From the NCBI RefSeq assembly GCF_010233585.1, contig NZ_CP045997.1, positions 3,559,779 to 3,623,778 on the forward strand: 64,000 nucleotides of DNA. The letters are read 5' to 3'. A model generated the notes under the pieces. That model saw only the letters and a list, made by a program, of their open reading frames with translations. It was not told the origin of the DNA and did no database searches. Shown piece by piece: positions 1 through 64,000 of this stretch. The position numbers and the translations under genes are program-made. Source of the DNA: Spirosoma endbachense. GTDB taxonomy: Bacteria; Bacteroidota; Bacteroidia; Cytophagales; Spirosomataceae. Within the stretch, counting starts at the first letter, position 1. Each line of letters begins with the position of its first letter.

Positions 1-2
1 TT

Positions 3-887
3 TATGTAGGCGGGTTCGATGCCTATCTGTATGCGATCGATGCCGCAACAGGTGCCCGTAAATGGTCCAGACAAGCGGCTGCCGATAAGTTTGAAAGTAG
101 TCCCGTCATTGATAATGGTGTTTTGTATATCGGGAACGACGATAAACGACTTTTTGCGATCGATGCGGCAACGGGCAACGAAAAATGGCGTTTTACAGCT
201 GGTGATAAAATCATTCCCAGCCCGGCAGTTAGCGGTGGAATCATTTACGTTGGCTCAAGCGATGCTAAAGTCTATGCGCTCAAGTCAGACGGTACCACCT
301 TATGGTCATTCCCGACGGGCGGTTATATTTTATCCAGCCCAACCGTAGTGAGTGGAACGGTGTACATCGGCAGCAGTGATAAAAAACTCTATGCCATTGA
401 TGCCACAACGGGCAAACAAAAATGGGCAGCCATACTGGGTGATAAAGTTAACTCCTGCCCGCTAGTCGTTGGCAGCACTATTTACGTTGGCACCGACGAT
501 TTTAAACTCTACGCCGTAGCCACAGCAACGGGTGCGATTTTATGGACAACGGCCAAAACAGGCAGCTTTGTAGGAGGTAGTCCTGCCTACAACAACGGGC
601 TGGTCTATGTGGGTAGTGGCGATAACAAAGTGTACGCTTTCGACGCGACCAATGGCACCAAGCGGTGGGAATTTGCCACAAATAACGAAATATATGCGAG
701 CCCGGTGGTGGCCAATGGTTTTGTTTACATTGGCAGTAACGACGGCAAGATGTACTGTCTGGATGCGACCAATGGGACAAAAAAATGGGAGTTTGCCACG
801 GGTGATCAAATCTATGCTACTCCGCTGGTTCTGAACAGTGGTGCCGTTGCCGGTGACTATCCTACCATCAGTGGAATCGTCAATTAA
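3..887 (+). CDS. PQQ-type beta-propeller repeat protein (5' partial)
   Basis: The reading frame is already open at base 3, so the start codon lies outside the window; the visible part is about 294 residues. It is built of seven or so repeats of about 38-40 residues with the pattern 'YVGS.D.K.YA.DA.TG...W.F', the signature of PQQ_2/PQQ-like propeller blades as in BamB and quinoprotein dehydrogenases. No enzyme residues can be assigned, so a scaffolding or binding role is as likely as a catalytic one. It ends 13 bases before an exported protein gene on the same strand and opens the envelope-protein chain that runs up to the type VI cluster. The fold call is firm; the function is unknown. Confidence 0.85.
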   Translation, partial: YVGGFDAYLYAIDAATGARKWSRQAAADKFESSPVIDNGVLYIGNDDKRLFAIDAATGNEKWRFTAGDKIIPSPAVSGGIIYVGSSDAKVYALKSDGTTLWSFPTGGYILSSPTVVSGTVYIGSSDKKLYAIDATTGKQKWAAILGDKVNSCPLVVGSTIYVGTDDFKLYAVATATGAILWTTAKTGSFVGGSPAYNNGLVYVGSGDNKVYAFDATNGTKRWEFATNNEIYASPVVANGFVYIGSNDGKMYCLDATNGTKKWEFATGDQIYATPLVLNSGAVAGDYPTISGIVN

Positions 888-900
888 TTGCCTCAACCTC

Positions 901-1692
901 ATGAAGCCTTTATACCAACTTCTCTTTACGCTCCTGATGCTTCTGACCAGCCAGCTAGTTCAGGCTCAGACGTCGGCCAGTAATATCCGCCTGCGCACCG
1001 ATGCCACTGTACGTAAGGTTATCATTGAATATGAGCTGCCTCAGGTACTGCCTGACGACTCGATCTACATAGAACTTGAAACAGCATCAGGACTTATTAT
1101 TCGCCCAGTTAGCGTGAATGGCGATGTTGGCAAAGCACTCAAACCGGGCAAGACTAAATTAATCGCCTGGGACGTTGTGCGCGATAATGTCCGCATCAAT
1201 GAAGACGTAAAAGTGCTCCTGCGGGTAGCCCGGATGGTAACCGTAGCCAGTCCTGCCACCGTGGCAGCGGCCCCACCCACTGTCAAAACAACAACGCCAG
1301 TCACGGAAGCTCCCCGCCCAACTTCCGACCGGGTTGCCGAACCCGGTAGCGTGGTTCGTAAATCATCGCCCCTACCCCTCATCGGCTGGATTGCCACAGC
1401 GGGATTAACGGGCTATGCAACGGTACTGGCACTTGGCATTAATAAGGATGTAGATGAATACAACAGCAAGCCATTTGCAGATGATGCAGCCGATCTTCAG
1501 CGCTTCAATGACCTCAAAGAAAAGGTCAATAAGAATAAAAGCACCTTTACCATAGTTGCAGGAGCGGCCGCGGCTGTCGCCATCGCCAATGTGATTTATA
1601 CATTCGTGGCAAAACCCAAACCAGCTCGTACATCACTCCTGATTCAGTCGGGCAATCGCATAACGAGTGTCGGTTTGAGTCGTACGTTTTAA
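901..1692 (+). CDS. Exported membrane-anchored protein, paralog of the gene at 5583
   Basis: I chose ATG 901 because it opens a clean signal peptide (charged start, hydrophobic core, cleavage after 'VQAQ'). The frame is also open upstream from 838, but that part does not look like a leader. After the leader comes a beta-rich domain of about 95 residues ('IYIELETASG', 'VNGDVGKAL', 'WDVVRD'), then a Pro/Thr/Val-rich linker. Next comes a hydrophobic helix around 'IGWIATAGLTGYATVLAL', a charged segment of about 45 residues, and a second helix rich in Ala/Val. The layout fits an inner-membrane protein with a periplasmic domain. The same architecture and many identical residues recur at 5583-6356. 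I do not recognise a named family; no catalytic motif is visible. Confidence 0.8.
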   Translation: MKPLYQLLFTLLMLLTSQLVQAQTSASNIRLRTDATVRKVIIEYELPQVLPDDSIYIELETASGLIIRPVSVNGDVGKALKPGKTKLIAWDVVRDNVRINEDVKVLLRVARMVTVASPATVAAAPPTVKTTTPVTEAPRPTSDRVAEPGSVVRKSSPLPLIGWIATAGLTGYATVLALGINKDVDEYNSKPFADDAADLQRFNDLKEKVNKNKSTFTIVAGAAAAVAIANVIYTFVAKPKPARTSLLIQSGNRITSVGLSRTF

Positions 1693-1756
1693 CGCTCCTG
1701 GCTGGCATTCAACGCTGAACCAGTTTCCAAAACCTTTAAGTCGCTTATCAATTCCC

Positions 1757-2917
1757 ATGAAATCGTTTTTATTTTCTATCTGTGGTTTGTTGATAGCCGG
1801 TTCGTTATTGGCACAGTCTACCCCATCGGGGCCGAAGCCTGTCGCTACGTTCCAGAGCCCGACTACGCGGTTGAATACACTGCCTCTGTTCCCAAATGCT
1901 CCGACTCCAACTGTTGCATCGCGTATCGACTGGAAGAGCGACATGGAAGCCGACCAGACCGTTTCATCACCGACTTTTCTTGCAAAAGCCTGCGTCACTT
2001 CGGCCAAACCCGTTGTTCGCTATAGCCTGCTGATGAACGATAAAGTGCAGACACAGGCGCGCGATCTTAAAGTTGAACGCGACAAAGATTGTCCGCAGGC
2101 CTTCAATCAGACAGTTCAACTCATTGAAGGTGAGAATAAATTGCGCCTGGTCGCCTACATGACAGACGGAGCAGAAGTGGCTTCTAATCTGAACGTTACC
2201 TACAAAAAGCCGCCCGTGCTCGTCCTCGAAAAACGGCTAGCCCTTGTTATCGGCAATGCGAGTTACCTGGGAGCCAACAAATTGACTAACCCCGTTAATG
2301 ACGCCAATGATATGGAAGTGGCTTTGAAGAAATTAGGATTCGAAGTGCTTCATTTTACCAATCTCGATAATAAAGGAATGAGGCAGGCCATTAACAATTT
2401 CGGCGAAAAGCTCCGCGATTACCAGGTTGGCTTGTTCTATTATGCGGGTCATGGAGTACAGAATAATGGAAACAACTACCTGGTTCCGATTGATGCCCAA
2501 CCCGAAAGCAAAAACGAGATTGAGTATGAATGCATTGATGCGAATCGCATTCTGACTAAAATGGAAGATGCCCGCACGCGCACCAATATCGTTGTACTGG
2601 ATGCCTGCCGAAACAATCCTCTGGATCGTAGCTGGAGCCGTGGTACTGACAAGGATAATACGGGCCTGGCCAGTATGAATGCCCCCATGGGTTCCGTGAT
2701 TGCCTATGCTACCTCGCCGGGCCGTACAGCCGCCGATGGGAATGGACGTAACGGACTCTACACAGCCGCTTTACTAAAAGCGTTACAAGCCCCGAATCAA
2801 ACCATCATTCAGCTTTTCCAGCAAGTCAGGTCTGAAGTACTTAAGCAATCGAACAATAAGCAGTTGCCCTGGGAGTCGACCTCCCTGACTGGTGATTTTT
2901 ATTTCCAACGGAAATAA
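1757..2917 (+). CDS. Secreted caspase-fold (peptidase C14) protein, catalytic pair intact
   Basis: A 386-residue protein with a signal peptide (cleavage near 'LLAQ'). Residues about 55-150 form an immunoglobulin-like beta domain with two cysteines ('KAC', 'KDC') that could pair in the periplasm. From about residue 158 ('EKRLALVIGNASY') it is a caspase p20-like domain. The catalytic His232 sits in 'FYYAGHGVQ' and the catalytic Cys284 in 'VVLDACRNNP'. Such proteins cleave after basic residues in metacaspases; the substrate here is unknown. The C-terminal tail 'KQLPWESTSLTGDFYF' is shared with the genes at 6984 and 8160, so the three are paralogs. It lies 64 bases after the previous gene on the same strand. 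An envelope location is inferred from the leader. Confidence 0.9.
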   Translation: MKSFLFSICGLLIAGSLLAQSTPSGPKPVATFQSPTTRLNTLPLFPNAPTPTVASRIDWKSDMEADQTVSSPTFLAKACVTSAKPVVRYSLLMNDKVQTQARDLKVERDKDCPQAFNQTVQLIEGENKLRLVAYMTDGAEVASNLNVTYKKPPVLVLEKRLALVIGNASYLGANKLTNPVNDANDMEVALKKLGFEVLHFTNLDNKGMRQAINNFGEKLRDYQVGLFYYAGHGVQNNGNNYLVPIDAQPESKNEIEYECIDANRILTKMEDARTRTNIVVLDACRNNPLDRSWSRGTDKDNTGLASMNAPMGSVIAYATSPGRTAADGNGRNGLYTAALLKALQAPNQTIIQLFQQVRSEVLKQSNNKQLPWESTSLTGDFYFQRK

Positions 2918-3095
2918 GCCTAGACTTTTCGTAAAGTAACCTTGGTTACGTTAGGCTATGCCAGTATCTCTACTACTCAGCGATTTTCTCCGCTGAGGCA
3001 ACAAAAAGGGAACCTATATAAGCCTAAAATACACTCCGGGAATTTAAGGGAAACAAGTCCCGTATTTCTACCCTAAAAATACCGTGAAAGTGGTA

Positions 3096-3126
3096 TTGTC
3101 ATAGTTCAGGCAGTTAGCTATATTTG
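3096..3126 (+). promoter_or_regulatory. Bacteroidota-type promoter upstream of the Kelch lipoprotein gene
   Basis: A TTG at 3096-3098 is followed after 20 bases by TATATTTG at 3119-3126. This matches the known Bacteroidota primary-sigma pattern (TTG, about 19-21 bases, TAnnTTTG). It lies in a 254-base gap, 45 bases before the start codon at 3172, so the lipoprotein gene probably begins a new transcript. The rest of the gap (2918-3095) holds no gene that I can see. Confidence 0.55.
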
Positions 3127-3171
3127 TTTCCAATTAATTGATATACAAGAAGTTAATACGATCATTCATCC

Positions 3172-5547
3172 ATGCCTACTCTTTTACGAAAGCTCTTACT
3201 TCTATTGGCAGTCGGCGTGTTGCTGATCAATTGCTCTAAGTGGAAACTCGATCCGTATGATTTAATTCCGCAAGTTAAGACCGGAACTCCTCCTGCTGGT
3301 CCGGCTACTACTTCTGTGCAGGTCGATTGCGTCATCGAAGCCTTAGGTGCCAATACTCTTCAGGAGTTTGGCGTTGTCTATTCCACATCCAATCAACAAC
3401 CCACAACCAGCGATACCAAAGTAGTTGCAACCGGAACCAGTGGCAGTGCACCGGTCGTTCTGAACGGGCTGCAACCCAACACGACGTATTATTACCGTAC
3501 GTATGCCATCAATAATAAGGGGCTGATTGGCTATGGGGAAACGTTATCCTTCAAGACAGCGACGGTCATTGCCGAAGTTAAAACCCTTGATCTGGTAGGA
3601 ACTCCGGGAGCAACGTCCTTTCAGGTACAGGTGCAGGTTACGAATACCGGCACGGTTACCCTTAAAGAATATGGTATCGTTTATTCGACAACGAATCAAC
3701 AGCCCACTACAGCCGACACCAAAGTACTCGCTACGGGCACCACGGGTGCAACCACACCCGTATCGCTTACTAATCTACAGCCAAATACCACCTATTATTA
3801 TCGGGCCTATGCCATCACCAGTACGGGCGATGTGAGCTATGGTGATACCAAGCAGATTAAAACGGGCGAGCCAGCTCCGGTAGTTCAAACCCAGGACCCA
3901 GTTGGTACACCGTCTTCGAGTTCGGCTGTACTGCAGGCTCAGGTGAGTAATGCCAGTCAGATTACGTTAAAAGAGTATGGAGTCGTGTATTCGCCTACCA
4001 GCCAAACACCAACTATCGCCGACAGCAAAGCCGTTGCGTCGGGAGTTACGGGTGCATCGGTTTCCCTGATCATCAGTAATCTGCAACCCAACACGACGTA
4101 TTACTACCGTTCGTATGCCACCAATGGAGCTGGAACTACGACCTACGGCGATGTCAAGCAGCTCAAGACGGGAGCAGCGACACCAACTGTCAGTACCGTG
4201 GCATTACTCAATACCAAACCGCTACTATTAGGCAATATATCCGCCACGGTCAGTTTTACAGTAGACCCGGCCGCTGCGGTTACTGAATACGGCATGGTAT
4301 TAACGCCTGATCCGAATCAAATAAGTGCATTGATGGCCGGGACTGCCGCACCCTTACGGCGATTTGTTACAGCTGCTCCAGCTAACGGCAAAATTGATTT
4401 TGAGATAAAAGACCTAACCGAAAATTCGCCTTACTATGCCGTAGCTTTTGCGAAAGATGCGACGGGTAAGACTGTCTTTTCGAAGGAATTTGCAGCTTTT
4501 CAGACTAAGTATGGACCACGTGGCAACTGGCGACAACTAGCCAATTTACCTACTCAACTGGCTGGCGTCTACAACACACTGTTTACAATAAACGGTAAAG
4601 TTTATGTAGGCGGGCAGGCTATTGGTAGCGGGGTAAATTACAGTTATTTCAAGCAGTTGTATGAGTACGACCCAGAAACCAACATGTGGACTAAAAAGAA
4701 AGACCTGCCGGGAACAGCCCGCATAGAGCCCACCGTGACGGTACTGAACAACAAAGCGTACGTTCTTTTTGGTATAGGACTCAATACCAGCCAGGTAACC
4801 TATACATCCGATGCCTGGGAGTATGACCCGGCTACGGATAACTGGCGCGGATTAAGCACTCCCCCAGCCACAAAGGTCGGCGGACAGGGTGTATATAATC
4901 TACAGGCTGGCGCCATTCCGTTTACGTATAACAACAAAGTGTATGCCCTATTTGGCAGAGGCCCCTACAACAACGATGTTAATCTGACCAATATTTATAA
5001 TTCACTGTATGGACTTGATCCATCCGCCGGAAGCAATGGCTCCTGGGATGTCAGCTTCCCTCTGAATGACAAAGGGCTTGCCAACAACGTGATCTATTCA
5101 GCAGCACGCTCGGCAGCCTTTTATTTTCAGGATGGCAACATAGTCTATTTTGGGGGCGGTTTGATCGCCAGCGCCTATAATGCCGTAGGTGCCAATCTAC
5201 CCTACAGCACCTATTTCAACAGCCGACAAATCTGGTCTTATAATGCCCAAACGAGTGAGTTGAAACAGGTGGCTCTGCTCCCTACCACCTTTAACGATTG
5301 CTCCAGCACAGGCCCAACCGGCGACACCGGCGGACGGATGCAATACACGGCATTTGTGGTTGGCACAAAAGCCTATATCGTCGATTGTAGTCACAAAACG
5401 TGGGTTTTCGATCTAACTACCAAGGCTATTCCCACACAAGTTGCTACACTTAACAACCCGACAGGAACCGTTGGTATCGGTGTTGGGGTCGGTACAAAAG
5501 CCTACTTCGGCCTTCGGAATGCTGACTGGTGGGAGTTCACACCCTAA
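3172..5547 (+). CDS. Fibronectin-III-like repeats plus Kelch propeller, probable lipoprotein
   Basis: A 791-residue protein. The N-terminus is a hydrophobic leader ending in a cysteine (Cys21, 'LLINC'), suggesting a lipoprotein, although Asn at -1 is not the usual lipobox residue. Three near-identical repeats of about 95 residues follow ('EYGIVYSTTNQQPTTADTK ... LQPNTTYYYRAYA'), typical of fibronectin-III-like domains in Bacteroidota surface proteins, plus a fourth, more diverged copy. From about residue 440 the sequence has Kelch/galactose-oxidase blades ('YEYDPETNMWTKKKDLPG', 'WEYDPATDNW'). The likely role is binding at the cell surface; no enzyme residues are evident. The strong internal repeats make this gene prone to copy-number change. 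Confidence 0.85.
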   Translation: MPTLLRKLLLLLAVGVLLINCSKWKLDPYDLIPQVKTGTPPAGPATTSVQVDCVIEALGANTLQEFGVVYSTSNQQPTTSDTKVVATGTSGSAPVVLNGLQPNTTYYYRTYAINNKGLIGYGETLSFKTATVIAEVKTLDLVGTPGATSFQVQVQVTNTGTVTLKEYGIVYSTTNQQPTTADTKVLATGTTGATTPVSLTNLQPNTTYYYRAYAITSTGDVSYGDTKQIKTGEPAPVVQTQDPVGTPSSSSAVLQAQVSNASQITLKEYGVVYSPTSQTPTIADSKAVASGVTGASVSLIISNLQPNTTYYYRSYATNGAGTTTYGDVKQLKTGAATPTVSTVALLNTKPLLLGNISATVSFTVDPAAAVTEYGMVLTPDPNQISALMAGTAAPLRRFVTAAPANGKIDFEIKDLTENSPYYAVAFAKDATGKTVFSKEFAAFQTKYGPRGNWRQLANLPTQLAGVYNTLFTINGKVYVGGQAIGSGVNYSYFKQLYEYDPETNMWTKKKDLPGTARIEPTVTVLNNKAYVLFGIGLNTSQVTYTSDAWEYDPATDNWRGLSTPPATKVGGQGVYNLQAGAIPFTYNNKVYALFGRGPYNNDVNLTNIYNSLYGLDPSAGSNGSWDVSFPLNDKGLANNVIYSAARSAAFYFQDGNIVYFGGGLIASAYNAVGANLPYSTYFNSRQIWSYNAQTSELKQVALLPTTFNDCSSTGPTGDTGGRMQYTAFVVGTKAYIVDCSHKTWVFDLTTKAIPTQVATLNNPTGTVGIGVGVGTKAYFGLRNADWWEFTP

Positions 5548-5582
5548 AACCGCGCTATAACCATCTACGCCAACTCAATACT

Positions 5583-6356
5583 ATGAATCGAGTTTTATAT
5601 CATCGCCTGTTTCCCTTTCTGGTCATACTGCTCACCAGCCTGGCCGTTCATGCACAACAGGCACCATCTGAAGCAACCAACATCCGGATTTCGCCAGACG
5701 AGAAAACCAGGCGATTGGTTATCCAGTACGACTTGCTGAGTGTACAACCCGGCGATTCGCTCTACGTCGAGATAGAGACTGCTTCGGGGCGGCATTTACG
5801 GCCTATTTCCGTTAGTGGCAATGTTGGGAAAGCAATCACGGCTGGTCGAAATAAAACCATTTACTGGGACATTGTCCGCGACAAGATCCAGCTCGACGAA
5901 GAGGTGGAGGTAATTATCCGGCTCGTACGGGGCGTAAACGTTACCCGACCAGCCACGGCGGCCAAACCGAAACCACCCGTTCCGGCTCCCGTGGTTAGCG
6001 TACAGAAAAAATCACCGCTTCCCATTATTGGCTGGATCGCTACGGGTGGTCTGGCAGCCTATACGTTTGTGCTGGCTTCGGGTCTCAACAAAGATGTTGA
6101 TGCCTACAACCAGAAAACAGTGGCCAATACCCTGGCAGAATGGAACACTGCCGAAGACAAGCGAAAAGACATCGATAGCCGCCGGGGAACGGTGACCATT
6201 GTAGCGGGGGCTACGGCCGCCCTGCTCATCGCCAATATTGTGTATACCGTCGTTCGTAAATCAAATCAGAATAGCAAACCGAACCAACTACGTACTGCCT
6301 GGCAGATCAGACCTGCCAGCCAATCGATGGGTGTTGGTCTGGTGCATACGTTTTAA
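5583..6356 (+). CDS. Exported membrane-anchored protein, paralog of the gene at 901
   Basis: ATG 5583 starts a signal peptide (cleavage near 'VHAQ'); the open frame extends upstream to 5529, but that stretch overlaps the previous gene and lacks a leader. The 257-residue product has the same plan as the protein at 901-1692. It shows a beta domain with 'LYVEIETASG', 'VSGNVGKAI' and 'WDIVRDK', a Pro/Ala-rich linker, a helix 'IGWIATGGLAAYTFVLA', a charged stretch, and a second Ala-rich helix. The pair flanks the first caspase gene and the lipoprotein, which points to duplication of a gene block. No named family recognised; a periplasmic sensor or scaffold role would be a guess. Confidence 0.8.
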   Translation: MNRVLYHRLFPFLVILLTSLAVHAQQAPSEATNIRISPDEKTRRLVIQYDLLSVQPGDSLYVEIETASGRHLRPISVSGNVGKAITAGRNKTIYWDIVRDKIQLDEEVEVIIRLVRGVNVTRPATAAKPKPPVPAPVVSVQKKSPLPIIGWIATGGLAAYTFVLASGLNKDVDAYNQKTVANTLAEWNTAEDKRKDIDSRRGTVTIVAGATAALLIANIVYTVVRKSNQNSKPNQLRTAWQIRPASQSMGVGLVHTF

Positions 6357-6369
6357 GCCGCTCAATAGG

Positions 6370-6897
6370 ATGAAACTAATTGGACTTTTCTTAGCCGGGC
6401 TTTTACTTGTGTTTACAGCTCAGGCGCAGGAATCGGGAGATGGTGTCTCGGTCTCTCGTAGTGTACGTCAGAAGATCAGTACCAAAAGCCTTTATGTTCC
6501 CGAGCCAGCAGCATCGTCGAAAAAACCGAAAGGGACAAATCCATCGGAGGAGAAAGCGGCCAATCCATTGCAAGCCATACAGTTTGTGCAGAGCCAGGCC
6601 GAATTCCTGCCCAGTTCCCAGCCGGCGCTCGAAGAGTTAGTAGCCTTTATGCGAAGTAAGCCAACTGTTGAAATCGAGTTGGCTGGTCATACCGATAATC
6701 AGGGCGATTTCGACCAGAATGTGCTGCTCTCGAAAAAACGCGTGGATTTAGTGAAGGATTATTTAGTAAAAAATGGCATTGCGTCCAGTCGCATTACGAC
6801 ACGTGGTTATGGTCCGACTCGCCCGATTGCCAGTAATAGCACCGAAACGACACGAAAGCTAAACCGGCGTGTAGAGATGTATGTATTGAAACAATAA
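6370..6897 (+). CDS. OmpA-family protein with peptidoglycan-binding C-terminal domain
   Basis: ATG 6370 begins a signal peptide (cleavage near 'AQAQ'), 13 bases after the previous stop, so the two are probably co-transcribed. The 175-residue product has a short N-terminal segment and then an OmpA/MotB-type domain. This includes 'AGHTDNQGDFDQN', 'LSKKRVDLVKDYL', 'GYGPTRPIASN' and 'NRRVEMYV', the residues that hold the meso-diaminopimelate of peptidoglycan in this family. The first 28 mature residues ('ESGDGVSVSRSVRQKISTKS') closely match the same region of the caspase protein at 6984. That sharing is unusual, because the rest of the two proteins is unrelated. It probably anchors something to the wall. 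Confidence 0.9.
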   Translation: MKLIGLFLAGLLLVFTAQAQESGDGVSVSRSVRQKISTKSLYVPEPAASSKKPKGTNPSEEKAANPLQAIQFVQSQAEFLPSSQPALEELVAFMRSKPTVEIELAGHTDNQGDFDQNVLLSKKRVDLVKDYLVKNGIASSRITTRGYGPTRPIASNSTETTRKLNRRVEMYVLKQ

Positions 6898-6983
6898 CAG
6901 TCAACTAGCTAGCAATAAAGGAACGGCCAACGAATCATAAACCAATGTTAGCCAGACCAATACACAATAACCCTCTTAATATC

Positions 6984-8132
6984 ATGAAACTAAATATACT
7001 GTTCTTCATCGGATTTCTGGTCGTGCAGACAGCACAGGCACAGGAATCGGAACCTGGTATTTCAACCTCTCGAAGTAGTCGTCAAAAAATAAATACGCAA
7101 AGCTTCTACGCCCCCGAAACGGTCAATGTTCCGCAGATTACGTTTCAAATGGGCGATGGACAAAGCAGTACAGTTCAGACCGATGAAATTGTTGTAAAAG
7201 CATGCATCAAAACCAGCAAGCCCCTAACCCGCCTAAACCTGTTTGTGAACGATGCCTTACAACAGGCCAGTCGGGAACTGAAAGTACAATCCGACGGGGC
7301 TCAAAAGGAGTGCGATCAGGCCCTTTCACAAACCGTTCAGCTTCGGGAAGGCGACAACCGGCTTAAACTGGTAGCCCAAAACGAAGGAGGTATTACATCT
7401 GAATCGTTTCTGATCAGGTATGATAAACCCGCAGCAATTGTTGCCGAAAAACGGCTGGCTTTAGTGATTGGCAACGCCGATTATCCATCATCAAATCGCC
7501 TGACCAACCCGGCTAATGATGCCAATGATATGGCCGAAGCCCTTAAAAATGTGGGTTTTGAAGTGATGATTCACACGAATATGGACGTTCGATCCATGCG
7601 TCGGGCCATTGATGAATTCGGCAATAAACTTAAGGATTACCAGGTCGGATTGTTCTATTATGCGGGTCATGGTGTGCAGAGCAGAGGCCGCAACTTCCTG
7701 GTACCGATTGACGCAAAACCCGAAAGCGAAAACGAAATTGAGTATGACTGTTTTCTGGCCGACCGGATACTGACCAAAATGGAGGATGCCCGCACACGCA
7801 CCAACATTGTGGTACTGGATGCCTGCCGCGACAATCCTTTCGAACGCAGTTGGAGCCGGGGAGGTAGTGAAAATACTGGACTTACAACAATGGATGCCCC
7901 TGTTGGATCGGTGATTGCCTATGCAACCTCACCGGGCCGAACGGCGGCCGACGGAAACGGTCGCAATGGCTTATATACAGCCGCCTTGTTAAAAGCACTA
8001 CAAGTTCCTGATCAACCACTGACCCAGCTCTTTCAGCGGGTTCGGGCCGAAGTGCTTAAGCAATCGAACAACAAACAACTACCCTGGGAGTCAACATCAC
8101 TAACTGGCGATTTCTATTTCCGGCGCAAGTGA
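6984..8132 (+). CDS. Secreted caspase-fold (peptidase C14) protein, catalytic pair intact
   Basis: I start at ATG 6984 (signal peptide ending near 'AQAQ'); an upstream in-frame ATG at 6945 gives no leader. The product has 382 residues. A short leader-like segment is shared with the OmpA protein just upstream. Then comes an Ig-like domain with two cysteines ('KAC', 'KEC'), and a caspase domain from 'EKRLALVIGNADY'. Catalytic His229 lies in 'FYYAGHGVQ' and Cys281 in 'VVLDACRDNP'. It is closely similar to the protein at 1757 over the whole length. It is followed after 27 bases by a third caspase-fold gene that has lost both catalytic residues. Active peptidase is likely by motif; substrate and activation are unknown. 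Confidence 0.9.
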   Translation: MKLNILFFIGFLVVQTAQAQESEPGISTSRSSRQKINTQSFYAPETVNVPQITFQMGDGQSSTVQTDEIVVKACIKTSKPLTRLNLFVNDALQQASRELKVQSDGAQKECDQALSQTVQLREGDNRLKLVAQNEGGITSESFLIRYDKPAAIVAEKRLALVIGNADYPSSNRLTNPANDANDMAEALKNVGFEVMIHTNMDVRSMRRAIDEFGNKLKDYQVGLFYYAGHGVQSRGRNFLVPIDAKPESENEIEYDCFLADRILTKMEDARTRTNIVVLDACRDNPFERSWSRGGSENTGLTTMDAPVGSVIAYATSPGRTAADGNGRNGLYTAALLKALQVPDQPLTQLFQRVRAEVLKQSNNKQLPWESTSLTGDFYFRRK

Positions 8133-8159
8133 TGAGCTTCTCCTATTGTTCATTCCTTC

Positions 8160-8912
8160 ATGAAAATTATATGCCTTCTGCTTGTAGCCAGCTTTGCCCT
8201 GGATTGCCTTGCGCAAACGGGTAATTCGGGGCAGGCCAATGAAAAGCGACTGGCGCTGGTTATTGGCAATGGCGACTACACCAATGGGGCATCGTTGCCC
8301 AAGGCGATCAATGATGCCAACGATATGGCTGTCGCTTTGCCACGGGCAGGATTCGAAGTCATGCTGTTTACAAATGTCGACAAGACATTTCTGAAACGGG
8401 CGATCAGCGAATTCAGCGCTAAACTAAAGGGCTATCAGGTAGGCATGATTTACTACGCGGGGAGCGGTATTCAGGCAGAAAATCAGGAGTATCTGGTACC
8501 AATAGACGCCGATTTCAGTAAAACGGACGCGATAAAGTCCATGTGTCTGCCCCTTAGTCAGCTCGTCGAGGAAGTGGCGGCTGCGAAAGTACCTGTCAAT
8601 ATCATTCTGATCGACGCCGACCGCACCAATCCTGTTGAATCAATGTACACTCGTAACTCACCCCGTTCGTTAGACACTCCATTAGGGTTTGTCGTGGCTT
8701 ATTCAACCGCGCCAGGCAAAGCGCTGGTTGATAACCAAGGCCGAAACAGCCTCTATACCGAAGCATTGTTACAGGCAATGGCAATCCCTGATCAAACGCT
8801 GATTCAGATGTTTCAGACTGTTCGGGCACATGTGATTAAACAGTCAAACAACAAGCAGCTACCCTGGGAGTCGACCTCACTAACGAGCGATTTCTATTTC
8901 CGACGGAAGTAA
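8160..8912 (+). CDS. Pseudo-caspase: caspase-fold paralog lacking catalytic His and Cys
   Basis: A 250-residue protein with a signal peptide (cleavage near 'CLAQ') leading straight into a caspase-fold domain ('EKRLALVIGNGDY'); the Ig-like domain of its paralogs is absent. At the catalytic His position the motif reads 'YYAGSG' (Ser102, codon AGC at 8463-8465). At the catalytic Cys position it reads 'IDADRTNP' (Asp154, codon GAC at 8619-8621). The frame is intact, and the structural motifs and C-terminal tail 'KQLPWESTSLTSDFYF' are kept, so this looks like a maintained inactive homolog rather than a decaying gene. By analogy with other dead caspase paralogs it could regulate the two intact ones; that is inference. 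Confidence 0.88.
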   Translation: MKIICLLLVASFALDCLAQTGNSGQANEKRLALVIGNGDYTNGASLPKAINDANDMAVALPRAGFEVMLFTNVDKTFLKRAISEFSAKLKGYQVGMIYYAGSGIQAENQEYLVPIDADFSKTDAIKSMCLPLSQLVEEVAAAKVPVNIILIDADRTNPVESMYTRNSPRSLDTPLGFVVAYSTAPGKALVDNQGRNSLYTEALLQAMAIPDQTLIQMFQTVRAHVIKQSNNKQLPWESTSLTSDFYFRRK

Positions 8913-9013
8913 ATAGGCTGTTTGCCTGTAACGCAACGGTAACGTAAATGCATGAGAGAAGGCAATAATGCTGGCAATCAATAGCAAAAAAGTTTCTATG
9001 AAATTATCGCGTT

Positions 9014-9487
9014 ATGAAAATCTTATTAGTAGTGATGCCAGGCTACAAATGGAGCCTGGAGCCTAAAGTAATCCCTACTGGCGGAAATCCTGATTATGGG
9101 ATTTTTTCGAAAGGGCGGGTGGAAATTCCTATCTTAAAAGGCTATGATCTTGATGGAGGCAGTGTACTGGCCGATGGGTCGACACCAGCTGATTTTTACT
9201 GGAATGTTGAGCAGCTCACAAAAGTACCCAGAGGAGAACTGTATGCCCATAATGGAGCAAAATTTGCCACAACCATACTGGCTCAAACCGTCTTGCAACA
9301 GTCCCGATCAATGTTGTATTCAACACAAACGCAACAAACGTACTCAGATAATTCGATTGCTACCGATTCCAGCACACCGATAAAAGCAGGAATTGTCATT
9401 GCTTACCAGACAAGTGACGGACGGTATGGTGCCTTTAAGGTAGACAAACTCGGAACGGGAACTGCCTTGACCCTTTCCATAACCTAG
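9014..9487 (+). CDS. Hypothetical protein between the caspase module and clpV
   Basis: A 157-residue open frame on the same strand as its neighbours, 101 bases after the pseudo-caspase gene. The sequence begins 'MKILLVVMPGYKWSLEPKV' and is rich in Gly, Ser and Thr. It has a Gln/Ser/Thr-rich middle and a beta-rich end ('GIVIAYQTSDGRYGAFKVDK'). There is no convincing signal peptide or membrane helix. I do not recognise a family. Its place at the head of the type VI cluster suggests a secretion-linked role, but nothing in the protein shows this. The stop codon lies inside a perfect 12-base palindrome at 9480-9491. Confidence 0.6.
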   Translation: MKILLVVMPGYKWSLEPKVIPTGGNPDYGIFSKGRVEIPILKGYDLDGGSVLADGSTPADFYWNVEQLTKVPRGELYAHNGAKFATTILAQTVLQQSRSMLYSTQTQQTYSDNSIATDSSTPIKAGIVIAYQTSDGRYGAFKVDKLGTGTALTLSIT

Positions 9488-9551
9488 GTTACGCTGACTA
9501 ATTGACTATTTCTTGTTTTCCGTAACCGCAATTTGACCGACTAAGACAAAG

Positions 9552-9563
9552 TGTCTATAGACA
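9552..9563. promoter_or_regulatory. Perfect 12-base palindrome upstream of clpV
   Basis: TGTCTATAGACA is a perfect palindrome about 160 bases before the clpV start, inside a 237-base gap (9488-9724) that has no gene I can support. It could be an operator for the type VI cluster. No clear TAnnTTTG promoter box is visible near it, so this is a weak call. Confidence 0.25.
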
Positions 9564-9724
9564 TAGTTGCCGTTTCCTGTATCAATGAGTAACAAATCTA
9601 TTGATCGTTAGGCAATTGTGACCGTTCACTCAATCAAACCGCCATTCACTCAAACGACCACCGACCACGGGCAACAAATCGGTAAGTTGAATCCACGTTT
9701 GGGGCAAAATAAACCGTCCAGACC

Positions 9725-12256
9725 ATGCTAACCCTTGCTTACACTGAAGAATTAAGACGCGCCGTCAGCATTGCTCAGGCCATTGCGCGAGAACACCAGC
9801 ACCTGACGTTCTCACCGGGACATCTGCTAACTGGACTGCTTCATAACGACGTTGGGCTGGCTTCGCAGTTGACCGTCTGGGATGTCGATGTGCCCTATTT
9901 ACGCGACTGGGCCGATATTCGTGTCGAAAGCTATCCGAAATCGGCCCGAACAACCCAGGAACCCGCCGGTGACACGCAGGTCAAGGCTCTGATGGAAGTG
10001 TCGGATGTGGTTCGGATGAAACTCGGTGAGCACGAACTCACCCCAATGGCTGTACTAACGGCCATGTGCAAACCCGATGTGGCTTTCACACGTGACCAGC
10101 TTAAATCCTTTCCACTAACCGAGAATCAACTGCTCGAAAAAGCCATGCAGGATGTTGGCTTTCAGCAGGCTATCAATGGCCAAACGGGAGGTGTAGCAGG
10201 CAACGGGAAGGTCAGTAACAGCTCTGTTTCAGCCGGGGCTGGTGATTCAGGCGCAACGGGTAAAACGCTCTTTAAATTCTGCACCGACCGAACAGCATCG
10301 GCCCGTGAAGGTAAACTAGATCCTATTGTTGGGCGCGATCGCGAAACCCGCCAGATGATCGAAATCCTTGGGCGCAGGCTCAAACCAAATGTCATTATTA
10401 CGGGAGAACCCGGCGTTGGCAAAACCGCACTTGTTGAAGGTTTAGCCCAGCAGATTGTGGCTGGCAATGTTCCTCCGCATCTTAAAAATGCCCAGTTATT
10501 TCAACTGGATATGGGATCGCTCATTGCCGGAGCATCCTACAAAGGCGAAATCGAAGACCGGCTTAAAGGAATTCTGGCCGACCTGAAACAGTTTGACCGG
10601 GCTCTGCTCTTTATCGACGAAATTCATGTGCTGATGGACCCACACGGAGGAGCAGTTGGTACGGTAAACCTGCTTAAGCCCGAACTGGCGCGGGGTGAAC
10701 TGACGCTTATTGGCGCAACGACCAACGACGAATACCGCAAATACCTCGAAAAAGACGAAGCCTTTGCCCGCCGATTTGAGGTGCTGGCCGTTGAAGAGCC
10801 CGACGAACAGACGGCTACCCGGATGGTGCAAACCATTCTCCCGTTATTCGAGAAACATCACCAGATCGGTGTAGCCGAAACAACCGTTGCCGAAACCGTT
10901 CGTCTTGCCAAACGATATCTGAAAGACCGACGATTGCCTGATGCTGCCATTGACCTCATCGACCGAACGATGGCTGCGATGAAAATGGCCGCAGAAACCA
11001 CTCAGCCCGAAATCGATCGACTGAGGACCGAACTAGCCGATATACGCAAAAATGCAGACATAGCAGACCCTTTGACGTATATGCCTAACGTTAGGTGGTT
11101 TGAGCTTCAGATGAAGAACCGGCTTAGCCCTGTTCTACTCGGTCAGGTCGAAGAAGATCTGCATACCGATTCATTTGAAGTACCTGATGCCCTGGCCGAC
11201 CATCTGGCCAATCTGCTTACGAAACTCGAAGCCCTAAGTGAACAGGTTCGGGATAAGGTCGAACCTGCCGAAGTGGCCGCTGTGGTTGCGAACCGTACCG
11301 GAATTCCGCTTGGCAAAATCCAGTCGAAAGAGCGCGATAAACTCCTGGCGCTGGATGAGCATCTGAAACAGCGCGTGGTTGGTCAGGATCATGCCGTGAA
11401 GATCATTGCCGATGCCATTCTGGAAAACCGATCGGGTCTTAGCCGACCGGGACAGCCAATTGGCTCGTTTTTCTTCTCCGGTCCAACCGGGACCGGTAAA
11501 ACCGAACTGGCAAAATCAATGGCTGACTTTCTTTTCAACGACGAGCGCGCCCTGATCCGGTTCGATATGTCTGAATTTAAGGAAGAACACTCAGCGGCCC
11601 TGCTCTATGGCGCCCCTCCGGGCTATATAGGCTATGAAGAAGGGGGTTTGCTGGTAACCAAAATTCGGCAACAGCCCTTTGCGGTTGTCCTATTCGATGA
11701 GATCGAAAAAGCGCACCCATCGGTATTCGATATTTTCCTGCAAATTCTGGATGAAGGATTGCTTCACGACCGGCTTGGCCGGGAGGGTGATTTTTCGAAC
11801 GCGATCATCCTGTTCACCTCCAACATTGGGAGTGATTATGTGGTGGAAAAAGCCGCTAAGGGTGAGATAGCCGCATCGAACGATCTGCTGGAAATAATGG
11901 GCCGTTTTTTCCGGCCGGAATTCCTGGGACGTCTGACGGAAATTATTCCCTTCCAGCCCATTTCAGAAGAAGCGATTGTGAGCATTTTCAATATTCAGTT
12001 GAAATCGCTCCTCAAAATGCTTGATAAACAAGGCATCACGGTCACTATCGACGATGCAGCCCGCAAGCAACTGGCGCTCGAAGGCTACACACCCAAATAT
12101 GGTGCACGACCGTTGCGGGGTGTGATCCGGAATCGGCTCCGCCGACCGCTCTCACGCATGATTGTGTCGGGAGAGATCGGCAAAGGCTCTCACCTTAAGC
12201 TGGTAACGAATGAGTTAGGCGAATTGAGTTTTGAAACGGTACAGATGACCGTTTAA
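9725..12256 (+). CDS. clpV: Type VI secretion ATPase TssH (ClpV)
   Basis: An 843-residue AAA+ protein of the ClpB/ClpV class, the usual length for TssH. An N-terminal Clp repeat domain (about 1-150) is followed by the first AAA module: Walker A 'GEPGVGKT' at 227-234 and Walker B 'LLFIDEIH'. A shortened middle region comes next, then the second AAA module: Walker A 'GPTGTGKT' at 586-593, '[12 protein letters not shown]' and 'GARPLRGVI'. In type VI systems this hexamer disassembles the contracted TssB/TssC sheath in the cytoplasm. Its place next to tssB, tssC and vgrG, and the N-terminal domain unlike that of ClpB, favour ClpV over a general disaggregase. Confidence 0.93.
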
Positions 12257-12297
12257 CTAATTGGTGCAGTTTGCTTAAACGGAATTTTCACTTGACT

Positions 12298-12319
12298 AAA
12301 GTTGATAAAAAGCAACTTT
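12298..12319. terminator. Short hairpin after clpV, overlapping a possible promoter
   Basis: Seven-base arms AAAGTTG and CAACTTT (12298-12304 and 12313-12319) enclose an 8-base loop in the gap after clpV. The right arm also forms CAACTTTG at 12313-12320, a near match to a TAnnTTTG box, with TTG 18 bases upstream at 12292. It may end the clpV message, drive the next gene, or both. Confidence 0.35.
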
Positions 12320-12345
12320 GTTCCTAGAAAAAAACCAATAAGGCA

Positions 12346-13350
12346 ATGGGTAAAAATAAATACAGTGAGGCTGATCGAATACAGGCTTCAACACTGGAGC
12401 GGGAAATGCAGCAGTTAAGTAATGATTTTTACCTAAAACAAGCTGAACTTAAACTTTTTAACGTTCGGGGACAATTATGCACCACTTACTTAAAATATAA
12501 TTTTGTGCGGTTTAGTGAAATATATAGTCAAGCTTATGATTCTTATTCTGATGTAATGATGATAGTACGAATGAATGCCAAATTTGAGCAGGAAATTATA
12601 GAAATTTTAGCGGGGTTAGCAATTGGGGTAGCACTAGGTTTAGGAGGTGGCTTACTGACTGCAACGATTTCCGGAACAGCGGCATTAGCAATTGGGGTAG
12701 GTTCAGAAGTAATTGAAGCTTCGATAGGAGTTGCCAGTAAATCATTAACAGAAGTAAATGGGGCTGATTTACAACCAACGGGGCTTCATCCAGGTGTAAT
12801 AGGATCAAGATTATGGAAAAATCTTGCTACTTCTTACGACAATTTTCAGAAAATTCAATATTTCTATCAAAATGTTGGACTGGCTTTTGGTATGGCCGAA
12901 AGGCTACAAGGCCAGTTTGCATTAATGAAAAACGGTCTGTCTACAGATTATACCCTACCAAAATTACTTGAAGCAAAAAATAAACTAATTAAGTATAGAG
13001 AAAAATTAAGCACCTACGACCTAAATAATTTAACCTCTGATATAGAAAAAACATACAACACAGCTCGAAAATTTCTTCTTCCATCAGCCAGGAAAATTGA
13101 ACAGGATTTATGGCTATTCTGGATGGTCTCAATTAGGCATAATGGCCAGCTAGATTATCTCAATAGAAACGAAATAAAAGACCACCTTGATTACATTGGT
13201 GTCTTTGGTAGAAATGGAAGATTAAATGAATGGTCTAGATCAGGATATGAACTCGGATACCAGTATTTATTGAGACTTACAGAAAAGGCTGTTTGGGAAA
13301 CTGCTAAAATAAGAGAATCCTATCGATTAATTAACCTATCAATTAATTAA
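12346..13350 (+). CDS. AT-rich protein of unknown family, candidate membrane-active effector
   Basis: A 334-residue protein, mostly helical in look, with no signal peptide. Residues about 80-130 form a long glycine/alanine-rich hydrophobic stretch ('GLAIGVALGLGGGLL', 'GTAALAIGVGSEVIEASIG') that could insert into a membrane as a helical hairpin. The flanks are charged and rich in Asn, Lys and Tyr. Codon use is visibly AT-richer than every neighbour (many AAT, TTA, AAA, ATA codons), a sign of recent transfer. It sits between clpV and papain-fold candidate effectors inside the type VI cluster. A toxin or effector role is inferred from place and composition only; I recognise no family. Confidence 0.7.
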   Translation: MGKNKYSEADRIQASTLEREMQQLSNDFYLKQAELKLFNVRGQLCTTYLKYNFVRFSEIYSQAYDSYSDVMMIVRMNAKFEQEIIEILAGLAIGVALGLGGGLLTATISGTAALAIGVGSEVIEASIGVASKSLTEVNGADLQPTGLHPGVIGSRLWKNLATSYDNFQKIQYFYQNVGLAFGMAERLQGQFALMKNGLSTDYTLPKLLEAKNKLIKYREKLSTYDLNNLTSDIEKTYNTARKFLLPSARKIEQDLWLFWMVSIRHNGQLDYLNRNEIKDHLDYIGVFGRNGRLNEWSRSGYELGYQYLLRLTEKAVWETAKIRESYRLINLSIN

Positions 13351-13545
13351 TAGTGAGCAAAATTCAAACCTTGAACGGCCCCAAAACTCATGAAAAATAA
13401 GCTTGACAGAATAAACTTCTAAATCTCATGTCGCCATAACATAAATAGCGCCTTGGCCTAGAGCCATCAATAAGTTCAAAATTGGTGTGGTAGCTAACTG
13501 AATTTACTGCATTAACGAAGATAATGGTCCTTAAACAACCAAAAA

Positions 13546-14001
13546 ATGGGTGTCAATCAAGTAATCGTGCAGTACGCAGCCAATAAAGTTGGGCACCGCG
13601 ATGGCGATGGACAGTGCTGGACATTGGCCGAAAAAGCCCTTAAAAATGCGCATGCCAAAACATCGAATGATATTATGGGTGCCGACGGGGTGAATTCTGA
13701 CGCTGATTACGTCTGGGGCACCGAGACATCGCTGGCCAACCTTCAACCGGGCGACATTGTCCAATTCAATTACTACACCATGCACATCGACAACGCAGAT
13801 GGAAGCTGGCGAGAAGAAGGTCGGGGTGAGCCAAGGCATACCGCCATTGTAGCTTCGGTAGGTGCTGGCGGGAAAGTAGTTGTTTATGAACAGAATATTC
13901 CGGATGGAGGGCCGGTCAAAAAATCAACCCTCTATTTTAAGAATACGGACAGTGTTACGCTGGGCGGGAGCTGGTGGTTTTACAGGCCAATACCCAAATA
14001 A
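13546..14001 (+). CDS. Papain-fold (CHAP/NlpC-like) hydrolase, candidate type VI effector
   Basis: A 151-residue cytoplasmic-type protein (no leader). It has the pattern of small papain-fold amidases: Cys24 in 'DGDGQCWTLAEKAL', then 'LQPGDIVQF', His98 in 'EPRHTAIVASV', and an acidic/amide pair in 'VVYEQN' (Glu115, Asn117). CHAP and NlpC/P60 enzymes cut peptide stems or cross-links of peptidoglycan, which suits a type VI cargo that needs no own export signal. It is preceded by 195 bases without a gene and followed by a second papain-fold candidate. No immunity gene is recognisable beside it. A family assignment more exact than CHAP/NlpC-like is not safe by eye. Confidence 0.72.
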   Translation: MGVNQVIVQYAANKVGHRDGDGQCWTLAEKALKNAHAKTSNDIMGADGVNSDADYVWGTETSLANLQPGDIVQFNYYTMHIDNADGSWREEGRGEPRHTAIVASVGAGGKVVVYEQNIPDGGPVKKSTLYFKNTDSVTLGGSWWFYRPIPK

Positions 14002-14119
14002 AGCCAAACAAGACCGTTTACTCAGTTGGTAGTTTCTCGAATTACGTAAAAATGCGACCAACGAAATACGACGTTTCGCGTTCGGAAGTCCAATTATAAC
14101 AACGTTACGGGTTAGAATC

Positions 14120-15166
14120 ATGGCACATTTCTTTGATGCAACAACAACCGCTCCACTAGTCGACTGCCCTCTGCAGGTAGGTCAGAAAAAAACGGTTGGC
14201 CTTTTTGGTGGCGATTTCTTCGGAAATGATCTGGGGGTTATCATTGATCAGAGTCTGGTGAAAATGCAGGAAAAAAAGCCAGGAAAAAACTTCCGCTATT
14301 TTGAGTTAACCGGCTTAAAACCCGGCGATGCCATCCTCCATGCCTATGCGGGCCTGTTCGATTATGCCATCCCGATTGGGGTGAAGGTGACGAAAAAAAT
14401 GTTCACTCCGCAGGGAAAATTAGTGCAACGGCAGGCCATTGTCAATGAAGCCCGTAGTCATGCCGGGAAGGCCCATTACCTGTGGGGAGCAGCGGGCAAT
14501 TCGCCGGGAATGTCGGATGGTGCTAAATACCGCCCTTCCATCGTAAAAATGCAGGTCGATTCCTTTGATACGAAAAAACCATCCGTTCAGACGGCCTTCA
14601 CCGACATTGGCGGACGGAATACTTGTGCTGGCTCGTCGAATACAGTGATTCAACTGACAACACAAGCCACTAATGATTATCTCGCGTTACGCAAACAGGT
14701 CGGTGATATGCCATTGCCACTGATTAACGTGACCCCCCGGCTTTATAAGTTCAATGGAGAGGTGAAGCCGATTGGCGTTAGCCACAACGGAATCGTGTGG
14801 GGCGGAGGGTGCGAGAATGTGAAACACTTCGACTGTATTGGCTTTGTTAATTATTGCTACAGTCTGTTTGTAGCCCAGAGCAAGTATCCCTTTGGGACTA
14901 GTATTGTGGAATTCATGACCCGACCAGCCAATTATGGTTTCGTTGTCGTAGCTGATTCCACCGATGTGCTCGATGCCGATATCATTGCTCAGTATAGCGA
15001 AAAGGGCGGCTGGCACCACATCGGTATGGTCTATATGGAAGGCAAAACGGCAAAAATCGTACAGGCCGCCGATTCGCCGATTGGCGTTACCGACACCGCT
15101 ATTTATCACGCGGCTCAACCCGGCGCATGGACGAAACGAATCCGAATTATGGACAACATGCTTTAA
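14120..15166 (+). CDS. NlpC/P60-like hydrolase with N-terminal domain, candidate type VI effector
   Basis: A 348-residue protein without a leader. Residues 1-90 form a separate beta-rich domain ('TVGLFGGDFFGNDLGV', 'LTGLKPGDAILHAY') that may serve for loading or binding. From about 105 there is an NlpC/P60-like domain with 'EARSHAGKAHYLWGAAG', Cys239 in 'HFDCIGFVNYC', and His300 in 'GGWHHIGMVY', followed by 'VQAADSPIGV'. The Cys and His positions fit a papain-type dyad. A roughly 100-residue insert lies between the first motif and the Cys. It sits directly before tssB (28 bases), so it is probably transcribed with the structural genes. A peptidoglycan target is inferred from the family. Confidence 0.78.
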   Translation: MAHFFDATTTAPLVDCPLQVGQKKTVGLFGGDFFGNDLGVIIDQSLVKMQEKKPGKNFRYFELTGLKPGDAILHAYAGLFDYAIPIGVKVTKKMFTPQGKLVQRQAIVNEARSHAGKAHYLWGAAGNSPGMSDGAKYRPSIVKMQVDSFDTKKPSVQTAFTDIGGRNTCAGSSNTVIQLTTQATNDYLALRKQVGDMPLPLINVTPRLYKFNGEVKPIGVSHNGIVWGGGCENVKHFDCIGFVNYCYSLFVAQSKYPFGTSIVEFMTRPANYGFVVVADSTDVLDADIIAQYSEKGGWHHIGMVYMEGKTAKIVQAADSPIGVTDTAIYHAAQPGAWTKRIRIMDNML

Positions 15167-15194
15167 TCAAAAACTCTATTAAACCCCAGCATAC

Positions 15195-15650
15195 ATGGCA
15201 GTCAATAAACCCCAGATCGGGGGAGTCATTATCCCCGAAGAAACCAGCGAGGCTATCAAGTTCCTCCAGGAAAATAAAACGGCAATGGTTGGCAAATTTA
15301 CGGCCGATTCCATGAGTCAGGCTCCTGTTGAAGGGGTACAGAAATTACAGGACGCATTCGATACGTTTCAGCCGGAGGTCGATGTAACACATGAGACCGA
15401 AGATGGCGAAGAAGTCAATGAAACCCTGTTTTTTCAGAATCTGACGGCTTTCAGCAAGCAGGGCATCATTGACCAGAGCGCGTTTTTACAAGCCCTTCAG
15501 TCGCAGGAAGACAATTACCAGAGCCTGATTAAACGGCTCATGTCGAACAAAGCCTTTCAAAAATTACTGGCCGATCCGCAGGCGAAACAGGCGTTTATCG
15601 ACGCCCTGAATGTGATGGCCAATGAGCTAGACGACGCCGACGCAAATTAA
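15195..15650 (+). CDS. tssB: Type VI sheath small subunit TssB
   Basis: A 151-residue acidic protein next to tssC. It matches the TssB pattern in its C-terminal half ('FQPEVDV', 'LFFQNLTAFS', 'FLQALQSQ', 'IKRLMSNKAFQKLL'). With TssC it builds the contractile sheath around the Hcp tube in the cytoplasm. The length is usual for Bacteroidota TssB, shorter than many proteobacterial forms. The pairing with tssC 42 bases downstream is the strongest support. Confidence 0.85.
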   Translation: MAVNKPQIGGVIIPEETSEAIKFLQENKTAMVGKFTADSMSQAPVEGVQKLQDAFDTFQPEVDVTHETEDGEEVNETLFFQNLTAFSKQGIIDQSAFLQALQSQEDNYQSLIKRLMSNKAFQKLLADPQAKQAFIDALNVMANELDDADAN

Positions 15651-15692
15651 TTTCCAATCATCCCCACTCATCGCATAAAACGCATTGCAACG

Positions 15693-17066
15693 ATGGCAAA
15701 AGAAGAACAGAATCCGGAGAATGCGCCCTTGCTCAGAGCGCGCGTAGTTGAACAACAAAAGCCTACGCGTTCACTCACCGAAAGCGTTCAGCAACTGACC
15801 AAATTTGGCGGATTTGAGTTCATTAAAACGGTCGTAGACGGTACCGAAAATATGGACCCGTCTAAAAAAGCACGTAAGTCGATCTTTCTGACGGAGGAGG
15901 ACAACAAACAGGACCGAAAAAAACTCAAAAAACGGCTCAGGGATTTTGCCGATTTACTGGCCGCACACGACAATGTAGCCGACATGATTGCCGAAGCCGA
16001 ACAAAAGGCTGCTTCGGCCAGCAATACGCTGAAAAAGAATCTGGCTACTGTGCTCACTCAAACCGAAGAGTTAGAGGCATCTTATCGGTCATTGTCGCTG
16101 TTTTTCGAGAACGCTGAGTCAGAAAAGGTCAAAAACCTTGTGTTGTTCGATGCGGGTAATGACATGACAACCGACGCCGATGGGTTCAGCAATCCGACGG
16201 GCATTTTCGAACAGGTTGCGAAAGAACTGCGTGATGGGTACGATAAATTAGATCTCTCCGAAAACTACTCGCTGCTGGTATTACCGGGCTGGCTCAAGAA
16301 AAATGTCATTGTCGACAAATGGGCTTCGCTGGCGTATCAGAACAAGGTGATGATGCTGACGGACTATCGTCACCTGGATGACCCGGATAGCGTTGAAGCG
16401 ACTTTCGAGCGCGACAAACTAACCGGCGCAGATCCGCACAAAGCCAACGTGATGATGCCGTGTAACTGGATCGTAGGTCGCGAAGCCTACACCGAACTGG
16501 GTCAGGAAGAACACCTGTATGTGTCGCCTGCCATGGCCCTGGCCGGAATGCTCTGGGGAGGGCACATTGCCCAGCCATCGGCCGGTGTACAGCATGGTAA
16601 GCTCAAAATGGCCAGTGGTGTCCGATTCAGCATGCGTAAAGGTGAAATTGCCCAATTGGAAGACAAAGGTCTGATTCCAATGGTCTATGAATATGGTCGG
16701 GTAATTCCATTCTCGGCCAAAACGCTCTTCAACGGTGACAACGTAGGCCTGCAAACCTACAGCGTTGTACGGGTATTCGATTGGATCGGAAAAGTATTTC
16801 AGGATTTTCTGAATCGTCGGACATTCGAGAATATCGACAATAAGATGATCGAAGAAATCAAAGGACAGGTGGCCAGCTTTTTAGCCACCATCCGGGGACC
16901 TGGCAAGATCATCGAAGACTTCAGCAATCTTGACATCCGTCGGCATCCAACCATTCCGACCCACGTCATTGTGAATGTAAAACTCAAACCATTCTTCCCA
17001 GCTAAAGTATTTGAAATCAACCTGACCGGAACCAAAGGTCAATGGGATGCCGACTTAAAACAATAA
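15693..17066 (+). CDS. tssC: Type VI sheath large subunit TssC
   Basis: A 457-residue protein with the TssC (EvpB/VipB) signature: 'LVLPGWLKK', 'VMMLTDYRHLDDPD', 'NVMMPCNWIVGREAY', 'SPAMALAGMLWGGHIAQP', and a C-terminal 'PAKVFEINLTG' strand like those that interlock sheath subunits. It forms the outer sheath with TssB. It lies between tssB and hcp, all on one strand with short gaps. Confidence 0.93.
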   Translation: MAKEEQNPENAPLLRARVVEQQKPTRSLTESVQQLTKFGGFEFIKTVVDGTENMDPSKKARKSIFLTEEDNKQDRKKLKKRLRDFADLLAAHDNVADMIAEAEQKAASASNTLKKNLATVLTQTEELEASYRSLSLFFENAESEKVKNLVLFDAGNDMTTDADGFSNPTGIFEQVAKELRDGYDKLDLSENYSLLVLPGWLKKNVIVDKWASLAYQNKVMMLTDYRHLDDPDSVEATFERDKLTGADPHKANVMMPCNWIVGREAYTELGQEEHLYVSPAMALAGMLWGGHIAQPSAGVQHGKLKMASGVRFSMRKGEIAQLEDKGLIPMVYEYGRVIPFSAKTLFNGDNVGLQTYSVVRVFDWIGKVFQDFLNRRTFENIDNKMIEEIKGQVASFLATIRGPGKIIEDFSNLDIRRHPTIPTHVIVNVKLKPFFPAKVFEINLTGTKGQWDADLKQ

Positions 17067-17105
17067 ACCAAACCAATTTTTAATCACGTAAAACTAATTA
17101 CGACA

Positions 17106-17498
17106 ATGGCTCACAAGTCAACCCTCAAAATCGACGGTAAAGAGTTTGAAGTACTCTCCCTTTCTTACAGTTTTCACCAACATGTCAATCCTAACACGAA
17201 CGAAACAACTTCGGAAGTATTTGGTGGTAACATCGATGTATCGATTGAAACCCGCAACGCCGACGCCAAGATTATCGAACTGATGGTCCTTCCTCATAAA
17301 GATGATGTAAGCGGAAGCATCGAGTTGAAAAACCAGAAGGGCGAAGAATTGCGAACCATCAAGTTCGACCACTCGGCCATTATCAACTTCAGCGAGTCGT
17401 TCAGTTTGTCGGGCAGTGGCACAGGTACACAGAGTTTCACGATCTGTTCACGCGATCTGGATGTGAATGGCCAGAAGCTGAAGCTACTGCGCGAATAA
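17106..17498 (+). CDS. hcp: Type VI tube protein Hcp (TssD)
   Basis: A 130-residue beta-rich protein with the TssD features of Bacteroidota: 'LKIDGKEFEVLSLSYSFHQ', 'GGNIDVSIETR', 'DVSGSIELKN', and a closing beta-strand. Hexamers stack into the tube that is thrown out on contraction. It follows tssC by 39 bases. A strong hairpin lies 32 bases after its stop codon, so hcp may be made in excess over the genes behind it, as expected for a tube subunit. Confidence 0.92.
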   Translation: MAHKSTLKIDGKEFEVLSLSYSFHQHVNPNTNETTSEVFGGNIDVSIETRNADAKIIELMVLPHKDDVSGSIELKNQKGEELRTIKFDHSAIINFSESFSLSGSGTGTQSFTICSRDLDVNGQKLKLLRE

Positions 17499-17530
17499 AG
17501 CATCTAGTCCAGGAAAGCGAACTAAACCCA

Positions 17531-17563
17531 AAACCTATAAGGTCTTAGAGACCTTATAGGTTT
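17531..17563. terminator. Perfect hairpin after hcp
   Basis: Perfect 15-base arms (17531-17545 and 17549-17563) around a 3-base TAG loop, followed by TTTATG. It sits between hcp and the lysozyme/immunity pair. It can act as a partial terminator or as a 3' stabiliser of the sheath/tube message; there is no long T-run. Confidence 0.6.
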
Positions 17564-17573
17564 ATGCAAGTGC

Positions 17574-18074
17574 ATGAAAACGTCAATACGCCAAAAAAAA
17601 TATCGACCTCGATACACCCAGCGAATAAGCTCTGTTAGCTACTGGGTAGGTCTTTTCGCCGGACTGGCCTTGTTTTTGGCAAGTGCATATTCAGCCTGTG
17701 CGGCCAAACCACCGGCAACTATTTTCGGCGAGTATGTCGGCTTTACAGACAAAAGCAAATCGAGTGGTCAATATCTGCCGACTAAAAAAACGGATAAAAT
17801 ACAGATTTCCAGAAGCTCGACGGCCGATGCGAAGGTGACGATTTCGATGACATTTGATAAAGGCCAGAGTTGTGAACTGGAAGGCGATGCCGTTTGGAGC
17901 AACGGCCAGCTAACAGTAAAGGCCGATGGTCTCGATGAAGCCAAGCCCTGTCAACTTGTGCTCCGAATCAACGGCGCGATAATAACCTTGCAGGACTCGG
18001 GCATGTACTGCCGGGAGGTGTATTGTGGAGCGCGTGGTACATTCGATAAAGCCCGCTTTCAAAAGAAGCTCTAG
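17574..18074 (+). CDS. Exported Cys-rich small protein, candidate lysozyme immunity/inhibitor
   Basis: A 166-residue protein with a long basic N-region, a hydrophobic core ('YWVGLFAGLALFLASAY') and a likely cleavage after 'ACAA', so the mature part is periplasmic. The mature domain is beta-rich with four cysteines: 'QSCELEGDAVW', 'KPCQLVL', and 'MYCREVYCGARGTF'. The last motif is like the C-terminal part of some small lysozyme-inhibitor-like lipoproteins (from memory). The gene lies 54 bases before a T4-lysozyme-like gene, between hcp and vgrG. A periplasmic protein coded beside a muramidase in a type VI cluster is most simply its immunity protein; this is inference. Confidence 0.68.
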   Translation: MKTSIRQKKYRPRYTQRISSVSYWVGLFAGLALFLASAYSACAAKPPATIFGEYVGFTDKSKSSGQYLPTKKTDKIQISRSSTADAKVTISMTFDKGQSCELEGDAVWSNGQLTVKADGLDEAKPCQLVLRINGAIITLQDSGMYCREVYCGARGTFDKARFQKKL

Positions 18075-18128
18075 CTATCGGTTTAAAGTCGGATCGGTCA
18101 TCGATCAACTAATCAGTCCATTACAGCT

Positions 18129-18809
18129 ATGCACACCAGCGTTAATCAGTCATTTAGAGCATTCAATGAGCCGTTCGAAGGCGTTGTTCGGTTCATGTAC
18201 CTTGATATTCTAGGATTAGTTACGGTGGGAGTTGGCAATCTCATCGACCCAATAAGTGCAGCTTTAAGCCTACCCTTTCAATATAAAAACAAGCCTGGTA
18301 TTAAAACACCGGGCGCACCTGCCGCTACGAACGTGATCGAAGCCGAGTGGAAACTTTTGAAAGGCAAACAGGAACTGGCAAAATTAGGCCATCGCGCCTG
18401 TGAGAAATTTACGAATCTTGAACTAAGTGACGATTCTATTAACAAACTGATTCAGAATCGGCTCCTACAAAATGAAAGCTTCCTTAAAAGACAGAAACCA
18501 TTTAAGAATTTTGATAACTGGCCTGCCGATGCTCAAATGGCGATTTTAAGCATGGCATGGGCAATGGGGCCAGGCAATTTGCATAAGTGGACACTGTTTG
18601 CCGGAGCCTGCGAACGAATGGATTTTGATGTAGCCGCCGACAATTGCCGGATTCGGGAAGCGGGTAATCCTGGAGTGATTCCGCGCAACAAGGCAAACAT
18701 TCATCTTTTTCAGAATGCAGCCGCTGTTTTAGCGGGCGAAGCCGATGGCTTTTACCAGATCAGCACATTATATTATCCAGTCTGGGCCATGAAACCGATG
18801 GTATTTTAA
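18129..18809 (+). CDS. T4-lysozyme-like (GH24-type) muramidase, candidate type VI effector
   Basis: A 226-residue protein without a signal peptide. Near the start, Glu17, Asp26 and Thr32 have the same spacing (9 and 6 residues) as Glu11, Asp20 and Thr26 of T4 lysozyme. They lie in the matching context 'EGVVRFMYLDILGLVTVGVGN' split around the triad; the His after 'GIG' in T4 is Asn37 here. Further on, 'FDNWPADAQMAILSMAWAMG', 'AADNCRI' and 'GVIPRNKAN' resemble the C-terminal lobe of phage lysozymes. It should cut the glycan strands of peptidoglycan. With no own leader, and placed between hcp and vgrG, it is a good type VI cargo candidate. Confidence 0.8.
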   Translation: MHTSVNQSFRAFNEPFEGVVRFMYLDILGLVTVGVGNLIDPISAALSLPFQYKNKPGIKTPGAPAATNVIEAEWKLLKGKQELAKLGHRACEKFTNLELSDDSINKLIQNRLLQNESFLKRQKPFKNFDNWPADAQMAILSMAWAMGPGNLHKWTLFAGACERMDFDVAADNCRIREAGNPGVIPRNKANIHLFQNAAAVLAGEADGFYQISTLYYPVWAMKPMVF

Positions 18810-18869
18810 CCCCGAAGTACCTGAATACTCAACCTAGTATAACCTGTTAATTACTACCCTTGATCGATT

Positions 18870-20741
18870 ATGTCTTCCACCAATCAATATATTGCAGTAG
18901 CCGAAGTAACGATCAATGGCACTCCGTTGAAGCGGTTTAATAGCGTTCGGATCAGTCAGCGTTTTGACGGCCATCATGATTTTGAACTAAGCCTTTCGCC
19001 CGATATGCTCGATGGTGGAACGGCAACGGTTAAGCTGAAAGAATTAGGACAGAAATTTGTAGGCGAGTTAGCTACCATCAAGCTCAAACAGGGCGAAATG
19101 GACAAAGGAACGCTTAAATCTGAAAAACAAAATTTAACCTTTAAAGGCATTGTTACGGGCGTACAACTCTCCAAGGGTCAGTCTGCCACCCAATCCATTC
19201 TCATTAGCGGCAGCAGCCCCACACTCCTGCTAAATGCAGGCCGTACAACCCGCTCGTTCGATGAAATGACACCGAGTGCTATTGTCGAAAAGATCATTTC
19301 CTCGTTGGGGCTAAGCGTTACTGTTTCGGCCACCAGTAATCCCGTACTGCCTTACATTACGCAATACGAAGAAGACGACCTCCATTTTGTCCAGCGGCTG
19401 GCTGAAGCTTACGGTCAATGGTTCTTTTACGATGGTGAAAAGCTATACTATGGTAAAAAGTCGGCCGACACAGGCGTCACGCTTGTTCATGGCAGTAACT
19501 TCTTCGATATGGAGTATAGCCTGCGCGTGGCTCCAATGAAGATGAACGCGAAGTACTATGATTTCTCCACCGATCAATATTTATCAGCCGAAGTAACGAG
19601 CAATGATGTCGATGGTTTACAGGAATTTGCCAAACTGGTTCGTGACAAATCCAGTGCCTTATTCAAAGATAACCCCGTTGAACTGGGCTATCAGAACCAC
19701 CAGAAAGACAATACACTGAAAGACGTTGCCAAACTCAAAATCAGTGAAATTTCCAACAAATTAGCGGTGCTACAAGGGCGAACCTCCGAAATGCAGTTGA
19801 AAATCGGCGGTACGGTCAAAGTCAAAGATGAGATTTATGGCGTCAGTGATGCCCGCCAGGGAGCTCAGTTGCAGGAAACCATTGACTATGGCACGTTTCT
19901 GATTACGCGCCTAAGCCATTATCTCGATTCAAGAGGTATTTATCAGGCTAATTTTGAGGCTATTCCGCAGGATATTGATTTTCCGCCCGTCGATTACAAG
20001 ATCAGTTCGCCTAGTGCTCCCCCGCAGCCTGCCATTGTGAAGCGAGTAGACGACGAAGAAAGCCTGGGGCGCGTGAAGGTACAGTTTGCCTGGCAACAGG
20101 ATAGTAGCCAGACAACTCCCTGGGTTCGCGTGGCCCAGTCCATGGCCTATAAAGACCAGGGTGTCTATTTTATTCCGGAAATTGACGAAGTTGTATTCGT
20201 TGATTTTGAGATGGGCAACCCCGATCTACCGTTTGTGCGGGGCAGTATGTTTCACGGCGATAAAACACCAGGCCCACTATTCGACAAAGACAACAACATC
20301 AAAGGAATCATTACCCGAAGTGGTAACCACATCCTGATCAATGACGAATCGGGCAAGGAGAGCATTAAAATTTACAACAAGGATCAGAAAAATACCATCG
20401 AACTGCTGCTCGACGGCGGAACGACTATCAACATAAAAAGCGAGGGAAATATCAACATCGAGGCCAAAGACACGATTACGATGAAGGCTAAAACGATTGA
20501 TATGACTGCTGATCAGGAATGGAAAGTAAAAGCAGGCAAATCCGAAATTAACAACGATCAGGGCATGAAAATAAATGCAAATGCCAAGGTTGAAGTGGCG
20601 GGTCAGGCTGGCGTAAAAGTAGAAGGGGCAACGATTGATATAGAAGCCCAGGCAAAAGCGTCGATCAAAGCCAATGCCCAGCTGGCACTGGAAAGTAGTG
20701 GCCAGGCATCGTTGAAAGGAACAATTGTCATGATCAACTAA
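18870..20741 (+). CDS. vgrG: Type VI spike protein VgrG (TssI)
   Basis: A 623-residue VgrG. The N-terminal half is the gp27-like hub ('FEAIPQDIDFPP' marks its end). It is followed by the OB-fold gp5-like domain ('VKRVDDEESLGRVKVQFAWQ', 'TPWVRVAQSMA', 'DEVVFVDFEMGNPDLP') and then a repetitive beta-helix needle ('INIKSEGNINIEAKDTITMK'). It ends shortly after the needle, so it carries no fused toxin domain. The trimer forms the tip of the tube and takes PAAR at its point. The following gene starts only 2 bases after the stop, which ties that candidate effector to this spike. Confidence 0.95.
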   Translation: MSSTNQYIAVAEVTINGTPLKRFNSVRISQRFDGHHDFELSLSPDMLDGGTATVKLKELGQKFVGELATIKLKQGEMDKGTLKSEKQNLTFKGIVTGVQLSKGQSATQSILISGSSPTLLLNAGRTTRSFDEMTPSAIVEKIISSLGLSVTVSATSNPVLPYITQYEEDDLHFVQRLAEAYGQWFFYDGEKLYYGKKSADTGVTLVHGSNFFDMEYSLRVAPMKMNAKYYDFSTDQYLSAEVTSNDVDGLQEFAKLVRDKSSALFKDNPVELGYQNHQKDNTLKDVAKLKISEISNKLAVLQGRTSEMQLKIGGTVKVKDEIYGVSDARQGAQLQETIDYGTFLITRLSHYLDSRGIYQANFEAIPQDIDFPPVDYKISSPSAPPQPAIVKRVDDEESLGRVKVQFAWQQDSSQTTPWVRVAQSMAYKDQGVYFIPEIDEVVFVDFEMGNPDLPFVRGSMFHGDKTPGPLFDKDNNIKGIITRSGNHILINDESGKESIKIYNKDQKNTIELLLDGGTTINIKSEGNINIEAKDTITMKAKTIDMTADQEWKVKAGKSEINNDQGMKINANAKVEVAGQAGVKVEGATIDIEAQAKASIKANAQLALESSGQASLKGTIVMIN

Positions 20742-20742
20742 T

Positions 20743-21276
20743 ATGGCCGACTCCAGAACGACTGATAAGGAAACCGGAATGGTGACCGCAAATGAGGTAC
20801 TGATGAAAGCGTATAAAAGCCGCTTCAATGAGGCCTTACCACCGAACAGTGAAAACTGCTCAGGCTTCCTCAAGTCGTTAGGCCAGGAAATGGGCTTTTA
20901 TGTGCCTAATCTGCGAGCCGATGGTATTCTTGCGTATTTGGAAATGATGACGGTCAATAACAACTATGTTTCTTTATGGCAAAAGCTCGGCGTAGGTAAA
21001 GAAGGGTTAAGCAAAGCGATCAGTTATGCCCAGCAGGGACGGCTGATCATTGCGGCAACCAATAGCATCGACTACGGCCAGAGCGAAGGCCATGTTGCCG
21101 TTGTGTTGTCGAAACGGATCGGCCCGCACAATGCTCCCCTGATTTTCGGGGGAAGTACAATAGCCGGTCCACGATCGCCCGGTACGAAAACAATTCGTAT
21201 GGTCTGGAATATGCGAAAGCTCCATGTCATACACTTTTTTATGCATCGAACGATCTATCTGGGAATTTACGAATAA
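20743..21276 (+). CDS. Papain-fold-like protein directly after vgrG, candidate effector
   Basis: A 177-residue protein without a leader, its ATG one base after the vgrG stop, so translation is probably coupled. It shows Cys39 in 'PPNSENCSGFLKSL' and His117 in 'YGQSEGHVAVVLSK', the order and spacing of a papain-type amidase like the Tae families or NlpC. 'FGGSTIAG' and 'TIRMVWN' follow. The C-terminal 20 residues are hydrophobic and aromatic. The gene place right behind a spike without a toxin tail is typical of cargo. The exact family is not recognised, and no immunity gene is apparent before tssE begins 5 bases later. Confidence 0.68.
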   Translation: MADSRTTDKETGMVTANEVLMKAYKSRFNEALPPNSENCSGFLKSLGQEMGFYVPNLRADGILAYLEMMTVNNNYVSLWQKLGVGKEGLSKAISYAQQGRLIIAATNSIDYGQSEGHVAVVLSKRIGPHNAPLIFGGSTIAGPRSPGTKTIRMVWNMRKLHVIHFFMHRTIYLGIYE

Positions 21277-21281
21277 AGCCA

Positions 21282-21704
21282 ATGCCAGCCGACTACTACG
21301 CCATACCGCCCTCATTCGGTGCGCTGGTCAAACGCCAGTCACTCGACAAACTACCGCTCGACGAATCCGTGCGACAGAACATTGCACTCTACCTGTCGAC
21401 CCGGCCCGGCGAGTATCACTTCGATTCGGCCTATGGTTGTATTATTCACAACTACGAATTTCAGGAACTCAACGAAACGCCCAGTAAAGACCAGATCAAA
21501 CGCTCCATCGAAGACTACCTGCGTAAGTTCGATAAACGAATCGAGCCAGAGCGGGTAGCGATTGAAGTAGCTGACGTAGAAGAAAAAATAGATGGCCGTA
21601 ATCCGCGTATCTGCCGCTATGTGCAGATCGTGGTTCGCTGCCGATTGACCCAAACCCGTGAAATGCTACCCGAAATGAAGTTTCGGGTAGTGCGTTATTC
21701 ATAA
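21282..21704 (+). CDS. tssE: Type VI baseplate wedge protein TssE
   Basis: A 140-residue gp25-like protein: 'LDESVRQNIALYLSTRPGEYHFDSAYGC' lies early (split here by position, about 27-54), and 'KRIEPERVAIEVADV' and 'RYVQIVVRCRL' later. gp25-like proteins start sheath polymerisation in the baseplate. The order tssE-tssF-tssG with gaps of 10 and 0 bases is the common baseplate block. Confidence 0.88.
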   Translation: MPADYYAIPPSFGALVKRQSLDKLPLDESVRQNIALYLSTRPGEYHFDSAYGCIIHNYEFQELNETPSKDQIKRSIEDYLRKFDKRIEPERVAIEVADVEEKIDGRNPRICRYVQIVVRCRLTQTREMLPEMKFRVVRYS

Positions 21705-21714
21705 AATCATACCT

Positions 21715-23517
21715 ATGACTCCGCAACGCCAACGATCTCGCGAGGCCATTCGCAGCGAAATGATTCAGGAAGTAGCCAGGCTCTGGAGCTATGATGAGTC
21801 TGATATGGCCGTCGAGAGCTTCGACCCGTTGGTCGGCATGCTGCTGGGTGCGTTTGCCACCGGGATCGAAGGGCTACACCACGAATTGCAGAACTCGCGC
21901 AGTCGCATCGTGCAACGGCTGGCCACCCTACTCACGCCCGATGTGATGACCGGCCCGCAACCGGCTCATGCGATCATGCGGACGCACGTCATCGACCCTT
22001 CGTTTGAGGTACTGCCGACACATCCTTTTTCGTGTAGTGTAGGTGGTCGGGAGATCCATTTTTCGGCGGCTGGATCGTTCCCGCTCTTCAACGCAAAAAT
22101 CAAAACCGTTGTCGTTCAGAACAAAATCAAGGAATACGGTCCATCGGCTAAAGAATCGTTCATGAACCAGATTCTGCCCGGCAACCAATGCTGGGTAGGG
22201 TTGACCGTTGACCCCGATCTTGATTCGTTCGAAAATCTGCTCCTATTTTTCGACTGGCGTAACGACCCCCTTCGTTCCGTACACCTCGATCAGGTAGCCG
22301 ACATCCGGCTGTATCTGGGCCAGACGGAGATTAACGCGACTCCTGGCTTACCCGAGAGTTATCTGCTCAGTGACAATTCTCTTTCCAGTCAGCTTCACGA
22401 GCATACCCGCCGGTATTATGGCCGACATTTCCTGTCGATCAGCAGTGTCTCAAAAAAAACGGACCAGCCGCTTTCGTTGGCCGAAAATCGCCAGAAATGT
22501 CCCGCAGAATTAAGTCAGGGCCTGTCTGCCGAAGAATCCGCTAAATTTTTCTCGCAGGAGTTAGTCTGGCTAAAATTGCAATTTCCGGAAAGCCTCTCCG
22601 ACGACGTTACCTACCGAACACAAATTGACGTCAATGCCTTTCCGGTCGTGAATCGCAAACTCTGCATCGATCCGCACGACCTGCGCCCGTTGTTCAACGT
22701 TTTTCCGGTTCGACTTGAAGCGCAGGAGTCATTTCTGGAAATGATCGATCTCGAAACGAATAACGGGCAGAAAATCAGTCAGGCGCAACAAATTACCCGC
22801 GATGCCCAGAATCAGTATGTGCTGCGTCAGGGTGGTATTACACGCTTCGACGAACGAGATGGGTACGATATTGTGTCGTACCTGATTACCCTGTTGCGCG
22901 ATGAAAGTGCCATGTTTATGGCCTTAGGGCGGAGTGAACTGGAAAGTGAGGTCGAGGAGATCAGGAAACGGCTCGAAAAAATCAACACCGCCATTGGCGA
23001 AGGGAATGATCAGAATACCTTTCTGACCGTAAAAACGACCGAAAAAACCGGACGGCTAACCGTGAAATTCTGGAGTACGAAAGGCGATCTGGCCAACCGG
23101 ATTCCCTTCGGAACCAAACTTAGCAAAGATCGCAGCCAGATCGTTTTTTCGGACGACGAAACCGTATTATTGACCACCTCAACCGGCGGCAAACAACGGC
23201 TGAAACCGGACGAAAACCTACCCGCCTTCCGGCAGGCTTTGCTCACCAGAGGACGGGTCGTAACGATCGAAGATATAAAAGCCGTTTGCTTTGCTGAGCT
23301 CGGCGACAAGCTAAGTGGTGTTCGGGTGACCAAAGGGCTTTCAACCGGGGCCATGAAAACACAGGGATTAACGCGAACTATTGATGTGATCTTAATGCCT
23401 AATCCGGCCAAACCAGTAACGGCAGAGCAATGGGAGGATTATTGTCATCGCCTAAAACATCTTATTGAACAACAGTCGTTTGCAGCGATGCCTTACCGGG
23501 TTATGCTGAAAAAGTAA
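21715..23517 (+). CDS. tssF: Type VI baseplate protein TssF
   Basis: A 600-residue protein of the TssF (VasA/ImpG) family. The N-terminal region 'SREAIRSEMIQEVARLWSY' and 'GIEGLHHELQNSRSRIVQRLATLLTPDVM' is highly characteristic, and the length is usual. With TssG and TssE it makes the baseplate wedge in the cytoplasm. Its stop codon TAA is followed at once by the tssG ATG. Confidence 0.93.
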   Translation: MTPQRQRSREAIRSEMIQEVARLWSYDESDMAVESFDPLVGMLLGAFATGIEGLHHELQNSRSRIVQRLATLLTPDVMTGPQPAHAIMRTHVIDPSFEVLPTHPFSCSVGGREIHFSAAGSFPLFNAKIKTVVVQNKIKEYGPSAKESFMNQILPGNQCWVGLTVDPDLDSFENLLLFFDWRNDPLRSVHLDQVADIRLYLGQTEINATPGLPESYLLSDNSLSSQLHEHTRRYYGRHFLSISSVSKKTDQPLSLAENRQKCPAELSQGLSAEESAKFFSQELVWLKLQFPESLSDDVTYRTQIDVNAFPVVNRKLCIDPHDLRPLFNVFPVRLEAQESFLEMIDLETNNGQKISQAQQITRDAQNQYVLRQGGITRFDERDGYDIVSYLITLLRDESAMFMALGRSELESEVEEIRKRLEKINTAIGEGNDQNTFLTVKTTEKTGRLTVKFWSTKGDLANRIPFGTKLSKDRSQIVFSDDETVLLTTSTGGKQRLKPDENLPAFRQALLTRGRVVTIEDIKAVCFAELGDKLSGVRVTKGLSTGAMKTQGLTRTIDVILMPNPAKPVTAEQWEDYCHRLKHLIEQQSFAAMPYRVMLKK

Positions 23518-24483
23518 ATGGCACAAACAACCGATATCGAATCATTACTGAATCAGGCGGCTACCCGGCGGCTACGATTCGAGAATATTGTGAACGAATT
23601 GCTGGACGATGGACTGATTGCCAAAGATGAACTGGTGATTAGCCCCGAACGAACATCGGCCTATAATTTTGAACGCGACATTCAGGAAATCCGTGACCGA
23701 TCGAATGATCAGCACGAAAAGCTTTGGCAAATCGGGATTCCGCGCGACGGATTCTATGATACATTGCCGGAGCGGCTGTTTCATCGGGCAAAAAAGCGTA
23801 CCAAAGACGAAGACGAATGGGCCGAAATACGGCAACAGGAAGAGAAGCAGGAGCAGGAATCGCGGGAGTTTTTTTTACCTTTCGATAGCGAGTTCAATCA
23901 TCAGCGAGCAGCCATTGCCCGGTTTGAAACCCGAACGCTGGCTGGCGACGATGAATTACTCGTTTCCGAATTACTGAAGCTGGTAGCCCCCGATGCCGAA
24001 ACGTTTTCACTGACTAATCAGCAGAAACTGACCCTATTTCTGCTGATTAGTCAGGCGTATCAGGTTGTAGGCAACTGGGAGTTGACTGCCTATTATTTCA
24101 GTAGTTTTTTACAGGCACCCGTTCAGATTCGGTATGGTCGGCAAGTGGTTGCCGTAAACAGACCAGCAGGCTCGGCAAGCAGCTGGCAACCGAATCGGCT
24201 GGGCGACGGTCGACTTGGGTTAGACTGGGTGTTGCCTCAACCAGCCATGCTGGACGATGGAGGCCTTATCCGGTTAACCATTGGCCCATTGACAGACAGC
24301 CAATTACATGGTTTTTTGCCGGGTGGCCGGGGTTTAAAGCATGTTCAGTTGCTGGCCGGGTATTTATTCCCGGTCGATGCCGACTGGCGAATGGATATAC
24401 TGACCGACGCGGTAAACGAAGCCTTTATGCTCTCGGCAAGTGGAACTGCCGGACGGCTGGGTTTAACCTCAACGCTGAGTTAA
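23518..24483 (+). CDS. tssG: Type VI baseplate protein TssG
   Basis: A 321-residue protein directly after tssF with no spacer, the usual partner order. It starts with 'ATRRLRFENIVNELLDDG', has an acidic/Gln-rich middle ('EIRQQEEKQEQESREFF'), and ends with 'GRLGLTSTLS'. Bacteroidota TssG proteins differ much from proteobacterial ones, so the call leans on position and length as well as sequence. Confidence 0.8.
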   Translation: MAQTTDIESLLNQAATRRLRFENIVNELLDDGLIAKDELVISPERTSAYNFERDIQEIRDRSNDQHEKLWQIGIPRDGFYDTLPERLFHRAKKRTKDEDEWAEIRQQEEKQEQESREFFLPFDSEFNHQRAAIARFETRTLAGDDELLVSELLKLVAPDAETFSLTNQQKLTLFLLISQAYQVVGNWELTAYYFSSFLQAPVQIRYGRQVVAVNRPAGSASSWQPNRLGDGRLGLDWVLPQPAMLDDGGLIRLTIGPLTDSQLHGFLPGGRGLKHVQLLAGYLFPVDADWRMDILTDAVNEAFMLSASGTAGRLGLTSTLS

Positions 24484-24564
24484 CCGGCCATTCAATCAAC
24501 GGTGGTTTGCAAAAATGAAGGGAGAAACGACTAACAAATTGACTCAAAGGAACCCACATTATCG

Positions 24565-25413
24565 ATGAAAACAGACGTTATACTGACCGTTTCACTTTAC
24601 GTCGTTATGGCGATCTTGTGCCTGATCGGCCTGTTCATGCGACATTCGGCGAAAGACGTGTTTACGAAAAAACTGCTGATGTATTCAGTAGGGGCACTTG
24701 CGATTGCTGCCGCTCTGGGCGCAGCTTTTGCCCGTTCAGAATCGCTCGTAACCGTATTCTACTGGCTCGAAGGTCTGGCCTTGATGCTGGGTATTGCTCA
24801 TGTATTGATTTCCAGAAAGCTATTTCTGTTTCAGGCAACTGGTGGGTTCTGGTCAGAACTATTGTTTACGGGGGCCATCCTGTTTTTGATCGCAGGGGCA
24901 TTTACCGGACTTTTTCAGGGCCTTCAACGATCTGACCGGTTTCTGCCCGCCCTGGCTTCGGGTCTGTTGCCGTTTTTGCTACCACTGCTATTTCTGTATG
25001 CTTACATGGCCTGGTTAGCCATTCCACCCAGAATTTATCGGAAGTGGTTCTATCCGATCGACCGGGCCGTACCGCTTATTGAGCTAAACGATACAGTTCG
25101 ACTTAATTTCCGCGTAGCCAAAGCACCGGATGTTACAGAACTGGCCACTTACACCGTCAAAGCACCCATCGACCGAACACTCCATGATCTATTCCACTAT
25201 ATGATTTATTCGCACAACGCCGAAGAGAATCCGGAACAGCCCATTCTGTATTATGAGCAAAACCACGAAGGAAGCTTACTGGGATGGGTTTTTTATAAAG
25301 AGTCGTTTGGCGGTATTTCGAAACAGTTTCTGGATCCGGCACTAACGTTAACCCGTAATGGGATAAAAGCCAATGACGTTATTATCGCCCGGAGTTTTGT
25401 CAGTACTGAATAA
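24565..25413 (+). CDS. tssN: Type VI membrane protein TssN-like
   Basis: A 282-residue protein with five or so membrane helices in the first 150 residues ('ILTVSLYVVMAILCLIGLF', 'MYSVGALAIAAALGAAF', 'LALMLGIAHVLI', 'FTGAILFLIAGAFTGLF', 'LPFLLPLLFLYAYMAWLAI'). A soluble cytoplasmic domain follows, with 'VPLIELNDTVRLNFRVAK' and 'DLFHYMIYSHN'. This plan fits TssN of the Bacteroidota (subtype iii) systems, which replaces the TssJ/L/M membrane complex. It lies between the baseplate block and tssK. The name rests on topology and place. Confidence 0.75.
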   Translation: MKTDVILTVSLYVVMAILCLIGLFMRHSAKDVFTKKLLMYSVGALAIAAALGAAFARSESLVTVFYWLEGLALMLGIAHVLISRKLFLFQATGGFWSELLFTGAILFLIAGAFTGLFQGLQRSDRFLPALASGLLPFLLPLLFLYAYMAWLAIPPRIYRKWFYPIDRAVPLIELNDTVRLNFRVAKAPDVTELATYTVKAPIDRTLHDLFHYMIYSHNAEENPEQPILYYEQNHEGSLLGWVFYKESFGGISKQFLDPALTLTRNGIKANDVIIARSFVSTE

Positions 25414-25484
25414 AGTAATCAGGCAATTTAGTACCTTAAACCTGTCTGATCAATCATTTACCCAATTCTCAGAAAACCCAATCT

Positions 25485-26624
25485 ATGTTACCTGAACTCT
25501 CACACTGGCCAGTCAACTGGGCCGATGGAATGAAAATAACCCGGTCGCATTTGCTGGGCAACGACAACGCCTTTCGCGATGCGGTTCGGGATGCGGGGGG
25601 CATGTTGCTAAGCCCGTTAACGTACGGTTTATTACCACCATCGCCCGGGAAAGACAGTCCACTGGCAATAATTTGCGATGGCCATGAGATGGTTTTGAGT
25701 GTTTGCCGGGCCGTAACACCCGGTGGGGCAAGGATTGAACTGGATGCATCTCAACCGCCCCTGCGTCTGGCCTTAAGCGCTGCTCGTGATGAGTGGATAC
25801 GGTTAGGGCAGTCAACGGGTTATGCCGTTGTCGAAGTAAATCCGTTCGAGCCACAACCCTGGGGGCAGCCAGATCCTGAAGAAGTCCCGCTGCGCTATCC
25901 ATTTACAACGCCCGGCTATCGGTTGGGGGCGGTTCCGCAATCGGCGCTTGCCAGCCCACTGTCGGCCGCTTTTCATATGCCGGTCGGTCGGTTACTGCTC
26001 GCCAATGGCGTATTTAGTCTGGCACCTGATTACCTGCCTCCGTGTCGGATGGTTGGTGTACTGCCAGCCATGCAGCAGCACTATCTGACGATTGGTAGCC
26101 GTATGGGTGAAATTGCGGGATTTGCGACGTCCATCATCGTACGCGTACGTACCAATGCCCGCTCAGGACAACAGAATTTACTGGCTACCACCATCGGTTA
26201 TCTGGCAGAATCTACCGTACGAACCATCGCCGACAATCTGGATGCCTTCCAGTTACGGGGTACGTATGAGTCGCCGGTGTTCGTGGCAGAATTCGGGATG
26301 CGGTTTGCCCGCGCCATGACGCTGATGATCCGCAGCACGCCCGACCGAGAGAAAGAGGCTATGTTCAATTACTTCAAAAACTGGTGTGGTATTAGTCCTG
26401 TACAATTCGAATCAGCCATGCAGGAAGTGCTGGATATGGAGTATGCTCATGCCGATTGCCAACCGGTTCTGGCTTCCATCATTCGGCTATGCGACGTAGT
26501 GATTGCGCTTTATGGGAAGCTAAGTCAGTTGAATTACGTCGAAAAGGATAAAGATGAATTTTTTGTGGATCGGCAGGATACTCCTGCCAAACCCAGCCCT
26601 AAGCCTAGTTTTTGGGGTCGATAA
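25485..26624 (+). CDS. tssK: Type VI baseplate-membrane connector TssK
   Basis: A 379-residue protein with the TssK N-terminal pattern 'WPVNWADGMKITRSHLLGND' and a long helical second half ending in a Pro/Lys-rich tail. TssK trimers join the baseplate wedge to the membrane complex. It is somewhat shorter than proteobacterial TssK (about 440), as is common in Bacteroidota. It follows tssN by 71 bases. Confidence 0.87.
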   Translation: MLPELSHWPVNWADGMKITRSHLLGNDNAFRDAVRDAGGMLLSPLTYGLLPPSPGKDSPLAIICDGHEMVLSVCRAVTPGGARIELDASQPPLRLALSAARDEWIRLGQSTGYAVVEVNPFEPQPWGQPDPEEVPLRYPFTTPGYRLGAVPQSALASPLSAAFHMPVGRLLLANGVFSLAPDYLPPCRMVGVLPAMQQHYLTIGSRMGEIAGFATSIIVRVRTNARSGQQNLLATTIGYLAESTVRTIADNLDAFQLRGTYESPVFVAEFGMRFARAMTLMIRSTPDREKEAMFNYFKNWCGISPVQFESAMQEVLDMEYAHADCQPVLASIIRLCDVVIALYGKLSQLNYVEKDKDEFFVDRQDTPAKPSPKPSFWGR

Positions 26625-26643
26625 ACTAGTTTATAGTCACTGA

Positions 26644-26687
26644 TTGAGTGCTTTGGTTTCTGAAGTATAGAAACCCAAAGCACTCAA
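26644..26687. terminator. Hairpin between tssK and the PAAR gene
   Basis: Thirteen-base perfect arms (26644-26656, 26675-26687) with a smaller inner pairing of TTTCT and AGAAA. It sits 20 bases after the tssK stop and just before the PAAR gene. It may end or protect the upstream message. Confidence 0.5.
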
Positions 26688-26707
26688 TTACTAAACAAAA
26701 GTCAAGT

Positions 26708-27007
26708 ATGGGACAGCCAGCTGCCCGCGTGGGCGATTTGCACGTTTGCCCGATGGTTACACCGGGCGTTCCACCCATTCCGCACGTGGGGGGACCTATT
26801 TTACCTCCCGGTGCCATAACGGTTCTGATTGGTGGGCAACCAGCCGCCTGTGTGGGCGATATGTGTGTCTGCGTTGGCCCACCCGATAGCATTATCCTGG
26901 GTTCCATGACGGTCCTGATTGGCGGAAAGCCAGCCGCTCGAATGGGCGATACGACTGCTCACGGTGGCACGATTACGTTGGGGCTGCCAACGGTCATGAT
27001 TGGCTGA
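26708..27007 (+). CDS. PAAR-domain spike tip protein
   Basis: A 99-residue PAAR protein, almost all of it the motif domain: 'GQPAARVGDLHVCPM', 'VLIGGQPAACVGDMCVC', 'VLIGGKPAARMGDTTAHGG', 'GLPTVMIG'. PAAR proteins form the sharp zinc-holding tip on the VgrG trimer. I start at ATG 26708 rather than at the earlier in-frame ATG 26648, because the earlier piece covers the hairpin and lacks family similarity. It has no fused toxin domain. Hairpins lie on both sides. Confidence 0.93.
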   Translation: MGQPAARVGDLHVCPMVTPGVPPIPHVGGPILPPGAITVLIGGQPAACVGDMCVCVGPPDSIILGSMTVLIGGKPAARMGDTTAHGGTITLGLPTVMIG

Positions 27008-27013
27008 TACAGC

Positions 27014-27061
27014 GCTCCGTCAATTCGTCAAGGGTAATAGCTCCGGGCGAATTGACGGAGC
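27014..27061. terminator. Hairpin after the PAAR gene
   Basis: Perfect 14-base arms (27014-27027 and 27048-27061) with a 20-base loop, 7 bases after the PAAR stop. There is no T-run, so it may act as a message stabiliser or attenuator rather than as a strong terminator. Confidence 0.5.
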
Positions 27062-27106
27062 ACATCCAGCATCTTAAAAACCCAAAGTCCAGTATCCATA
27101 ATAACC

Positions 27107-27607
27107 ATGAATGCATCTTTTATAAAATTTCTGCTGGTAACACTTTTCCTGGGCGGAGGTATCGGAGCTATTTTTTATGCACTGAGCGGGCAGGGTCCGT
27201 CAGATGGTAAGGGTACTTCCGTAGAGCAGGAAGAGCATTTCCTGAGCGATGTCCGGCAAGCCGACAGCTTACACATAAAACTCAAAAAAACCGATCCTAC
27301 CGAGCAGGCCAGTGAGTTTTCCTCCCTGCGCTTCAGGCAGGAAGAAGCAATTGGCCGCATGGAAACGGGTTATAAAGCCGATACCGTTTTTCGGTCGCTC
27401 TCGCAGGTAACGGGCCGGAATTACAGCAAGTTATTGGGTACAGTTGCGCTACAAGCCTCTGATCGCCAGTCGAAAGCCGAAACAAAAGATCAACTGGTGG
27501 ATCAGGTCGCTACGTTAAAAACGGAGGTTCAAAGTCTGGAAACCCAATTAATGCTCAAACAATCGAGTCTGGAAAACCTGCGCACCATTAAAGCCACCCA
27601 ACCGTAA
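27107..27607 (+). CDS. tssO: Type VI membrane-associated protein TssO-like
   Basis: A 166-residue protein with one N-terminal membrane helix ('FIKFLLVTLFLGGGIGAIFYAL') and a helical, charged remainder ending in a probable coiled coil ('LVDQVATLKTEVQSLETQLM'). This size and plan fit TssO of Bacteroidota type VI systems, a bitopic part of the membrane complex. It lies between PAAR and a second bitopic protein (TssP-like). The name is by topology and context. Confidence 0.68.
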   Translation: MNASFIKFLLVTLFLGGGIGAIFYALSGQGPSDGKGTSVEQEEHFLSDVRQADSLHIKLKKTDPTEQASEFSSLRFRQEEAIGRMETGYKADTVFRSLSQVTGRNYSKLLGTVALQASDRQSKAETKDQLVDQVATLKTEVQSLETQLMLKQSSLENLRTIKATQP

Positions 27608-27723
27608 TTTCTATGTAGGAAGCAAACGAGAAGGTTAACGTAAAAGCAATCAGACAATAGTGATCGTAATGCCTGATTTCTTTATCCGTAATTCCTGTAA
27701 ATACTTCCTGCCTTACACACTCT

Positions 27724-28683
27724 ATGAAGCCACTTAATCAAGTTGAACGAACGAAACGGTGGGGCCAATTTCTCGGCCTATATGCCACTCTACTCCTACT
27801 AACGGCATTGAGCTGGTGGTTATCACTGGCCCTGATTCCGCAATTAACCAGCGTACAGCAAAATCAAACCATGCAGGAATTGATGGCTTATCGGAAACAA
27901 CTCACCGGAACGGACAAGATGCTGACCGACATCGAACAGGGCGCTCCGCTGACCGATAACTGGCTTAGAACGTTCTACGCCAATGCCAGTGCTTTGGATC
28001 AGCAATTTCCGAAACCATTATTTATGGCTACCACCAACAGCTACCGACAGTTGGCTGGTGAGTATGAGAATGCCCGTAAGGTGGGTGACGAAGGCGTTCA
28101 ACTGCTGAATTCGCAAAAAATTCAACTTGAAGCAAAAAAAGCCGCATTACTGGCCGCCATGGCGGCTACCGGTAAAGAATTGAAAGAAATAGCCGCAGCG
28201 CCGAAACCAGGCGGAGCTAAACCAGCGCCTGCCGCACCGGCAGGCCCGGTCATTAATCCAGGGCTGTATGGCCCATTCAAACCATTGCTCATTTCAGGAA
28301 CTGGCGAATTTGGCAAAAACCAACCTGAGATCAACGCTTCCGTACAATTCATGATTGTTCGCGAACATCAGGTAGTACTGGCCGTATACTTTGAAACCGG
28401 CGGTGCCGAAGCCGGAACCCTGGCCAAAGTGACCGAACGAAAAGAGCTCTATACCGCTCCTCCTGGGTTTAAAATCGTCGGATTATCGGTTCCGGAGCGG
28501 ACACCCTGGCGAATCAATTATATCGATAAAAACACAAAGGAAGATCAGTTTGCCATTGCTGAAGGGCTAATGACCCTAATGATAAATGGTAATACGACCG
28601 GGCTCGATATTGGAGCTACGGGTGGAAGTGCGCTGTCAATTCAACTAAAAAAACAGATTAAAGTCGAGTTAGAAAAAGAATGA
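27724..28683 (+). CDS. tssP: Type VI membrane-associated protein TssP-like
   Basis: A 319-residue protein with an N-terminal membrane helix ('LGLYATLLLLTALSWWLSLAL') and a periplasmic helical region of about 120 residues. An Ala/Pro-rich linker follows ('GGAKPAPAAPAGP'), then a beta-rich C-terminal domain ('LISGTGEFGKNQPEINASVQF', shown only in part elsewhere; 'VGLSVPERTPWRINYI'). It fits TssP in size, topology and position after tssO. With TssN and TssO it would make the envelope channel that replaces TssJ/L/M. Confidence 0.65.
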   Translation: MKPLNQVERTKRWGQFLGLYATLLLLTALSWWLSLALIPQLTSVQQNQTMQELMAYRKQLTGTDKMLTDIEQGAPLTDNWLRTFYANASALDQQFPKPLFMATTNSYRQLAGEYENARKVGDEGVQLLNSQKIQLEAKKAALLAAMAATGKELKEIAAAPKPGGAKPAPAAPAGPVINPGLYGPFKPLLISGTGEFGKNQPEINASVQFMIVREHQVVLAVYFETGGAEAGTLAKVTERKELYTAPPGFKIVGLSVPERTPWRINYIDKNTKEDQFAIAEGLMTLMINGNTTGLDIGATGGSALSIQLKKQIKVELEKE

Positions 28684-28728
28684 GTTTAACGTAGCCAGCT
28701 TAGGCTAGTTACTTACCTTACTACTCCC

Positions 28729-30270
28729 ATGAAAGAAAACACATCATTGAAACGATACGGGGTTGCCGTTTTCGTTCTGGCAGGACTGGCAACACTGACC
28801 GCTCAGGCACAGGATAAACCTGTACGTAAATATGCGGGAGGAATGCGCCTGAATCGAACGCGCTCGCTGACGGTCATGACCAAAGCTCCACTGGCAACGC
28901 GCAGTTTTGCAAACCTGCCCGCCCAGGTGTCTTACGAACAGTTCTGCCCGAGTGTTGGCGACCAGGGGAAACAGGAAACATCGGTTGCCTTTGCGACAGC
29001 CTATTACCTGCGGACAATCATGGAGGGAAAGGAAAAGAACCTCACCCAAAAGCCACAGATTGACGATGCCCGCTTTTCGCCGACCTTTGTTTACGATAAA
29101 ATCCGGGACCCGAAAGACGTGAATTGCCAGGGAGGGGGTACCATCGAAGAAGCCCTGGACGTATTGAAAGTCGACGGTGTACCTAAGTTGCGCACGTTAA
29201 CGTATCCGCTTTGTAATCAGGCCATTCCACCTACGGCGGCTAAAGAAGCCTCTCAATTCCGGATTGGTGATTATCAGCAGTTATTTACCGAACAGACCGA
29301 GTCGGCTCAGAAAGTACTGGCGGTAAAGAAAGCACTGGCCGAAGGCAATCCGGTTGTAGCCGGTATTGGTGCGCCTTTGTCGTTCGAAGAAGCCCGAACT
29401 GTTTGGGAACCAGCCCCCAACGAAAAAGCCACGGATATTCTGTATAACCAGGCTATCTGCGTAATCGGCTATAGTGATAAACAATATGGGGGTGCTTTCC
29501 GGATTGTCAATAGCTGGAATACCGGCTGGGGCGAAAAAGGGTTCTGCTGGATTCCCTATACGTACTTCGGGAAATTTGTGCTGAATGCGTTTCAGGTTTA
29601 CGAAGCGGTTCAGGAAGCGGGTAATCGCCCTGGAACGGTAGTGCTGACGAGCACCAGCAAGGGGAATAAAGAAGCGGAAATCCGGCCGGGCGACGATCTG
29701 CGCCGAGGCTCCGCTGAGCTTAAGCTGAATGATGGTTCAGTTATGGAAGTAACCCGTCAGGCCACGCGCGACCTGAAAGTTGTCTCCGATGAGTCGGCTC
29801 CTACCGACATCCGACCCTATCGCATGGCTAAAGCCTACGATTCCGGAACCCGGTTCAAGTTCTATCTGAACAATTCTGAAAACGCCTATGTCTATGCCCT
29901 TACGACGCAAAAAGACGGTGAAATCGAAAAACTGTTTCCGGCTGACGAACTGACCAGCCCATTGCTGGGCCCCAACACAACCATCGCTTATCCGTCGGAA
30001 AACAGTTCGATCGTGATGGAAAAGCACAAGGGCAATAAGGCAGACTATCTCTTGATTCTGTTTGCCAAGCGCCCGCTAAATATGGACGGTTTCATCAAAA
30101 CGCTTGATCGCAAAAAAGGTCCGCTCGATAAACGTGTGGCCGATGTGCTGGGCGACCAGCTGGTCAAACAGGACCAGATCCGCTATCGCGATAATCAGGT
30201 TGGGTTCGAGGTTAAGCCCGGCGTTACGGGCAATGTTGTTCCACTAATTATTGAATTACAATACAAGTAG
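28729..30270 (+). CDS. Exported papain-fold (C1) pseudo-peptidase with DUF4384 domain
   Basis: A 513-residue protein with a signal peptide (cleavage near 'AQAQ'). Residues about 65-290 have the papain C1 fold: 'SVGDQGKQETSVAFAT' aligns with the papain active-site helix 'QG.C.SCWAF', but the catalytic Cys is Ser85 (codon TCG at 28981). 'NQAICVIGYS' aligns with 'HAV..VGYG', but the catalytic His is Gln241 (CAG at 29449). Asn261 in 'VNSWNTGWGEKGF' is kept. The last 170 residues resemble DUF4384 ('FYLNNSENAYVYALTT', 'LFPADE'), a domain often fused to caspase-like proteins. It is the last gene before a strong hairpin, so it belongs to the type VI operon. Probably a binding protein in the envelope. 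Confidence 0.85.
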   Translation: MKENTSLKRYGVAVFVLAGLATLTAQAQDKPVRKYAGGMRLNRTRSLTVMTKAPLATRSFANLPAQVSYEQFCPSVGDQGKQETSVAFATAYYLRTIMEGKEKNLTQKPQIDDARFSPTFVYDKIRDPKDVNCQGGGTIEEALDVLKVDGVPKLRTLTYPLCNQAIPPTAAKEASQFRIGDYQQLFTEQTESAQKVLAVKKALAEGNPVVAGIGAPLSFEEARTVWEPAPNEKATDILYNQAICVIGYSDKQYGGAFRIVNSWNTGWGEKGFCWIPYTYFGKFVLNAFQVYEAVQEAGNRPGTVVLTSTSKGNKEAEIRPGDDLRRGSAELKLNDGSVMEVTRQATRDLKVVSDESAPTDIRPYRMAKAYDSGTRFKFYLNNSENAYVYALTTQKDGEIEKLFPADELTSPLLGPNTTIAYPSENSSIVMEKHKGNKADYLLILFAKRPLNMDGFIKTLDRKKGPLDKRVADVLGDQLVKQDQIRYRDNQVGFEVKPGVTGNVVPLIIELQYK

Positions 30271-30274
30271 TTAG

Positions 30275-30318
30275 GCGTAACGGGGTAATCAGGTTAGTAC
30301 GGCATTACCCCGTTACGC
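30275..30318. terminator. Hairpin ending the type VI operon
   Basis: Perfect 15-base arms (30275-30289, 30304-30318) with a 14-base loop, 5 bases after the stop of the pseudo-peptidase gene. It is the first strong hairpin after a run of co-directional genes and precedes unrelated housekeeping genes. Confidence 0.65.
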
Positions 30319-30441
30319 TAATTTCCCGCTTACCAATCACCCCAATTTAGCACCTTTCGTACGGTTTGGCGTTCATTCCTGAACAAGATATTGCAGACAC
30401 GGCTTGCAGCCGGTATTTTTGGGCTGTACTTTTGTTCAACC

Positions 30442-31254
30442 ATGACCGATCTCTTCTCTGCCGAATCGATTGTCAGTTTACTGACCCTGACATTTCTGGA
30501 AATTGTCCTGGGAATCGATAACATCATTTTCATTTCTATTGCCGCCAACAAACTGGCTCGCCAGGATCAGGCTAAAGCGCGCAACATCGGATTAGCACTG
30601 GCAATGGCCTTCCGATTGATCTTACTGCTTGGCATTTCATTTGTGATCTCGCTCAGCAAGCCCTTTACCCACATTGATGCGGGTTGGTTCAAGGCTGCTT
30701 TCACGGGCCAGAGCCTGATTCTGTTTGCGGGTGGATTGTTTCTGTTGTATAAAGCGACTTCCGAAATTCACCACAAGCTGGAAGGGGGTGAGCACGAAGA
30801 AACCGAAGGGGGTGCCAAAGGGAAATCAACCGTGGCCAGTGTGGTCACTCAGATTGCCATTACCAATATTGTATTCTCGATCGATTCCATTCTGACAGCT
30901 ATCGGTCTGACCCAAAATGTTGCGATCATGATGATTGCCGTGGTGCTTTCTATTCTGATCATGATGTTTTTTGCGGGGCCGGTCGGTAAGTTCGTCAACG
31001 ACCATCCCACGATTCAGATGCTGGGGCTTGCATTCCTGATTATGATTGGCTTTATGCTCGTAGCTGAAGGTGCACACCTCTCCGAAGTCGTCATTTTCAA
31101 GCAGGAAGTTGGTACGGTGCCGAAAGGGTACCTCTATTTTGCGATCGCGTTCTCACTGCTAGTAGAATTCCTCAACATTCGTCTTCGGAAAAAGCAGGAC
31201 CCTATTCAACTGCACGGCTACGAAGAAGAAGCGCATCGCGAGGGTATGATTTAA
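30442..31254 (+). CDS. TerC-family integral membrane protein
   Basis: I start at ATG 30442 ('MTDLFSAESIVSLLTL'), the usual TerC opening; the frame is open upstream from 30391 but without family sequence. The 270-residue product has seven or so membrane helices and the TerC hallmarks 'LEIVLGIDNIIFISI' and 'ITNIVFSIDSILTAIGLTQ', whose acidic residues lie in the membrane. TerC/Alx proteins move or sense metal ions, mainly manganese, during pH or metal stress. The His-rich loop 'KLEGGEHEETEGG' could bind metal. It stands alone, after the type VI terminator. Confidence 0.92.
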   Translation: MTDLFSAESIVSLLTLTFLEIVLGIDNIIFISIAANKLARQDQAKARNIGLALAMAFRLILLLGISFVISLSKPFTHIDAGWFKAAFTGQSLILFAGGLFLLYKATSEIHHKLEGGEHEETEGGAKGKSTVASVVTQIAITNIVFSIDSILTAIGLTQNVAIMMIAVVLSILIMMFFAGPVGKFVNDHPTIQMLGLAFLIMIGFMLVAEGAHLSEVVIFKQEVGTVPKGYLYFAIAFSLLVEFLNIRLRKKQDPIQLHGYEEEAHREGMI

Positions 31255-31259
31255 TTTGA

Positions 31260-31323
31260 ATCGATAGGCGTCAGTCAGGCGTTTCAGGCCAGAAAATCCT
31301 GCTGACTACTGACGCCTATCGAT
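31260..31323. terminator. Long-arm hairpin between terC and nuoN
   Basis: Perfect 16-base arms (31260-31275 and 31308-31323) with a 32-base loop, 6 bases after the terC-like stop. Likely a terminator for that gene. Confidence 0.5.
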
Positions 31324-31340
31324 CAACAACTTTAGTTATT

Positions 31341-32873
31341 TTGTCTCTCACCGACCAGCTTAACGACATTCTGAGAAGTCTTGGCGGCTTCGGGCCTATG
31401 GCCTGGTTGTCGGCGGCTTTTTGTGGACTATTAATCACTGAACTTATTCTAATACGGTCAACGTCGCGGATTAAAACGCGATACTGGCTGGCTGGTCTAA
31501 GCATTACCTCGATCCTACTCGCTGGCGTATGGACGGTGCTATCGCCCACACGAGGTTTTTTGTTTATGCACCTGCTGTTTGTCGATAACCAGGCTATTTA
31601 TTTCCAGGTAGTCATTGCCTTAGCGGGCGTATTTGTCCTACTGTATGAATTATTGACCACCCGGCCCCTACACCAGCCTAAAGAAGGTTTGCTCCCGGTA
31701 GAATGGTATTCGATTCTGGTGGCAATGACATTGGGGCTATTTCTAATGACCGTATCGGTAAACCTGCTCAGTATCTATCTGAGTATCGAACTGGTTTCCA
31801 TTTGTTCCTACCTGCTCACTGCCCTCACCGCCGACCGGAAAGCGTCGGAGGGCGGCATTAAATACTTGCTATTCGGGGCTGTTAGCTCAGCTGTCATGCT
31901 ATACGGTATGTCATTGCTTTATGGTATGACGGGAACCCTCGACCTTACGGCCGAAACGTTCGGTATCGAACTCGCCAGTCAGGATGCGGCCGTCGCTACC
32001 GTTGCCATCTTACTCACCCTGGCTGGCTTACTGTTTAAATTAGCTGGCGTTCCGTTTCACGTATGGACACCCGATGCTTATGAGGCAGCTCCCGTACCCG
32101 TAGCCGCGTTTTTCTCCGTTGCCCCCAAAGCAGCCGCTGTGCTGGTTCTAATGCGGATCGTAACGACCTTACCCGTTGGCTCATCGATAGCGCAAACACT
32201 GACCGGAACAACGATCATTTCTCTGCAAACACCACTGGCTGTGCTGGCGCTGGCCGGTATTCTGATCGGAAATCTATCGGCCCTTCGCCAGACAGATGCC
32301 AAGCGACTACTCGCCTATTCTACGATTGCCCATGCTGGCTTCCTGCTAGTAGGTGTTGTAGCCTTAACGGAAGCTGGATTTGAGGCCGTTCTGTTTTATG
32401 CCGGAACGTATCTGTTCATTTCACTGGCAGCTTTCTTTCTGATCGATTTGCTGGCTCGTGCCAATGGTACTGACCTAACCATTAGCCAGTTCGCGGGTCT
32501 TGGCCCGAAATTTCCGCTCTTGTCGGTTGCGCTGACGGTCGTTATGCTTGCGCTAACAGGATTGCCGCCAACCGTTGGCTTTACGGCAAAACTCCTGGCA
32601 TTCTCGGCACTTTTCGATGCCTACCAGCATACCAGTGATAATTGGCTACTGGCACTTTTCGTACTGGGCTTGCTAAATGCGTTGATTTCGCTGGTTTATT
32701 ACCTGAAAATCCCCTTTCTGCTCTTCTTCCGACCAGCCCTCGCTTCATCGGAGCAACCATCAGCCGAAAACGTAGCGAAACCGGCGGTCTGGCTGGCGGT
32801 GGGGCTGGTCGTGCCAATCATTGGGCTTTTCTTAAAGCCAGACTGGTTACTGCAATTTCTGACGGGATGGTAA
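31341..32873 (+). CDS. nuoN: NADH-quinone oxidoreductase subunit N
   Basis: A 510-residue polytopic protein that opens with a TTG codon at 31341 ('MSLTDQLNDIL' if read as Met). Family marks are 'SIELVSICSYLLTAL', 'GGIKYLLFGAVSSAVMLYGMSLLYG' (part), 'LTLAGLLFKLAGVPFHVWTPDAYEAAP', split here around Lys and His residues of the proton path, and 'RLLAYSTIAHAGFLL'. It is one of the proton-pumping membrane subunits of complex I. No other nuo gene is in the window, so it is either cut off from its operon or an extra copy. The next gene points the other way. Confidence 0.9.
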   Translation: MSLTDQLNDILRSLGGFGPMAWLSAAFCGLLITELILIRSTSRIKTRYWLAGLSITSILLAGVWTVLSPTRGFLFMHLLFVDNQAIYFQVVIALAGVFVLLYELLTTRPLHQPKEGLLPVEWYSILVAMTLGLFLMTVSVNLLSIYLSIELVSICSYLLTALTADRKASEGGIKYLLFGAVSSAVMLYGMSLLYGMTGTLDLTAETFGIELASQDAAVATVAILLTLAGLLFKLAGVPFHVWTPDAYEAAPVPVAAFFSVAPKAAAVLVLMRIVTTLPVGSSIAQTLTGTTIISLQTPLAVLALAGILIGNLSALRQTDAKRLLAYSTIAHAGFLLVGVVALTEAGFEAVLFYAGTYLFISLAAFFLIDLLARANGTDLTISQFAGLGPKFPLLSVALTVVMLALTGLPPTVGFTAKLLAFSALFDAYQHTSDNWLLALFVLGLLNALISLVYYLKIPFLLFFRPALASSEQPSAENVAKPAVWLAVGLVVPIIGLFLKPDWLLQFLTGW

Positions 32874-32887
32874 TGGATCAGACCAAC

Positions 32888-33520
32888 TCATTTCCACTGC
32901 ATGACGTCCAGAACATTCGGACAGAAATCATATTCATCTGGTTGATTGGAGCCAATGAGCAGAAGCTGGGGAGAATGATTGGCTGGTCCGGTAAGTTGTA
33001 ATACCTGCTCTTTATACCAGGCTGCGCCCTGTCGATCCAGATTGGACGTTGGTTCATCGAGAATAACGACCGGCGATTCAGAGAAAAAAGCCAGACCGAG
33101 TTTAACCCGCTGTTTCATACCCGATGAAAAATACTTGATCTCTTTATGGCGGGCATGAGTCAGCATTAACCGTTCGGCAACCAGCTCGGGCGTAAGGCCG
33201 GCTTTAAAAGGCTTGAACGTCTGGTGAAAGGTCAATAACTCATCAAGCGAAAGTTCTTCAACCAGTTCGAGATAAGGAGCCGCAATACTCACCTGTCGGA
33301 ACCAATCATCGGGGTCAATTATCTTATCCTGTCGGCTATACACCAGTTTCCCCTCCGTAGCGGGCAAGTTGCCAGCAAGTAGTTGTAATAGCGTTGATTT
33401 TCCACTGCCATTCGGCCCGACGAATGTGTAACTTGTTCCGGCAGTGAGGGTTAGGTCAACCCGGCGAAAGATCCACTCTTTCCGGTATTTTTTCCCTAAC
33501 TGCTCAGCTCTGATTACCAT
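32888..33520 (-). CDS. ABC transporter ATP-binding protein
   Basis: A 210-residue ABC ATPase: Walker A 'GPNGSGKSTLL', signature-like 'YFSSGMKQRVKLGLAFF', and Walker B 'PVVILDEPTSNLDRQG'. No membrane partner is coded beside it. The 'SSGMKQR' form of the signature is frequent in Bacteroidota ABC exporter ATPases. It lies downstream of the lipid A genes on the same strand, a common neighbour in this phylum, but a long inverted repeat separates it from lpxA. Confidence 0.9.
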   Translation of the reverse strand: MVIRAEQLGKKYRKEWIFRRVDLTLTAGTSYTFVGPNGSGKSTLLQLLAGNLPATEGKLVYSRQDKIIDPDDWFRQVSIAAPYLELVEELSLDELLTFHQTFKPFKAGLTPELVAERLMLTHARHKEIKYFSSGMKQRVKLGLAFFSESPVVILDEPTSNLDRQGAAWYKEQVLQLTGPANHSPQLLLIGSNQPDEYDFCPNVLDVMQWK

Positions 33521-33536
33521 AAACGAATTTTGTATA

Positions 33537-33614
33537 AATGGATAGTATAAATGGATACGGTAAAATGACGTTTCTCACCTTGTCATTTTACCGTATCCAT
33601 TTATACTATCCATT
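33537..33614. repeat. Perfect 33-base inverted repeat with inner 13-base tandem repeat
   Basis: Arms 33537-33569 and 33582-33614 are perfect reverse complements with a 12-base loop. Within the left arm and its edge, GTATAAATGGATA occurs twice in tandem. It fills the gap between lpxA and the ABC gene, both on the minus strand, and starts 5 bases after the lpxA stop. It can form a very stable hairpin, so it may be a terminator or a mobile repeat that settled there. Confidence 0.85.
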
Positions 33615-33618
33615 AACC

Positions 33619-34413
33619 CTACTCCCGATCTCCGTTTGTTGAGGGGCCTTTCATGATACCTCGTTCCGAACTACGGATAAAATTCACAATTTCATCACGC
33701 TCGTCGGACGGTGGTAACTCCAGCTCAATCTGAGTTAAAGCCTCAGCATTATTCAGCCCACGCAGATAGATATAGCGGTAAATTTCCTGAATCTGATTAA
33801 TCTTGTCGTTATCGAAACCACGACGACGGAGCCCAATCGAATTGATTCCCGTATAAGAGAGTGGCTCACGAGCTGCCTTTGTGAAAGGCGGGACATCTTT
33901 TCGAACCAGCGACCCGCCCGAAATCATGGCATGAGCGCCGATCTTAACCCACTGATGCACCGAGCTTGACCCGCCAATAATAGCCCAGTCGCCCATATGG
34001 ACATGACCGGCCATCTGTACGTTGTTAATAATCAGGCAATGATTTCCGATACGGCAATCGTGCGCTACGTGTGCATAAGCCATGACGAGACAATTGGCAC
34101 CGATTTCGGTTTTCCAGTGCTCTTCGGTACCCCGGCTGATGGTGGCATACTCCCGAATGGTTGTATTATCACCGATGAATGTCCGGGTGTATTCGTTATT
34201 GAATTTTAAATCCTGTGGTGTTGATGAAATAACAGCACCCGGATAAATCTTACAGTTACGACCAATACGTGCTCCCTCGTTAATAACGGCGTGCGAACCA
34301 ATCCACGTTCCTTCGGCAATTTCAACGTCTTTGTGAATGATGGCAAACGGCTCAATCACCACGTTCTGCGCAATCTTCGCTTCAGGGTGAATATAGGCTA
34401 ATGGTTGAATCAT
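33619..34413 (-). CDS. lpxA: UDP-N-acetylglucosamine acyltransferase LpxA
   Basis: A 264-residue left-handed beta-helix protein with hexapeptide repeats from the first residues ('IHPEAKIAQNVVIEPFAII'), the catalytic-region motif 'MAYAHVAHDCRIGNHC', and a C-terminal helical part with 'INSIGLRRRGF'. It makes the first step of lipid A synthesis in the cytoplasm, moving a 3-hydroxyacyl chain from acyl carrier protein to UDP-GlcNAc. It follows lpxC-fabZ with a 100-base gap. Confidence 0.96.
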   Translation of the reverse strand: MIQPLAYIHPEAKIAQNVVIEPFAIIHKDVEIAEGTWIGSHAVINEGARIGRNCKIYPGAVISSTPQDLKFNNEYTRTFIGDNTTIREYATISRGTEEHWKTEIGANCLVMAYAHVAHDCRIGNHCLIINNVQMAGHVHMGDWAIIGGSSSVHQWVKIGAHAMISGGSLVRKDVPPFTKAAREPLSYTGINSIGLRRRGFDNDKINQIQEIYRYIYLRGLNNAEALTQIELELPPSDERDEIVNFIRSSERGIMKGPSTNGDRE

Positions 34414-34494
34414 ATTTTCAGTTCAAATAGCTTTCAATTTACAATTTACAGTTGCCTGGACTTAACTAGCAGCGCCGTCGGCTAACTGTAAACC

Positions 34495-34515
34495 GAAAAC
34501 TGAAAACTGAAAACT
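34495..34515. repeat. GAAAACT x3 simple repeat next to lpxC-fabZ
   Basis: Three tandem copies of GAAAACT at the 3' end of the lpxC-fabZ gene, running into its stop codon. A related repeat in the opposite sense is found at 35917-35948 on the other side of the gene. Probably a low-complexity spacer. Confidence 0.6.
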
Positions 34516-35908
34516 ATTTCTTTTTGACAAGACTGGCAATCATATCGGCTTCGCAAACGAGATTGGTGTTCACATAACCACGTCCTTGCATTTTTACGAT
34601 TCCCCGCTTCATTGGTGACGTAAATTCACATCTAAAGATTACGGTATCCCCTGGCAAAACGTTGCGACGGAAACGGCAATTCTCAATACCGATCAGGTAA
34701 GGCCAGTAGTTTTCTGGATCAGGCACCGTGCTAAGAACCAGAATACCACCTGTTTGCGCCATTGCTTCGAGTTGCATTACACCCGGCATTACCGGATTGC
34801 CCGGAAAATGGCCAGGGAAGAATGGCTCATTCATTGTCACGTTCTTGATACCCACTACGCTATTTTCATCCAGCGCAATAATCTTATCGATCATCTGGAA
34901 TGGGTAGCGGTGCGGCAATAACTGCGATATACGATTGATGTCCAGAACAGGTGGCTGCTTGGGATCGTAATGAGGTACCTGGTTAGCCGCGTTTTTCTGG
35001 ATGAGTTTCTTGATTTTTTTGGCAAAAGCGACATTAGCCGCGTGTCCAGGGCGAGCCGCCAGAATCTGTGCTTTGATAGGCCGACCAATCAGAGCCAGAT
35101 CACCAACCACGTCCAGCAGTTTATGGCGAGCCATTTCGTTCGGGTAATGCAACTGCGTATTATTCAGAATACCCTCCCGCCGATTCACGCTGACCTTGGG
35201 TTTGTGAAGCAGATCGGCCAGGTAGTCCAGTTCGCCATCTTCAACATCGCGGTCTACAATAACAATGGCATTGGTCAGGTCGCCCCCTTTAATCAGATTC
35301 TGTTTGAATAAGGCTTCCAGCTCATGCAGAAAGACAAATGTTCGGGAGCTGGCAATCTGTTCAGGAAACTGGCTAATGTCGTTCAGGTAAGCATGCTGGC
35401 TGCTGATCACCCGCGAATTATAATCAACCATCACCGTCAGTCGGTAATCATTGAGCGGAAGCGCAGCCAGTTCGATATCTTTTTCGGAGTTCTTATAATG
35501 AACATACTCATTGACTTCGAAGTAGTTACGTGTTGCGTTCTGCTCTTCGATTCCAGCTTCCTGAAGTGCATTGATAAATTGAATCGACGAACCATCCATA
35601 ATTGGTGGCTCTGGCCCATCCAGTTGAATCAGCACATTGTCTAGCTGTAAACCGACCAATGCAGCCAGTGTATGTTCGACCGTATGAATGCGCGCTCCAC
35701 TCTGTTCAATGGTCGTGCCGCGTGACAGGTCGACTACATTGTCGACATCGGCATCGACGATAGGCTGCCCAGGCAAGTCAATGCGTTGAAATTTATAGCC
35801 GTGATTAGTCGGAGCGGGAAGGAATGTCATCGTAGCCGAAACGCCCGTATGCAAGCCTACACCTGATACCGAAACGGCTTTTTGAATCGTCTGTTGTTTG
35901 GTATTCAT
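34514..35908 (-). CDS. lpxC-fabZ: Fused LpxC deacetylase / FabZ dehydratase
   Basis: A 464-residue fusion. Residues 1 to about 305 are LpxC, the zinc deacetylase of lipid A synthesis ('SGVGLHTG', 'HTVEHTLAALVGL' and 'MARHKLLDVVGDLALIG' carry zinc-binding His and Asp). Residues about 320-464 are FabZ, the 3-hydroxyacyl-ACP dehydratase ('LLPHRYPFQMID', 'FFPGHFPGNPVMPGV'). This fusion is well known in Bacteroidota and balances lipid A against fatty acid synthesis. It lies between lpxD and lpxA on one strand. Confidence 0.96.
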   Translation of the reverse strand: MNTKQQTIQKAVSVSGVGLHTGVSATMTFLPAPTNHGYKFQRIDLPGQPIVDADVDNVVDLSRGTTIEQSGARIHTVEHTLAALVGLQLDNVLIQLDGPEPPIMDGSSIQFINALQEAGIEEQNATRNYFEVNEYVHYKNSEKDIELAALPLNDYRLTVMVDYNSRVISSQHAYLNDISQFPEQIASSRTFVFLHELEALFKQNLIKGGDLTNAIVIVDRDVEDGELDYLADLLHKPKVSVNRREGILNNTQLHYPNEMARHKLLDVVGDLALIGRPIKAQILAARPGHAANVAFAKKIKKLIQKNAANQVPHYDPKQPPVLDINRISQLLPHRYPFQMIDKIIALDENSVVGIKNVTMNEPFFPGHFPGNPVMPGVMQLEAMAQTGGILVLSTVPDPENYWPYLIGIENCRFRRNVLPGDTVIFRCEFTSPMKRGIVKMQGRGYVNTNLVCEADMIASLVKKK

Positions 35909-35916
35909 TCTTATCC

Positions 35917-35948
35917 AGTTCTCAGCTTTCAGTTCTCAGTTTTCAGTT
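35917..35948. repeat. AGTTCTCAG/AGTTTTCAG simple repeat before lpxC-fabZ
   Basis: About 32 bases of imperfect 7-9 base units (AGTTCTCAGCTTTCAGTTCT and on) just upstream of the lpxC-fabZ start. It is the reverse-complement type of the repeat at 34495-34515, so the gene is bracketed by them. Confidence 0.55.
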
Positions 35949-36024
35949 GACTGAGCGCCCCGGCAGACCGGAACGCTTTACTGAACCCTAAAAACTCCAA
36001 ACCGCACCGGCGGCCCGGTGTAAA

Positions 36025-37053
36025 CTATTTTTCTGTTTTCTTTTCCAAATAAGTCAGTCGTCGTTCCAGGTCTGGTAAGCGCCTGAAAACGGCCAGTGAA
36101 CGCATGCTTTCTTTTAGTCCAAAAGCGGGAGAACTGTTGAGGGCCGTCCCTTCTTCATACACATTTTTACCGACGCCCGACTGTGCACCCACTTTAGTAC
36201 CATTGGCAATAGTGAGGTGGCCGGCAAAGCCCACCTGACCGGCAATTGTACAATTTTCGCCGATTTTCGTCGAGCCAGAAATGCCAGTTTGCGCGGCTAT
36301 TACCGTGTTTTTACCAATTTCAACATTGTGGCCAATCTGGATCAGGTTATCTAGTTTAACCCCTTGCCGGATAATGGTCGACCCCATTGTGGCACAGTCT
36401 ATTGTGGTATTGGAGCCCACATTGACAAAGTCCTCCAGAATGACATTGCCAAGCTGCGGGATGGTTTTATACGTACCATCGGGCTGGGGTGCAAAGCCAA
36501 ATCCTTCGCTGCCAATTACAGCGTTTGGATGAATAACGCAATACTGCCCGATAATGCAATTGTCCAGTATGCGAGCGCCAGTATGAATAATTGTATTATC
36601 GCCAATGCGGACATTATCGCCGATGTAGGCATGGGGATAAATCTTAACGTTGTGTCCAATGCGGCAGTTTCGCCCAACGTAAGAAAACGCTCCCCGGTAA
36701 ACCTGTTCACCAAACTGGGCACCATCACCGGCAAATGCGGGCTGCTCTACGCCAACGCGCGCAAAGCTCATTCGCTGGTGATACTCTTCAAGGAGACGCG
36801 TGAAGGCCGAGTACGAATTTTCGACAAAGATAAGCGCTGCCTCAACGGGTTTTCGAGGCTGAAACGAACGATCAACAATCACCGCCGATGCCTGCGTTGT
36901 GTAGAGATGCGGTTCGTATTTGAGGTTCGACAAAAACGAAATATCACCGGGCCGGCCTTCCTCTATTTTAGCTAATTTAGTAATGGCCAGTGTATCATTC
37001 CCGGCTACCTCACCTCCCAGTAACGTGGCAATCTGCTTGACTGTAAACTCCAT
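36025..37053 (-). CDS. lpxD: UDP-3-O-acylglucosamine N-acyltransferase LpxD
   Basis: I start at 37053 ('MEFTVKQIATLLGGEVAG'), the normal LpxD opening; the frame is open further up to 37188 but that stretch has no family sequence. The 342-residue product has the N-terminal uridine-binding domain ('EGRPGDISFLSN'). A long hexapeptide beta-helix follows ('GRNCRIGHNVKIYPHAYIGD'), with 'NAVIGSEGFGFAPQPDGTYK', and 'IQIGHNVEIGKN' holding the likely catalytic His. It adds the second acyl chain in lipid A synthesis. Confidence 0.95.
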   Translation of the reverse strand: MEFTVKQIATLLGGEVAGNDTLAITKLAKIEEGRPGDISFLSNLKYEPHLYTTQASAVIVDRSFQPRKPVEAALIFVENSYSAFTRLLEEYHQRMSFARVGVEQPAFAGDGAQFGEQVYRGAFSYVGRNCRIGHNVKIYPHAYIGDNVRIGDNTIIHTGARILDNCIIGQYCVIHPNAVIGSEGFGFAPQPDGTYKTIPQLGNVILEDFVNVGSNTTIDCATMGSTIIRQGVKLDNLIQIGHNVEIGKNTVIAAQTGISGSTKIGENCTIAGQVGFAGHLTIANGTKVGAQSGVGKNVYEEGTALNSSPAFGLKESMRSLAVFRRLPDLERRLTYLEKKTEK

Positions 37054-37231
37054 ATGCGTATGACGACCATCGCAAAACAGTCGCTTATGCCGACTATTTT
37101 GGGCGCTAAGGTAGGTAACAAATTGCACTTTTCGGATAAAATCCCCGGAAATAGTGTTGTGTGGTTGGGTAATTGGTGGATTCGGCAAACTGGCGATAGC
37201 ATGATCGGCCGTAAACTCCCCGGTTATCAGC

Positions 37232-38485
37232 TCATTTACCTACCCAGTTATCTATTTTCAGTTCTTTCGCCCAGCAAACATAATATCGGCGGACAATATT
37301 GGTTAGCACCCGAATATTTGACAGATCAGACGCATCGGCAATATCAATCACCTTCCCGGATTTAAGCTTTATGTTAATCCGGTCGCCGGAGGGCAGGTAA
37401 GCCGCATTCGTTGCCTGGCCCTCTACCAGAAAATACGATAGTTCTTCGTCTGGTAAACCCAATTGACGCAGTTGCTCTTCGAGTTCATTGAGCAATTCGC
37501 CCGCAAACGGTTCGGTTGAGAGCATAATTTTGAACAGACGCCGATCGAGCAGCATCTGACAAAGTGCCGACAATACAGAATCGTTGTGCAATGCCCATTG
37601 TTTAACGCATCCCCAGACATCGTAATCGTCTAATTGGGTAAAGGCTTCGATATAGGCCGGGCTTGCCAGAAAAGCATCGAGCGAAACGCTTTCGCGTAAG
37701 AACAACATGAACGTCTGGGGTGCAAAAACCGTCTCTCCCTGCCGGATAAGAAACCGGGCCCGACGCAGAATCTGAATCAGCATCGATTCGCAGCAAATGG
37801 ACGTTTTGTGCAGATAAACCTGCCAGTACATCAACCGTCGGGCGTTCAGAAAATTTTCGACGCTCAAAATACCTTTAGCTTCTACTACAAGCTGGTCATC
37901 AACCAAATCGAGCATCTTAATAATCCGCTCGGCACCAATGGCTCCTTCGGCCACGCCCGTATAATAACCGTCGCGGTTGAGGTAGTCCATACGGTCCATA
38001 TCCAGTTGACTCGAAATCAGTTGATGGAAAAATGGGCGTTCGTACGTTCCTTCAAACATGCTGATGGCCATTGTTAATCGGCCATTAAACTGCCGATTCA
38101 GTTCATGCATGAGCAGCAGCGAAATTTTTTCATGGTGTACGTCGTCGAGCAGACAACATTCCAGCACATGCGAAAACGGCCCATGGCCAATATCGTGAAG
38201 CAGAATAGCGATCTGTGCGGCCTCACATTCATCGTCGGACAAATAATGACCTTTCCCTTTGAGTGTCTGGGTAGCCTGCCCCATTAAGTGCATGGCACCC
38301 AGGGCATGGTGAAAACGGGTATGCAGTGCCCCCGGATACACATATTCCGACAATCCTAACTGTTTAATCCGGCGCAATCGCTGGAAAAATGGATGCTCTA
38401 CCAAATCGAACAACAAGTCGGTCGGGATGCTAATGAATCCATAAACCGGATCATTGAGTATTTTCTTCTTGTTATGCGCTGACAT
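37232..38485 (-). CDS. HD-domain phosphohydrolase (SAMHD1/dGTPase-like)
   Basis: A 417-residue protein with the HD metal site: 'HTRFHHALGAMHL' (His59 by position) and 'ILLHDIGHGPFSH' (His97-Asp98). 'DRMDYLNRDGYYTG' follows. This fits the family of HD proteins related to dNTP triphosphohydrolases, which is often found beside lpxD in Bacteroidota. The substrate cannot be told from the sequence. It begins 24 bases after a minus-strand flank, with lpxD 179 bases downstream, so the two may share a transcript. Confidence 0.9.
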   Translation of the reverse strand: MSAHNKKKILNDPVYGFISIPTDLLFDLVEHPFFQRLRRIKQLGLSEYVYPGALHTRFHHALGAMHLMGQATQTLKGKGHYLSDDECEAAQIAILLHDIGHGPFSHVLECCLLDDVHHEKISLLLMHELNRQFNGRLTMAISMFEGTYERPFFHQLISSQLDMDRMDYLNRDGYYTGVAEGAIGAERIIKMLDLVDDQLVVEAKGILSVENFLNARRLMYWQVYLHKTSICCESMLIQILRRARFLIRQGETVFAPQTFMLFLRESVSLDAFLASPAYIEAFTQLDDYDVWGCVKQWALHNDSVLSALCQMLLDRRLFKIMLSTEPFAGELLNELEEQLRQLGLPDEELSYFLVEGQATNAAYLPSGDRINIKLKSGKVIDIADASDLSNIRVLTNIVRRYYVCWAKELKIDNWVGK

Positions 38486-38612
38486 TCAGCAAAGATAGGC
38501 AGATGAGCGAACAGGATTGACAGGATTTTTTCACCATAATTAGCAACATACTGCAATTCTGTCGAAAAAATCGTAAATTTGCACCGCTGAATCTGAGTAA
38601 TCGATCAGCAAT

Positions 38613-38686
38613 GGGCTTGTAACTCAGTCGGTTAGAGTGCCTGACTCATAATCAGTAAGTCGCAGGTTCGAGCCCTGCCTGGCCCA
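38613..38686 (+). tRNA. tRNA with CAT anticodon (Met or Ile2)
   Basis: The cloverleaf can be traced: acceptor GGGCTTG / CTGGCCC, D-stem ACTC / GAGT, anticodon loop CTCATAA (anticodon CAT) and T-stem GCAGG / CCTGC with loop TTCGAGC. The acceptor has one T-T mismatch and one G-T pair, and the outer pair of the anticodon stem is C-T. CCA is not coded. CAT can mean elongator Met or lysidine-modified Ile2; I cannot decide between them. A terminator follows. Confidence 0.88.
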
Positions 38687-38721
38687 CAACTCGAAATTAT
38701 CAATCTCTTTCCGTCATCCCT

Positions 38722-38756
38722 AAAGCCCATTTCCAATTCGGATCATGGGCTTTTTT
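38722..38756 (+). terminator. Rho-independent terminator after the tRNA
   Basis: Nine-base stem AAAGCCCAT / ATGGGCTTT followed by a run of T (TTTTTT), 35 bases after the tRNA end. Confidence 0.8.
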
Positions 38757-38822
38757 GCGTCTTATATCGCCGGTTTGTCCTTTACTAATCCGCAGTACAC
38801 TCCTGAAGCTAACAGCTATTAC

Positions 38823-39032
38823 TCACTCCTGCTCAATTTCCGGGAGCAGATTCGGGTCGATACCCGTTTCTTCCTTAATTGCCTCCAGGTTTTCTTTTAG
38901 CTCTTCAATATGCATGGGAATACCATCACTAGGGTCAGGATAATGCACCTGATCGGATTCTGGTGTGCCCGAATTATCCGTTCCTATCGGCTTAGCTAAC
39001 TGCTCTTTATCGGTATCTACTTGCTTTTTCAT
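38823..39032 (-). CDS. Small acidic hypothetical protein
   Basis: A 69-residue open frame, hydrophilic and acidic, with 'PMHIEELKENLEAIKEETGIDPNLLPEIEQE' split around a helical C-terminus of about 25 residues. There is no leader or membrane helix. It lies between the tRNA and the HTH gene on the same strand as the latter (110 bases apart). Amino-acid make-up is protein-like, but I recognise no family, so the call is modest. Confidence 0.5.
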   Translation of the reverse strand: MKKQVDTDKEQLAKPIGTDNSGTPESDQVHYPDPSDGIPMHIEELKENLEAIKEETGIDPNLLPEIEQE

Positions 39033-39141
39033 AAGGATGATATCAGCGATTTAACTAATAAAGCAGAAAATTGAGTAGAAAGTTATGATCGTACAGCAAG
39101 TCGGTCAGTCTCTTGGAGTTATCCGTGCGGATTACCACACG

Positions 39142-39432
39142 TTAATGCTCACCCCGAATTTCGACATTGACAACTCCTGATTTATAAATATAGACCGAAG
39201 GTGCCAATTGTTCTTCCAGTCTACCCGTCAAGATATACTGAACCCGCAACATAGGATAGGCCTGCCATAGCGCCTTCAGGTGAACATCCTTCATCGATTC
39301 CACCCGGCCAATCATAATGTTATCGAGCGTGCCTTTGGCAATACCCGATGCCACGGCGACATCCTCGATGGAAACACCGATGCGTTTAAATTCTTTCCTC
39401 AGTCTGCTCCGAATTTCAGGATCACTTTTCAT
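39142..39432 (-). CDS. Small HTH (XRE-like) DNA-binding protein
   Basis: A 96-residue protein. Residues about 18-60 have a Cro/CI-like helix-turn-helix: 'VSIEDVAVASGIAKGTLDNIM', split at the turn, and then 'HLKALWQAYPMLRVQYILTG', a common end of such domains. The C-terminal 25 residues are beta-like ('SVYIYKSGVVNVEIRGEH'). It probably represses its own promoter: the region just upstream (39480-39566) is full of inverted repeats. A divergent small transcript unit lies on the other side. Confidence 0.78.
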   Translation of the reverse strand: MKSDPEIRSRLRKEFKRIGVSIEDVAVASGIAKGTLDNIMIGRVESMKDVHLKALWQAYPMLRVQYILTGRLEEQLAPSVYIYKSGVVNVEIRGEH

Positions 39433-39479
39433 GCTCGCAACCGGTTGAGTCGGACTAGCTGTGTAGTCGTTGCCTAAGA

Positions 39480-39566
39480 ATTACGCAAATCTAACAAAAA
39501 GAATTTGGTTTATTTGTTAGAATCGCGTAATTTTCGTCTATAATAATTGTTACAACTAACAATTAT
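39480..39566. promoter_or_regulatory. Nested inverted repeats, probable operator region of the HTH gene
   Basis: ATTACGC (39480-39486) pairs with GCGTAAT (39525-39531). Inside it, CTAACAAA (39491-39498) pairs with TTTGTTAG (39513-39520). Next to it, ATAATTGTTA (39543-39552) pairs with TAACAATTAT (39557-39566). The motif CTAAC/GTTAG recurs several times. On the minus strand, TAGATTTG (39493 down to 39486) matches a TAnnTTTG -7 box and overlaps the inner repeat, so binding there would block the HTH gene's promoter. Confidence 0.6.
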
Positions 39567-39627
39567 TTACTCTTTCATTCTAACTGGAGTCGGTTGATCG
39601 TATTAGTATCCTCAAAACAACAGCCCT

Positions 39628-39879
39628 ATGCATCACTACGTGGAGCAATTTCATGCGATTAATGGACTGGTATCGGGCCGGATTGATGTTACCGAGTGCA
39701 GAGCCCCTATGCGGAAATCCATTACAAATCGGATTAAGACCGAAAGTTTGCCGGACTACAGGATCAGATTAGTCAAGGGAGTTGAGGCCAAGCGCTGCTT
39801 TCCCCCTATCCTTAAGCAGAGTTCCGGGACAACAAATCATCGGATGCCCTCTGCACGACATTCAACGAACCCAGGGTAG
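39628..39879 (+). CDS. Small open frame or small RNA unit divergent from the HTH gene
   Basis: An 83-residue frame, basic, with several Cys, His and Pro residues and no recognisable motif. It starts 61 bases after the operator-like repeats and ends 16 bases before a hairpin terminator. This gives a complete transcription unit whether or not the protein is made. A regulatory RNA is a fair alternative. Confidence 0.4.
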   Translation: MHHYVEQFHAINGLVSGRIDVTECRAPMRKSITNRIKTESLPDYRIRLVKGVEAKRCFPPILKQSSGTTNHRMPSARHSTNPG

Positions 39880-39895
39880 GCTACAACTGATCTAA

Positions 39896-39927
39896 GAAGG
39901 CTTATTCATCGATATGGATAAGCCTTC
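39896..39927 (+). terminator. Hairpin after the small divergent unit
   Basis: Ten-base perfect arms GAAGGCTTAT / ATAAGCCTTC with a 12-base loop, followed by ATTTTGG. It suits the plus-strand unit at 39628. The following stretch, 39928-40272, holds no gene that I can see, only a weak 7-base hairpin at 40207-40246 that may serve the next minus-strand gene. Confidence 0.6.
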
Positions 39928-40272
39928 ATTTTGGCCTATCTACATTATTTTCCTAAGTAGCCTGCCAATCACGACAACCGGAGGTATAAGCTGGTGTTTG
40001 TATAGGAATGTTAGGTACAGAGATGTGCCTTACGAAGCCGCGTGGCGCGGCAATATTCTGATGCTATTATTAGCTAGCCTATTCAATCCGTAGTAGCACA
40101 CAGATAATGAATCTCTACTTTTCTTTTACGTTACTGTATTCCTTGTCAATTACTTTTTACAACCCGCCCACCTTTTTTATTATTGATGGCAATTGCTGTA
40201 TGTGTAAGGTTACCCGTAGAGTGGCACCGTGCGATGAGTAGGGGTAACTGTATTAAACCCATTAGATCGAGA

Positions 40273-40851
40273 TTACGAATTGGGTTTGTTTACACCCAGG
40301 TTTTCACGGGCATATTTTTCAGGATGATCAATAATATCGACGATCAGCGTTGCCAGGCTTTTCTGGGAAATGACCGAACCTTTCTCAGGTTCGCCTTTTC
40401 GGGTAGTTTCGTAATCCACTTCATCCGCACTGGTAAACCAGGTTGGGCGTAAAATCGTGTAGTCAAGGCCTGAAGCTTCAAACACATCGGCCCCTTTGCG
40501 GTAAGGTGTCAAAACGGGTCTTAAGGGCGTATCATAAATACCAATCGAGCTGATGAAGATGACTTTTTTGACCCATTCTTCATGCATGGCCTTTACTATG
40601 TTTTTGGTCATTGCTGCCAGATCGCCTGCCAGATTCACATACACGATATCCTGACCGGAAATAGCTTTTTTTAGCTGGTTATACTCCAGTACATTGCCTT
40701 CAATGACGCGATAGCTGGAAACATCCCTGCTCCCTAATCGGCGGGCATTTCGTAGAAACAATGTCAGGTTGATATCCTCTTTTTTTGCTAACAGATCAAT
40801 AACCTGTTTCGCGATCGTACCACTCGCACCCAGAATAATTACGTTTTTCAT
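40273..40851 (-). CDS. NAD(P)-binding (NmrA/SDR-like) protein
   Basis: I start at 40851 ('MKNVIILGASGTIAKQVIDLL'), which opens directly on the Rossmann glycine motif; the upstream extension to 40893 lies in a hairpin. The 192-residue product has 'YVNLAGDLAAM', 'VIFISSIGIYDTPL' and 'LDYTILRPTWF', typical of short atypical SDR/NmrA proteins that bind NAD(P) and act as reductases or sensors. It lies downstream of the alcohol dehydrogenase gene but is separated from it by a strong hairpin. Confidence 0.85.
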   Translation of the reverse strand: MKNVIILGASGTIAKQVIDLLAKKEDINLTLFLRNARRLGSRDVSSYRVIEGNVLEYNQLKKAISGQDIVYVNLAGDLAAMTKNIVKAMHEEWVKKVIFISSIGIYDTPLRPVLTPYRKGADVFEASGLDYTILRPTWFTSADEVDYETTRKGEPEKGSVISQKSLATLIVDIIDHPEKYARENLGVNKPNS

Positions 40852-40866
40852 TGTCAACTCGTTAAT

Positions 40867-40923
40867 CTGTAAAATCAATAAAAGCTGCCTCACCGGGTGA
40901 AGCAGCTTTTATTGATTTTACAG
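40867..40923 (-). terminator. 22-base perfect hairpin overlapping the alcohol dehydrogenase stop
   Basis: Arms 40867-40888 and 40902-40923 are perfect reverse complements, and TCACC/GGTGA extends the stem past one mismatch. The upper arm covers the stop codon (40918-40920) of the gene at 40918-41961. In the minus direction it ends just before the next gene, so it is best read as that gene's terminator. Confidence 0.65.
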
Positions 40924-41961
40924 CGACGCCATGTCGATCACAAACCGGTATCGGACGTCCCCTTTCAGCATACGGTCGTAAGCCGGGTGTATGTCTTCGA
41001 TATTAATCAGTTCAATGTCGGATACGATATTGTTTTCAGCGCAGAAATCCAGCATTTCCTGTGTTTCTGCAATGCCACCAATACTTGATCCTGCGATGCT
41101 TTTTCGACCGGGAATCAGGCTGAATGCCAACAGGGCAGACGGGGTTGGAGGAGCGCCGACGCAAATGTGTACACCGTCGGTTTTCAGCAGAGCGAGATAC
41201 TGATTGTAGTCGTGCTCAGCCGAAACACTATCCAGAATAAAATCGAAATAACCCGTTACAGATTCCAGTTGGGCCGGGTCGCTGGTAACGATAAAATTGT
41301 GAGCACCCAGCTTTCGGGCGTCTGCTTCTTTTTGGGGTGAGGTACTCAGAACGGTCACCTCCGCACCGAACGCCACACCGAATTTTATCCCCATATGTCC
41401 AAGGCCACCCAAGCCCAGAACGGCCAGTTTATGCCCTTTGCCTACCTTCCAGTGCCGGAGGGGAGAGTACGTCGTGATACCCGCACAAAGTAGTGGGGCC
41501 GCGGCCGCCAAATCCAGCGTTTCAGCAATGTGGAGTACGAAATCTTCGTGTACCACAATGGTATTCGAGTAGCCTCCGTAGGTAGGCGTTTTCTTATCCT
41601 GCTCCAGACTGTTGTAGGTGAGCGTATTACCGTTGGTGCAATACTGCTCCAATCCGTGCTGGCAATTAGCGCAGACACGGCATGAATCGACCATGCAGCC
41701 GGTACCTGCCAGATCGCCAACTTTAAATTTAGTCACCTGGTTGCCGACCGCTACTACCCGGCCTACAATCTCGTGTCCGGGAACCATCGGAAAAATGCCA
41801 CCGCCCCACTCATCCCGTATCTGGTGAAGGTCAGAATGACAAACACCACAATGCGTAATATCAAATTGAACATCGTGTGCACCAACGTCACGTCGGTCTA
41901 AATTCCAGGGTGCCAATTGGGTATCTTTAGTTTGAGCGGCATAGCCTTTTGCAGCTATCAT
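40918..41961 (-). CDS. Zinc-dependent alcohol dehydrogenase (cinnamyl/YahK type)
   Basis: A 347-residue medium-chain dehydrogenase. The catalytic zinc site is 'CGVCHSDLHQI' plus 'PGHEIVGRV', the structural zinc site is the four-Cys stretch 'CRVCANCQHGLEQYC', and the cofactor motif is 'GLGGLGHMGIK'. These match NADP-dependent aldehyde reductases such as YahK. It likely reduces aldehydes to alcohols in the cytoplasm. It sits in an oxidoreductase-rich accessory region near remnants of other genes. Confidence 0.93.
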   Translation of the reverse strand: MIAAKGYAAQTKDTQLAPWNLDRRDVGAHDVQFDITHCGVCHSDLHQIRDEWGGGIFPMVPGHEIVGRVVAVGNQVTKFKVGDLAGTGCMVDSCRVCANCQHGLEQYCTNGNTLTYNSLEQDKKTPTYGGYSNTIVVHEDFVLHIAETLDLAAAAPLLCAGITTYSPLRHWKVGKGHKLAVLGLGGLGHMGIKFGVAFGAEVTVLSTSPQKEADARKLGAHNFIVTSDPAQLESVTGYFDFILDSVSAEHDYNQYLALLKTDGVHICVGAPPTPSALLAFSLIPGRKSIAGSSIGGIAETQEMLDFCAENNIVSDIELINIEDIHPAYDRMLKGDVRYRFVIDMASL

Positions 41962-42034
41962 ACTTGTCGGTTAGTTAGTTAATAAAAAACGTTAGGTAAG
42001 CGGAGAATCAAATTTTTCACTGCGCAGCCAATCC

Positions 42035-42171
42035 CTATTCCTTCACAACCTCATTCAGGCATGTTAACGCCGTCAGGGTGCGCGGATAGCCTACGTAGGG
42101 CGGTAATTTCTCGTGGTTCCGGTTGGCCGCTTCGGTTATGGTTGTTACAGGTCGGGTGGTATTTTGCTAGG
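42035..42171 (-). pseudogene. Remnant of a carboxymuconolactone decarboxylase-family gene
   Basis: On the minus strand a frame of about 45 codons reads 'TTITEAANRNHEKLPPYVGY' and then 'PRTLTALTCLNEVVKE' before a stop at 42035-42037. This is the C-terminal pattern of CMD-family proteins ('YAGFPRA..AL....EV'). A stop lies in frame just upstream, and no 5' half is found. It lies next to a cupin gene, a usual CMD partner, so an older CMD-cupin pair has probably decayed. Confidence 0.65.
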
Positions 42172-42216
42172 TTTCAGGTTCCATAAACGCTAGTTTTTAC
42201 GGTTTGCCAGAGCGGT

Positions 42217-42630
42217 TTATGGCTGATAGCTGTTGTATTCTTCATCTGTCACCGGTTCCACCCAATCTGCAGCACCTAATTGCGAATTGGGACCGATGGC
42301 AATGTGCGTAAATTCGCTGTCAGGTGTAGCCCCATGCCAGTGTATCAGATTCGGAAGGATTTGTACTACATCGCCTTTGCGAAGCAACTGTATGGGCTTG
42401 CCTTTTTCCTGGTAATAGCCTTCCCCATCGGTACAAATCAGGATTTGACCGCCTTTATGGCTGTGCCAGTTGTTTCGACAACCCGGCTCAAAAACGACGT
42501 TGCCCACAGTGGTATTGAACACAGAATTGTTCGAAACCAGCATGTTCAGCCAGGCCGTTCCCGTGAAGTATTCAGACGGCACTTTTTCGCCTTTCGTAAA
42601 AATGGCGTTTTGATTTTCTGTGGTATTCAT
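42217..42630 (-). CDS. Cupin-domain protein
   Basis: A 137-residue single cupin: 'FEPGCRNNWHSHKGGQIL' and 'GDVVQILPNLIHWHGATPD' hold the two conserved metal-binding motifs (two His before 'GGQ', and later His). It resembles the cupins that pair or fuse with CMD proteins and take part in cyanohydrin or aromatic breakdown. The adjacent CMD gene is only a remnant, so its present role is open. Confidence 0.88.
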   Translation of the reverse strand: MNTTENQNAIFTKGEKVPSEYFTGTAWLNMLVSNNSVFNTTVGNVVFEPGCRNNWHSHKGGQILICTDGEGYYQEKGKPIQLLRKGDVVQILPNLIHWHGATPDSEFTHIAIGPNSQLGAADWVEPVTDEEYNSYQP

Positions 42631-42738
42631 AGGTCTTTCCTGTTTTGCAGGTATAAACAGCGGACAAATTGAAACAGAAATCCATTGTAGCGAACAAAGG
42701 ATTTCAAACAGAAATGCATCCGTTTAGCTCATATCGGC

Positions 42739-43494
42739 CTACGACTTCTGGCTGGTAGGTCGGAACAGAATCTCGTTAATGTCCACGTCCTCGGGCTGAC
42801 TGATGGCAAAAGCGACTGCCCTTGCAAACGAATCGGCCGGAATAGCATACTGCTCGTAAAATGCGTTGATGTTTTGGGCCGTCTCTTCGTCGGTGATGGT
42901 GTTGGGTAGTTCGGTCGCAACTGCACCCGGCGAGATGATGGTTGAGCGGACGTTGTACGGTTTTACTTCCTGACGAAGCCCTTCCGATATGGCCCGCACA
43001 GCATATTTGGTAGCGGAATAAACGACACTCCCCGGACCAACCCGATGGCCGGCTACGGAGGATACATTGATGATATGGCCTGCCTTCTGGGCCTTCATGT
43101 GCGGCAGTACGGCAGCAATTCCGTAGAGAACACCCTTAATGTTGACATCGATCATCTGGTTCCACTCGTCGATCTTGAGTTTCTCCAGCAGGGATTGCGG
43201 CATCAGGCCCGCATTGTTGATCATTACGTCGATACGCCCGTAGGTCTGAATGGCGATATCGACCAGTTTCTTCACCTGCTCGTAGTCGGTAACGTCGGTT
43301 TCCAGCGCCAGGGCCTTGCCACCGGCAGTTGTCAGTTCATCGGCCAACGATTGGATACGGCCAGTGCGCCGGGCACCTAGCACGACAATGGCACCTTCTT
43401 TCGATAAAAGTCTGGCTGCTGCTTCGCCCAGACCGCTGCTAGCTCCAGTGATGACGATCACCTTGCCTTCTATATTATTGCTATTATTGCTCAT
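42739..43494 (-). CDS. Short-chain dehydrogenase/reductase
   Basis: A 251-residue classical SDR: cofactor motif '[15 protein letters not shown]', 'NNAGL', catalytic Ser in 'NVSSVAGHR', and 'YSATKYAV' with the Tyr-x3-Lys pair. It most likely uses NADP for oxidation or reduction of a small carbonyl or alcohol. Substrate unknown. It lies 108 bases from the cupin gene on the same strand. Confidence 0.93.
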
Positions 43495-43616
43495 GGTTTG
43501 GCTACGTTTGCCGTAACGGCTTTAACGTTTAGTTGAGTACTTGAGTAAACCCAGGACAAAACTAGCATAGCCCATTCATGTGCGGGTAAAGATTATCAAA
43601 CCAAAACTTAAGAATT

Positions 43617-44495
43617 TCAAACAACTTGCACACGCAATGCTCCGGGAGCTGTTCCGGTCATTTTTTTGAAGAAATTATTAAAATAAGTGGTATAGTCGAA
43701 GCCCAGCCCATAAGCAATGTCGGCAATGCTCCAGTCGGTATGGTGTAACAGGGCTTTGGCTTCGCTGATAATTCGTTCGGCAATATGGGCGGTCGTTGGC
43801 CTGCCGGTAACCTCTTTAACCGAACGATTGAGATGATTAACGTGTACAGCCAGCGTATTCGCGAAATCCTGTGCCGTTTTCAATTGCAACGGACGTTCGA
43901 TACTTTCAATGGGAAACTGCCTTTCCAGTAGTTCAAGAAACAAGGAGACAATCCGTTCTGCCGCATTTTTGTGTTTAGAAAAGTTTTCTGAAGGTTGCAA
44001 TTTTAGCGCTTCATGAATAAGCAAATTGATGTAGTTCCGAATGAGATCATTTTTAAAGACATAGTCAGTGTCTTGTTCTACGATCATCTTCTGATATATC
44101 GTAGCGATAAAGTCCTTATGTTCAGAGCTTAACGAAAAAATAGGCGTTCCGTCTATTCTGAATAAGGGCGATTCCTGAAGGCTTTCCGAGCGGTCATGCC
44201 CTTTTAAAAAATTTTCCGTAAAGAGACAGGCGTAGCCGTTATACGATGGTGAAACGATTTCCCAGGAATACGGGATATGGGGATTCCCAAAAAACAAAAC
44301 GCTGCCGTCGGTTTCAAAGCTCCGGTCCGCATAATGAATAATGTTCTTACCGGTGTTCAGACAAATTTTGTAAAAGTCTTTCCGATTGTAATTGCGAACA
44401 ATATTACTCTCGCTCTTTATTTCGTATACCTTAAACCCTTTGAGTTTAAGGTCAGCATTGAAATCAGAACCAGGGGCAGCACCAGGATTATCCAT
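43617..44495 (-). CDS. AraC-family transcription regulator
   Basis: A 292-residue regulator. The N-terminal part is an AraC-type cupin-like sensor ('ILFFGNPHIPYSWEI' type motif, here 'VLFFGNPHIPYSWEI'). The C-terminal 100 residues form the double helix-turn-helix: 'HVNHLNRSVKEVTGRPTTAHI' (split) and 'TDWSIADIAYGLGFDYTTYFNNFFKKMTG' (split). It points the same way as the SDR gene and probably controls one of its oxidoreductase neighbours. Confidence 0.92.
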   Translation of the reverse strand: MDNPGAAPGSDFNADLKLKGFKVYEIKSESNIVRNYNRKDFYKICLNTGKNIIHYADRSFETDGSVLFFGNPHIPYSWEIVSPSYNGYACLFTENFLKGHDRSESLQESPLFRIDGTPIFSLSSEHKDFIATIYQKMIVEQDTDYVFKNDLIRNYINLLIHEALKLQPSENFSKHKNAAERIVSLFLELLERQFPIESIERPLQLKTAQDFANTLAVHVNHLNRSVKEVTGRPTTAHIAERIISEAKALLHHTDWSIADIAYGLGFDYTTYFNNFFKKMTGTAPGALRVQVV

Positions 44496-44590
44496 GCTGC
44501 AAAGTTAATAAATTCAAACGTTGAGTTGATAGGCTATGAATAACATACCTGGCTTGAGAAACGATCGAACCAGATGATTCTAAACACCGT

Positions 44591-44775
44591 CTAGCGCAAA
44601 GGGCATCTTACAGAACCGCTTACCTGTAGCAGCAAAAATGGCGTTGGCCAGTGCAGGAGCCAAAGCGGGCAATCCCGGCTCGCCCACCCCTTTTGCTTTA
44701 CCACCTTCTGCCAGAATGTGCACTTCGATTTCAGGAACTTCGTTGATGCGCACGTGACTTATTTCGCTTTATACC
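44591..44775 (-). pseudogene. C-terminal remnant of a molybdopterin-binding aldehyde/xanthine oxidase-type gene
   Basis: In one minus-strand frame about 58 codons read 'SHVRINEVPEIEVHILAEGG', then 'KGVGEPGLPALAPALANAIF' and 'AATGKRFCKMPFALDGV' before a stop at 44591-44593. 'GVGEPGLP..APALANAIFAATGKR' is the closing signature of the large subunit of this family (IorB/XdhA type). A stop is in frame at its upper end and the remaining 600 or more residues are missing. The aldo/keto reductase gene abuts it. Confidence 0.75.
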
Positions 44776-45801
<1,026 letters not shown>

Positions 45802-45984
45802 CTACTGGGGCGGCAAATCGTTTAATAATGAAAATCAACCAGTTTGCCGAATGCTGTGCAGCAGGATAAGTCCTTCACAAGCGGCCTATTTAAATACCCA
45901 GGATTGTATTTTATCACTTAGTCTGCCGTGTAAGTGAATTAGTTTGTTTTAATTTAGTCAATTGTGTACGAAAATTGTATAGCT

Positions 45985-46161
45985 ATGACTGACAACGAGG
46001 GGAAAGAAGAAACAAGGCGAGAGGAGCAGCAAGACCTTGAACACCAGCAGAAAGAACTTTTCCAGGAACTCTCACGGGAGCAAACAGAAGCTGAGAACGC
46101 TTTAGAAGCAGATCAGGAACGGTCAGCAAATGCAAAGTCGCAAGATGAGAGCGATGAGTAA
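45985..46161 (+). CDS. Small highly charged coiled-coil protein
   Basis: A 58-residue protein from ATG 45985, made almost only of Glu, Gln, Lys, Arg, Asp and Ala ('EEQQDLEHQQKELFQELSRE'), so a single long helix or coiled coil is expected. A clear hairpin terminator follows 10 bases after the stop, which supports it as a real gene. No family is recognised; stress-linked small helical proteins look like this. Confidence 0.65.
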   Translation: MTDNEGKEETRREEQQDLEHQQKELFQELSREQTEAENALEADQERSANAKSQDESDE

Positions 46162-46171
46162 CAACGTACAA

Positions 46172-46210
46172 AAAATCCAGTAGTGAAATAGTATATCACT
46201 ACTGGATTTT
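46172..46210. terminator. Terminator after the small coiled-coil gene
   Basis: Perfect 15-base arms (46172-46186 and 46196-46210) with a 9-base loop, ending in a short T-run (GGATTTTTCC). It can work in both directions. The rest of the gap up to 46461 holds only an 11-base inverted repeat (46354-46364 with 46428-46438). Confidence 0.75.
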
Positions 46211-46461
46211 TCCCAACCCGGTTCTATAACTACTGTGGCTGCGGTCCGCTGTCACACAATACAAAGCTTTATGAGCATGAAAGCTGCTTTTGTAGGGTTA
46301 ACGTTTGTCTCCATTCCAGGGGTTATATGAGTTTCCAGTGAAGTAGGCCTGTGAAAACGGGTAAACGTTACTTCACGTAATGTGCATCACCGGGGTATCA
46401 GATAGCCAGACAATGTCGAATTACTGGTTACCCGTTTTAAGTTAGCTATTTATGAACTGAA

Positions 46462-46734
46462 TTATTCTGCCGTTGTCGGATCGATAATCGCTGAGACCTT
46501 ACTGACGACATTGGCCGGAAATCCGCCTTGTTTTGCATGTTCCCGAATCAGGGCTTCGTCAGGCGCATTGTAAACACAATAGATTTTATCCGTCGTGACG
46601 TAGCTTTCTACCCACTGAATTTCAGGACCCATCGCTCTTAGAACATCACAAGAGGTTTGTGAAATCCCTTTCAATTCGTCGGGGGTTAAGTTTCCTGCTC
46701 CTGGGATTTCTCGTTCAATAACATACTTAGGCAT
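46462..46734 (-). CDS. DUF4242-family small protein
   Basis: A 90-residue protein: 'YVIEREIPGAGNLTPDEL', 'SYVTTDKIYCVYNAPDEAL', 'IREHAKQGGFPANVV'. This is the ferredoxin-like DUF4242 pattern found widely in bacteria, some members of which bind nickel. The role is not known. It stands alone. Confidence 0.85.
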   Translation of the reverse strand: MPKYVIEREIPGAGNLTPDELKGISQTSCDVLRAMGPEIQWVESYVTTDKIYCVYNAPDEALIREHAKQGGFPANVVSKVSAIIDPTTAE

Positions 46735-46957
46735 AGTCGTTCGGGTTTAAAGTTGTAAGGAGTATAAGAAGATAGCCAACTGGTAAGCTGACTTCGAAAG
46801 GCAACCGGATATTTTTAAACAAATGGTCTGAATTCGGCCCACTTGAAAATCAAGGCAGAGGCATTATCAGGATGACAGTCAGCTCCGGCTGAGTAACGCC
46901 GATCATACTGTCCTTCCTGCGAAGCGGGTGATTGGGTAACTAGTTACTGCCCAATGA

Positions 46958-47047
46958 TCATCTGGCTAATAGGAATTGATACGAACTTCGGTAGCCGAGC
47001 CCCGAATGAATCCGTCCCTGGTTATAAAATTCTCTGAATCGATTCAT
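46958..47047 (-). pseudogene. C-terminal remnant of an IS3-family transposase
   Basis: About 29 codons on the minus strand read 'NRFREFYNQGRIHSGLGYRS' and 'SYQFLLAR' before a stop. 'FYN..RIHS.LGY.SP..F' is the closing motif of IS3/IS150-type integrase-domain transposases. The frame continues upstream to 47293 but without transposase sequence, so only the tail is left. No terminal inverted repeats were identified. Confidence 0.7.
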
Positions 47048-47355
47048 CGTTCCATTGCTTATAGCAGAGGCAACCACAGCTCCAAAAGACGACTTATCTG
47101 TTTGTATAAATTGACAAAAACATCCATCATCTAGTCGCGAGAAAACGATAACAATTGTTAAGAGCCCGATTATTTCCGGTTTTTTATTCGGCTGAGTGAA
47201 ACGGGTGTAATGCCTAATATAATGGGAAGCGCTAAAATCGTGATTCCCTGCTGAAGTGGGTATAGCTAAACCTGTTTTGACTACAACAACCATAGATTTG
47301 GCTACGTCGATTTTTTTGTGGCTGCTGAATTTTGCAGAAACAAAAAAATAGAAAA

Positions 47356-48255
47356 ATGAAAATCATAGTGACGGGTTCATTAGGACACATCAGCAAGCCA
47401 CTGACCGAAGAATTGGTGCAAAAAGGACATGCTGTAACGGTTATCAGCAGCAAGCCCGAAAAACAAAAAGACATTGACGCATTGGGTGCCAAAGCAGCCA
47501 TCGGCTCGCTGGAAGATGTCGATTTTCTTACAACCACTTTTACTGGTGCAGATGCCGTCTATACAATGGTACCACCAGCCAACTACTTCGATCATACCCT
47601 CGATTTGACGGCGTATTATCGCAGAATCGGTACTAACTATGCACAAGCCATCGGGCAGTCGGGCCTAAAGCGTGTGGTTAATCTCAGTAGCGTTGGGGCT
47701 CATTTAGACAAAGGCAACGGGATTTTAATTGGTGCTCACGATGTAGAGCAAATTTTAAACAACCAATTGCCTGACCTAGCGATTACGCATATGCGGCCTG
47801 TTGGCTTCTATTACAATTTGTATGGCTTCGTGCCGATGATAAAACAGCAGGGCTTTATCGAGGCAAATTATGGGGCAGAAGAAGAACTGGTATGGGTTTC
47901 TCCAATCGATATTGCTGCCGCCATTGCTGAAGAATTCGAAACACCACTGGTTGGCACAAAGGTACGGTATGTGGTAAGCGATGAACTTACCGGCAATGAA
48001 ACGGCCCGAATTTTAGGGGCGGCTATCGGGAAGCCGGATTTGACATGGATACTTATTCCTGGTGAACAATGGCAGCGTGGTTTAGAAGCGGCCGGGATGA
48101 ATCCGCGCATCGCTGCCGGTTTGATTGCCATGTTTGCAAGCCAGCATAGTGGCTTATTAACCGAGGATTATTACCGCAATAAACCAGCGATTATGGGCAA
48201 CGTAAAGCTGACGGATTTTGCCAAGGAATTTGCTGCCTCGTTTAAACAAGAATAA
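47356..48255 (+). CDS. NmrA-type NAD(P)-binding protein
   Basis: From ATG 47356 ('MKIIVTGSLGHISKPLTEELV'), 299 residues. It has the Rossmann opening, 'DAVYTMVPP', 'VVNLSSVGAHLDKGNG', 'LAITHMRPVGFYYNLYGF', and the C-terminal half of quinone-reductase-2-like NmrA proteins. Such proteins are redox sensors or NAD(P)H-dependent reductases. The AraC gene follows 12 bases later on the same strand, so the two form a small operon. Confidence 0.9.
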   Translation: MKIIVTGSLGHISKPLTEELVQKGHAVTVISSKPEKQKDIDALGAKAAIGSLEDVDFLTTTFTGADAVYTMVPPANYFDHTLDLTAYYRRIGTNYAQAIGQSGLKRVVNLSSVGAHLDKGNGILIGAHDVEQILNNQLPDLAITHMRPVGFYYNLYGFVPMIKQQGFIEANYGAEEELVWVSPIDIAAAIAEEFETPLVGTKVRYVVSDELTGNETARILGAAIGKPDLTWILIPGEQWQRGLEAAGMNPRIAAGLIAMFASQHSGLLTEDYYRNKPAIMGNVKLTDFAKEFAASFKQE

Positions 48256-48267
48256 GTATATTGTAAC

Positions 48268-49188
48268 ATGGTAACCAAACAACTTCACAGGATTAAAACG
48301 ATAAGCGAATATCATCGGCTCAGGGAATTACCCAAACCCGAACATCCGTTAATCAGTTTGATCGATTATGGATCGATCAAACATTCGCCCGAAAATAATC
48401 CGGTAAGCTGGGTATTCGATTTTTATTCGATCTCGCTTAAACGGGATTTCAATGCTAAAATGAAATATGGTCAGCAGGAATATGACTTCGATGAGGGTAT
48501 CATGTTTTTCATATCACCCGGTCAGGTTTTTAGCATTGAGGTTAATAAAGAGCCCGCATTAAAACATTCAGGATGGATTTTACTCATCCATCCTGATTTT
48601 TTATGGAATACCCCTTTGGCAAAAGCCATAAAGCAATACGAATATTTCGATTACTCGGCTAACGAAGCTTTACATCTTTCAGAGAAAGAAGAAACAATTA
48701 TTGTCGATATTATGCAAAATATCGGGCAGGAATATCACTCAACTATTGACAGATTCAGCCAGAACATTATTATCGCTCAACTGGAATTATTGCTCTCTTA
48801 TTCGGAGCGATTTTATCATCGCCAATTCATAACACGAAAAATTACGAACCACAGCATCCTCAATCGCCTGGAAAATATTCTTACTGCTTATTTTAATAGT
48901 GATTCATTGGTAAACAAAGGCTTACCAACTGTTCACTATATTGCCGAATTATTAAATGTTTCACCCAATTATTTAAGTGGGCTACTTAAAGTATTAACGG
49001 GGCAAAGTACCCAGCAGCACATCCACGACAAGTTGATTGAAAAGGCAAAAGAAAAACTGTCTACTACCGATTTATCAATTAGCGAAATCGCCTTTGAATT
49101 AGGATTTGAACATTCACAGTCATTCAGCAAACTATTCAAGATAAAAACCAATGTGTCGCCGTTGGAATTCAGACAGTCATTCAATTAA
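48268..49188 (+). CDS. AraC-family transcription regulator
   Basis: A 306-residue regulator with an N-terminal sensor domain and the C-terminal double helix-turn-helix: 'VHYIAELLNVSPNYLSGLLK' and 'LSISEIAFELGFEHSQSFSK'. It is coded 12 bases after the NmrA-type gene and most likely controls it. It ends before a long palindrome shared with the convergent gene. Confidence 0.93.
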   Translation: MVTKQLHRIKTISEYHRLRELPKPEHPLISLIDYGSIKHSPENNPVSWVFDFYSISLKRDFNAKMKYGQQEYDFDEGIMFFISPGQVFSIEVNKEPALKHSGWILLIHPDFLWNTPLAKAIKQYEYFDYSANEALHLSEKEETIIVDIMQNIGQEYHSTIDRFSQNIIIAQLELLLSYSERFYHRQFITRKITNHSILNRLENILTAYFNSDSLVNKGLPTVHYIAELLNVSPNYLSGLLKVLTGQSTQQHIHDKLIEKAKEKLSTTDLSISEIAFELGFEHSQSFSKLFKIKTNVSPLEFRQSFN

Positions 49189-49325
49189 AAAACCTAGCAC
49201 CCTAAAAGCAGCAATCGATTTCAAGCAAATGTTCTCAAGTAATAATCGGCAAACCAATTATGGGTGAATGGCAAGGGCATACGAACGGGGAGAATGGGGC
49301 AAAATCTTTAGGAATCTGATATTTT

Positions 49326-49390
49326 TAGGCCTTTCGCATAGAGCCGTGACACGGTTTTGAACCGTGTCACGGCTCTATGCGAAAGGCCTA
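49326..49390. repeat. 31-base perfect palindrome, bidirectional terminator or repeat unit
   Basis: Arms 49326-49356 and 49360-49390 are perfect reverse complements with only a TTG loop. It lies between convergent genes, 4 bases from the stop of the gene at 49395. Its left arm resembles a single-copy stretch at 56333-56361 in about 23 of 28 positions, so it may be a member of a dispersed family. Confidence 0.85.
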
Positions 49391-49394
49391 ACTT

Positions 49395-50252
49395 TTATAA
49401 ATCGATCTTATCGGGTACAGGCGAAGGTTTATTAACTTCTCGCTTTTGTTCATTGGCCGTCTGCTGATTCACGAAATCCGGTGACTGAATGCTATAGGCA
49501 AACCGGGTATCCCGTCTGCTTATTTTATAGATAAACGGTTTATTATCAATCTGAACAATAAGCTGATAGGAGTCATACGGCAGGGCTGATAAATCCAGCT
49601 TTCGCATGTATTTATTGTGATTGGTAAACTCCTCGTAGACCTCCCTATTATGTTGATCAGACACCAGAATTTTATAGCGCAATCGGTCGGGATTATCCAC
49701 AATAAGATACAGCTTACCCGTCGGATTGACGTAGGCATGGACTCGATAAGCCGCCATTGTCGACGAGTAATAGTGAGATGTATTCGACCGTACAGCTACC
49801 TGGGATGGAACTGGTTCTACCAGTGTCGGAGGTAAGGGTTCTGTTTTGATTCGGTCTGCCAGGAGTTGATTCGCCAGAAGCTGCGCTAATAACTGGTCGA
49901 ACTGTTTCTGATTTTTCCGGCTGAGTTTGACCCACTTTTCAGGTAGGATTTCTTCATAAAGGAGCTGCTTATTCAGTCCAAAAAACTGAATAAGTGTGCT
50001 TCGGGTAGCCGCCTGTGTTTTAAGCCGCCAATAACCCCGATCTGGATCGGTTCCGGCTGCGATTTCCGGAGTTGTCTGGTCAATCTGAGCGTATCCTGTC
50101 TGGGTCAGCATCAGTAACATAAAAACAGGAAGCCACACAAAACAGGTCCGGCTGAAACCTGAAACAAAGCAGGCGGGATTGGCAAGCAATTGGCGTGAAC
50201 TGATTCGATGGAGTAGCATAGCAAGGAGTTGTTTAACAAACACACTAGTCAA
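49395..50252 (-). CDS. Exported protein of unknown function
   Basis: A 285-residue protein. A hydrophobic stretch at about 38-55 ('FVWLPVFMLLMLTQTGYAQ') looks like a signal peptide with cleavage after 'YAQ', so the true start may be a later Met than the one given here (for example residue 12). The mature part has a helical region ('FDQLLAQLLANQLLADRI') and a beta-sandwich C-terminus ('GKLYLIVDNPDRLRYKILVSD', here in part, 'YEEFTNHNKYMRKLDLSALPY'). The latter resembles the folded tail domains of secreted Bacteroidota proteins. No enzyme motif. Confidence 0.7.
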   Translation of the reverse strand: MTSVFVKQLLAMLLHRISSRQLLANPACFVSGFSRTCFVWLPVFMLLMLTQTGYAQIDQTTPEIAAGTDPDRGYWRLKTQAATRSTLIQFFGLNKQLLYEEILPEKWVKLSRKNQKQFDQLLAQLLANQLLADRIKTEPLPPTLVEPVPSQVAVRSNTSHYYSSTMAAYRVHAYVNPTGKLYLIVDNPDRLRYKILVSDQHNREVYEEFTNHNKYMRKLDLSALPYDSYQLIVQIDNKPFIYKISRRDTRFAYSIQSPDFVNQQTANEQKREVNKPSPVPDKIDL

Positions 50253-50496
50253 GGTTGTATTAATAGTAGCAAAGCAATTGACTATTTCCGTAAGCGTAAG
50301 CGATTTTAGACGTACGACTCGACAGCCCCTTCACATGACAGCTTATGCTCACTCAGCGCAGTTGGTCGAGAAAATCCGTTGTTGGTCGAGGGCTTCCACT
50401 GTTGAGGAGCTTACAGACGTTGTTGAGCTAATTAGCTGGTTTCAAATTAGGAGAGAACGTAAATTTACTCTTTCCCAGTGAAACACATTATGGACA

Positions 50497-51543
50497 ATGG
50501 CCCGTTTTAGTATGCTTAAGCCTTACCGGGAAATAGGGGCGCAAGGGCTTTTCTGGCTAGGTTACTTCCTGTTCGAATGGCTCAATACCGGAGCCTACAT
50601 GGATGACTTCCAGCAAAGCCTTTGTTACATTACATTGAATTTACCGCTGCTAATAGTTGCAGGCTACTGGCATCTTCTCATTACGGTCCGTCACTTTCTG
50701 TTGTCGAATCGACTGACTGGCTTTTGGATTAGTTTGATCGGCGGCTTACTGGTTTTCGGCCTGTTCCGGCGCGCCATCAGTTATACCTGGTACTATCCCG
50801 TCTATTATCCGGAAGGCTTGCTTAAACCTTACTTGTACTGGCCTAAAATTCTGGCCGAAGCCGTGCAATTGCATTTAGTGGTTGCCCTCTTTGTGGCGGT
50901 GAATCTGGTCCGGCATGCGCTTCACCAGCAGCAGTTAAGCGAGACCTACCGAAGAGAAAAACTCTCGGCCGAATACCGTCTTCTCCAATCGCAGGTCCAG
51001 CCCCATTTCTTGTTCAATACGCTCAATAACCTGATCTCGGTTTCTTTGCATCAACCGGCCCAGATGCCGCACTTACTGCAACGATTGGCCGGATTACTCA
51101 GCTACCAACTGCATGAAAGCCACCGCCCAACCGTAGCGATCACCAAAGAACTAGCGTATTTGACGGACTATATTTCGCTGGAACAAATTCGCTATAGAGA
51201 TCGCCTGGATGTACAGACGAATTTTAGTGAGCTCACCAATCTGACGAATCTGATGATTCCACCGATGCTGCTGTTGCCCTTTGTGGAGAATGCCTTTAAG
51301 CATGGGGCCGCTCAAACCGAAGAAGCCTGCTGGATTCAATTGCAGCTCTCGCGAAGTGGTAAGCGCCTGATTTTTTCGGCCGAAAACTCGATACCCGATG
51401 GAGTGTCCAGCCCGGTAACAACGGGTTTAGGGTTAACCAACCTAAGAAAAAGACTGGACATTCTCTTTCCCGACAGCTATGAATTAGTTACACTCCAGGA
51501 GGACAGCCAGTTTCTGGCCGTCCTGAAATTTAATGTAGACTGA
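50497..51543 (+). CDS. LytS-type sensor histidine kinase
   Basis: A 348-residue kinase with four membrane helices in the first 145 residues, then the His_kinase domain: His170 in 'QVQPHFLFNTLNNL' is the phosphorylation site, followed by 'MLLLPFVENAFKHG' (N-box) and 'GLGLTNLRKRL' (G-box). This family pairs with LytTR response regulators; the stop codon of this gene overlaps the ATG of the regulator (TGATG), so they are translated together. The signal sensed is unknown. Confidence 0.93.
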   Translation: MARFSMLKPYREIGAQGLFWLGYFLFEWLNTGAYMDDFQQSLCYITLNLPLLIVAGYWHLLITVRHFLLSNRLTGFWISLIGGLLVFGLFRRAISYTWYYPVYYPEGLLKPYLYWPKILAEAVQLHLVVALFVAVNLVRHALHQQQLSETYRREKLSAEYRLLQSQVQPHFLFNTLNNLISVSLHQPAQMPHLLQRLAGLLSYQLHESHRPTVAITKELAYLTDYISLEQIRYRDRLDVQTNFSELTNLTNLMIPPMLLLPFVENAFKHGAAQTEEACWIQLQLSRSGKRLIFSAENSIPDGVSSPVTTGLGLTNLRKRLDILFPDSYELVTLQEDSQFLAVLKFNVD

Positions 51544-52256
51544 TGGCGATTCGTTGTTTTGTGCTGGATGATGAACCCCTGGCAACTGATTTATTGAAAG
51601 ATTACATCAGTCGGTTGCCTGATCTGGAACTGATTGGTGTTTCCAACAGTCCAACGCAAGCCTTACGAACGTTGCAGCAAATGCCGGTCGATGTGCTTTT
51701 TCTGGACATTCAGATGCCCCGGCTGAGTGGATTCGATTTACTGCGTCCATTGGGCTATCGGCCGAAAGTAATCTTTACGACGGCTTTTCGGGAGTATGCG
51801 CTCGACAGCTATGAATTTGACGTGCTGGATTTTCTGGTAAAACCCATTTCGTTCGAGCGGTTTCTCCAGTCAGTGGGAAAAATTTACCGATTTTCGCCAG
51901 CGGTCCCCATCCTACCAGAATCGCCGGAGCCGATTAAAGCCAGCAAAGACTATCAGTATTTCAAGGTTAACAAAGAGATGGTCAAACTCTTTCTGGAGGA
52001 TATTTTATGGATTGAAGGGCTGAAGGATTACGTAAAGATTCACACCGTGTCGGGCACGCTGGTATCTTATCTGCGAATCAGTTATCTGGAAGAGAAATTG
52101 CCTCCGGATCGGTTTGCCCGGATTCATAAATCGTTTATTGTAGCACTGGACCATATTCAGGCCGTCAGCGCAACGTATATTCGGATCAACAATGAAGAAA
52201 TTCCTATTGGGCGAATCTATAAAGCCAAGCTGGAGGAAGTACTCCAGCGGGATTGA
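51543..52256 (+). CDS. LytTR-family response regulator
   Basis: A 237-residue regulator. The receiver domain holds Asp55 in 'VLFLDIQMPRLSGFDLL' and Lys in 'FLVKPISFERF'. The C-terminal LytTR DNA-binding domain has 'LEDILWIEGLKDYVKIHT' and 'RIHKSFIVALDHI'. It acts with the kinase just upstream. A PQQ-dependent sugar dehydrogenase gene follows after 119 bases and could be a target, but nothing shows this directly. Confidence 0.95.
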   Translation: MAIRCFVLDDEPLATDLLKDYISRLPDLELIGVSNSPTQALRTLQQMPVDVLFLDIQMPRLSGFDLLRPLGYRPKVIFTTAFREYALDSYEFDVLDFLVKPISFERFLQSVGKIYRFSPAVPILPESPEPIKASKDYQYFKVNKEMVKLFLEDILWIEGLKDYVKIHTVSGTLVSYLRISYLEEKLPPDRFARIHKSFIVALDHIQAVSATYIRINNEEIPIGRIYKAKLEEVLQRD

Positions 52257-52375
52257 TCCAGGTCCTTTGTTTTAAATAAGCCTACTATAATTTGGCGCCG
52301 GGCTTCGTATGTTTGTCTAGTCCATTACTAGATAACCTCTAATTCACCTTAAATAAGCACAAGATCCGAACAAAA

Positions 52376-53590
52376 ATGAAAAACAGTATTCTACTAACCC
52401 TGGCGGGCACCTCGCTAACGTTAGCATCCTTTGGCCAAACGACGACTGATACCAGAAATTCTCTTCCTCCCGTAGAAACCAAGGAACCAAATTCAGCCTA
52501 TAAATCTGCATTTCCAGGCCAAACCAGAATTGCAGGGGTAAAATCAGCTACCAATTACGAAGGGAAAGTATTGACAGAAGCGCTTAAGAGTCCCTGGGGC
52601 ATTACGAGCCTGCCAGATGGGAGACTGCTCATTACAGAAAAAGAAGGCACGATGCGCATCGTCACGCCAGCGGGTAAAGTAGGAGAAGCCATTACTGGCA
52701 TTCCGAAGGTTAATCCCTCCGGCCAGGGCGGACTTCTGGGTGTTCGGGTTGATCCAGCTTTTGAGACAAACCGAATGGTATACTGGGTGTTTTCGGAACC
52801 CCTTCCTGAGGGAAATCTGACGGCGGTTGCCAAGGGAAAATTGTCGGCAGATGAAAAAAAGATTGAAGGAGCAACGGTCATTTATGAGGCAAAACCAGCT
52901 TATAAAGGTAATCTGCATTACGGCGGCCGGATTCTGATCGATAAAGATGGCAATCTGCTGATTAGCACTGGAGAGCGTTCGGATAAAGTAACACGCCCAC
53001 AGGCTCAGTCGCTCAATTCGGGTCTGGGAAAAGTCATCCGAATTACCAAAGAAGGTAAACCCGCTCCCGGCAATCCATTTACAGGCCAGGCGGGAGCTAG
53101 ACCAGAGTTGTATTCCTATGGGCATCGGAACGTTCAAAGCCTTGCTTTTGATCCAGCAACGGGCGATCTGTGGGAAGCTGAATTCGGTCCGAGAGGGGGT
53201 GATGAACTCAATCATATTAAACCCGGCAAGAATTATGGCTGGCCGACCATTACCTACGGGATCGAATATAGTGGTGAAAAAGTGGGCGATGCCATTCAGC
53301 AAAAAGAAGGACTTGAACAACCCGTTTATTATTGGGATCCGGTCGTATCGCCCAGTGGTATGACGTTCTACAATAGTGACCACATTCCTGAATGGAAGAA
53401 CAACCTTTTTATTGGGACGCTGAGCGGGATGCACATCCTGCGGCTTATCATTAAAAATGATAAAGTAGTGGGCGAAGAACGATTATTGTCGGCTGATTTT
53501 CAGCGTTTTCGTGATATCACTCAGGGTAAGGATGGTGCCTTGTATGCCATTACAGACCAGGGTCGGTTATATCGAGTCGATAAAAAATAA
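52376..53590 (+). CDS. PQQ-dependent soluble aldose dehydrogenase
   Basis: A 404-residue exported protein (signal peptide ending near 'ASFGQ'). It has the six-blade sGDH/YliI-type propeller: 'LKSPWGITSLPDGRLLITEK', 'GQGGLLGVRVDP', 'LYSYGHRNVQSLAFDP', 'LWEAEFGPRGGDELNHIKPG', 'NYGWP'. These motifs hold the PQQ and calcium sites of aldose sugar dehydrogenases. It oxidises sugars in the periplasm and passes electrons to quinones. No PQQ synthesis genes are in the window. Confidence 0.93.
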   Translation: MKNSILLTLAGTSLTLASFGQTTTDTRNSLPPVETKEPNSAYKSAFPGQTRIAGVKSATNYEGKVLTEALKSPWGITSLPDGRLLITEKEGTMRIVTPAGKVGEAITGIPKVNPSGQGGLLGVRVDPAFETNRMVYWVFSEPLPEGNLTAVAKGKLSADEKKIEGATVIYEAKPAYKGNLHYGGRILIDKDGNLLISTGERSDKVTRPQAQSLNSGLGKVIRITKEGKPAPGNPFTGQAGARPELYSYGHRNVQSLAFDPATGDLWEAEFGPRGGDELNHIKPGKNYGWPTITYGIEYSGEKVGDAIQQKEGLEQPVYYWDPVVSPSGMTFYNSDHIPEWKNNLFIGTLSGMHILRLIIKNDKVVGEERLLSADFQRFRDITQGKDGALYAITDQGRLYRVDKK

Positions 53591-53673
53591 CGTCGGTCTA
53601 AAGCCTTGCAAATCATGGCTAGCAGTTTGACACCGTTTAGCGGGTAGTAGCATGAAGTCAGGTTGATTCGTGT

Positions 53674-53699
53674 GAGGGCAGGTTCTTCAACCTGCCCTC
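53674..53699. terminator. Hairpin after the sugar dehydrogenase gene
   Basis: Eleven-base perfect arms GAGGGCAGGTT / AACCTGCCCTC with a CTTC loop, 84 bases after the stop codon. It is probably a terminator for that gene. Confidence 0.65.
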
Positions 53700-53702
53700 T
53701 GC

Positions 53703-53801
53703 CGTTTTGAGAAACGCCACGGCGAACCATCGCATCGGCGAATCGTCCTTGTCCTGTCGGTTTTGAGAAACCGCACCGTGTCAGTTTTAAGAAACTGACA
53801 C
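53703..53801. repeat. Three small hairpins with like loops and covarying stems
   Basis: CGTTT-TGAG-AAACG (53703-53716), CGGTTT-TGAG-AAACCG (53758-53773) and GTGTCAGTTT-TAAG-AAACTGACAC (53778-53801). Loops are TGAG, TGAG and TAAG, and each stem is perfect although its sequence differs. They fill the gap between convergent genes (53591-53826), which otherwise holds no gene. Confidence 0.7.
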
Positions 53802-53826
53802 CACATCGACTGCTTTTCAGCCGAAT

Positions 53827-55062
53827 TCACGGATCAATAAGGCAAGAAATAGTTTTGAGTAGAAGTGCCTTGTCGGCCGAAGATTTCGCGAGCGCCAGGG
53901 CTTTTTCGTACTGTGTTAATGCTTTGTTATTATCGAGGTTGGTATACAGATTTCCCAGCAATGAATAATAAAAATAATTATCCGTGAGCTTTAGTTTTTC
54001 GGCTTCACGTATCGCTTCCTGTTTTCCGTTGGTCTTAGCCAGAGCAAATGTCCGGTTTAAGGCTGCAATAGGCGAGTATTCTAAAATGAGTAGGTGATTA
54101 TAGAGTTGCAATATATTTTCCCACTTTTCAGGGGTATCCTCTTTATGAGTATGCCAATAAGCAATGCCTGCTTCCAAATGATACGTTGATAGTTTTGTAC
54201 CGGTGGAAGCCTGGTTTAAATAATAGGTGCCCTGGTCAATCAGATCCTGATTCCAGAGGGTTTCGTCCTGATCCTGATACAGAATAATTTCACCCTGTTC
54301 ATTGGTTCGTGCTTCAAAGCGGGATGCATGAAAACACATCAAGGCAAACAACGCATTAACGACAGGCTTAGCCGTGGTTTCATTCTCGACCAGCAAATGC
54401 GTTAAACGCATGGCTTCTGCGCACAGATCTTTACGCAGGGGAATGTTTTGAGACGTTGAGTAATATCCTTCGGAGAACAATAAATACAAGGTTGTCAAAA
54501 CCGTTTCCAGTCGGTCATTTATTTCAGATAAAGTTGGTTGTTGAATCTTTATCTGACTTTCTTTCAGTTTTTCCTTCGCCCGGTTTACGCGTTTATAAAT
54601 GACTTCTTTCGTCGTTAAAAAGGCGTCGGCTATTTCCTGAATGCCAAATCCACAAAGCAAATTGAGTGCAAGGGCAATTTGTGACTCATTGGAAATACAA
54701 GGATTGCAAACCGTAAAGATCATAGCCAACTGGCTGTCGGCAATATTTTTAGTGGACAAGTCAAGATCAATCTCTTCACCCTGGGGTGCATTATAGTTCA
54801 GTTCGGCAGCAAGTTTCTGTTCAAAAAGTGTATTCCGTTTTAGGTAATTCCTGGTTTTATTTTTCGCCACGGTATAGAGCCAGCCTGTAGGATTTTCGGG
54901 CAATCCTTTCAGACTCCACGATTCAGTGGCCGAAAGAAATGTATCACTAACAATATCTTCAGCTTGCTCAATATGTTCAATACCAAATAAATAGCAAAGC
55001 ACGGATACCAGTTTTCGGTACTCTGTTCTAAATAGTTGGGGCAATAGTTCGTTCGCTTCCAT
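53827..55062 (-). CDS. ECF-type RNA polymerase sigma factor with C-terminal extension
   Basis: A 411-residue protein: sigma region 2 ('EHIEQAEDIVSDTFLSATESW'), region 4 ('LCGFGIQEIADAFLTTKEVIYKRVNRAKEKL', split by eye), and a long helical C-terminal domain with TPR-like helices ('LLGNLYTNLDNNKALTQYEKAL'). This plan is that of the ECF group that pairs with YCII/DGPF proteins. The YCII gene lies just upstream on the same strand. It controls an unknown regulon. Confidence 0.93.
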   Translation of the reverse strand: MEANELLPQLFRTEYRKLVSVLCYLFGIEHIEQAEDIVSDTFLSATESWSLKGLPENPTGWLYTVAKNKTRNYLKRNTLFEQKLAAELNYNAPQGEEIDLDLSTKNIADSQLAMIFTVCNPCISNESQIALALNLLCGFGIQEIADAFLTTKEVIYKRVNRAKEKLKESQIKIQQPTLSEINDRLETVLTTLYLLFSEGYYSTSQNIPLRKDLCAEAMRLTHLLVENETTAKPVVNALFALMCFHASRFEARTNEQGEIILYQDQDETLWNQDLIDQGTYYLNQASTGTKLSTYHLEAGIAYWHTHKEDTPEKWENILQLYNHLLILEYSPIAALNRTFALAKTNGKQEAIREAEKLKLTDNYFYYSLLGNLYTNLDNNKALTQYEKALALAKSSADKALLLKTISCLIDP

Positions 55063-55118
55063 ACCAACTGGACAACTGTCTGTTTACGAAAAGACAGTTG
55101 TCTGTTTAAGTCAATCCA

Positions 55119-55466
55119 TTATGCCGTTGGCATTGCCATTCGCACTTCTACAACGGCACCCCATTTTAAAACGGGGCAGCCTTTTGCAATTTCGACCGCT
55201 TCGTCATAATCCGATGCCCGAATCAAAAACAGTCCCCCAACCGATTCTTTAATTTCAGCATAAGGTCCATTTAGTACGGTACTGTTTTGTTTTATAACCC
55301 GGCCGCCCAGATCCCATCGTTGGGGTGGATTAACCAGTTTGTTTTGAGCCGCAATACCACCGATCCAATCCTGAAACGGTTTGATGGAAGCTTGCATCTG
55401 CTCTGGTGATGGCGTGGCGTCTTTACTGGTCAGATCTCTATGGATTACTAATAGGAATTCGTTCAT
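55119..55466 (-). CDS. YCII-related (DGPF-type) protein
   Basis: A 115-residue protein: 'MNEFLLVIHRDLTSKDATPSP', 'WDLGGRVIKQNSTVLNGPYAEIKES' (in part) and 'FLIRASDYDEAVEIAKGCPVL'. This is the YCII fold with the 'DGP/NGPYAE' motif. Such proteins are coded with ECF sigma factors of the type found 56 bases downstream and are thought to act as regulators or small enzymes. The pair is probably one operon. Confidence 0.92.
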   Translation of the reverse strand: MNEFLLVIHRDLTSKDATPSPEQMQASIKPFQDWIGGIAAQNKLVNPPQRWDLGGRVIKQNSTVLNGPYAEIKESVGGLFLIRASDYDEAVEIAKGCPVLKWGAVVEVRMAMPTA

Positions 55467-55760
55467 GTCGTGGTTTTTTAGCGATAGGAATTAATTAAAA
55501 AGTCTTGTCAAACAGGAAAGATATAAACCGGGCTAACATATAATTTACGATCGATTCGGCAAACGATACGTTCACCCGGTTTTATCAGTTTATGTCTTCA
55601 CCAAAGATTGGCTTAACCAGCCACCATCCCGGATTGTTCCGATGCGTGGGTTATCCTAAGTGATTGATCGTTTAGCGCTACACCAAAGAGAGTGCACATG
55701 TGTCGGTGATCAGCTAGCGGGTAGCCTGAGTTCCGCTCAAAATTCGGGCAATACCACCAA

Positions 55761-56213
55761 TCACCCAAATTGTCCGACTTGATAAGTACCCGGCGTATTG
55801 GGGAAGGCAAGGTTAATGCGGTTCCAGGAGTTGATGCTGGCAATAGCAAGCGTCAGATCGATCAGTTCTTCCTCAGAAAATTGTTCGTTGGCCTGACTGT
55901 ACACCTCATCAGGTACATGACACTGGTTTACGGCTTCTGCCCAGGCTAATGCCGCTCTTTCCCGGTCGGTGTAATAGGGCGTTTCTCGCCAGGCGCTTAA
56001 ACCATACAACCGTTGTTCGGTTTCGCCTTTGGCCCGTGCATCTTTGTAGTGCATATCGAGGCAGTAAGCACAACCATTCAGTTGCGATACCCGGAAATAG
56101 ACCAGTTCTCTAAGCGCGGGCTCAAGGGGTGATTTTTTCAAGTAAACACCCATACCATAAAGTGTTTTCAGGGCATTTTGCCCTTTTTCGTGGACGTTCA
56201 GTCGCTGTTCCAT
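55761..56213 (-). CDS. AhpD/CMD-family alkylhydroperoxidase-like protein
   Basis: A 150-residue protein with the redox CxxC in 'FRVSQLNGCAYCLDMHYKDA' and the following His, the active-site pattern of AhpD-like carboxymuconolactone decarboxylase-family proteins. 'ALAWAEAVNQ' and 'LTLAIASINSWNRINLAF' complete the fold. It probably removes peroxides or handles stress thiols. The 294-base gap before it (55467-55760) holds no gene that I can support. Confidence 0.92.
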   Translation of the reverse strand: MEQRLNVHEKGQNALKTLYGMGVYLKKSPLEPALRELVYFRVSQLNGCAYCLDMHYKDARAKGETEQRLYGLSAWRETPYYTDRERAALAWAEAVNQCHVPDEVYSQANEQFSEEELIDLTLAIASINSWNRINLAFPNTPGTYQVGQFG

Positions 56214-56332
56214 TTCGTTGAAAATTCAAATTGTAAAAACCAATGACAATCGAGTTTTCAGGATTGGACAAAGTAGCTAAACTTTTTTTCGGTGTGATTG
56301 ATAATTGGTTTAAGATGTACCTAACGATCTCA

Positions 56333-56361
56333 GGGCTTTCGCTTCGAGCCGTGCCACGGTT
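56333..56361. repeat. Single-arm copy related to the palindrome at 49326
   Basis: GGGCTTTCGCTTCGAGCC and on, to position 56361, matches the left arm of the 49326-49390 palindrome in about 23 of 28 bases but has no second arm here. This suggests a broken copy of a dispersed repeat. Confidence 0.45.
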
Positions 56362-56402
56362 ACTGATGATAGATAAGCGAAATCCCTCTATCTAAACGAA
56401 AC

Positions 56403-56441
56403 GTCTCCTGTTCATTAACTGTACGTTAATGAACAGGAGAC
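56403..56441. terminator. 17-base perfect hairpin after the AMP nucleosidase gene
   Basis: Arms 56403-56419 and 56425-56441 are perfect reverse complements with a TGTAC loop. In the minus direction it lies 37 bases after the stop at 56478, so it should end that gene. Confidence 0.7.
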
Positions 56442-56477
56442 TCAGCAAGGCTCCTTGTAGAGACATTGTAATTAGCC

Positions 56478-57248
56478 CTATTCAAATTTTAAGTGTTTCA
56501 CCGAATCCCCGGACGATTCGAGCTCAAGCAGGGCATCAATCCCAATTTCGAGGTGTTTGTTAACGAATTGTCCGGTTACACGTTTGTCACTTTCTTCTGT
56601 TTTAACCCCTTCTGGCACGAGCGGGTTGTCAGAAACCAGCAGTAACGCTCCGTGTGGGATGGAATTTACGAAACCAACGGTAAAAATAGTGGCCGTTTCC
56701 ATGTCGATAGCCATCGTCCGAATTTCGCGCAGGTAGTTTTTAAACTCCTCATCGTGTTCCCAAATACGCCGGTTGGTCGTATAAACCGTACCAGTCCAGT
56801 AATCCAGCTCGTATTTTTTTATGGTTGACGAAACCGCGCGCTGCAACCGGAACGACGGTAGTGCCGGAATTTCGGGTCGCATGTAGTCGTTGCTGGTTCC
56901 ATCACCCCGAATGGCTGCAATGGGCAGAATCAGATCGCCAATCTGCGTTTTTTTAAGACCACCGCATTTTCCTAAAAACAAAACGGCCTTCGGTTCAACC
57001 GCCGACAACAGGTCCATAACCGTTGCCGCCATGGGGCTACCCATCCCGAAATTAATGATCGTGATGTTATTGGCCGTTGCCGTCTGCATAGCTCGCCCCA
57101 TACCAAATATCTCTACGTTAAATTTCTGAGCAAACAGATCGACGTAATTGATAAAATTGGTCAGCAAAATATACTCACCGAATTGTTCGATTGGAGTGCC
57201 CGTATAACGTGGCAACCAGTTCTGGACTATTTCTTCTTTGGTCTTCAT
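56478..57248 (-). CDS. amn: AMP nucleosidase
   Basis: A 256-residue nucleoside phosphorylase-fold protein: 'NFGMGSPMAATVMDLLSAVEPK' (in part), 'FLGKCGGLKKTQIGDLILPIAAIRGDGTS' (in part), and 'AIDMETATIFTVG' with the acidic residue that binds ribose. This short form is the usual annotation of AMP nucleosidase in Bacteroidota. It splits AMP to adenine and ribose 5-phosphate in the cytoplasm. Confidence 0.9.
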   Translation of the reverse strand: MKTKEEIVQNWLPRYTGTPIEQFGEYILLTNFINYVDLFAQKFNVEIFGMGRAMQTATANNITIINFGMGSPMAATVMDLLSAVEPKAVLFLGKCGGLKKTQIGDLILPIAAIRGDGTSNDYMRPEIPALPSFRLQRAVSSTIKKYELDYWTGTVYTTNRRIWEHDEEFKNYLREIRTMAIDMETATIFTVGFVNSIPHGALLLVSDNPLVPEGVKTEESDKRVTGQFVNKHLEIGIDALLELESSGDSVKHLKFE

Positions 57249-57356
57249 CCTAGTAAACGTGAATGAGTGAAACCGGTGCGCCGGGCCGAAGCAAAAGCAA
57301 TGATAAAAAGAATAAATCTTTTACTCATTCACTCTTCCGCCTTTTATATTTGGAAC

Positions 57357-57800
57357 ATGGTTACGCTGAACCTGCCTGATTTTGATTGCAAAACTAAACA
57401 AGTCGACGGGAAACCGTATATTTTCGATTTGTTGCGCCGAAAGTATGTCCGGTTGTCGCCCGAAGAATGGGTACGGCAACATATCGTCAACCTGCTTCTT
57501 ACGCATTATAGCTACCCCAAAGCATTGATTCGTACCGAAGGTGGATTGACGCTGAACATGACCCAAAAACGCACCGATGTGGTGGCCTTCGATCGACAGG
57601 GGCAGCCCTTTCTGGTCGTTGAATGTAAAGCTCCCCATATTCCTCTGACCCAGGCCGTATTTGACCAGGTTGCCCGGTACAATCACGTTCACAATGCTCC
57701 TTATCTGGTTATTACGAATGGGCTAACGCATTACTGCTGCGGCATCGATTATACGACATCTGAAGTCCGGTTTCTGGATGATTTTCCGGCATTTGTATAA
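57357..57800 (+). CDS. HsdR N-terminal-type restriction nuclease domain protein
   Basis: I start at ATG 57357 ('MVTLNLPDFDCKTKQVDG'). The upstream frame from 57267 overlaps no family sequence, and TATATTTG at 57345-57352 looks like a -7 box, although it is too close to the ATG to be sure. The 147-residue product has the PD-(D/E)xK core: 'QKRTDVVAFDRQGQPFLVVECKAP' (in part, Asp, Glu and Lys present) and 'NHVHNAPYLVITNG'. It is a stand-alone relative of the type I restriction HsdR N-terminus, common in Bacteroidota. It is not part of a restriction system here. Its role is unknown. Confidence 0.88.
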   Translation: MVTLNLPDFDCKTKQVDGKPYIFDLLRRKYVRLSPEEWVRQHIVNLLLTHYSYPKALIRTEGGLTLNMTQKRTDVVAFDRQGQPFLVVECKAPHIPLTQAVFDQVARYNHVHNAPYLVITNGLTHYCCGIDYTTSEVRFLDDFPAFV

Positions 57801-57867
57801 ATTGCCGCACATCGCCCACTGGCTTTTTTGTAGGCTCCGCTACGATTCTGTTCCTGAATGCCACAAA

Positions 57868-57898
57868 AAATCCCCGACACTATGAGCATCGGGGATTT
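57868..57898. terminator. Bidirectional terminator
   Basis: Ten-base arms AAATCCCCGA / TCGGGGATTT with an 11-base loop, flanked by A-run and T-run, between convergent genes. Confidence 0.8.
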
Positions 57899-57981
57899 TC
57901 AGGATTAAACCGTTTCAGCTTATTTTACAAAGCTCTACTGAGGTTCAGTTTAAACAGGGTCGGTCTAATGCCGATCTGAAT

Positions 57982-58587
57982 TTATTTGGCAGCAACAACT
58001 TTGATTTCTACCGTGAAATCATCGTAGATAGCTTTATCACCAATATTTTCGAAGAACGATTTCGAACCATAACGAATGTCATATTTCGTGCGGTCGAGCG
58101 TTGCTTTACCACTGGCTTCAATACCATTGGCGGTTGTTTTAACCGTTGCCGGGAAGGTAACAGCGTTAGAAATGCCTTTGATGGTCATGTTACCCGTGAT
58201 GTCATATGCGTCACCACCTTTTGGCGTTACTTTCGTGATTTTGAACGTTGACGTCGGGTATTTCGCTGTGTTGAAGAAATCTTCAGACTTCATGTGCCCG
58301 ATGAATTTGGCATTGTAGCCAGCATCGGTCAGGTCGGTACAAACGATGCTGTTCATATCAAATGTGAACGTTCCGCCCGTCAGTTTACCACCATCTATTG
58401 CCAACGAACCATCCGTTAATTTAACCGTTCCAGAGTGTTCGCCTGTTACCTTCTTACCATTCCAGTTTAAACCACTTTTCTGTGTATCTACTTTAAATGT
58501 AGATACCTTTTTTGGGCCAACAAAAGCCGATGTTCCAGCCATTACTGCTACAGCTACCAGCCCTACTAAAAATTGACGCGTTTTCAT
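57982..58587 (-). CDS. YceI-family periplasmic lipid-binding protein
   Basis: From 58587, 201 residues with a signal peptide ('MKTRQFLVGLVAVAVMAG'). The open frame goes further up but has no leader there. The mature part is the YceI beta-barrel: 'TFKVDTQKSGLNWNGKKVTGEHSG' (in part), 'FDMNSIVCTDLTD', 'HMKSEDFFNTAKYPTSTFKI' and 'DDFTVEIKVVA'. Family members bind isoprenoid or fatty chains in the periplasm. The MarR gene lies 49 bases upstream on the same strand. Confidence 0.95.
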   Translation of the reverse strand: MKTRQFLVGLVAVAVMAGTSAFVGPKKVSTFKVDTQKSGLNWNGKKVTGEHSGTVKLTDGSLAIDGGKLTGGTFTFDMNSIVCTDLTDAGYNAKFIGHMKSEDFFNTAKYPTSTFKITKVTPKGGDAYDITGNMTIKGISNAVTFPATVKTTANGIEASGKATLDRTKYDIRYGSKSFFENIGDKAIYDDFTVEIKVVAAK

Positions 58588-58636
58588 TCTACTTGTTTTG
58601 TTTATTGGTTGTATATTAAATTGAAATTGATGCAAC

Positions 58637-59092
58637 TTATGCCCGCAATTTGTCGAGCAACTGGCTGAGATAGACAGCCTCTTCTTCTGTAAGCTTACTA
58701 CGATGGTTTTCGTCCAGATCAGCCTGGTGGATATCCAATCGTTTGAGCAATGACAGCCCTTTGTCTGTAATGACAACATCGACTGCCCGTCGGTCGCTCG
58801 GGCATTCGGTTCTTAACACGAACTTCTTAGCGACCAGTTTGTCTACCAACCGTGATGCGTTCGACATTTTGTCGAGCATCCGTTCGGTAATGTCACTTAC
58901 TTTCACCGGGTTAGGATACTGCCCGCGTAATATCCGCAGGACATTGTACTGTTGCAAGGTTAACCCGAATGGTTTTAACACGCGCATCTGAGCATCGGCT
59001 ACCCAGTTGCTGGTATACATCAGGTTGACCATTACCCGATGATATGGCGTCTTAAACGGCGTGGTTTGTTTGATGTCGGTTTCTATTGACAT
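58637..59092 (-). CDS. MarR-family transcription regulator
   Basis: From 59092, 151 residues. The winged helix is seen in 'LTLQQYNVLRILRGQYPNPV', 'VSDITERMLDKMSNASRLVDKL' (in part) and 'VLRTECPSDRRAVDVVITDKG', with the wing 'SDRRAV' typical of MarR. It probably controls itself and the YceI gene behind it. Its promoter has an inverted repeat between the two boxes. Confidence 0.93.
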   Translation of the reverse strand: MSIETDIKQTTPFKTPYHRVMVNLMYTSNWVADAQMRVLKPFGLTLQQYNVLRILRGQYPNPVKVSDITERMLDKMSNASRLVDKLVAKKFVLRTECPSDRRAVDVVITDKGLSLLKRLDIHQADLDENHRSKLTEEEAVYLSQLLDKLRA

Positions 59093-59096
59093 GGTG

Positions 59097-59128
59097 CAAA
59101 TATAATGCAACAACATTTAATGTATCAA
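59097..59128 (-). promoter_or_regulatory. Promoter and possible operator of the MarR gene
   Basis: On the minus strand TTG (59128-59126) is followed after 21 bases by TATATTTG (59104-59097), the Bacteroidota pattern, 5 bases before the ATG. The palindrome ACATTTAATGT (59113-59123) lies between the boxes, where MarR binding would block transcription. Confidence 0.55.
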
Positions 59129-59153
59129 CATTATATACAATTTTATTAGTTCC

Positions 59154-61112
59154 CTACCGGTAGGGAATAAGTTGAGGAGCTGATAAATCGAAGTCTCTGA
59201 AGCGTAAAACGGGTATTCCCTCGAAGGCAAATCGAAATGGATAGGCATTATTCGGGATATTTGGATAATAAGCTAATCTAATTTGAAAACTGTTGAATGT
59301 CAAGTTTTCGTTTCGTAATCGAAATCCGATACCATACCCCTGATAAATAGGTCCGCGAAGAAGAGATCGCTCCTGAAAGCTGACCAGCCCTAAGTTTGCG
59401 AATGAAATAAAGGCAACCCGAAACCCAACCAGATTCAGTTTCGAGAACAGAATGTTTTCATAATTAATCAACCAGCGATTTGTTCCGCGCAAGGCATCAT
59501 TGTTGATTCCTATTCCGTCGGTATTGATACCACTTCCGCTACTGCTATTCAGGGTAATGTATTCGTTATCAAATCGATCAATACCGACGGTGAACCGGCT
59601 GTTGAAAAAGTGGCGCATATTCCCCCACTTGGTAGTCATGAGCGGACTAAAATAATTTCCTTCCAACGAGAATACACCCTGTTCAATTCGTTGGTTACGG
59701 GTATAACCTCCTAGGCTGGCCAACGCATAGAGGTAGCCCGCCTTATTGAGGTATTTGCCCTGTGAGAAATTCAAACCGGCATACTTTCGTGGCCCTAGCT
59801 CTGCATTGTCGAATCCAACAACAACTGATATGGCCTCACCGACAGGAACGTCTTCCGTACGACCAAATCCATAAATCAGCACGTCACGAACGTATTTCCG
59901 CCGGGAGTATCCTATCGTAAAGAGCGTTGTGCGACTATCCTGGTAAAGCTGATTTGTATCGGCCGTAACCGTCGGCCGCTCAAAATATTCATAATTGGTA
60001 TTGCGAATGGCCAAAACCAGCCTCGATCGACCCTTCCCTTCGGCGTCATTCGGACTATAGAAAATTCGAAATGATCGGCCGATCCAGATATCAGAATAGT
60101 TATAACTCAGTGGCACCAGCAGCACACTGTCATTTCGGGCAACCAGCCGGTTGTTTACCCGTGTATGGTTCACTTCAATCGACCCGGCATATTTGGTATC
60201 CGGCGTCAGAAACGGGCGGTATAAACGAAACGCGATCTGTTTGAGATCACGTAAATAAATAAAATCAGCCTGAGCGGTAAGGAATGTTTTACCAATAAAC
60301 GGCACGGTGTATCGGCCCTGATATTCAATTTTCTGGCGTGGGTCGGCCCCGGAATACGCCACCTGAGCATGGAGCTGATGACCAAGTCCCCGGAAGTTAT
60401 TCTGTTCAAATCCCAGACTGAACTGGTTTAGCGACCCAACACCACCGGTAGGCAGAAGCGACCAAACATCCTGTGTGATTACGTATACATCCACAAATTG
60501 TCGGCTTCCCGGCCGCGGCAATACCAAAATACGGGCATCGTGGAAAATTGATGTTGTGCGCAACAGTCGCTCATTATCGCGCAATATGGTCGGATCTAAT
60601 GCATCACCTTCTTTAAACAGCAAATACGATCGGCGAATAATATTCTCGCGCGTGTTGGTGTGCAGTCGATTACCGGTTCGTTCTACCCAGTTACCGGGCT
60701 GTCGAAGCGTATCATAAACCGACTGGCCAAATACGCCTAACCGGCGAATGTAAATATCCCCAATGATCCGCCCTTCAAAGGGCTTAAATGGATTTACTTC
60801 GATCTGACTAACTTCCCCCGTTCTGGCCTGACTGTTATAAACATCCTGAAAAACCAGATCATACAGTTGGCGCGTCATCCGATGTTTATACATTTTCGCT
60901 TTCAGCCGATTGTAAAACATGCTGTCGCGCTGCATCAGGGCAGTGTCAATTATTGCCGGTGAGATCTTCGTCGCCAGTGAATCGTTCGTCTTTTTCGACA
61001 CATAGCGCGTCGAGTCATTCTGTCCATAAGCGCCTATTCCTAGTAATGCCACACACCATACCACCCAATGGCTTGGCATACGCAGTAACAGGTTCAGATA
61101 GGAGCGGTTCAC
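59154..61112 (-). CDS. BamA/TamA-like outer membrane barrel protein
   Basis: A 652-residue protein with a signal peptide (cleavage near 'AYGQ'). Residues about 105-225 form POTRA-like structure ('GRIIGDIYIRRLGVFGQSVYD' in part, 'DALDPTILRDNERLLRTTSIF', 'FVDVYVITQD'). The rest is a 16-strand-type barrel with alternating strands and a final 'FRDFDLSAPQLIPYR'. There is only one clear POTRA, unlike BamA with five, so this is a shorter Omp85-class protein of unknown passenger. It stands alone. Confidence 0.82.
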   Translation of the reverse strand: MNRSYLNLLLRMPSHWVVWCVALLGIGAYGQNDSTRYVSKKTNDSLATKISPAIIDTALMQRDSMFYNRLKAKMYKHRMTRQLYDLVFQDVYNSQARTGEVSQIEVNPFKPFEGRIIGDIYIRRLGVFGQSVYDTLRQPGNWVERTGNRLHTNTRENIIRRSYLLFKEGDALDPTILRDNERLLRTTSIFHDARILVLPRPGSRQFVDVYVITQDVWSLLPTGGVGSLNQFSLGFEQNNFRGLGHQLHAQVAYSGADPRQKIEYQGRYTVPFIGKTFLTAQADFIYLRDLKQIAFRLYRPFLTPDTKYAGSIEVNHTRVNNRLVARNDSVLLVPLSYNYSDIWIGRSFRIFYSPNDAEGKGRSRLVLAIRNTNYEYFERPTVTADTNQLYQDSRTTLFTIGYSRRKYVRDVLIYGFGRTEDVPVGEAISVVVGFDNAELGPRKYAGLNFSQGKYLNKAGYLYALASLGGYTRNQRIEQGVFSLEGNYFSPLMTTKWGNMRHFFNSRFTVGIDRFDNEYITLNSSSGSGINTDGIGINNDALRGTNRWLINYENILFSKLNLVGFRVAFISFANLGLVSFQERSLLRGPIYQGYGIGFRLRNENLTFNSFQIRLAYYPNIPNNAYPFRFAFEGIPVLRFRDFDLSAPQLIPYR

Positions 61113-61237
61113 TGTAACTTTTTTTTCTTAGAGTGTTAAAACTGCGATTCGTTTAGATAAGATGCGAATTATCTTCAATACGTTGTCGTTGCCGGTTTCG
61201 CTGCGTCAATACGCATTGTCTATAACGATTTGTTAGG

Positions 61238-61768
61238 CTATAACTGTTTCTGTAACCAAAAATCCCGCTGCCGTTCGGAGCCAAACTGGAAGTAATGAAA
61301 CCCGATGCGTTCGAAACCCATTTTTTGATAAAAGGCAAGGGCCCGTTCGTTTCGCTCCCAAACGCCGAGCCAAACAGCTATATACCCCGCCTGGCGAGCC
61401 CAGTTTAAACAATAGTCCATTAATAGCCGGCCCTGCCCCTGCCCTACCTGGGTTTGTACTAAATAAATACGCTGAATTTCAATCGCCTTCCCGATTTGCC
61501 GGAACTCCGAAGTCATTTGCCTCGGCGGCTTCGTTCGCCGAAGTTTTGCGTACCCAATAGGTGTTTTATCGGCGAGTTCGACAATGAAGAATATTGAATT
61601 GGGATCGGCAAGTTCATCGTCAAGAATAGCTGGTGATATAGACGATTGTATATATTCCTCCACGAGTTCAGCGGTGTTGTAGGGCGGGCCAAATGCTTCA
61701 CGCATGGTTGTAGAAGCAAGCTCAGAAAGCAGTGTTGCATCGGCAAGAGTAGCGGTTCGGATCGGCAA
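61238..61768 (-). CDS. GNAT-family N-acetyltransferase
   Basis: A 176-residue acetyltransferase: 'IYLVQTQVGQGQGRLLMDYCL' (acetyl-CoA loop, Q/R-x-x-G-x-G/A form) and 'LGVWERNERALAFYQKMGF'. It transfers an acetyl group to a small amine or protein; the substrate cannot be told. It diverges from the Maf gene, 94 bases apart. Confidence 0.92.
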   Translation of the reverse strand: MPIRTATLADATLLSELASTTMREAFGPPYNTAELVEEYIQSSISPAILDDELADPNSIFFIVELADKTPIGYAKLRRTKPPRQMTSEFRQIGKAIEIQRIYLVQTQVGQGQGRLLMDYCLNWARQAGYIAVWLGVWERNERALAFYQKMGFERIGFHYFQFGSERQRDFWLQKQL

Positions 61769-61862
61769 GTGACGTGATATTTATAGGATACAACATGCGA
61801 TTTACGAATATAGCCCGAAATTTACCCGCAAATCGTACACTCATATCGGATAAAATCAGTAC

Positions 61863-62456
61863 ATGCTAACCTTACGCTTCCCACTCGTGCTGGCATCGGG
61901 GTCACCTCGCCGAAAACAGCTCATGAGCGATGCTGGCTTCCAGTTCACCATTGAAACACGGCCCACCGAGGAGACTTTTCCCGAGACAATGCCTGCCGAT
62001 GAGGTCGCTGAATACCTGGCCCGACAAAAAGCTGACCAGTTTATGGCCGATGCCGGAAATCGGATCATTCTGTGCGCCGATACAGTCGTGATTCTGGATA
62101 ACCAGATTCTGAATAAGCCACAGGACGAAGAACATGCCCGCCAGATGCTTCGGGCCTTATCGGGACAAACACACCGAGTGCGAACGGGCGTCGCTATTCT
62201 GGCCCCATCAAACGATACGACAGAACCAAACATCCACTCATTTACGGACGAAACGACGGTTCGGTTTGTGTCACTCAGCGATGAAGAAATTTCCTATTAC
62301 ATTCGAGTGTGCGCTCCATTCGATAAGGCAGGGTCGTATGGAGCCCAGGATTTCATCGGGTTAGTTGGCATTGAACGACTGGAAGGTTCATTTTATACCG
62401 TAATGGGTCTGCCAACCCACCGGGTTTATCAGGCGTTGAAACCGTATAGCCATTGA
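61863..62456 (+). CDS. maf: Maf-family nucleotide pyrophosphatase
   Basis: A 197-residue protein with 'LASGSPRRKQLMSDAGF' at the start, 'ILCADTVVI', 'KPQDEEHARQMLRALSG' and 'GSYGAQDFIGLVGIERLEGSF' (in part), all typical of Maf. These enzymes hydrolyse non-canonical or dTTP/UTP nucleotides and are linked with septum control. The gap after it (62457-62621) shows no feature. Confidence 0.95.
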   Translation: MLTLRFPLVLASGSPRRKQLMSDAGFQFTIETRPTEETFPETMPADEVAEYLARQKADQFMADAGNRIILCADTVVILDNQILNKPQDEEHARQMLRALSGQTHRVRTGVAILAPSNDTTEPNIHSFTDETTVRFVSLSDEEISYYIRVCAPFDKAGSYGAQDFIGLVGIERLEGSFYTVMGLPTHRVYQALKPYSH

Positions 62457-62621
62457 TGCCTTGTCGTAATCCCTGTCACAAATAACTACAAATAATTCAA
62501 TTTCAGGCAGTCCTTGTGCAAATCAATTGACATTCTAACTAAATTTATCCAAGTTTCATGTTCTTTGCCAAACTCATCACCTGTCGTACTTGTTCTGTTT
62601 AAAAATGCTTAACCTATACCA

Positions 62622-64000
62622 ATGACGGCAACAGCTTCCGTTCAATCGGATCGATCAATTGCTCCTATTAAGTCAGGCTTTTTTCCCATTCCTAAACCTT
62701 CGACGGGATGGACTGGCGTTCACTACGAAATCTTCGTTCGCTCGTTTGCCGACTCGAACGGCGATGGCATCGGTGACCTTAATGGGGTTACCAATAACCT
62801 CGATTATTTGAAGGATCTTGGTATATCGGCAATCTGGCTTATGCCCGTCAGCCCGTCGCCGACCTACCATAAATACGATGTTACCGATTATTACGGAATC
62901 GATCCGGATTATGGCACTGTCGATGATTTTAAACGCCTGGTGACCGAGGCCCATCAGCGGGGAATTGCCGTTATTATCGATCTGGTATTGCATCATACCA
63001 GCATCTACCATCCCTGGTTTCAGGAAGCCTCCAAAAGCCTCGATAATCCATACAGAAACTATTACAAATGGCTCCGTCCCGACGAAATCAAACGGCGCAA
63101 CCTGGCCACCCGCGACATTACAGCCGATTCGGGCGAACGCAGTCCGTGGCATTCGGTGCGTGGCGCAACCTACGTTGAACAATATTATGGGATGTTCTGG
63201 AGCGGAATGCCCGACCTTAATTTCGATTACCAGCCGGTGCGCGATGAAGTGTTCAAGATCGCCCATTACTGGCTCAACGAGATGGGAGTAGATGGTTTCC
63301 GGCTCGATGCAGCCCGTCATCTTTACCGCGAGTCGGAAGAGTCGAAAAACTATGAGTTCTGGGAAGAGTTCGGTCGGGTGGTCGAAGCGGCTAAGCCCGG
63401 AGCCTATACCGTTGGCGAGGTCTGGACACGTCCTGATCGAATTGCCCCTTACTTTCGGGGCCTGAAAGCTAACTTCAATTTCGATCTTCAATTGATGATT
63501 CCGGAAATTGTTCGGAATGAAAATGATACGGAAGACCTGGTCGAATTTCTGTCGTATGTACATGCCAGCTTTGGAGCCATCAACCCGAACTTCATTGATG
63601 CGCTGCTCCTGTCGAACCACGACCAGAACCGGATTGGAGGCTTGCTCAGCGGCAATCTAGATCATTTAAAGGTAGCCGCGAATCTGCTGCTGACCTTACC
63701 CGGTTTACCGTATCTGTATTATGGTGAAGAAATTGGAATGCTGGGTAAGAAACCTGACGAAAACATACGTGAACCATTTCTATGGAACACGCGCGAACGT
63801 GATACCCAACGGACGCGCTGGCGTCGGGGCAAATACAGCACCAGCCAGACGGTTCGTGCAGTGGCGCAACAGCAAGCCGATCCGAGTTCGCTACTGAATC
63901 ATTACAAACGCCTGATTCAGTATCGTAATAGTCATTCCATTCTGAATAATAATCTTAGTCGACTGCTTCAGGCTGGTATTCGACAGGGTGGTATCGTTGC
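62622..64000 (+). CDS. GH13 alpha-amylase-family glycoside hydrolase (3' partial)
   Basis: From ATG 62622 the frame stays open to the window end (459 codons seen). It has no signal peptide, so it is probably cytoplasmic. The GH13 regions are present: 'YEIFVRSFADSNGDGIGDLNG' (in part, with the calcium loop), 'VIIDLVLHHTS', Asp229 in 'DGFRLDAARH' (nucleophile), Glu266 in 'YTVGEVW' (acid/base) and Asp334 in 'LLSNHDQNR'. 'PGLPYLYYGEEIGM' follows. It should cut alpha-1,4 or alpha-1,6 glucosides; alpha-glucosidase and oligosaccharide amylase are both possible. Confidence 0.93.
   Translation, partial: MTATASVQSDRSIAPIKSGFFPIPKPSTGWTGVHYEIFVRSFADSNGDGIGDLNGVTNNLDYLKDLGISAIWLMPVSPSPTYHKYDVTDYYGIDPDYGTVDDFKRLVTEAHQRGIAVIIDLVLHHTSIYHPWFQEASKSLDNPYRNYYKWLRPDEIKRRNLATRDITADSGERSPWHSVRGATYVEQYYGMFWSGMPDLNFDYQPVRDEVFKIAHYWLNEMGVDGFRLDAARHLYRESEESKNYEFWEEFGRVVEAAKPGAYTVGEVWTRPDRIAPYFRGLKANFNFDLQLMIPEIVRNENDTEDLVEFLSYVHASFGAINPNFIDALLLSNHDQNRIGGLLSGNLDHLKVAANLLLTLPGLPYLYYGEEIGMLGKKPDENIREPFLWNTRERDTQRTRWRRGKYSTSQTVRAVAQQQADPSSLLNHYKRLIQYRNSHSILNNNLSRLLQAGIRQGGIV

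What the first reader, a model, noticed from the sequence alone, without database searches (positions are those of the whole stretch)
8160..8912. Intact-frame pseudo-caspase beside two intact caspase paralogs
The third caspase-fold gene has Ser102 where His should be (YYAGSG) and Asp154 where Cys should be (IDADR). The fold motifs and the tail shared with its paralogs are kept, and there is no frameshift. Both changes together in a conserved frame suggest selection for a non-catalytic role, such as a regulator or decoy for the two active enzymes. Dead caspase partners are known in eukaryotes (c-FLIP type); I know of no described bacterial envelope set like this one.
Basis: partly seen in the sequence, partly recalled or inferred. 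Interest (0 to 1): 0.8.

Follow-up and report, generated by a model that had tools for sequence, protein, structure and literature searches.

The report
Conserved dead caspase beside secretion system
A bacterium carries a probably secreted caspase-shaped protein that lost its cutting residue long ago yet has been kept next to two caspases with intact cutting sites and a toxin-injection machine, which suggests that it now works as a non-cutting partner.

Summary
Confirmed: 8160-8912 is an intact, probably secreted 250-aa caspase-fold gene with Ser102 for His and Asp154 for Cys, beside two caspases with intact His/Cys. In 13 distinct family sequences, the window's included (one clade, 100/100), Cys->Asp is invariant, but the His site varies (His 7, Gly 3, Ser 2, Arg 1). 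So Cys->Asp came first and is kept; His was lost later, at least twice. Of 81 columns conserved in the active paralogs, 33 stay, 47 vary and one is re-fixed: Cys->Asp. dN/dS against G004 is 0.18: constrained, but looser than caspases A (0.05) and B (0.03). The gene belongs to a caspase/beta-propeller/OmpA cassette upstream of clpV of a T6SSiii; a caspase gene lies near clpV in 9 of 9 loci of this clpV type and 0 of 43 other loci read. Best explanation: a non-cleaving partner of caspases A/B in a T6SSiii-linked envelope cassette; loss of catalysis and selection are well supported by sequence, partnership is inferred. Bacterial pseudo-orthocaspases are known; this is a new variant.

The parts
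8160..8912 (+). Pseudo-caspase, 250 aa: signal-peptide-like N-terminus (by eye) plus caspase domain only; Ser102/Asp154 in place of His/Cys
8463..8465 (+). Ser102 codon at the catalytic His position; this site varies in the family (His/Ser/Arg/Gly)
8613..8621 (+). Asp152-Ala153-Asp154: acidic S1-pocket Asp (12 of 13) and Asp at the catalytic Cys position (13 of 13)
   Evidence: pocket assignment by analogy with TbMCA2 Asp211 (passages of PMC4357240)
6945..8132 (+). Caspase B, intact His/Cys, 395 aa ORF; likely start 6984; signal-peptide-like N-terminus, basic N-terminal arm, beta-rich domain, caspase domain
   Evidence: AlphaFold2 mean pLDDT 77.8 with beta strands at 64-159 before the caspase fold
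1757..2917 (+). Caspase A, intact His/Cys, 386 aa
1..887 (+). Beta-propeller-like (PQQ-type repeats, by eye) lipoprotein-like protein, 3' part; the gene starts upstream of the window
   Evidence: longer ORF in L079 15727-16887; no family search was run on it
838..1692 (+). Secreted/membrane protein TM1 (likely start 901), upstream of caspase A; no Pfam match
   Evidence: a relative lies in the stretch read in 9 of 9 clpV type-I loci and 1 of 43 others
3172..5547 (+). FN3-like + Kelch-repeat protein, 791 aa
5529..6356 (+). TM2, paralog of TM1 (likely start 5583); no Pfam match
6370..6897 (+). OmpA-like protein sharing an N-terminal basic arm with caspase B
9014..9487 (+). 157-aa protein without Pfam match between pseudo-caspase and clpV
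9725..12256 (+). ClpV/TssH AAA+ ATPase, 'type I' of this report
15195..15650 (+). TssB, inferred from position before TssC (no Pfam match)
15693..17066 (+). TssC of T6SSiii (PF17541, 515.7 bits)
17106..17498 (+). TssD/Hcp (PF17642)
18870..20741 (+). VgrG-like spike (Phage_base_V, Phage_GPD)
21715..25413 (+). TssF (21715-23517), TssG (23518-24483), TssN (24565-25413)

Best explanation
The gene encodes a probably secreted, catalytically dead caspase homolog (a pseudo-orthocaspase) that has been kept by selection as the non-cleaving member of a caspase cassette tied to a T6SSiii. Shown by sequence: the catalytic Cys was replaced once, by an Asp that is the same in all 13 known members; the His was lost later and repeatedly; fold core and C-terminal strand are kept while active-site loops drift; it stands in tandem with caspase B; in the 8 loci read it occurs only where both caspases A and B occur. 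Inferred: it works by binding caspase A and/or B (or the peptide they act on) through the caspase-fold surface, tuning or holding them without cutting, as c-FLIP-L does with caspase-8. The extra Asp probably stabilises that non-cutting state or the binding of a basic (Arg/Lys) peptide in the kept acidic pocket.
Against: No interaction data; the prediction tool folds single chains, so no complex was modelled. dN/dS is 3.6-5.8 times that of A and B, so constraint is partly relaxed. The N-terminal domain and basic arm of A/B are missing. Kept S1-pocket residues would also fit a decoy role. Klemencic et al. 2019 doubt a regulatory role for prokaryotic pseudo-orthocaspases. Distribution is narrow: 4 of 222 family genomes score above 400 bits, the next best match 305. 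Two contigs with a pseudo record (30903 and 3873768 bases) show an A-like but no B-like record among the listed hits, and two with B-like records show no pseudo (lists capped at 120), so co-occurrence with B is not proven beyond the loci read.
Confidence: 0.5

Rival explanations
1. Non-cleaving receptor or decoy: the acidic pocket (Asp52, Asp152, plus Asp154) binds Arg/Lys peptides, for example the basic N-terminal arms of caspase B and the OmpA-like protein, and shields or places them. No contact with the caspases' own fold is needed.
For: Asp52 and Asp152 each kept in 12 of 13; their counterparts are S1-pocket residues in TbMCA2 (PMC4357240 passages; PMC6426788 section 17); the added Asp154 is invariant; arm SRSxRQK in caspase B and the OmpA-like protein.
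Against: Other pocket-region columns drift: the T-A-A-D-G loop is invariant in 49 of 49 A/B rows and scrambled in pseudo; the arm residue before Leu/Val-Asn-Thr is Gln or His in some A rows; G002 has Asn52, P0038 Asn152.
Confidence: 0.2
2. Structural part of an alternative T6SSiii envelope complex: the caspase/propeller/OmpA cassette stands in for tssP/tssR, and the pseudo-caspase is a building block whose link to protease activity is lost.
For: C14 gene near clpV in 9 of 9 type-I loci, 0 of 43 others read (Fisher 2.7e-10, loci not independent of descent). tssR is directly upstream of clpV in 5 of the 43 others (0-21 bp between open frames) and in none of the 9. TssR (PF17643) found in 10 of 36 genus genomes, none of them among the 7 with caspase A. 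Published: T6SSiii lacking membrane-complex parts are concentrated in Spirosoma, Hymenobacter and Flavobacterium (PMC10781749 section 11).
Against: 38 of the 43 other loci show neither tssR (phmmer with one Spirosoma TssR) nor a main-type C14 gene, so the cassette is not a general replacement. TssR-cassette exclusion alone is weak (Fisher 0.064). tssP was sought only with one query, in the window and these loci. Caspases A/B with intact dyads suggest that proteolysis matters.
Confidence: 0.15
3. Degenerating duplicate on its way to loss.
For: dN/dS higher than caspases A and B; many formerly conserved columns drift; low spread (4 of 36 genus genomes).
Against: Open frames in 4 of 4 loci and 9 more full-length protein records, thinned set at a mean 50% identity; Asp invariant; about 12.5 of 32 substitutions nonsynonymous against G004 (binomial P 1.4e-4 for 12 or fewer at 70% expected); C-tail as conserved as in active copies.
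Confidence: 0.06
4. Still an enzyme with changed chemistry (His-Asp in the seven His-keeping members).
For: Seven of 13 keep His together with Asp.
Against: His lost in at least two lineages including the window's; catalytic loops not conserved.
Confidence: 0.04

Closest known systems
Bacterial pseudo-orthocaspases (Klemencic et al. 2019, PMC6426788; abstract, sections 12, 17, 18 and passages read)
   Same: C14/p20 fold with replaced His-Cys dyad, kept acidic specificity pocket, forming clades of their own
   Different: Theirs are 90% alphaproteobacterial or cyanobacterial, the dyads named in what I read being YS, YA, FS, QC, HA, YN, YY, YG; 10 of 1078 Bacteroidetes sequences were pseudo. Here the fixed change is Cys->Asp with the His site free to vary, and the gene sits in a T6SSiii cluster. 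YD and QD occur among rare scattered cyanobacterial variants (PMC8283722 passages).
c-FLIP-L (dead caspase-8 partner; described in PMC6426788 Discussion, details recalled)
   Same: Dead caspase-fold paralog beside active paralogs; the model also matches a chain of the caspase-8:c-FLIPL entry
   Different: No death-effector domain found; probably secreted; no binding evidence
Trypanosoma brucei metacaspase 4 (pseudopeptidase processed by MCA3)
   Same: Dead member kept beside active paralogs (as told in PMC6426788 Discussion)
   Different: Eukaryotic, YS substitution; the original paper was not held
MALT1 paracaspase
   Same: Closest solved structure by sequence and fold
   Different: MALT1 is an active, Arg-specific human enzyme (recalled in part)
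Bacteroidota T6SSiii membrane complex TssNQOPR (PMC10781749; section 11 and passages read)
   Same: Same system type; tssR lies directly upstream of clpV in five related loci, where the caspase cassette lies here
   Different: No caspase is mentioned in that paper's main text

Membership tests
Pseudo-orthocaspase (C14, substituted dyad) | Peptidase_C14 / caspase-hemoglobinase fold | tested here: met
Pseudo-orthocaspase (C14, substituted dyad) | Substitution of one or both catalytic residues | tested here: met
   Ser102, Asp154
Pseudo-orthocaspase (C14, substituted dyad) | Acidic specificity pocket kept | tested here: met
   Asp52 and Asp152 present; each 12 of 13 in the family; the assignment of Asp52 to TbMCA2 Asp95 is by motif, partly recalled
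Pseudo-orthocaspase (C14, substituted dyad) | No p10 domain (orthocaspase rather than metacaspase) | tested here: inconclusive
   The match covers all 233 C14 positions; p10 was not scored apart
Pseudo-orthocaspase (C14, substituted dyad) | No proteolytic activity | not testable with these tools
   needs an assay
c-FLIP-type caspase regulator | Caspase fold without catalytic Cys, paralog with intact dyad in the same genome | tested here: met
c-FLIP-type caspase regulator | Death-effector domains | tested here: not met
   only C14 found by Pfam at E 0.001; so it is not filed as a member, only compared in working
c-FLIP-type caspase regulator | Heterodimer with the active paralog | not testable with these tools
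   no complex prediction offered
T6SSiii (neighbouring system) | Bacteroidota-type TssC, TssD, TssN and a ClpV | tested here: met
   ClpV domains, PF17541, PF17642 and PF17555
T6SSiii (neighbouring system) | TssR of the membrane complex (not universal in the type) | tested here: inconclusive
   PF17643: no match in the own genome, 10 of 36 genus genomes match; the published survey reports TssR absent or unidentifiable in 31% of systems, so absence does not exclude membership

The most novel reading that the evidence does not exclude
In one lineage of Spirosoma and its kin, a secreted caspase cassette has taken the genomic place, and perhaps the role, of the tssP/tssR part of the T6SSiii envelope complex. 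The Cys->Asp pseudo-caspase would be its dedicated non-cleaving subunit that gates two active caspases: a caspase-controlled contractile injection system.
Probability: 0.2. Interest if true: 0.85.

Novelty: new variant of a known kind. Interest (0 to 1): 0.56.

Why it matters
Dead caspases as partners of active ones are known in eukaryotes, while for bacteria the published opinion that I read is that they most likely do not regulate active ones. Here is a compact, conserved triad (two with intact dyads, one dead) with a clear genomic partner system, in a genus with cultured members, which makes the question directly testable. It also offers a lead on how Spirosoma T6SSiii that lack recognisable membrane-complex parts might be anchored or controlled.

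Tried and rejected
Sequencing error or pseudogene: not favoured, by independent relatives and dN/dS. Ser102 as a conserved trait: rejected. Pseudo as a recent copy of caspase B: not favoured; it is sister to A+B (pseudo clade 100/100; A+B fork 94/90, long branches warned of; SH-aLRT 98 for A+B in the larger quick tree), although its last 31 codons are closer to B in the window (80.6% nt) than the rest (55.0%), so local conversion or constraint is possible. Second caspase pair of the own genome (L005/L012) as another dead/active pair: both show intact His/Cys. In one search the G033 pseudo row was matched to caspase A by best score and is not used; dN/dS against G002 and G033 is saturated and is not quoted. 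The genome-collection scan with the single protein found one distant cyanobacterial locus only, with an intact dyad. Literature searches pairing T6SS with orthocaspase, caspase or metacaspase were judged from listings only: 0, 2 and 8 papers, none with a title or abstract on such a link; a search for 'catalytically inactive caspase' with bacterial terms found none.

A distribution test of TssR against the cassette (Fisher 0.064) is too weak alone. One of the 43 control clpV loci (G027) has three weak matches to a second caspase type (E 2e-6 to 1e-27), and one (G123) a TM1-like match, neither followed up. Only 52 of the 92 clpV matches were read, including all 9 at 86% identity or more and all 12 at 68-76%; the other 31 were picked by hand. 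Both protein searches scored only the roughly 8000 candidates sharing most words and listed 120 each, so further family members may exist.

Full report
Observation. ORF 8160-8912 (+) encodes 250 aa with a signal-peptide-like N-terminus (by eye; no signal predictor was at hand) and a full C14 caspase domain. The catalytic His is Ser102 and the Cys is Asp154. Caspase A (1757-2917) and caspase B (6945-8132) keep His and Cys. The own genome (10.3 Mb, one contig) holds 13 C14 matches, three of them here.

Relatives. Of 36 genomes searched in the genus, four hold this gene: G000 itself, G004 (95%), G002 (50%) and G033 (41% by BLAST). All four frames are open, and the gene lies between caspase B and clpV, in G033 with a further Kelch-like gene between B and pseudo. 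In the family search 4 of 222 genomes score above 400 bits; the next best match is 305. A protein search added nine distinct members, known as protein records only; P0001 and P0003 are the window's and G002's own proteins. Among the 120 listed hits 108 have His/Cys and 12 do not; 11 of these 12 are the pseudo family, all with Asp at the Cys site, and the twelfth (P0117) has Gln/Gly (its count of 109 includes the reference row). A second search with the wider alignment brought 15 new proteins into its list, none in the pseudo clade. Both lists are capped at 120.

What is conserved. Over 13 distinct sequences (4 read as DNA, 9 protein records) the Cys column is Asp in 13; the His column is His 7, Gly 3, Ser 2, Arg 1; Asp52 and Asp152, counterparts of the S1-pocket residues Asp95 and Asp211 of TbMCA2 (assignment partly recalled; residues named in PMC4357240 passages), are Asp in 12 each. 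Thinned at 85% identity (10 pseudo, 17 active), 81 columns are conserved in the active set; in pseudo 33 are the same and fixed, 47 vary, and one is fixed to a different residue, Cys->Asp. In the unthinned comparison one further column, Pro to Ala49, is also re-fixed in 13 of 13; it falls below the 95% mark in the thinned active set. Conservation is lost most in the active-site loops and in residues 118-145 (ratios 0.51 to 0.71) and kept in beta-1, alpha-2 and the C-terminal strand (0.96 to 1.01).

History. With the two dyad columns left out, the 13 pseudo rows form one clade (bootstrap/SH-aLRT 100/100), sister to the A and B caspases (94/90, below the tool's strong mark). The tool warns of long branches inside the pseudo clade. 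A and B catalytic domains are mixed in the tree, and in G002 they are 83.1% identical at DNA level against 45.5% in the N-terminal part, which suggests conversion between A and B. None of the pseudo copies has Cys, although templates lie next door. Read by eye on this tree, Cys->Asp falls once at the base and His loss at least twice (inference; no formal reconstruction was run).

Selection. Window against G004 (counting method of Nei and Gojobori, own script): pseudo dN 0.022, dS 0.120, ratio 0.184 (bootstrap 0.081-0.399); caspase A 0.051, caspase B 0.032, ClpV 0.037. The pseudo dS is at the low end of the 17 genes compared (0.117-0.654, median 0.211), which raises its ratio; one neighbour (17574-18074) has a higher ratio (0.25). 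About 12.5 of 32 changes are nonsynonymous.

Neighbourhood. The order is propeller-like protein - TM1 - caspase A - Kelch protein - TM2 - OmpA-like - caspase B - pseudo - 9014 gene - clpV - T6SSiii genes (TssC PF17541, TssD PF17642, VgrG-like, TssF, TssG, TssN PF17555). Loci with caspase A but no caspase B (G029, G013, G011, G146) have no pseudo gene, and these genomes have a single match each in the family search. From equal contig lengths (an inference), three further large contigs (402559, 5607638, 786305 bases) hold a pseudo, an A-like and a B-like record each; two (30903, 3873768) hold a pseudo and an A-like record only; two (108740, 187979) hold B-like records and no pseudo among the listed hits. 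Strict co-occurrence with B is therefore not proven.

T6SSiii link. clpV falls in distinct identity classes. All 9 loci with clpV 86% or more identical to the window's have a C14 caspase gene near it: 8 with the A-type, and G005 with a caspase bearing WD40-like repeats (by eye) about 1.1 kb away and a second caspase type 8.2 kb away, plus a relative of the window's papain-like gene at 28729-30270. None of 43 other clpV loci read has one by the main C14 profile (Fisher 2.7e-10; the loci share descent, so this is not a count of independent events). In 5 of these 43 (clpV 54-55%), tssR lies 0-21 bp upstream of clpV, measured between open frames, the place held by the caspase in G146 (0 bp) and G011 (4 bp). 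TssR is not found in the own genome nor in the 7 genus genomes with caspase A; it is found in 10 of 36, while TssC is in 30 of 36. A published survey says that T6SSiii lacking membrane-complex parts are concentrated in Spirosoma, Hymenobacter and Flavobacterium (PMC10781749, section 11 read); the word caspase does not occur in its main text. That the cassette replaces tssP/tssR is a hypothesis: 38 of the 43 control loci show neither.

Comparison with what is known. Bacterial pseudo-orthocaspases are an established class (PMC6426788: abstract, sections 12, 17, 18 and passages read): 858 of 9,994 bacterial orthocaspases, 10 of 1,078 sequences in Bacteroidetes. The bacterial dyads named in what I read are YS, YA, FS, QC, HA, YN, YY, YG. 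PMC8283722 (passages) lists YD and QD among rare scattered cyanobacterial variants. A clade defined by an invariant Cys->Asp, tied to a T6SSiii, is not in the passages I read; supplementary tables were not seen. The authors of PMC6426788 think that prokaryotic pseudo-orthocaspases most likely do not regulate active ones, which speaks against the partner model in general; the tandem triad here is the kind of case that could decide it.

Verdict. Real, under purifying selection, and catalytically dead by sequence. The partner mechanism is inferred at about one half; decoy, scaffold and decay remain, in that order.

Noticed in passing
window 6984-7150, 6370-6530, 1757-1890: Caspase B, the OmpA-like protein and, more loosely, caspase A share a linear segment just after the signal peptide (SRSxRQK-[IL]-[NS]-T.. 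/ TxRLNT..F), seen in nearly all full-length A/B relatives aligned and missing from the pseudo-caspase; it may be a docking or processing arm.
   Followed up: partly
L082 (G005) 7083-15406: A relative with the same clpV type has a caspase with WD40-like repeats, a second secreted-looking caspase type and a papain-like protease upstream of clpV instead of the A-type caspase, as if the protease set is exchangeable.
   Followed up: partly
window 28729-30270: Papain-family protease with DUF4384 at the other end of the T6SSiii cluster, 37% identical to the protease near clpV in G005.
   Followed up: partly
L042 (G033), L043-L045: clpV is 86-89% identical to the window's while TssB (46-49%) and TssC (52-54%, three of the loci) beside it are far more distant, so the clpV-caspase block and the sheath genes have different histories.
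   Followed up: no
own genome C1:3647666-3649132 (L005, L012): A second pair of neighbouring caspase genes about 24 kb beyond the window end, both with intact His/Cys; one is 32% identical to the 404-aa caspase near clpV in G005.
   Followed up: partly
window 27724-28683: 319-aa protein whose N-terminus (MKPLNQ.ER then a membrane helix) resembles that of the TssQ-like proteins near clpV in G001, G005 and G031; it may be the system's TssQ (by eye).
   Followed up: no
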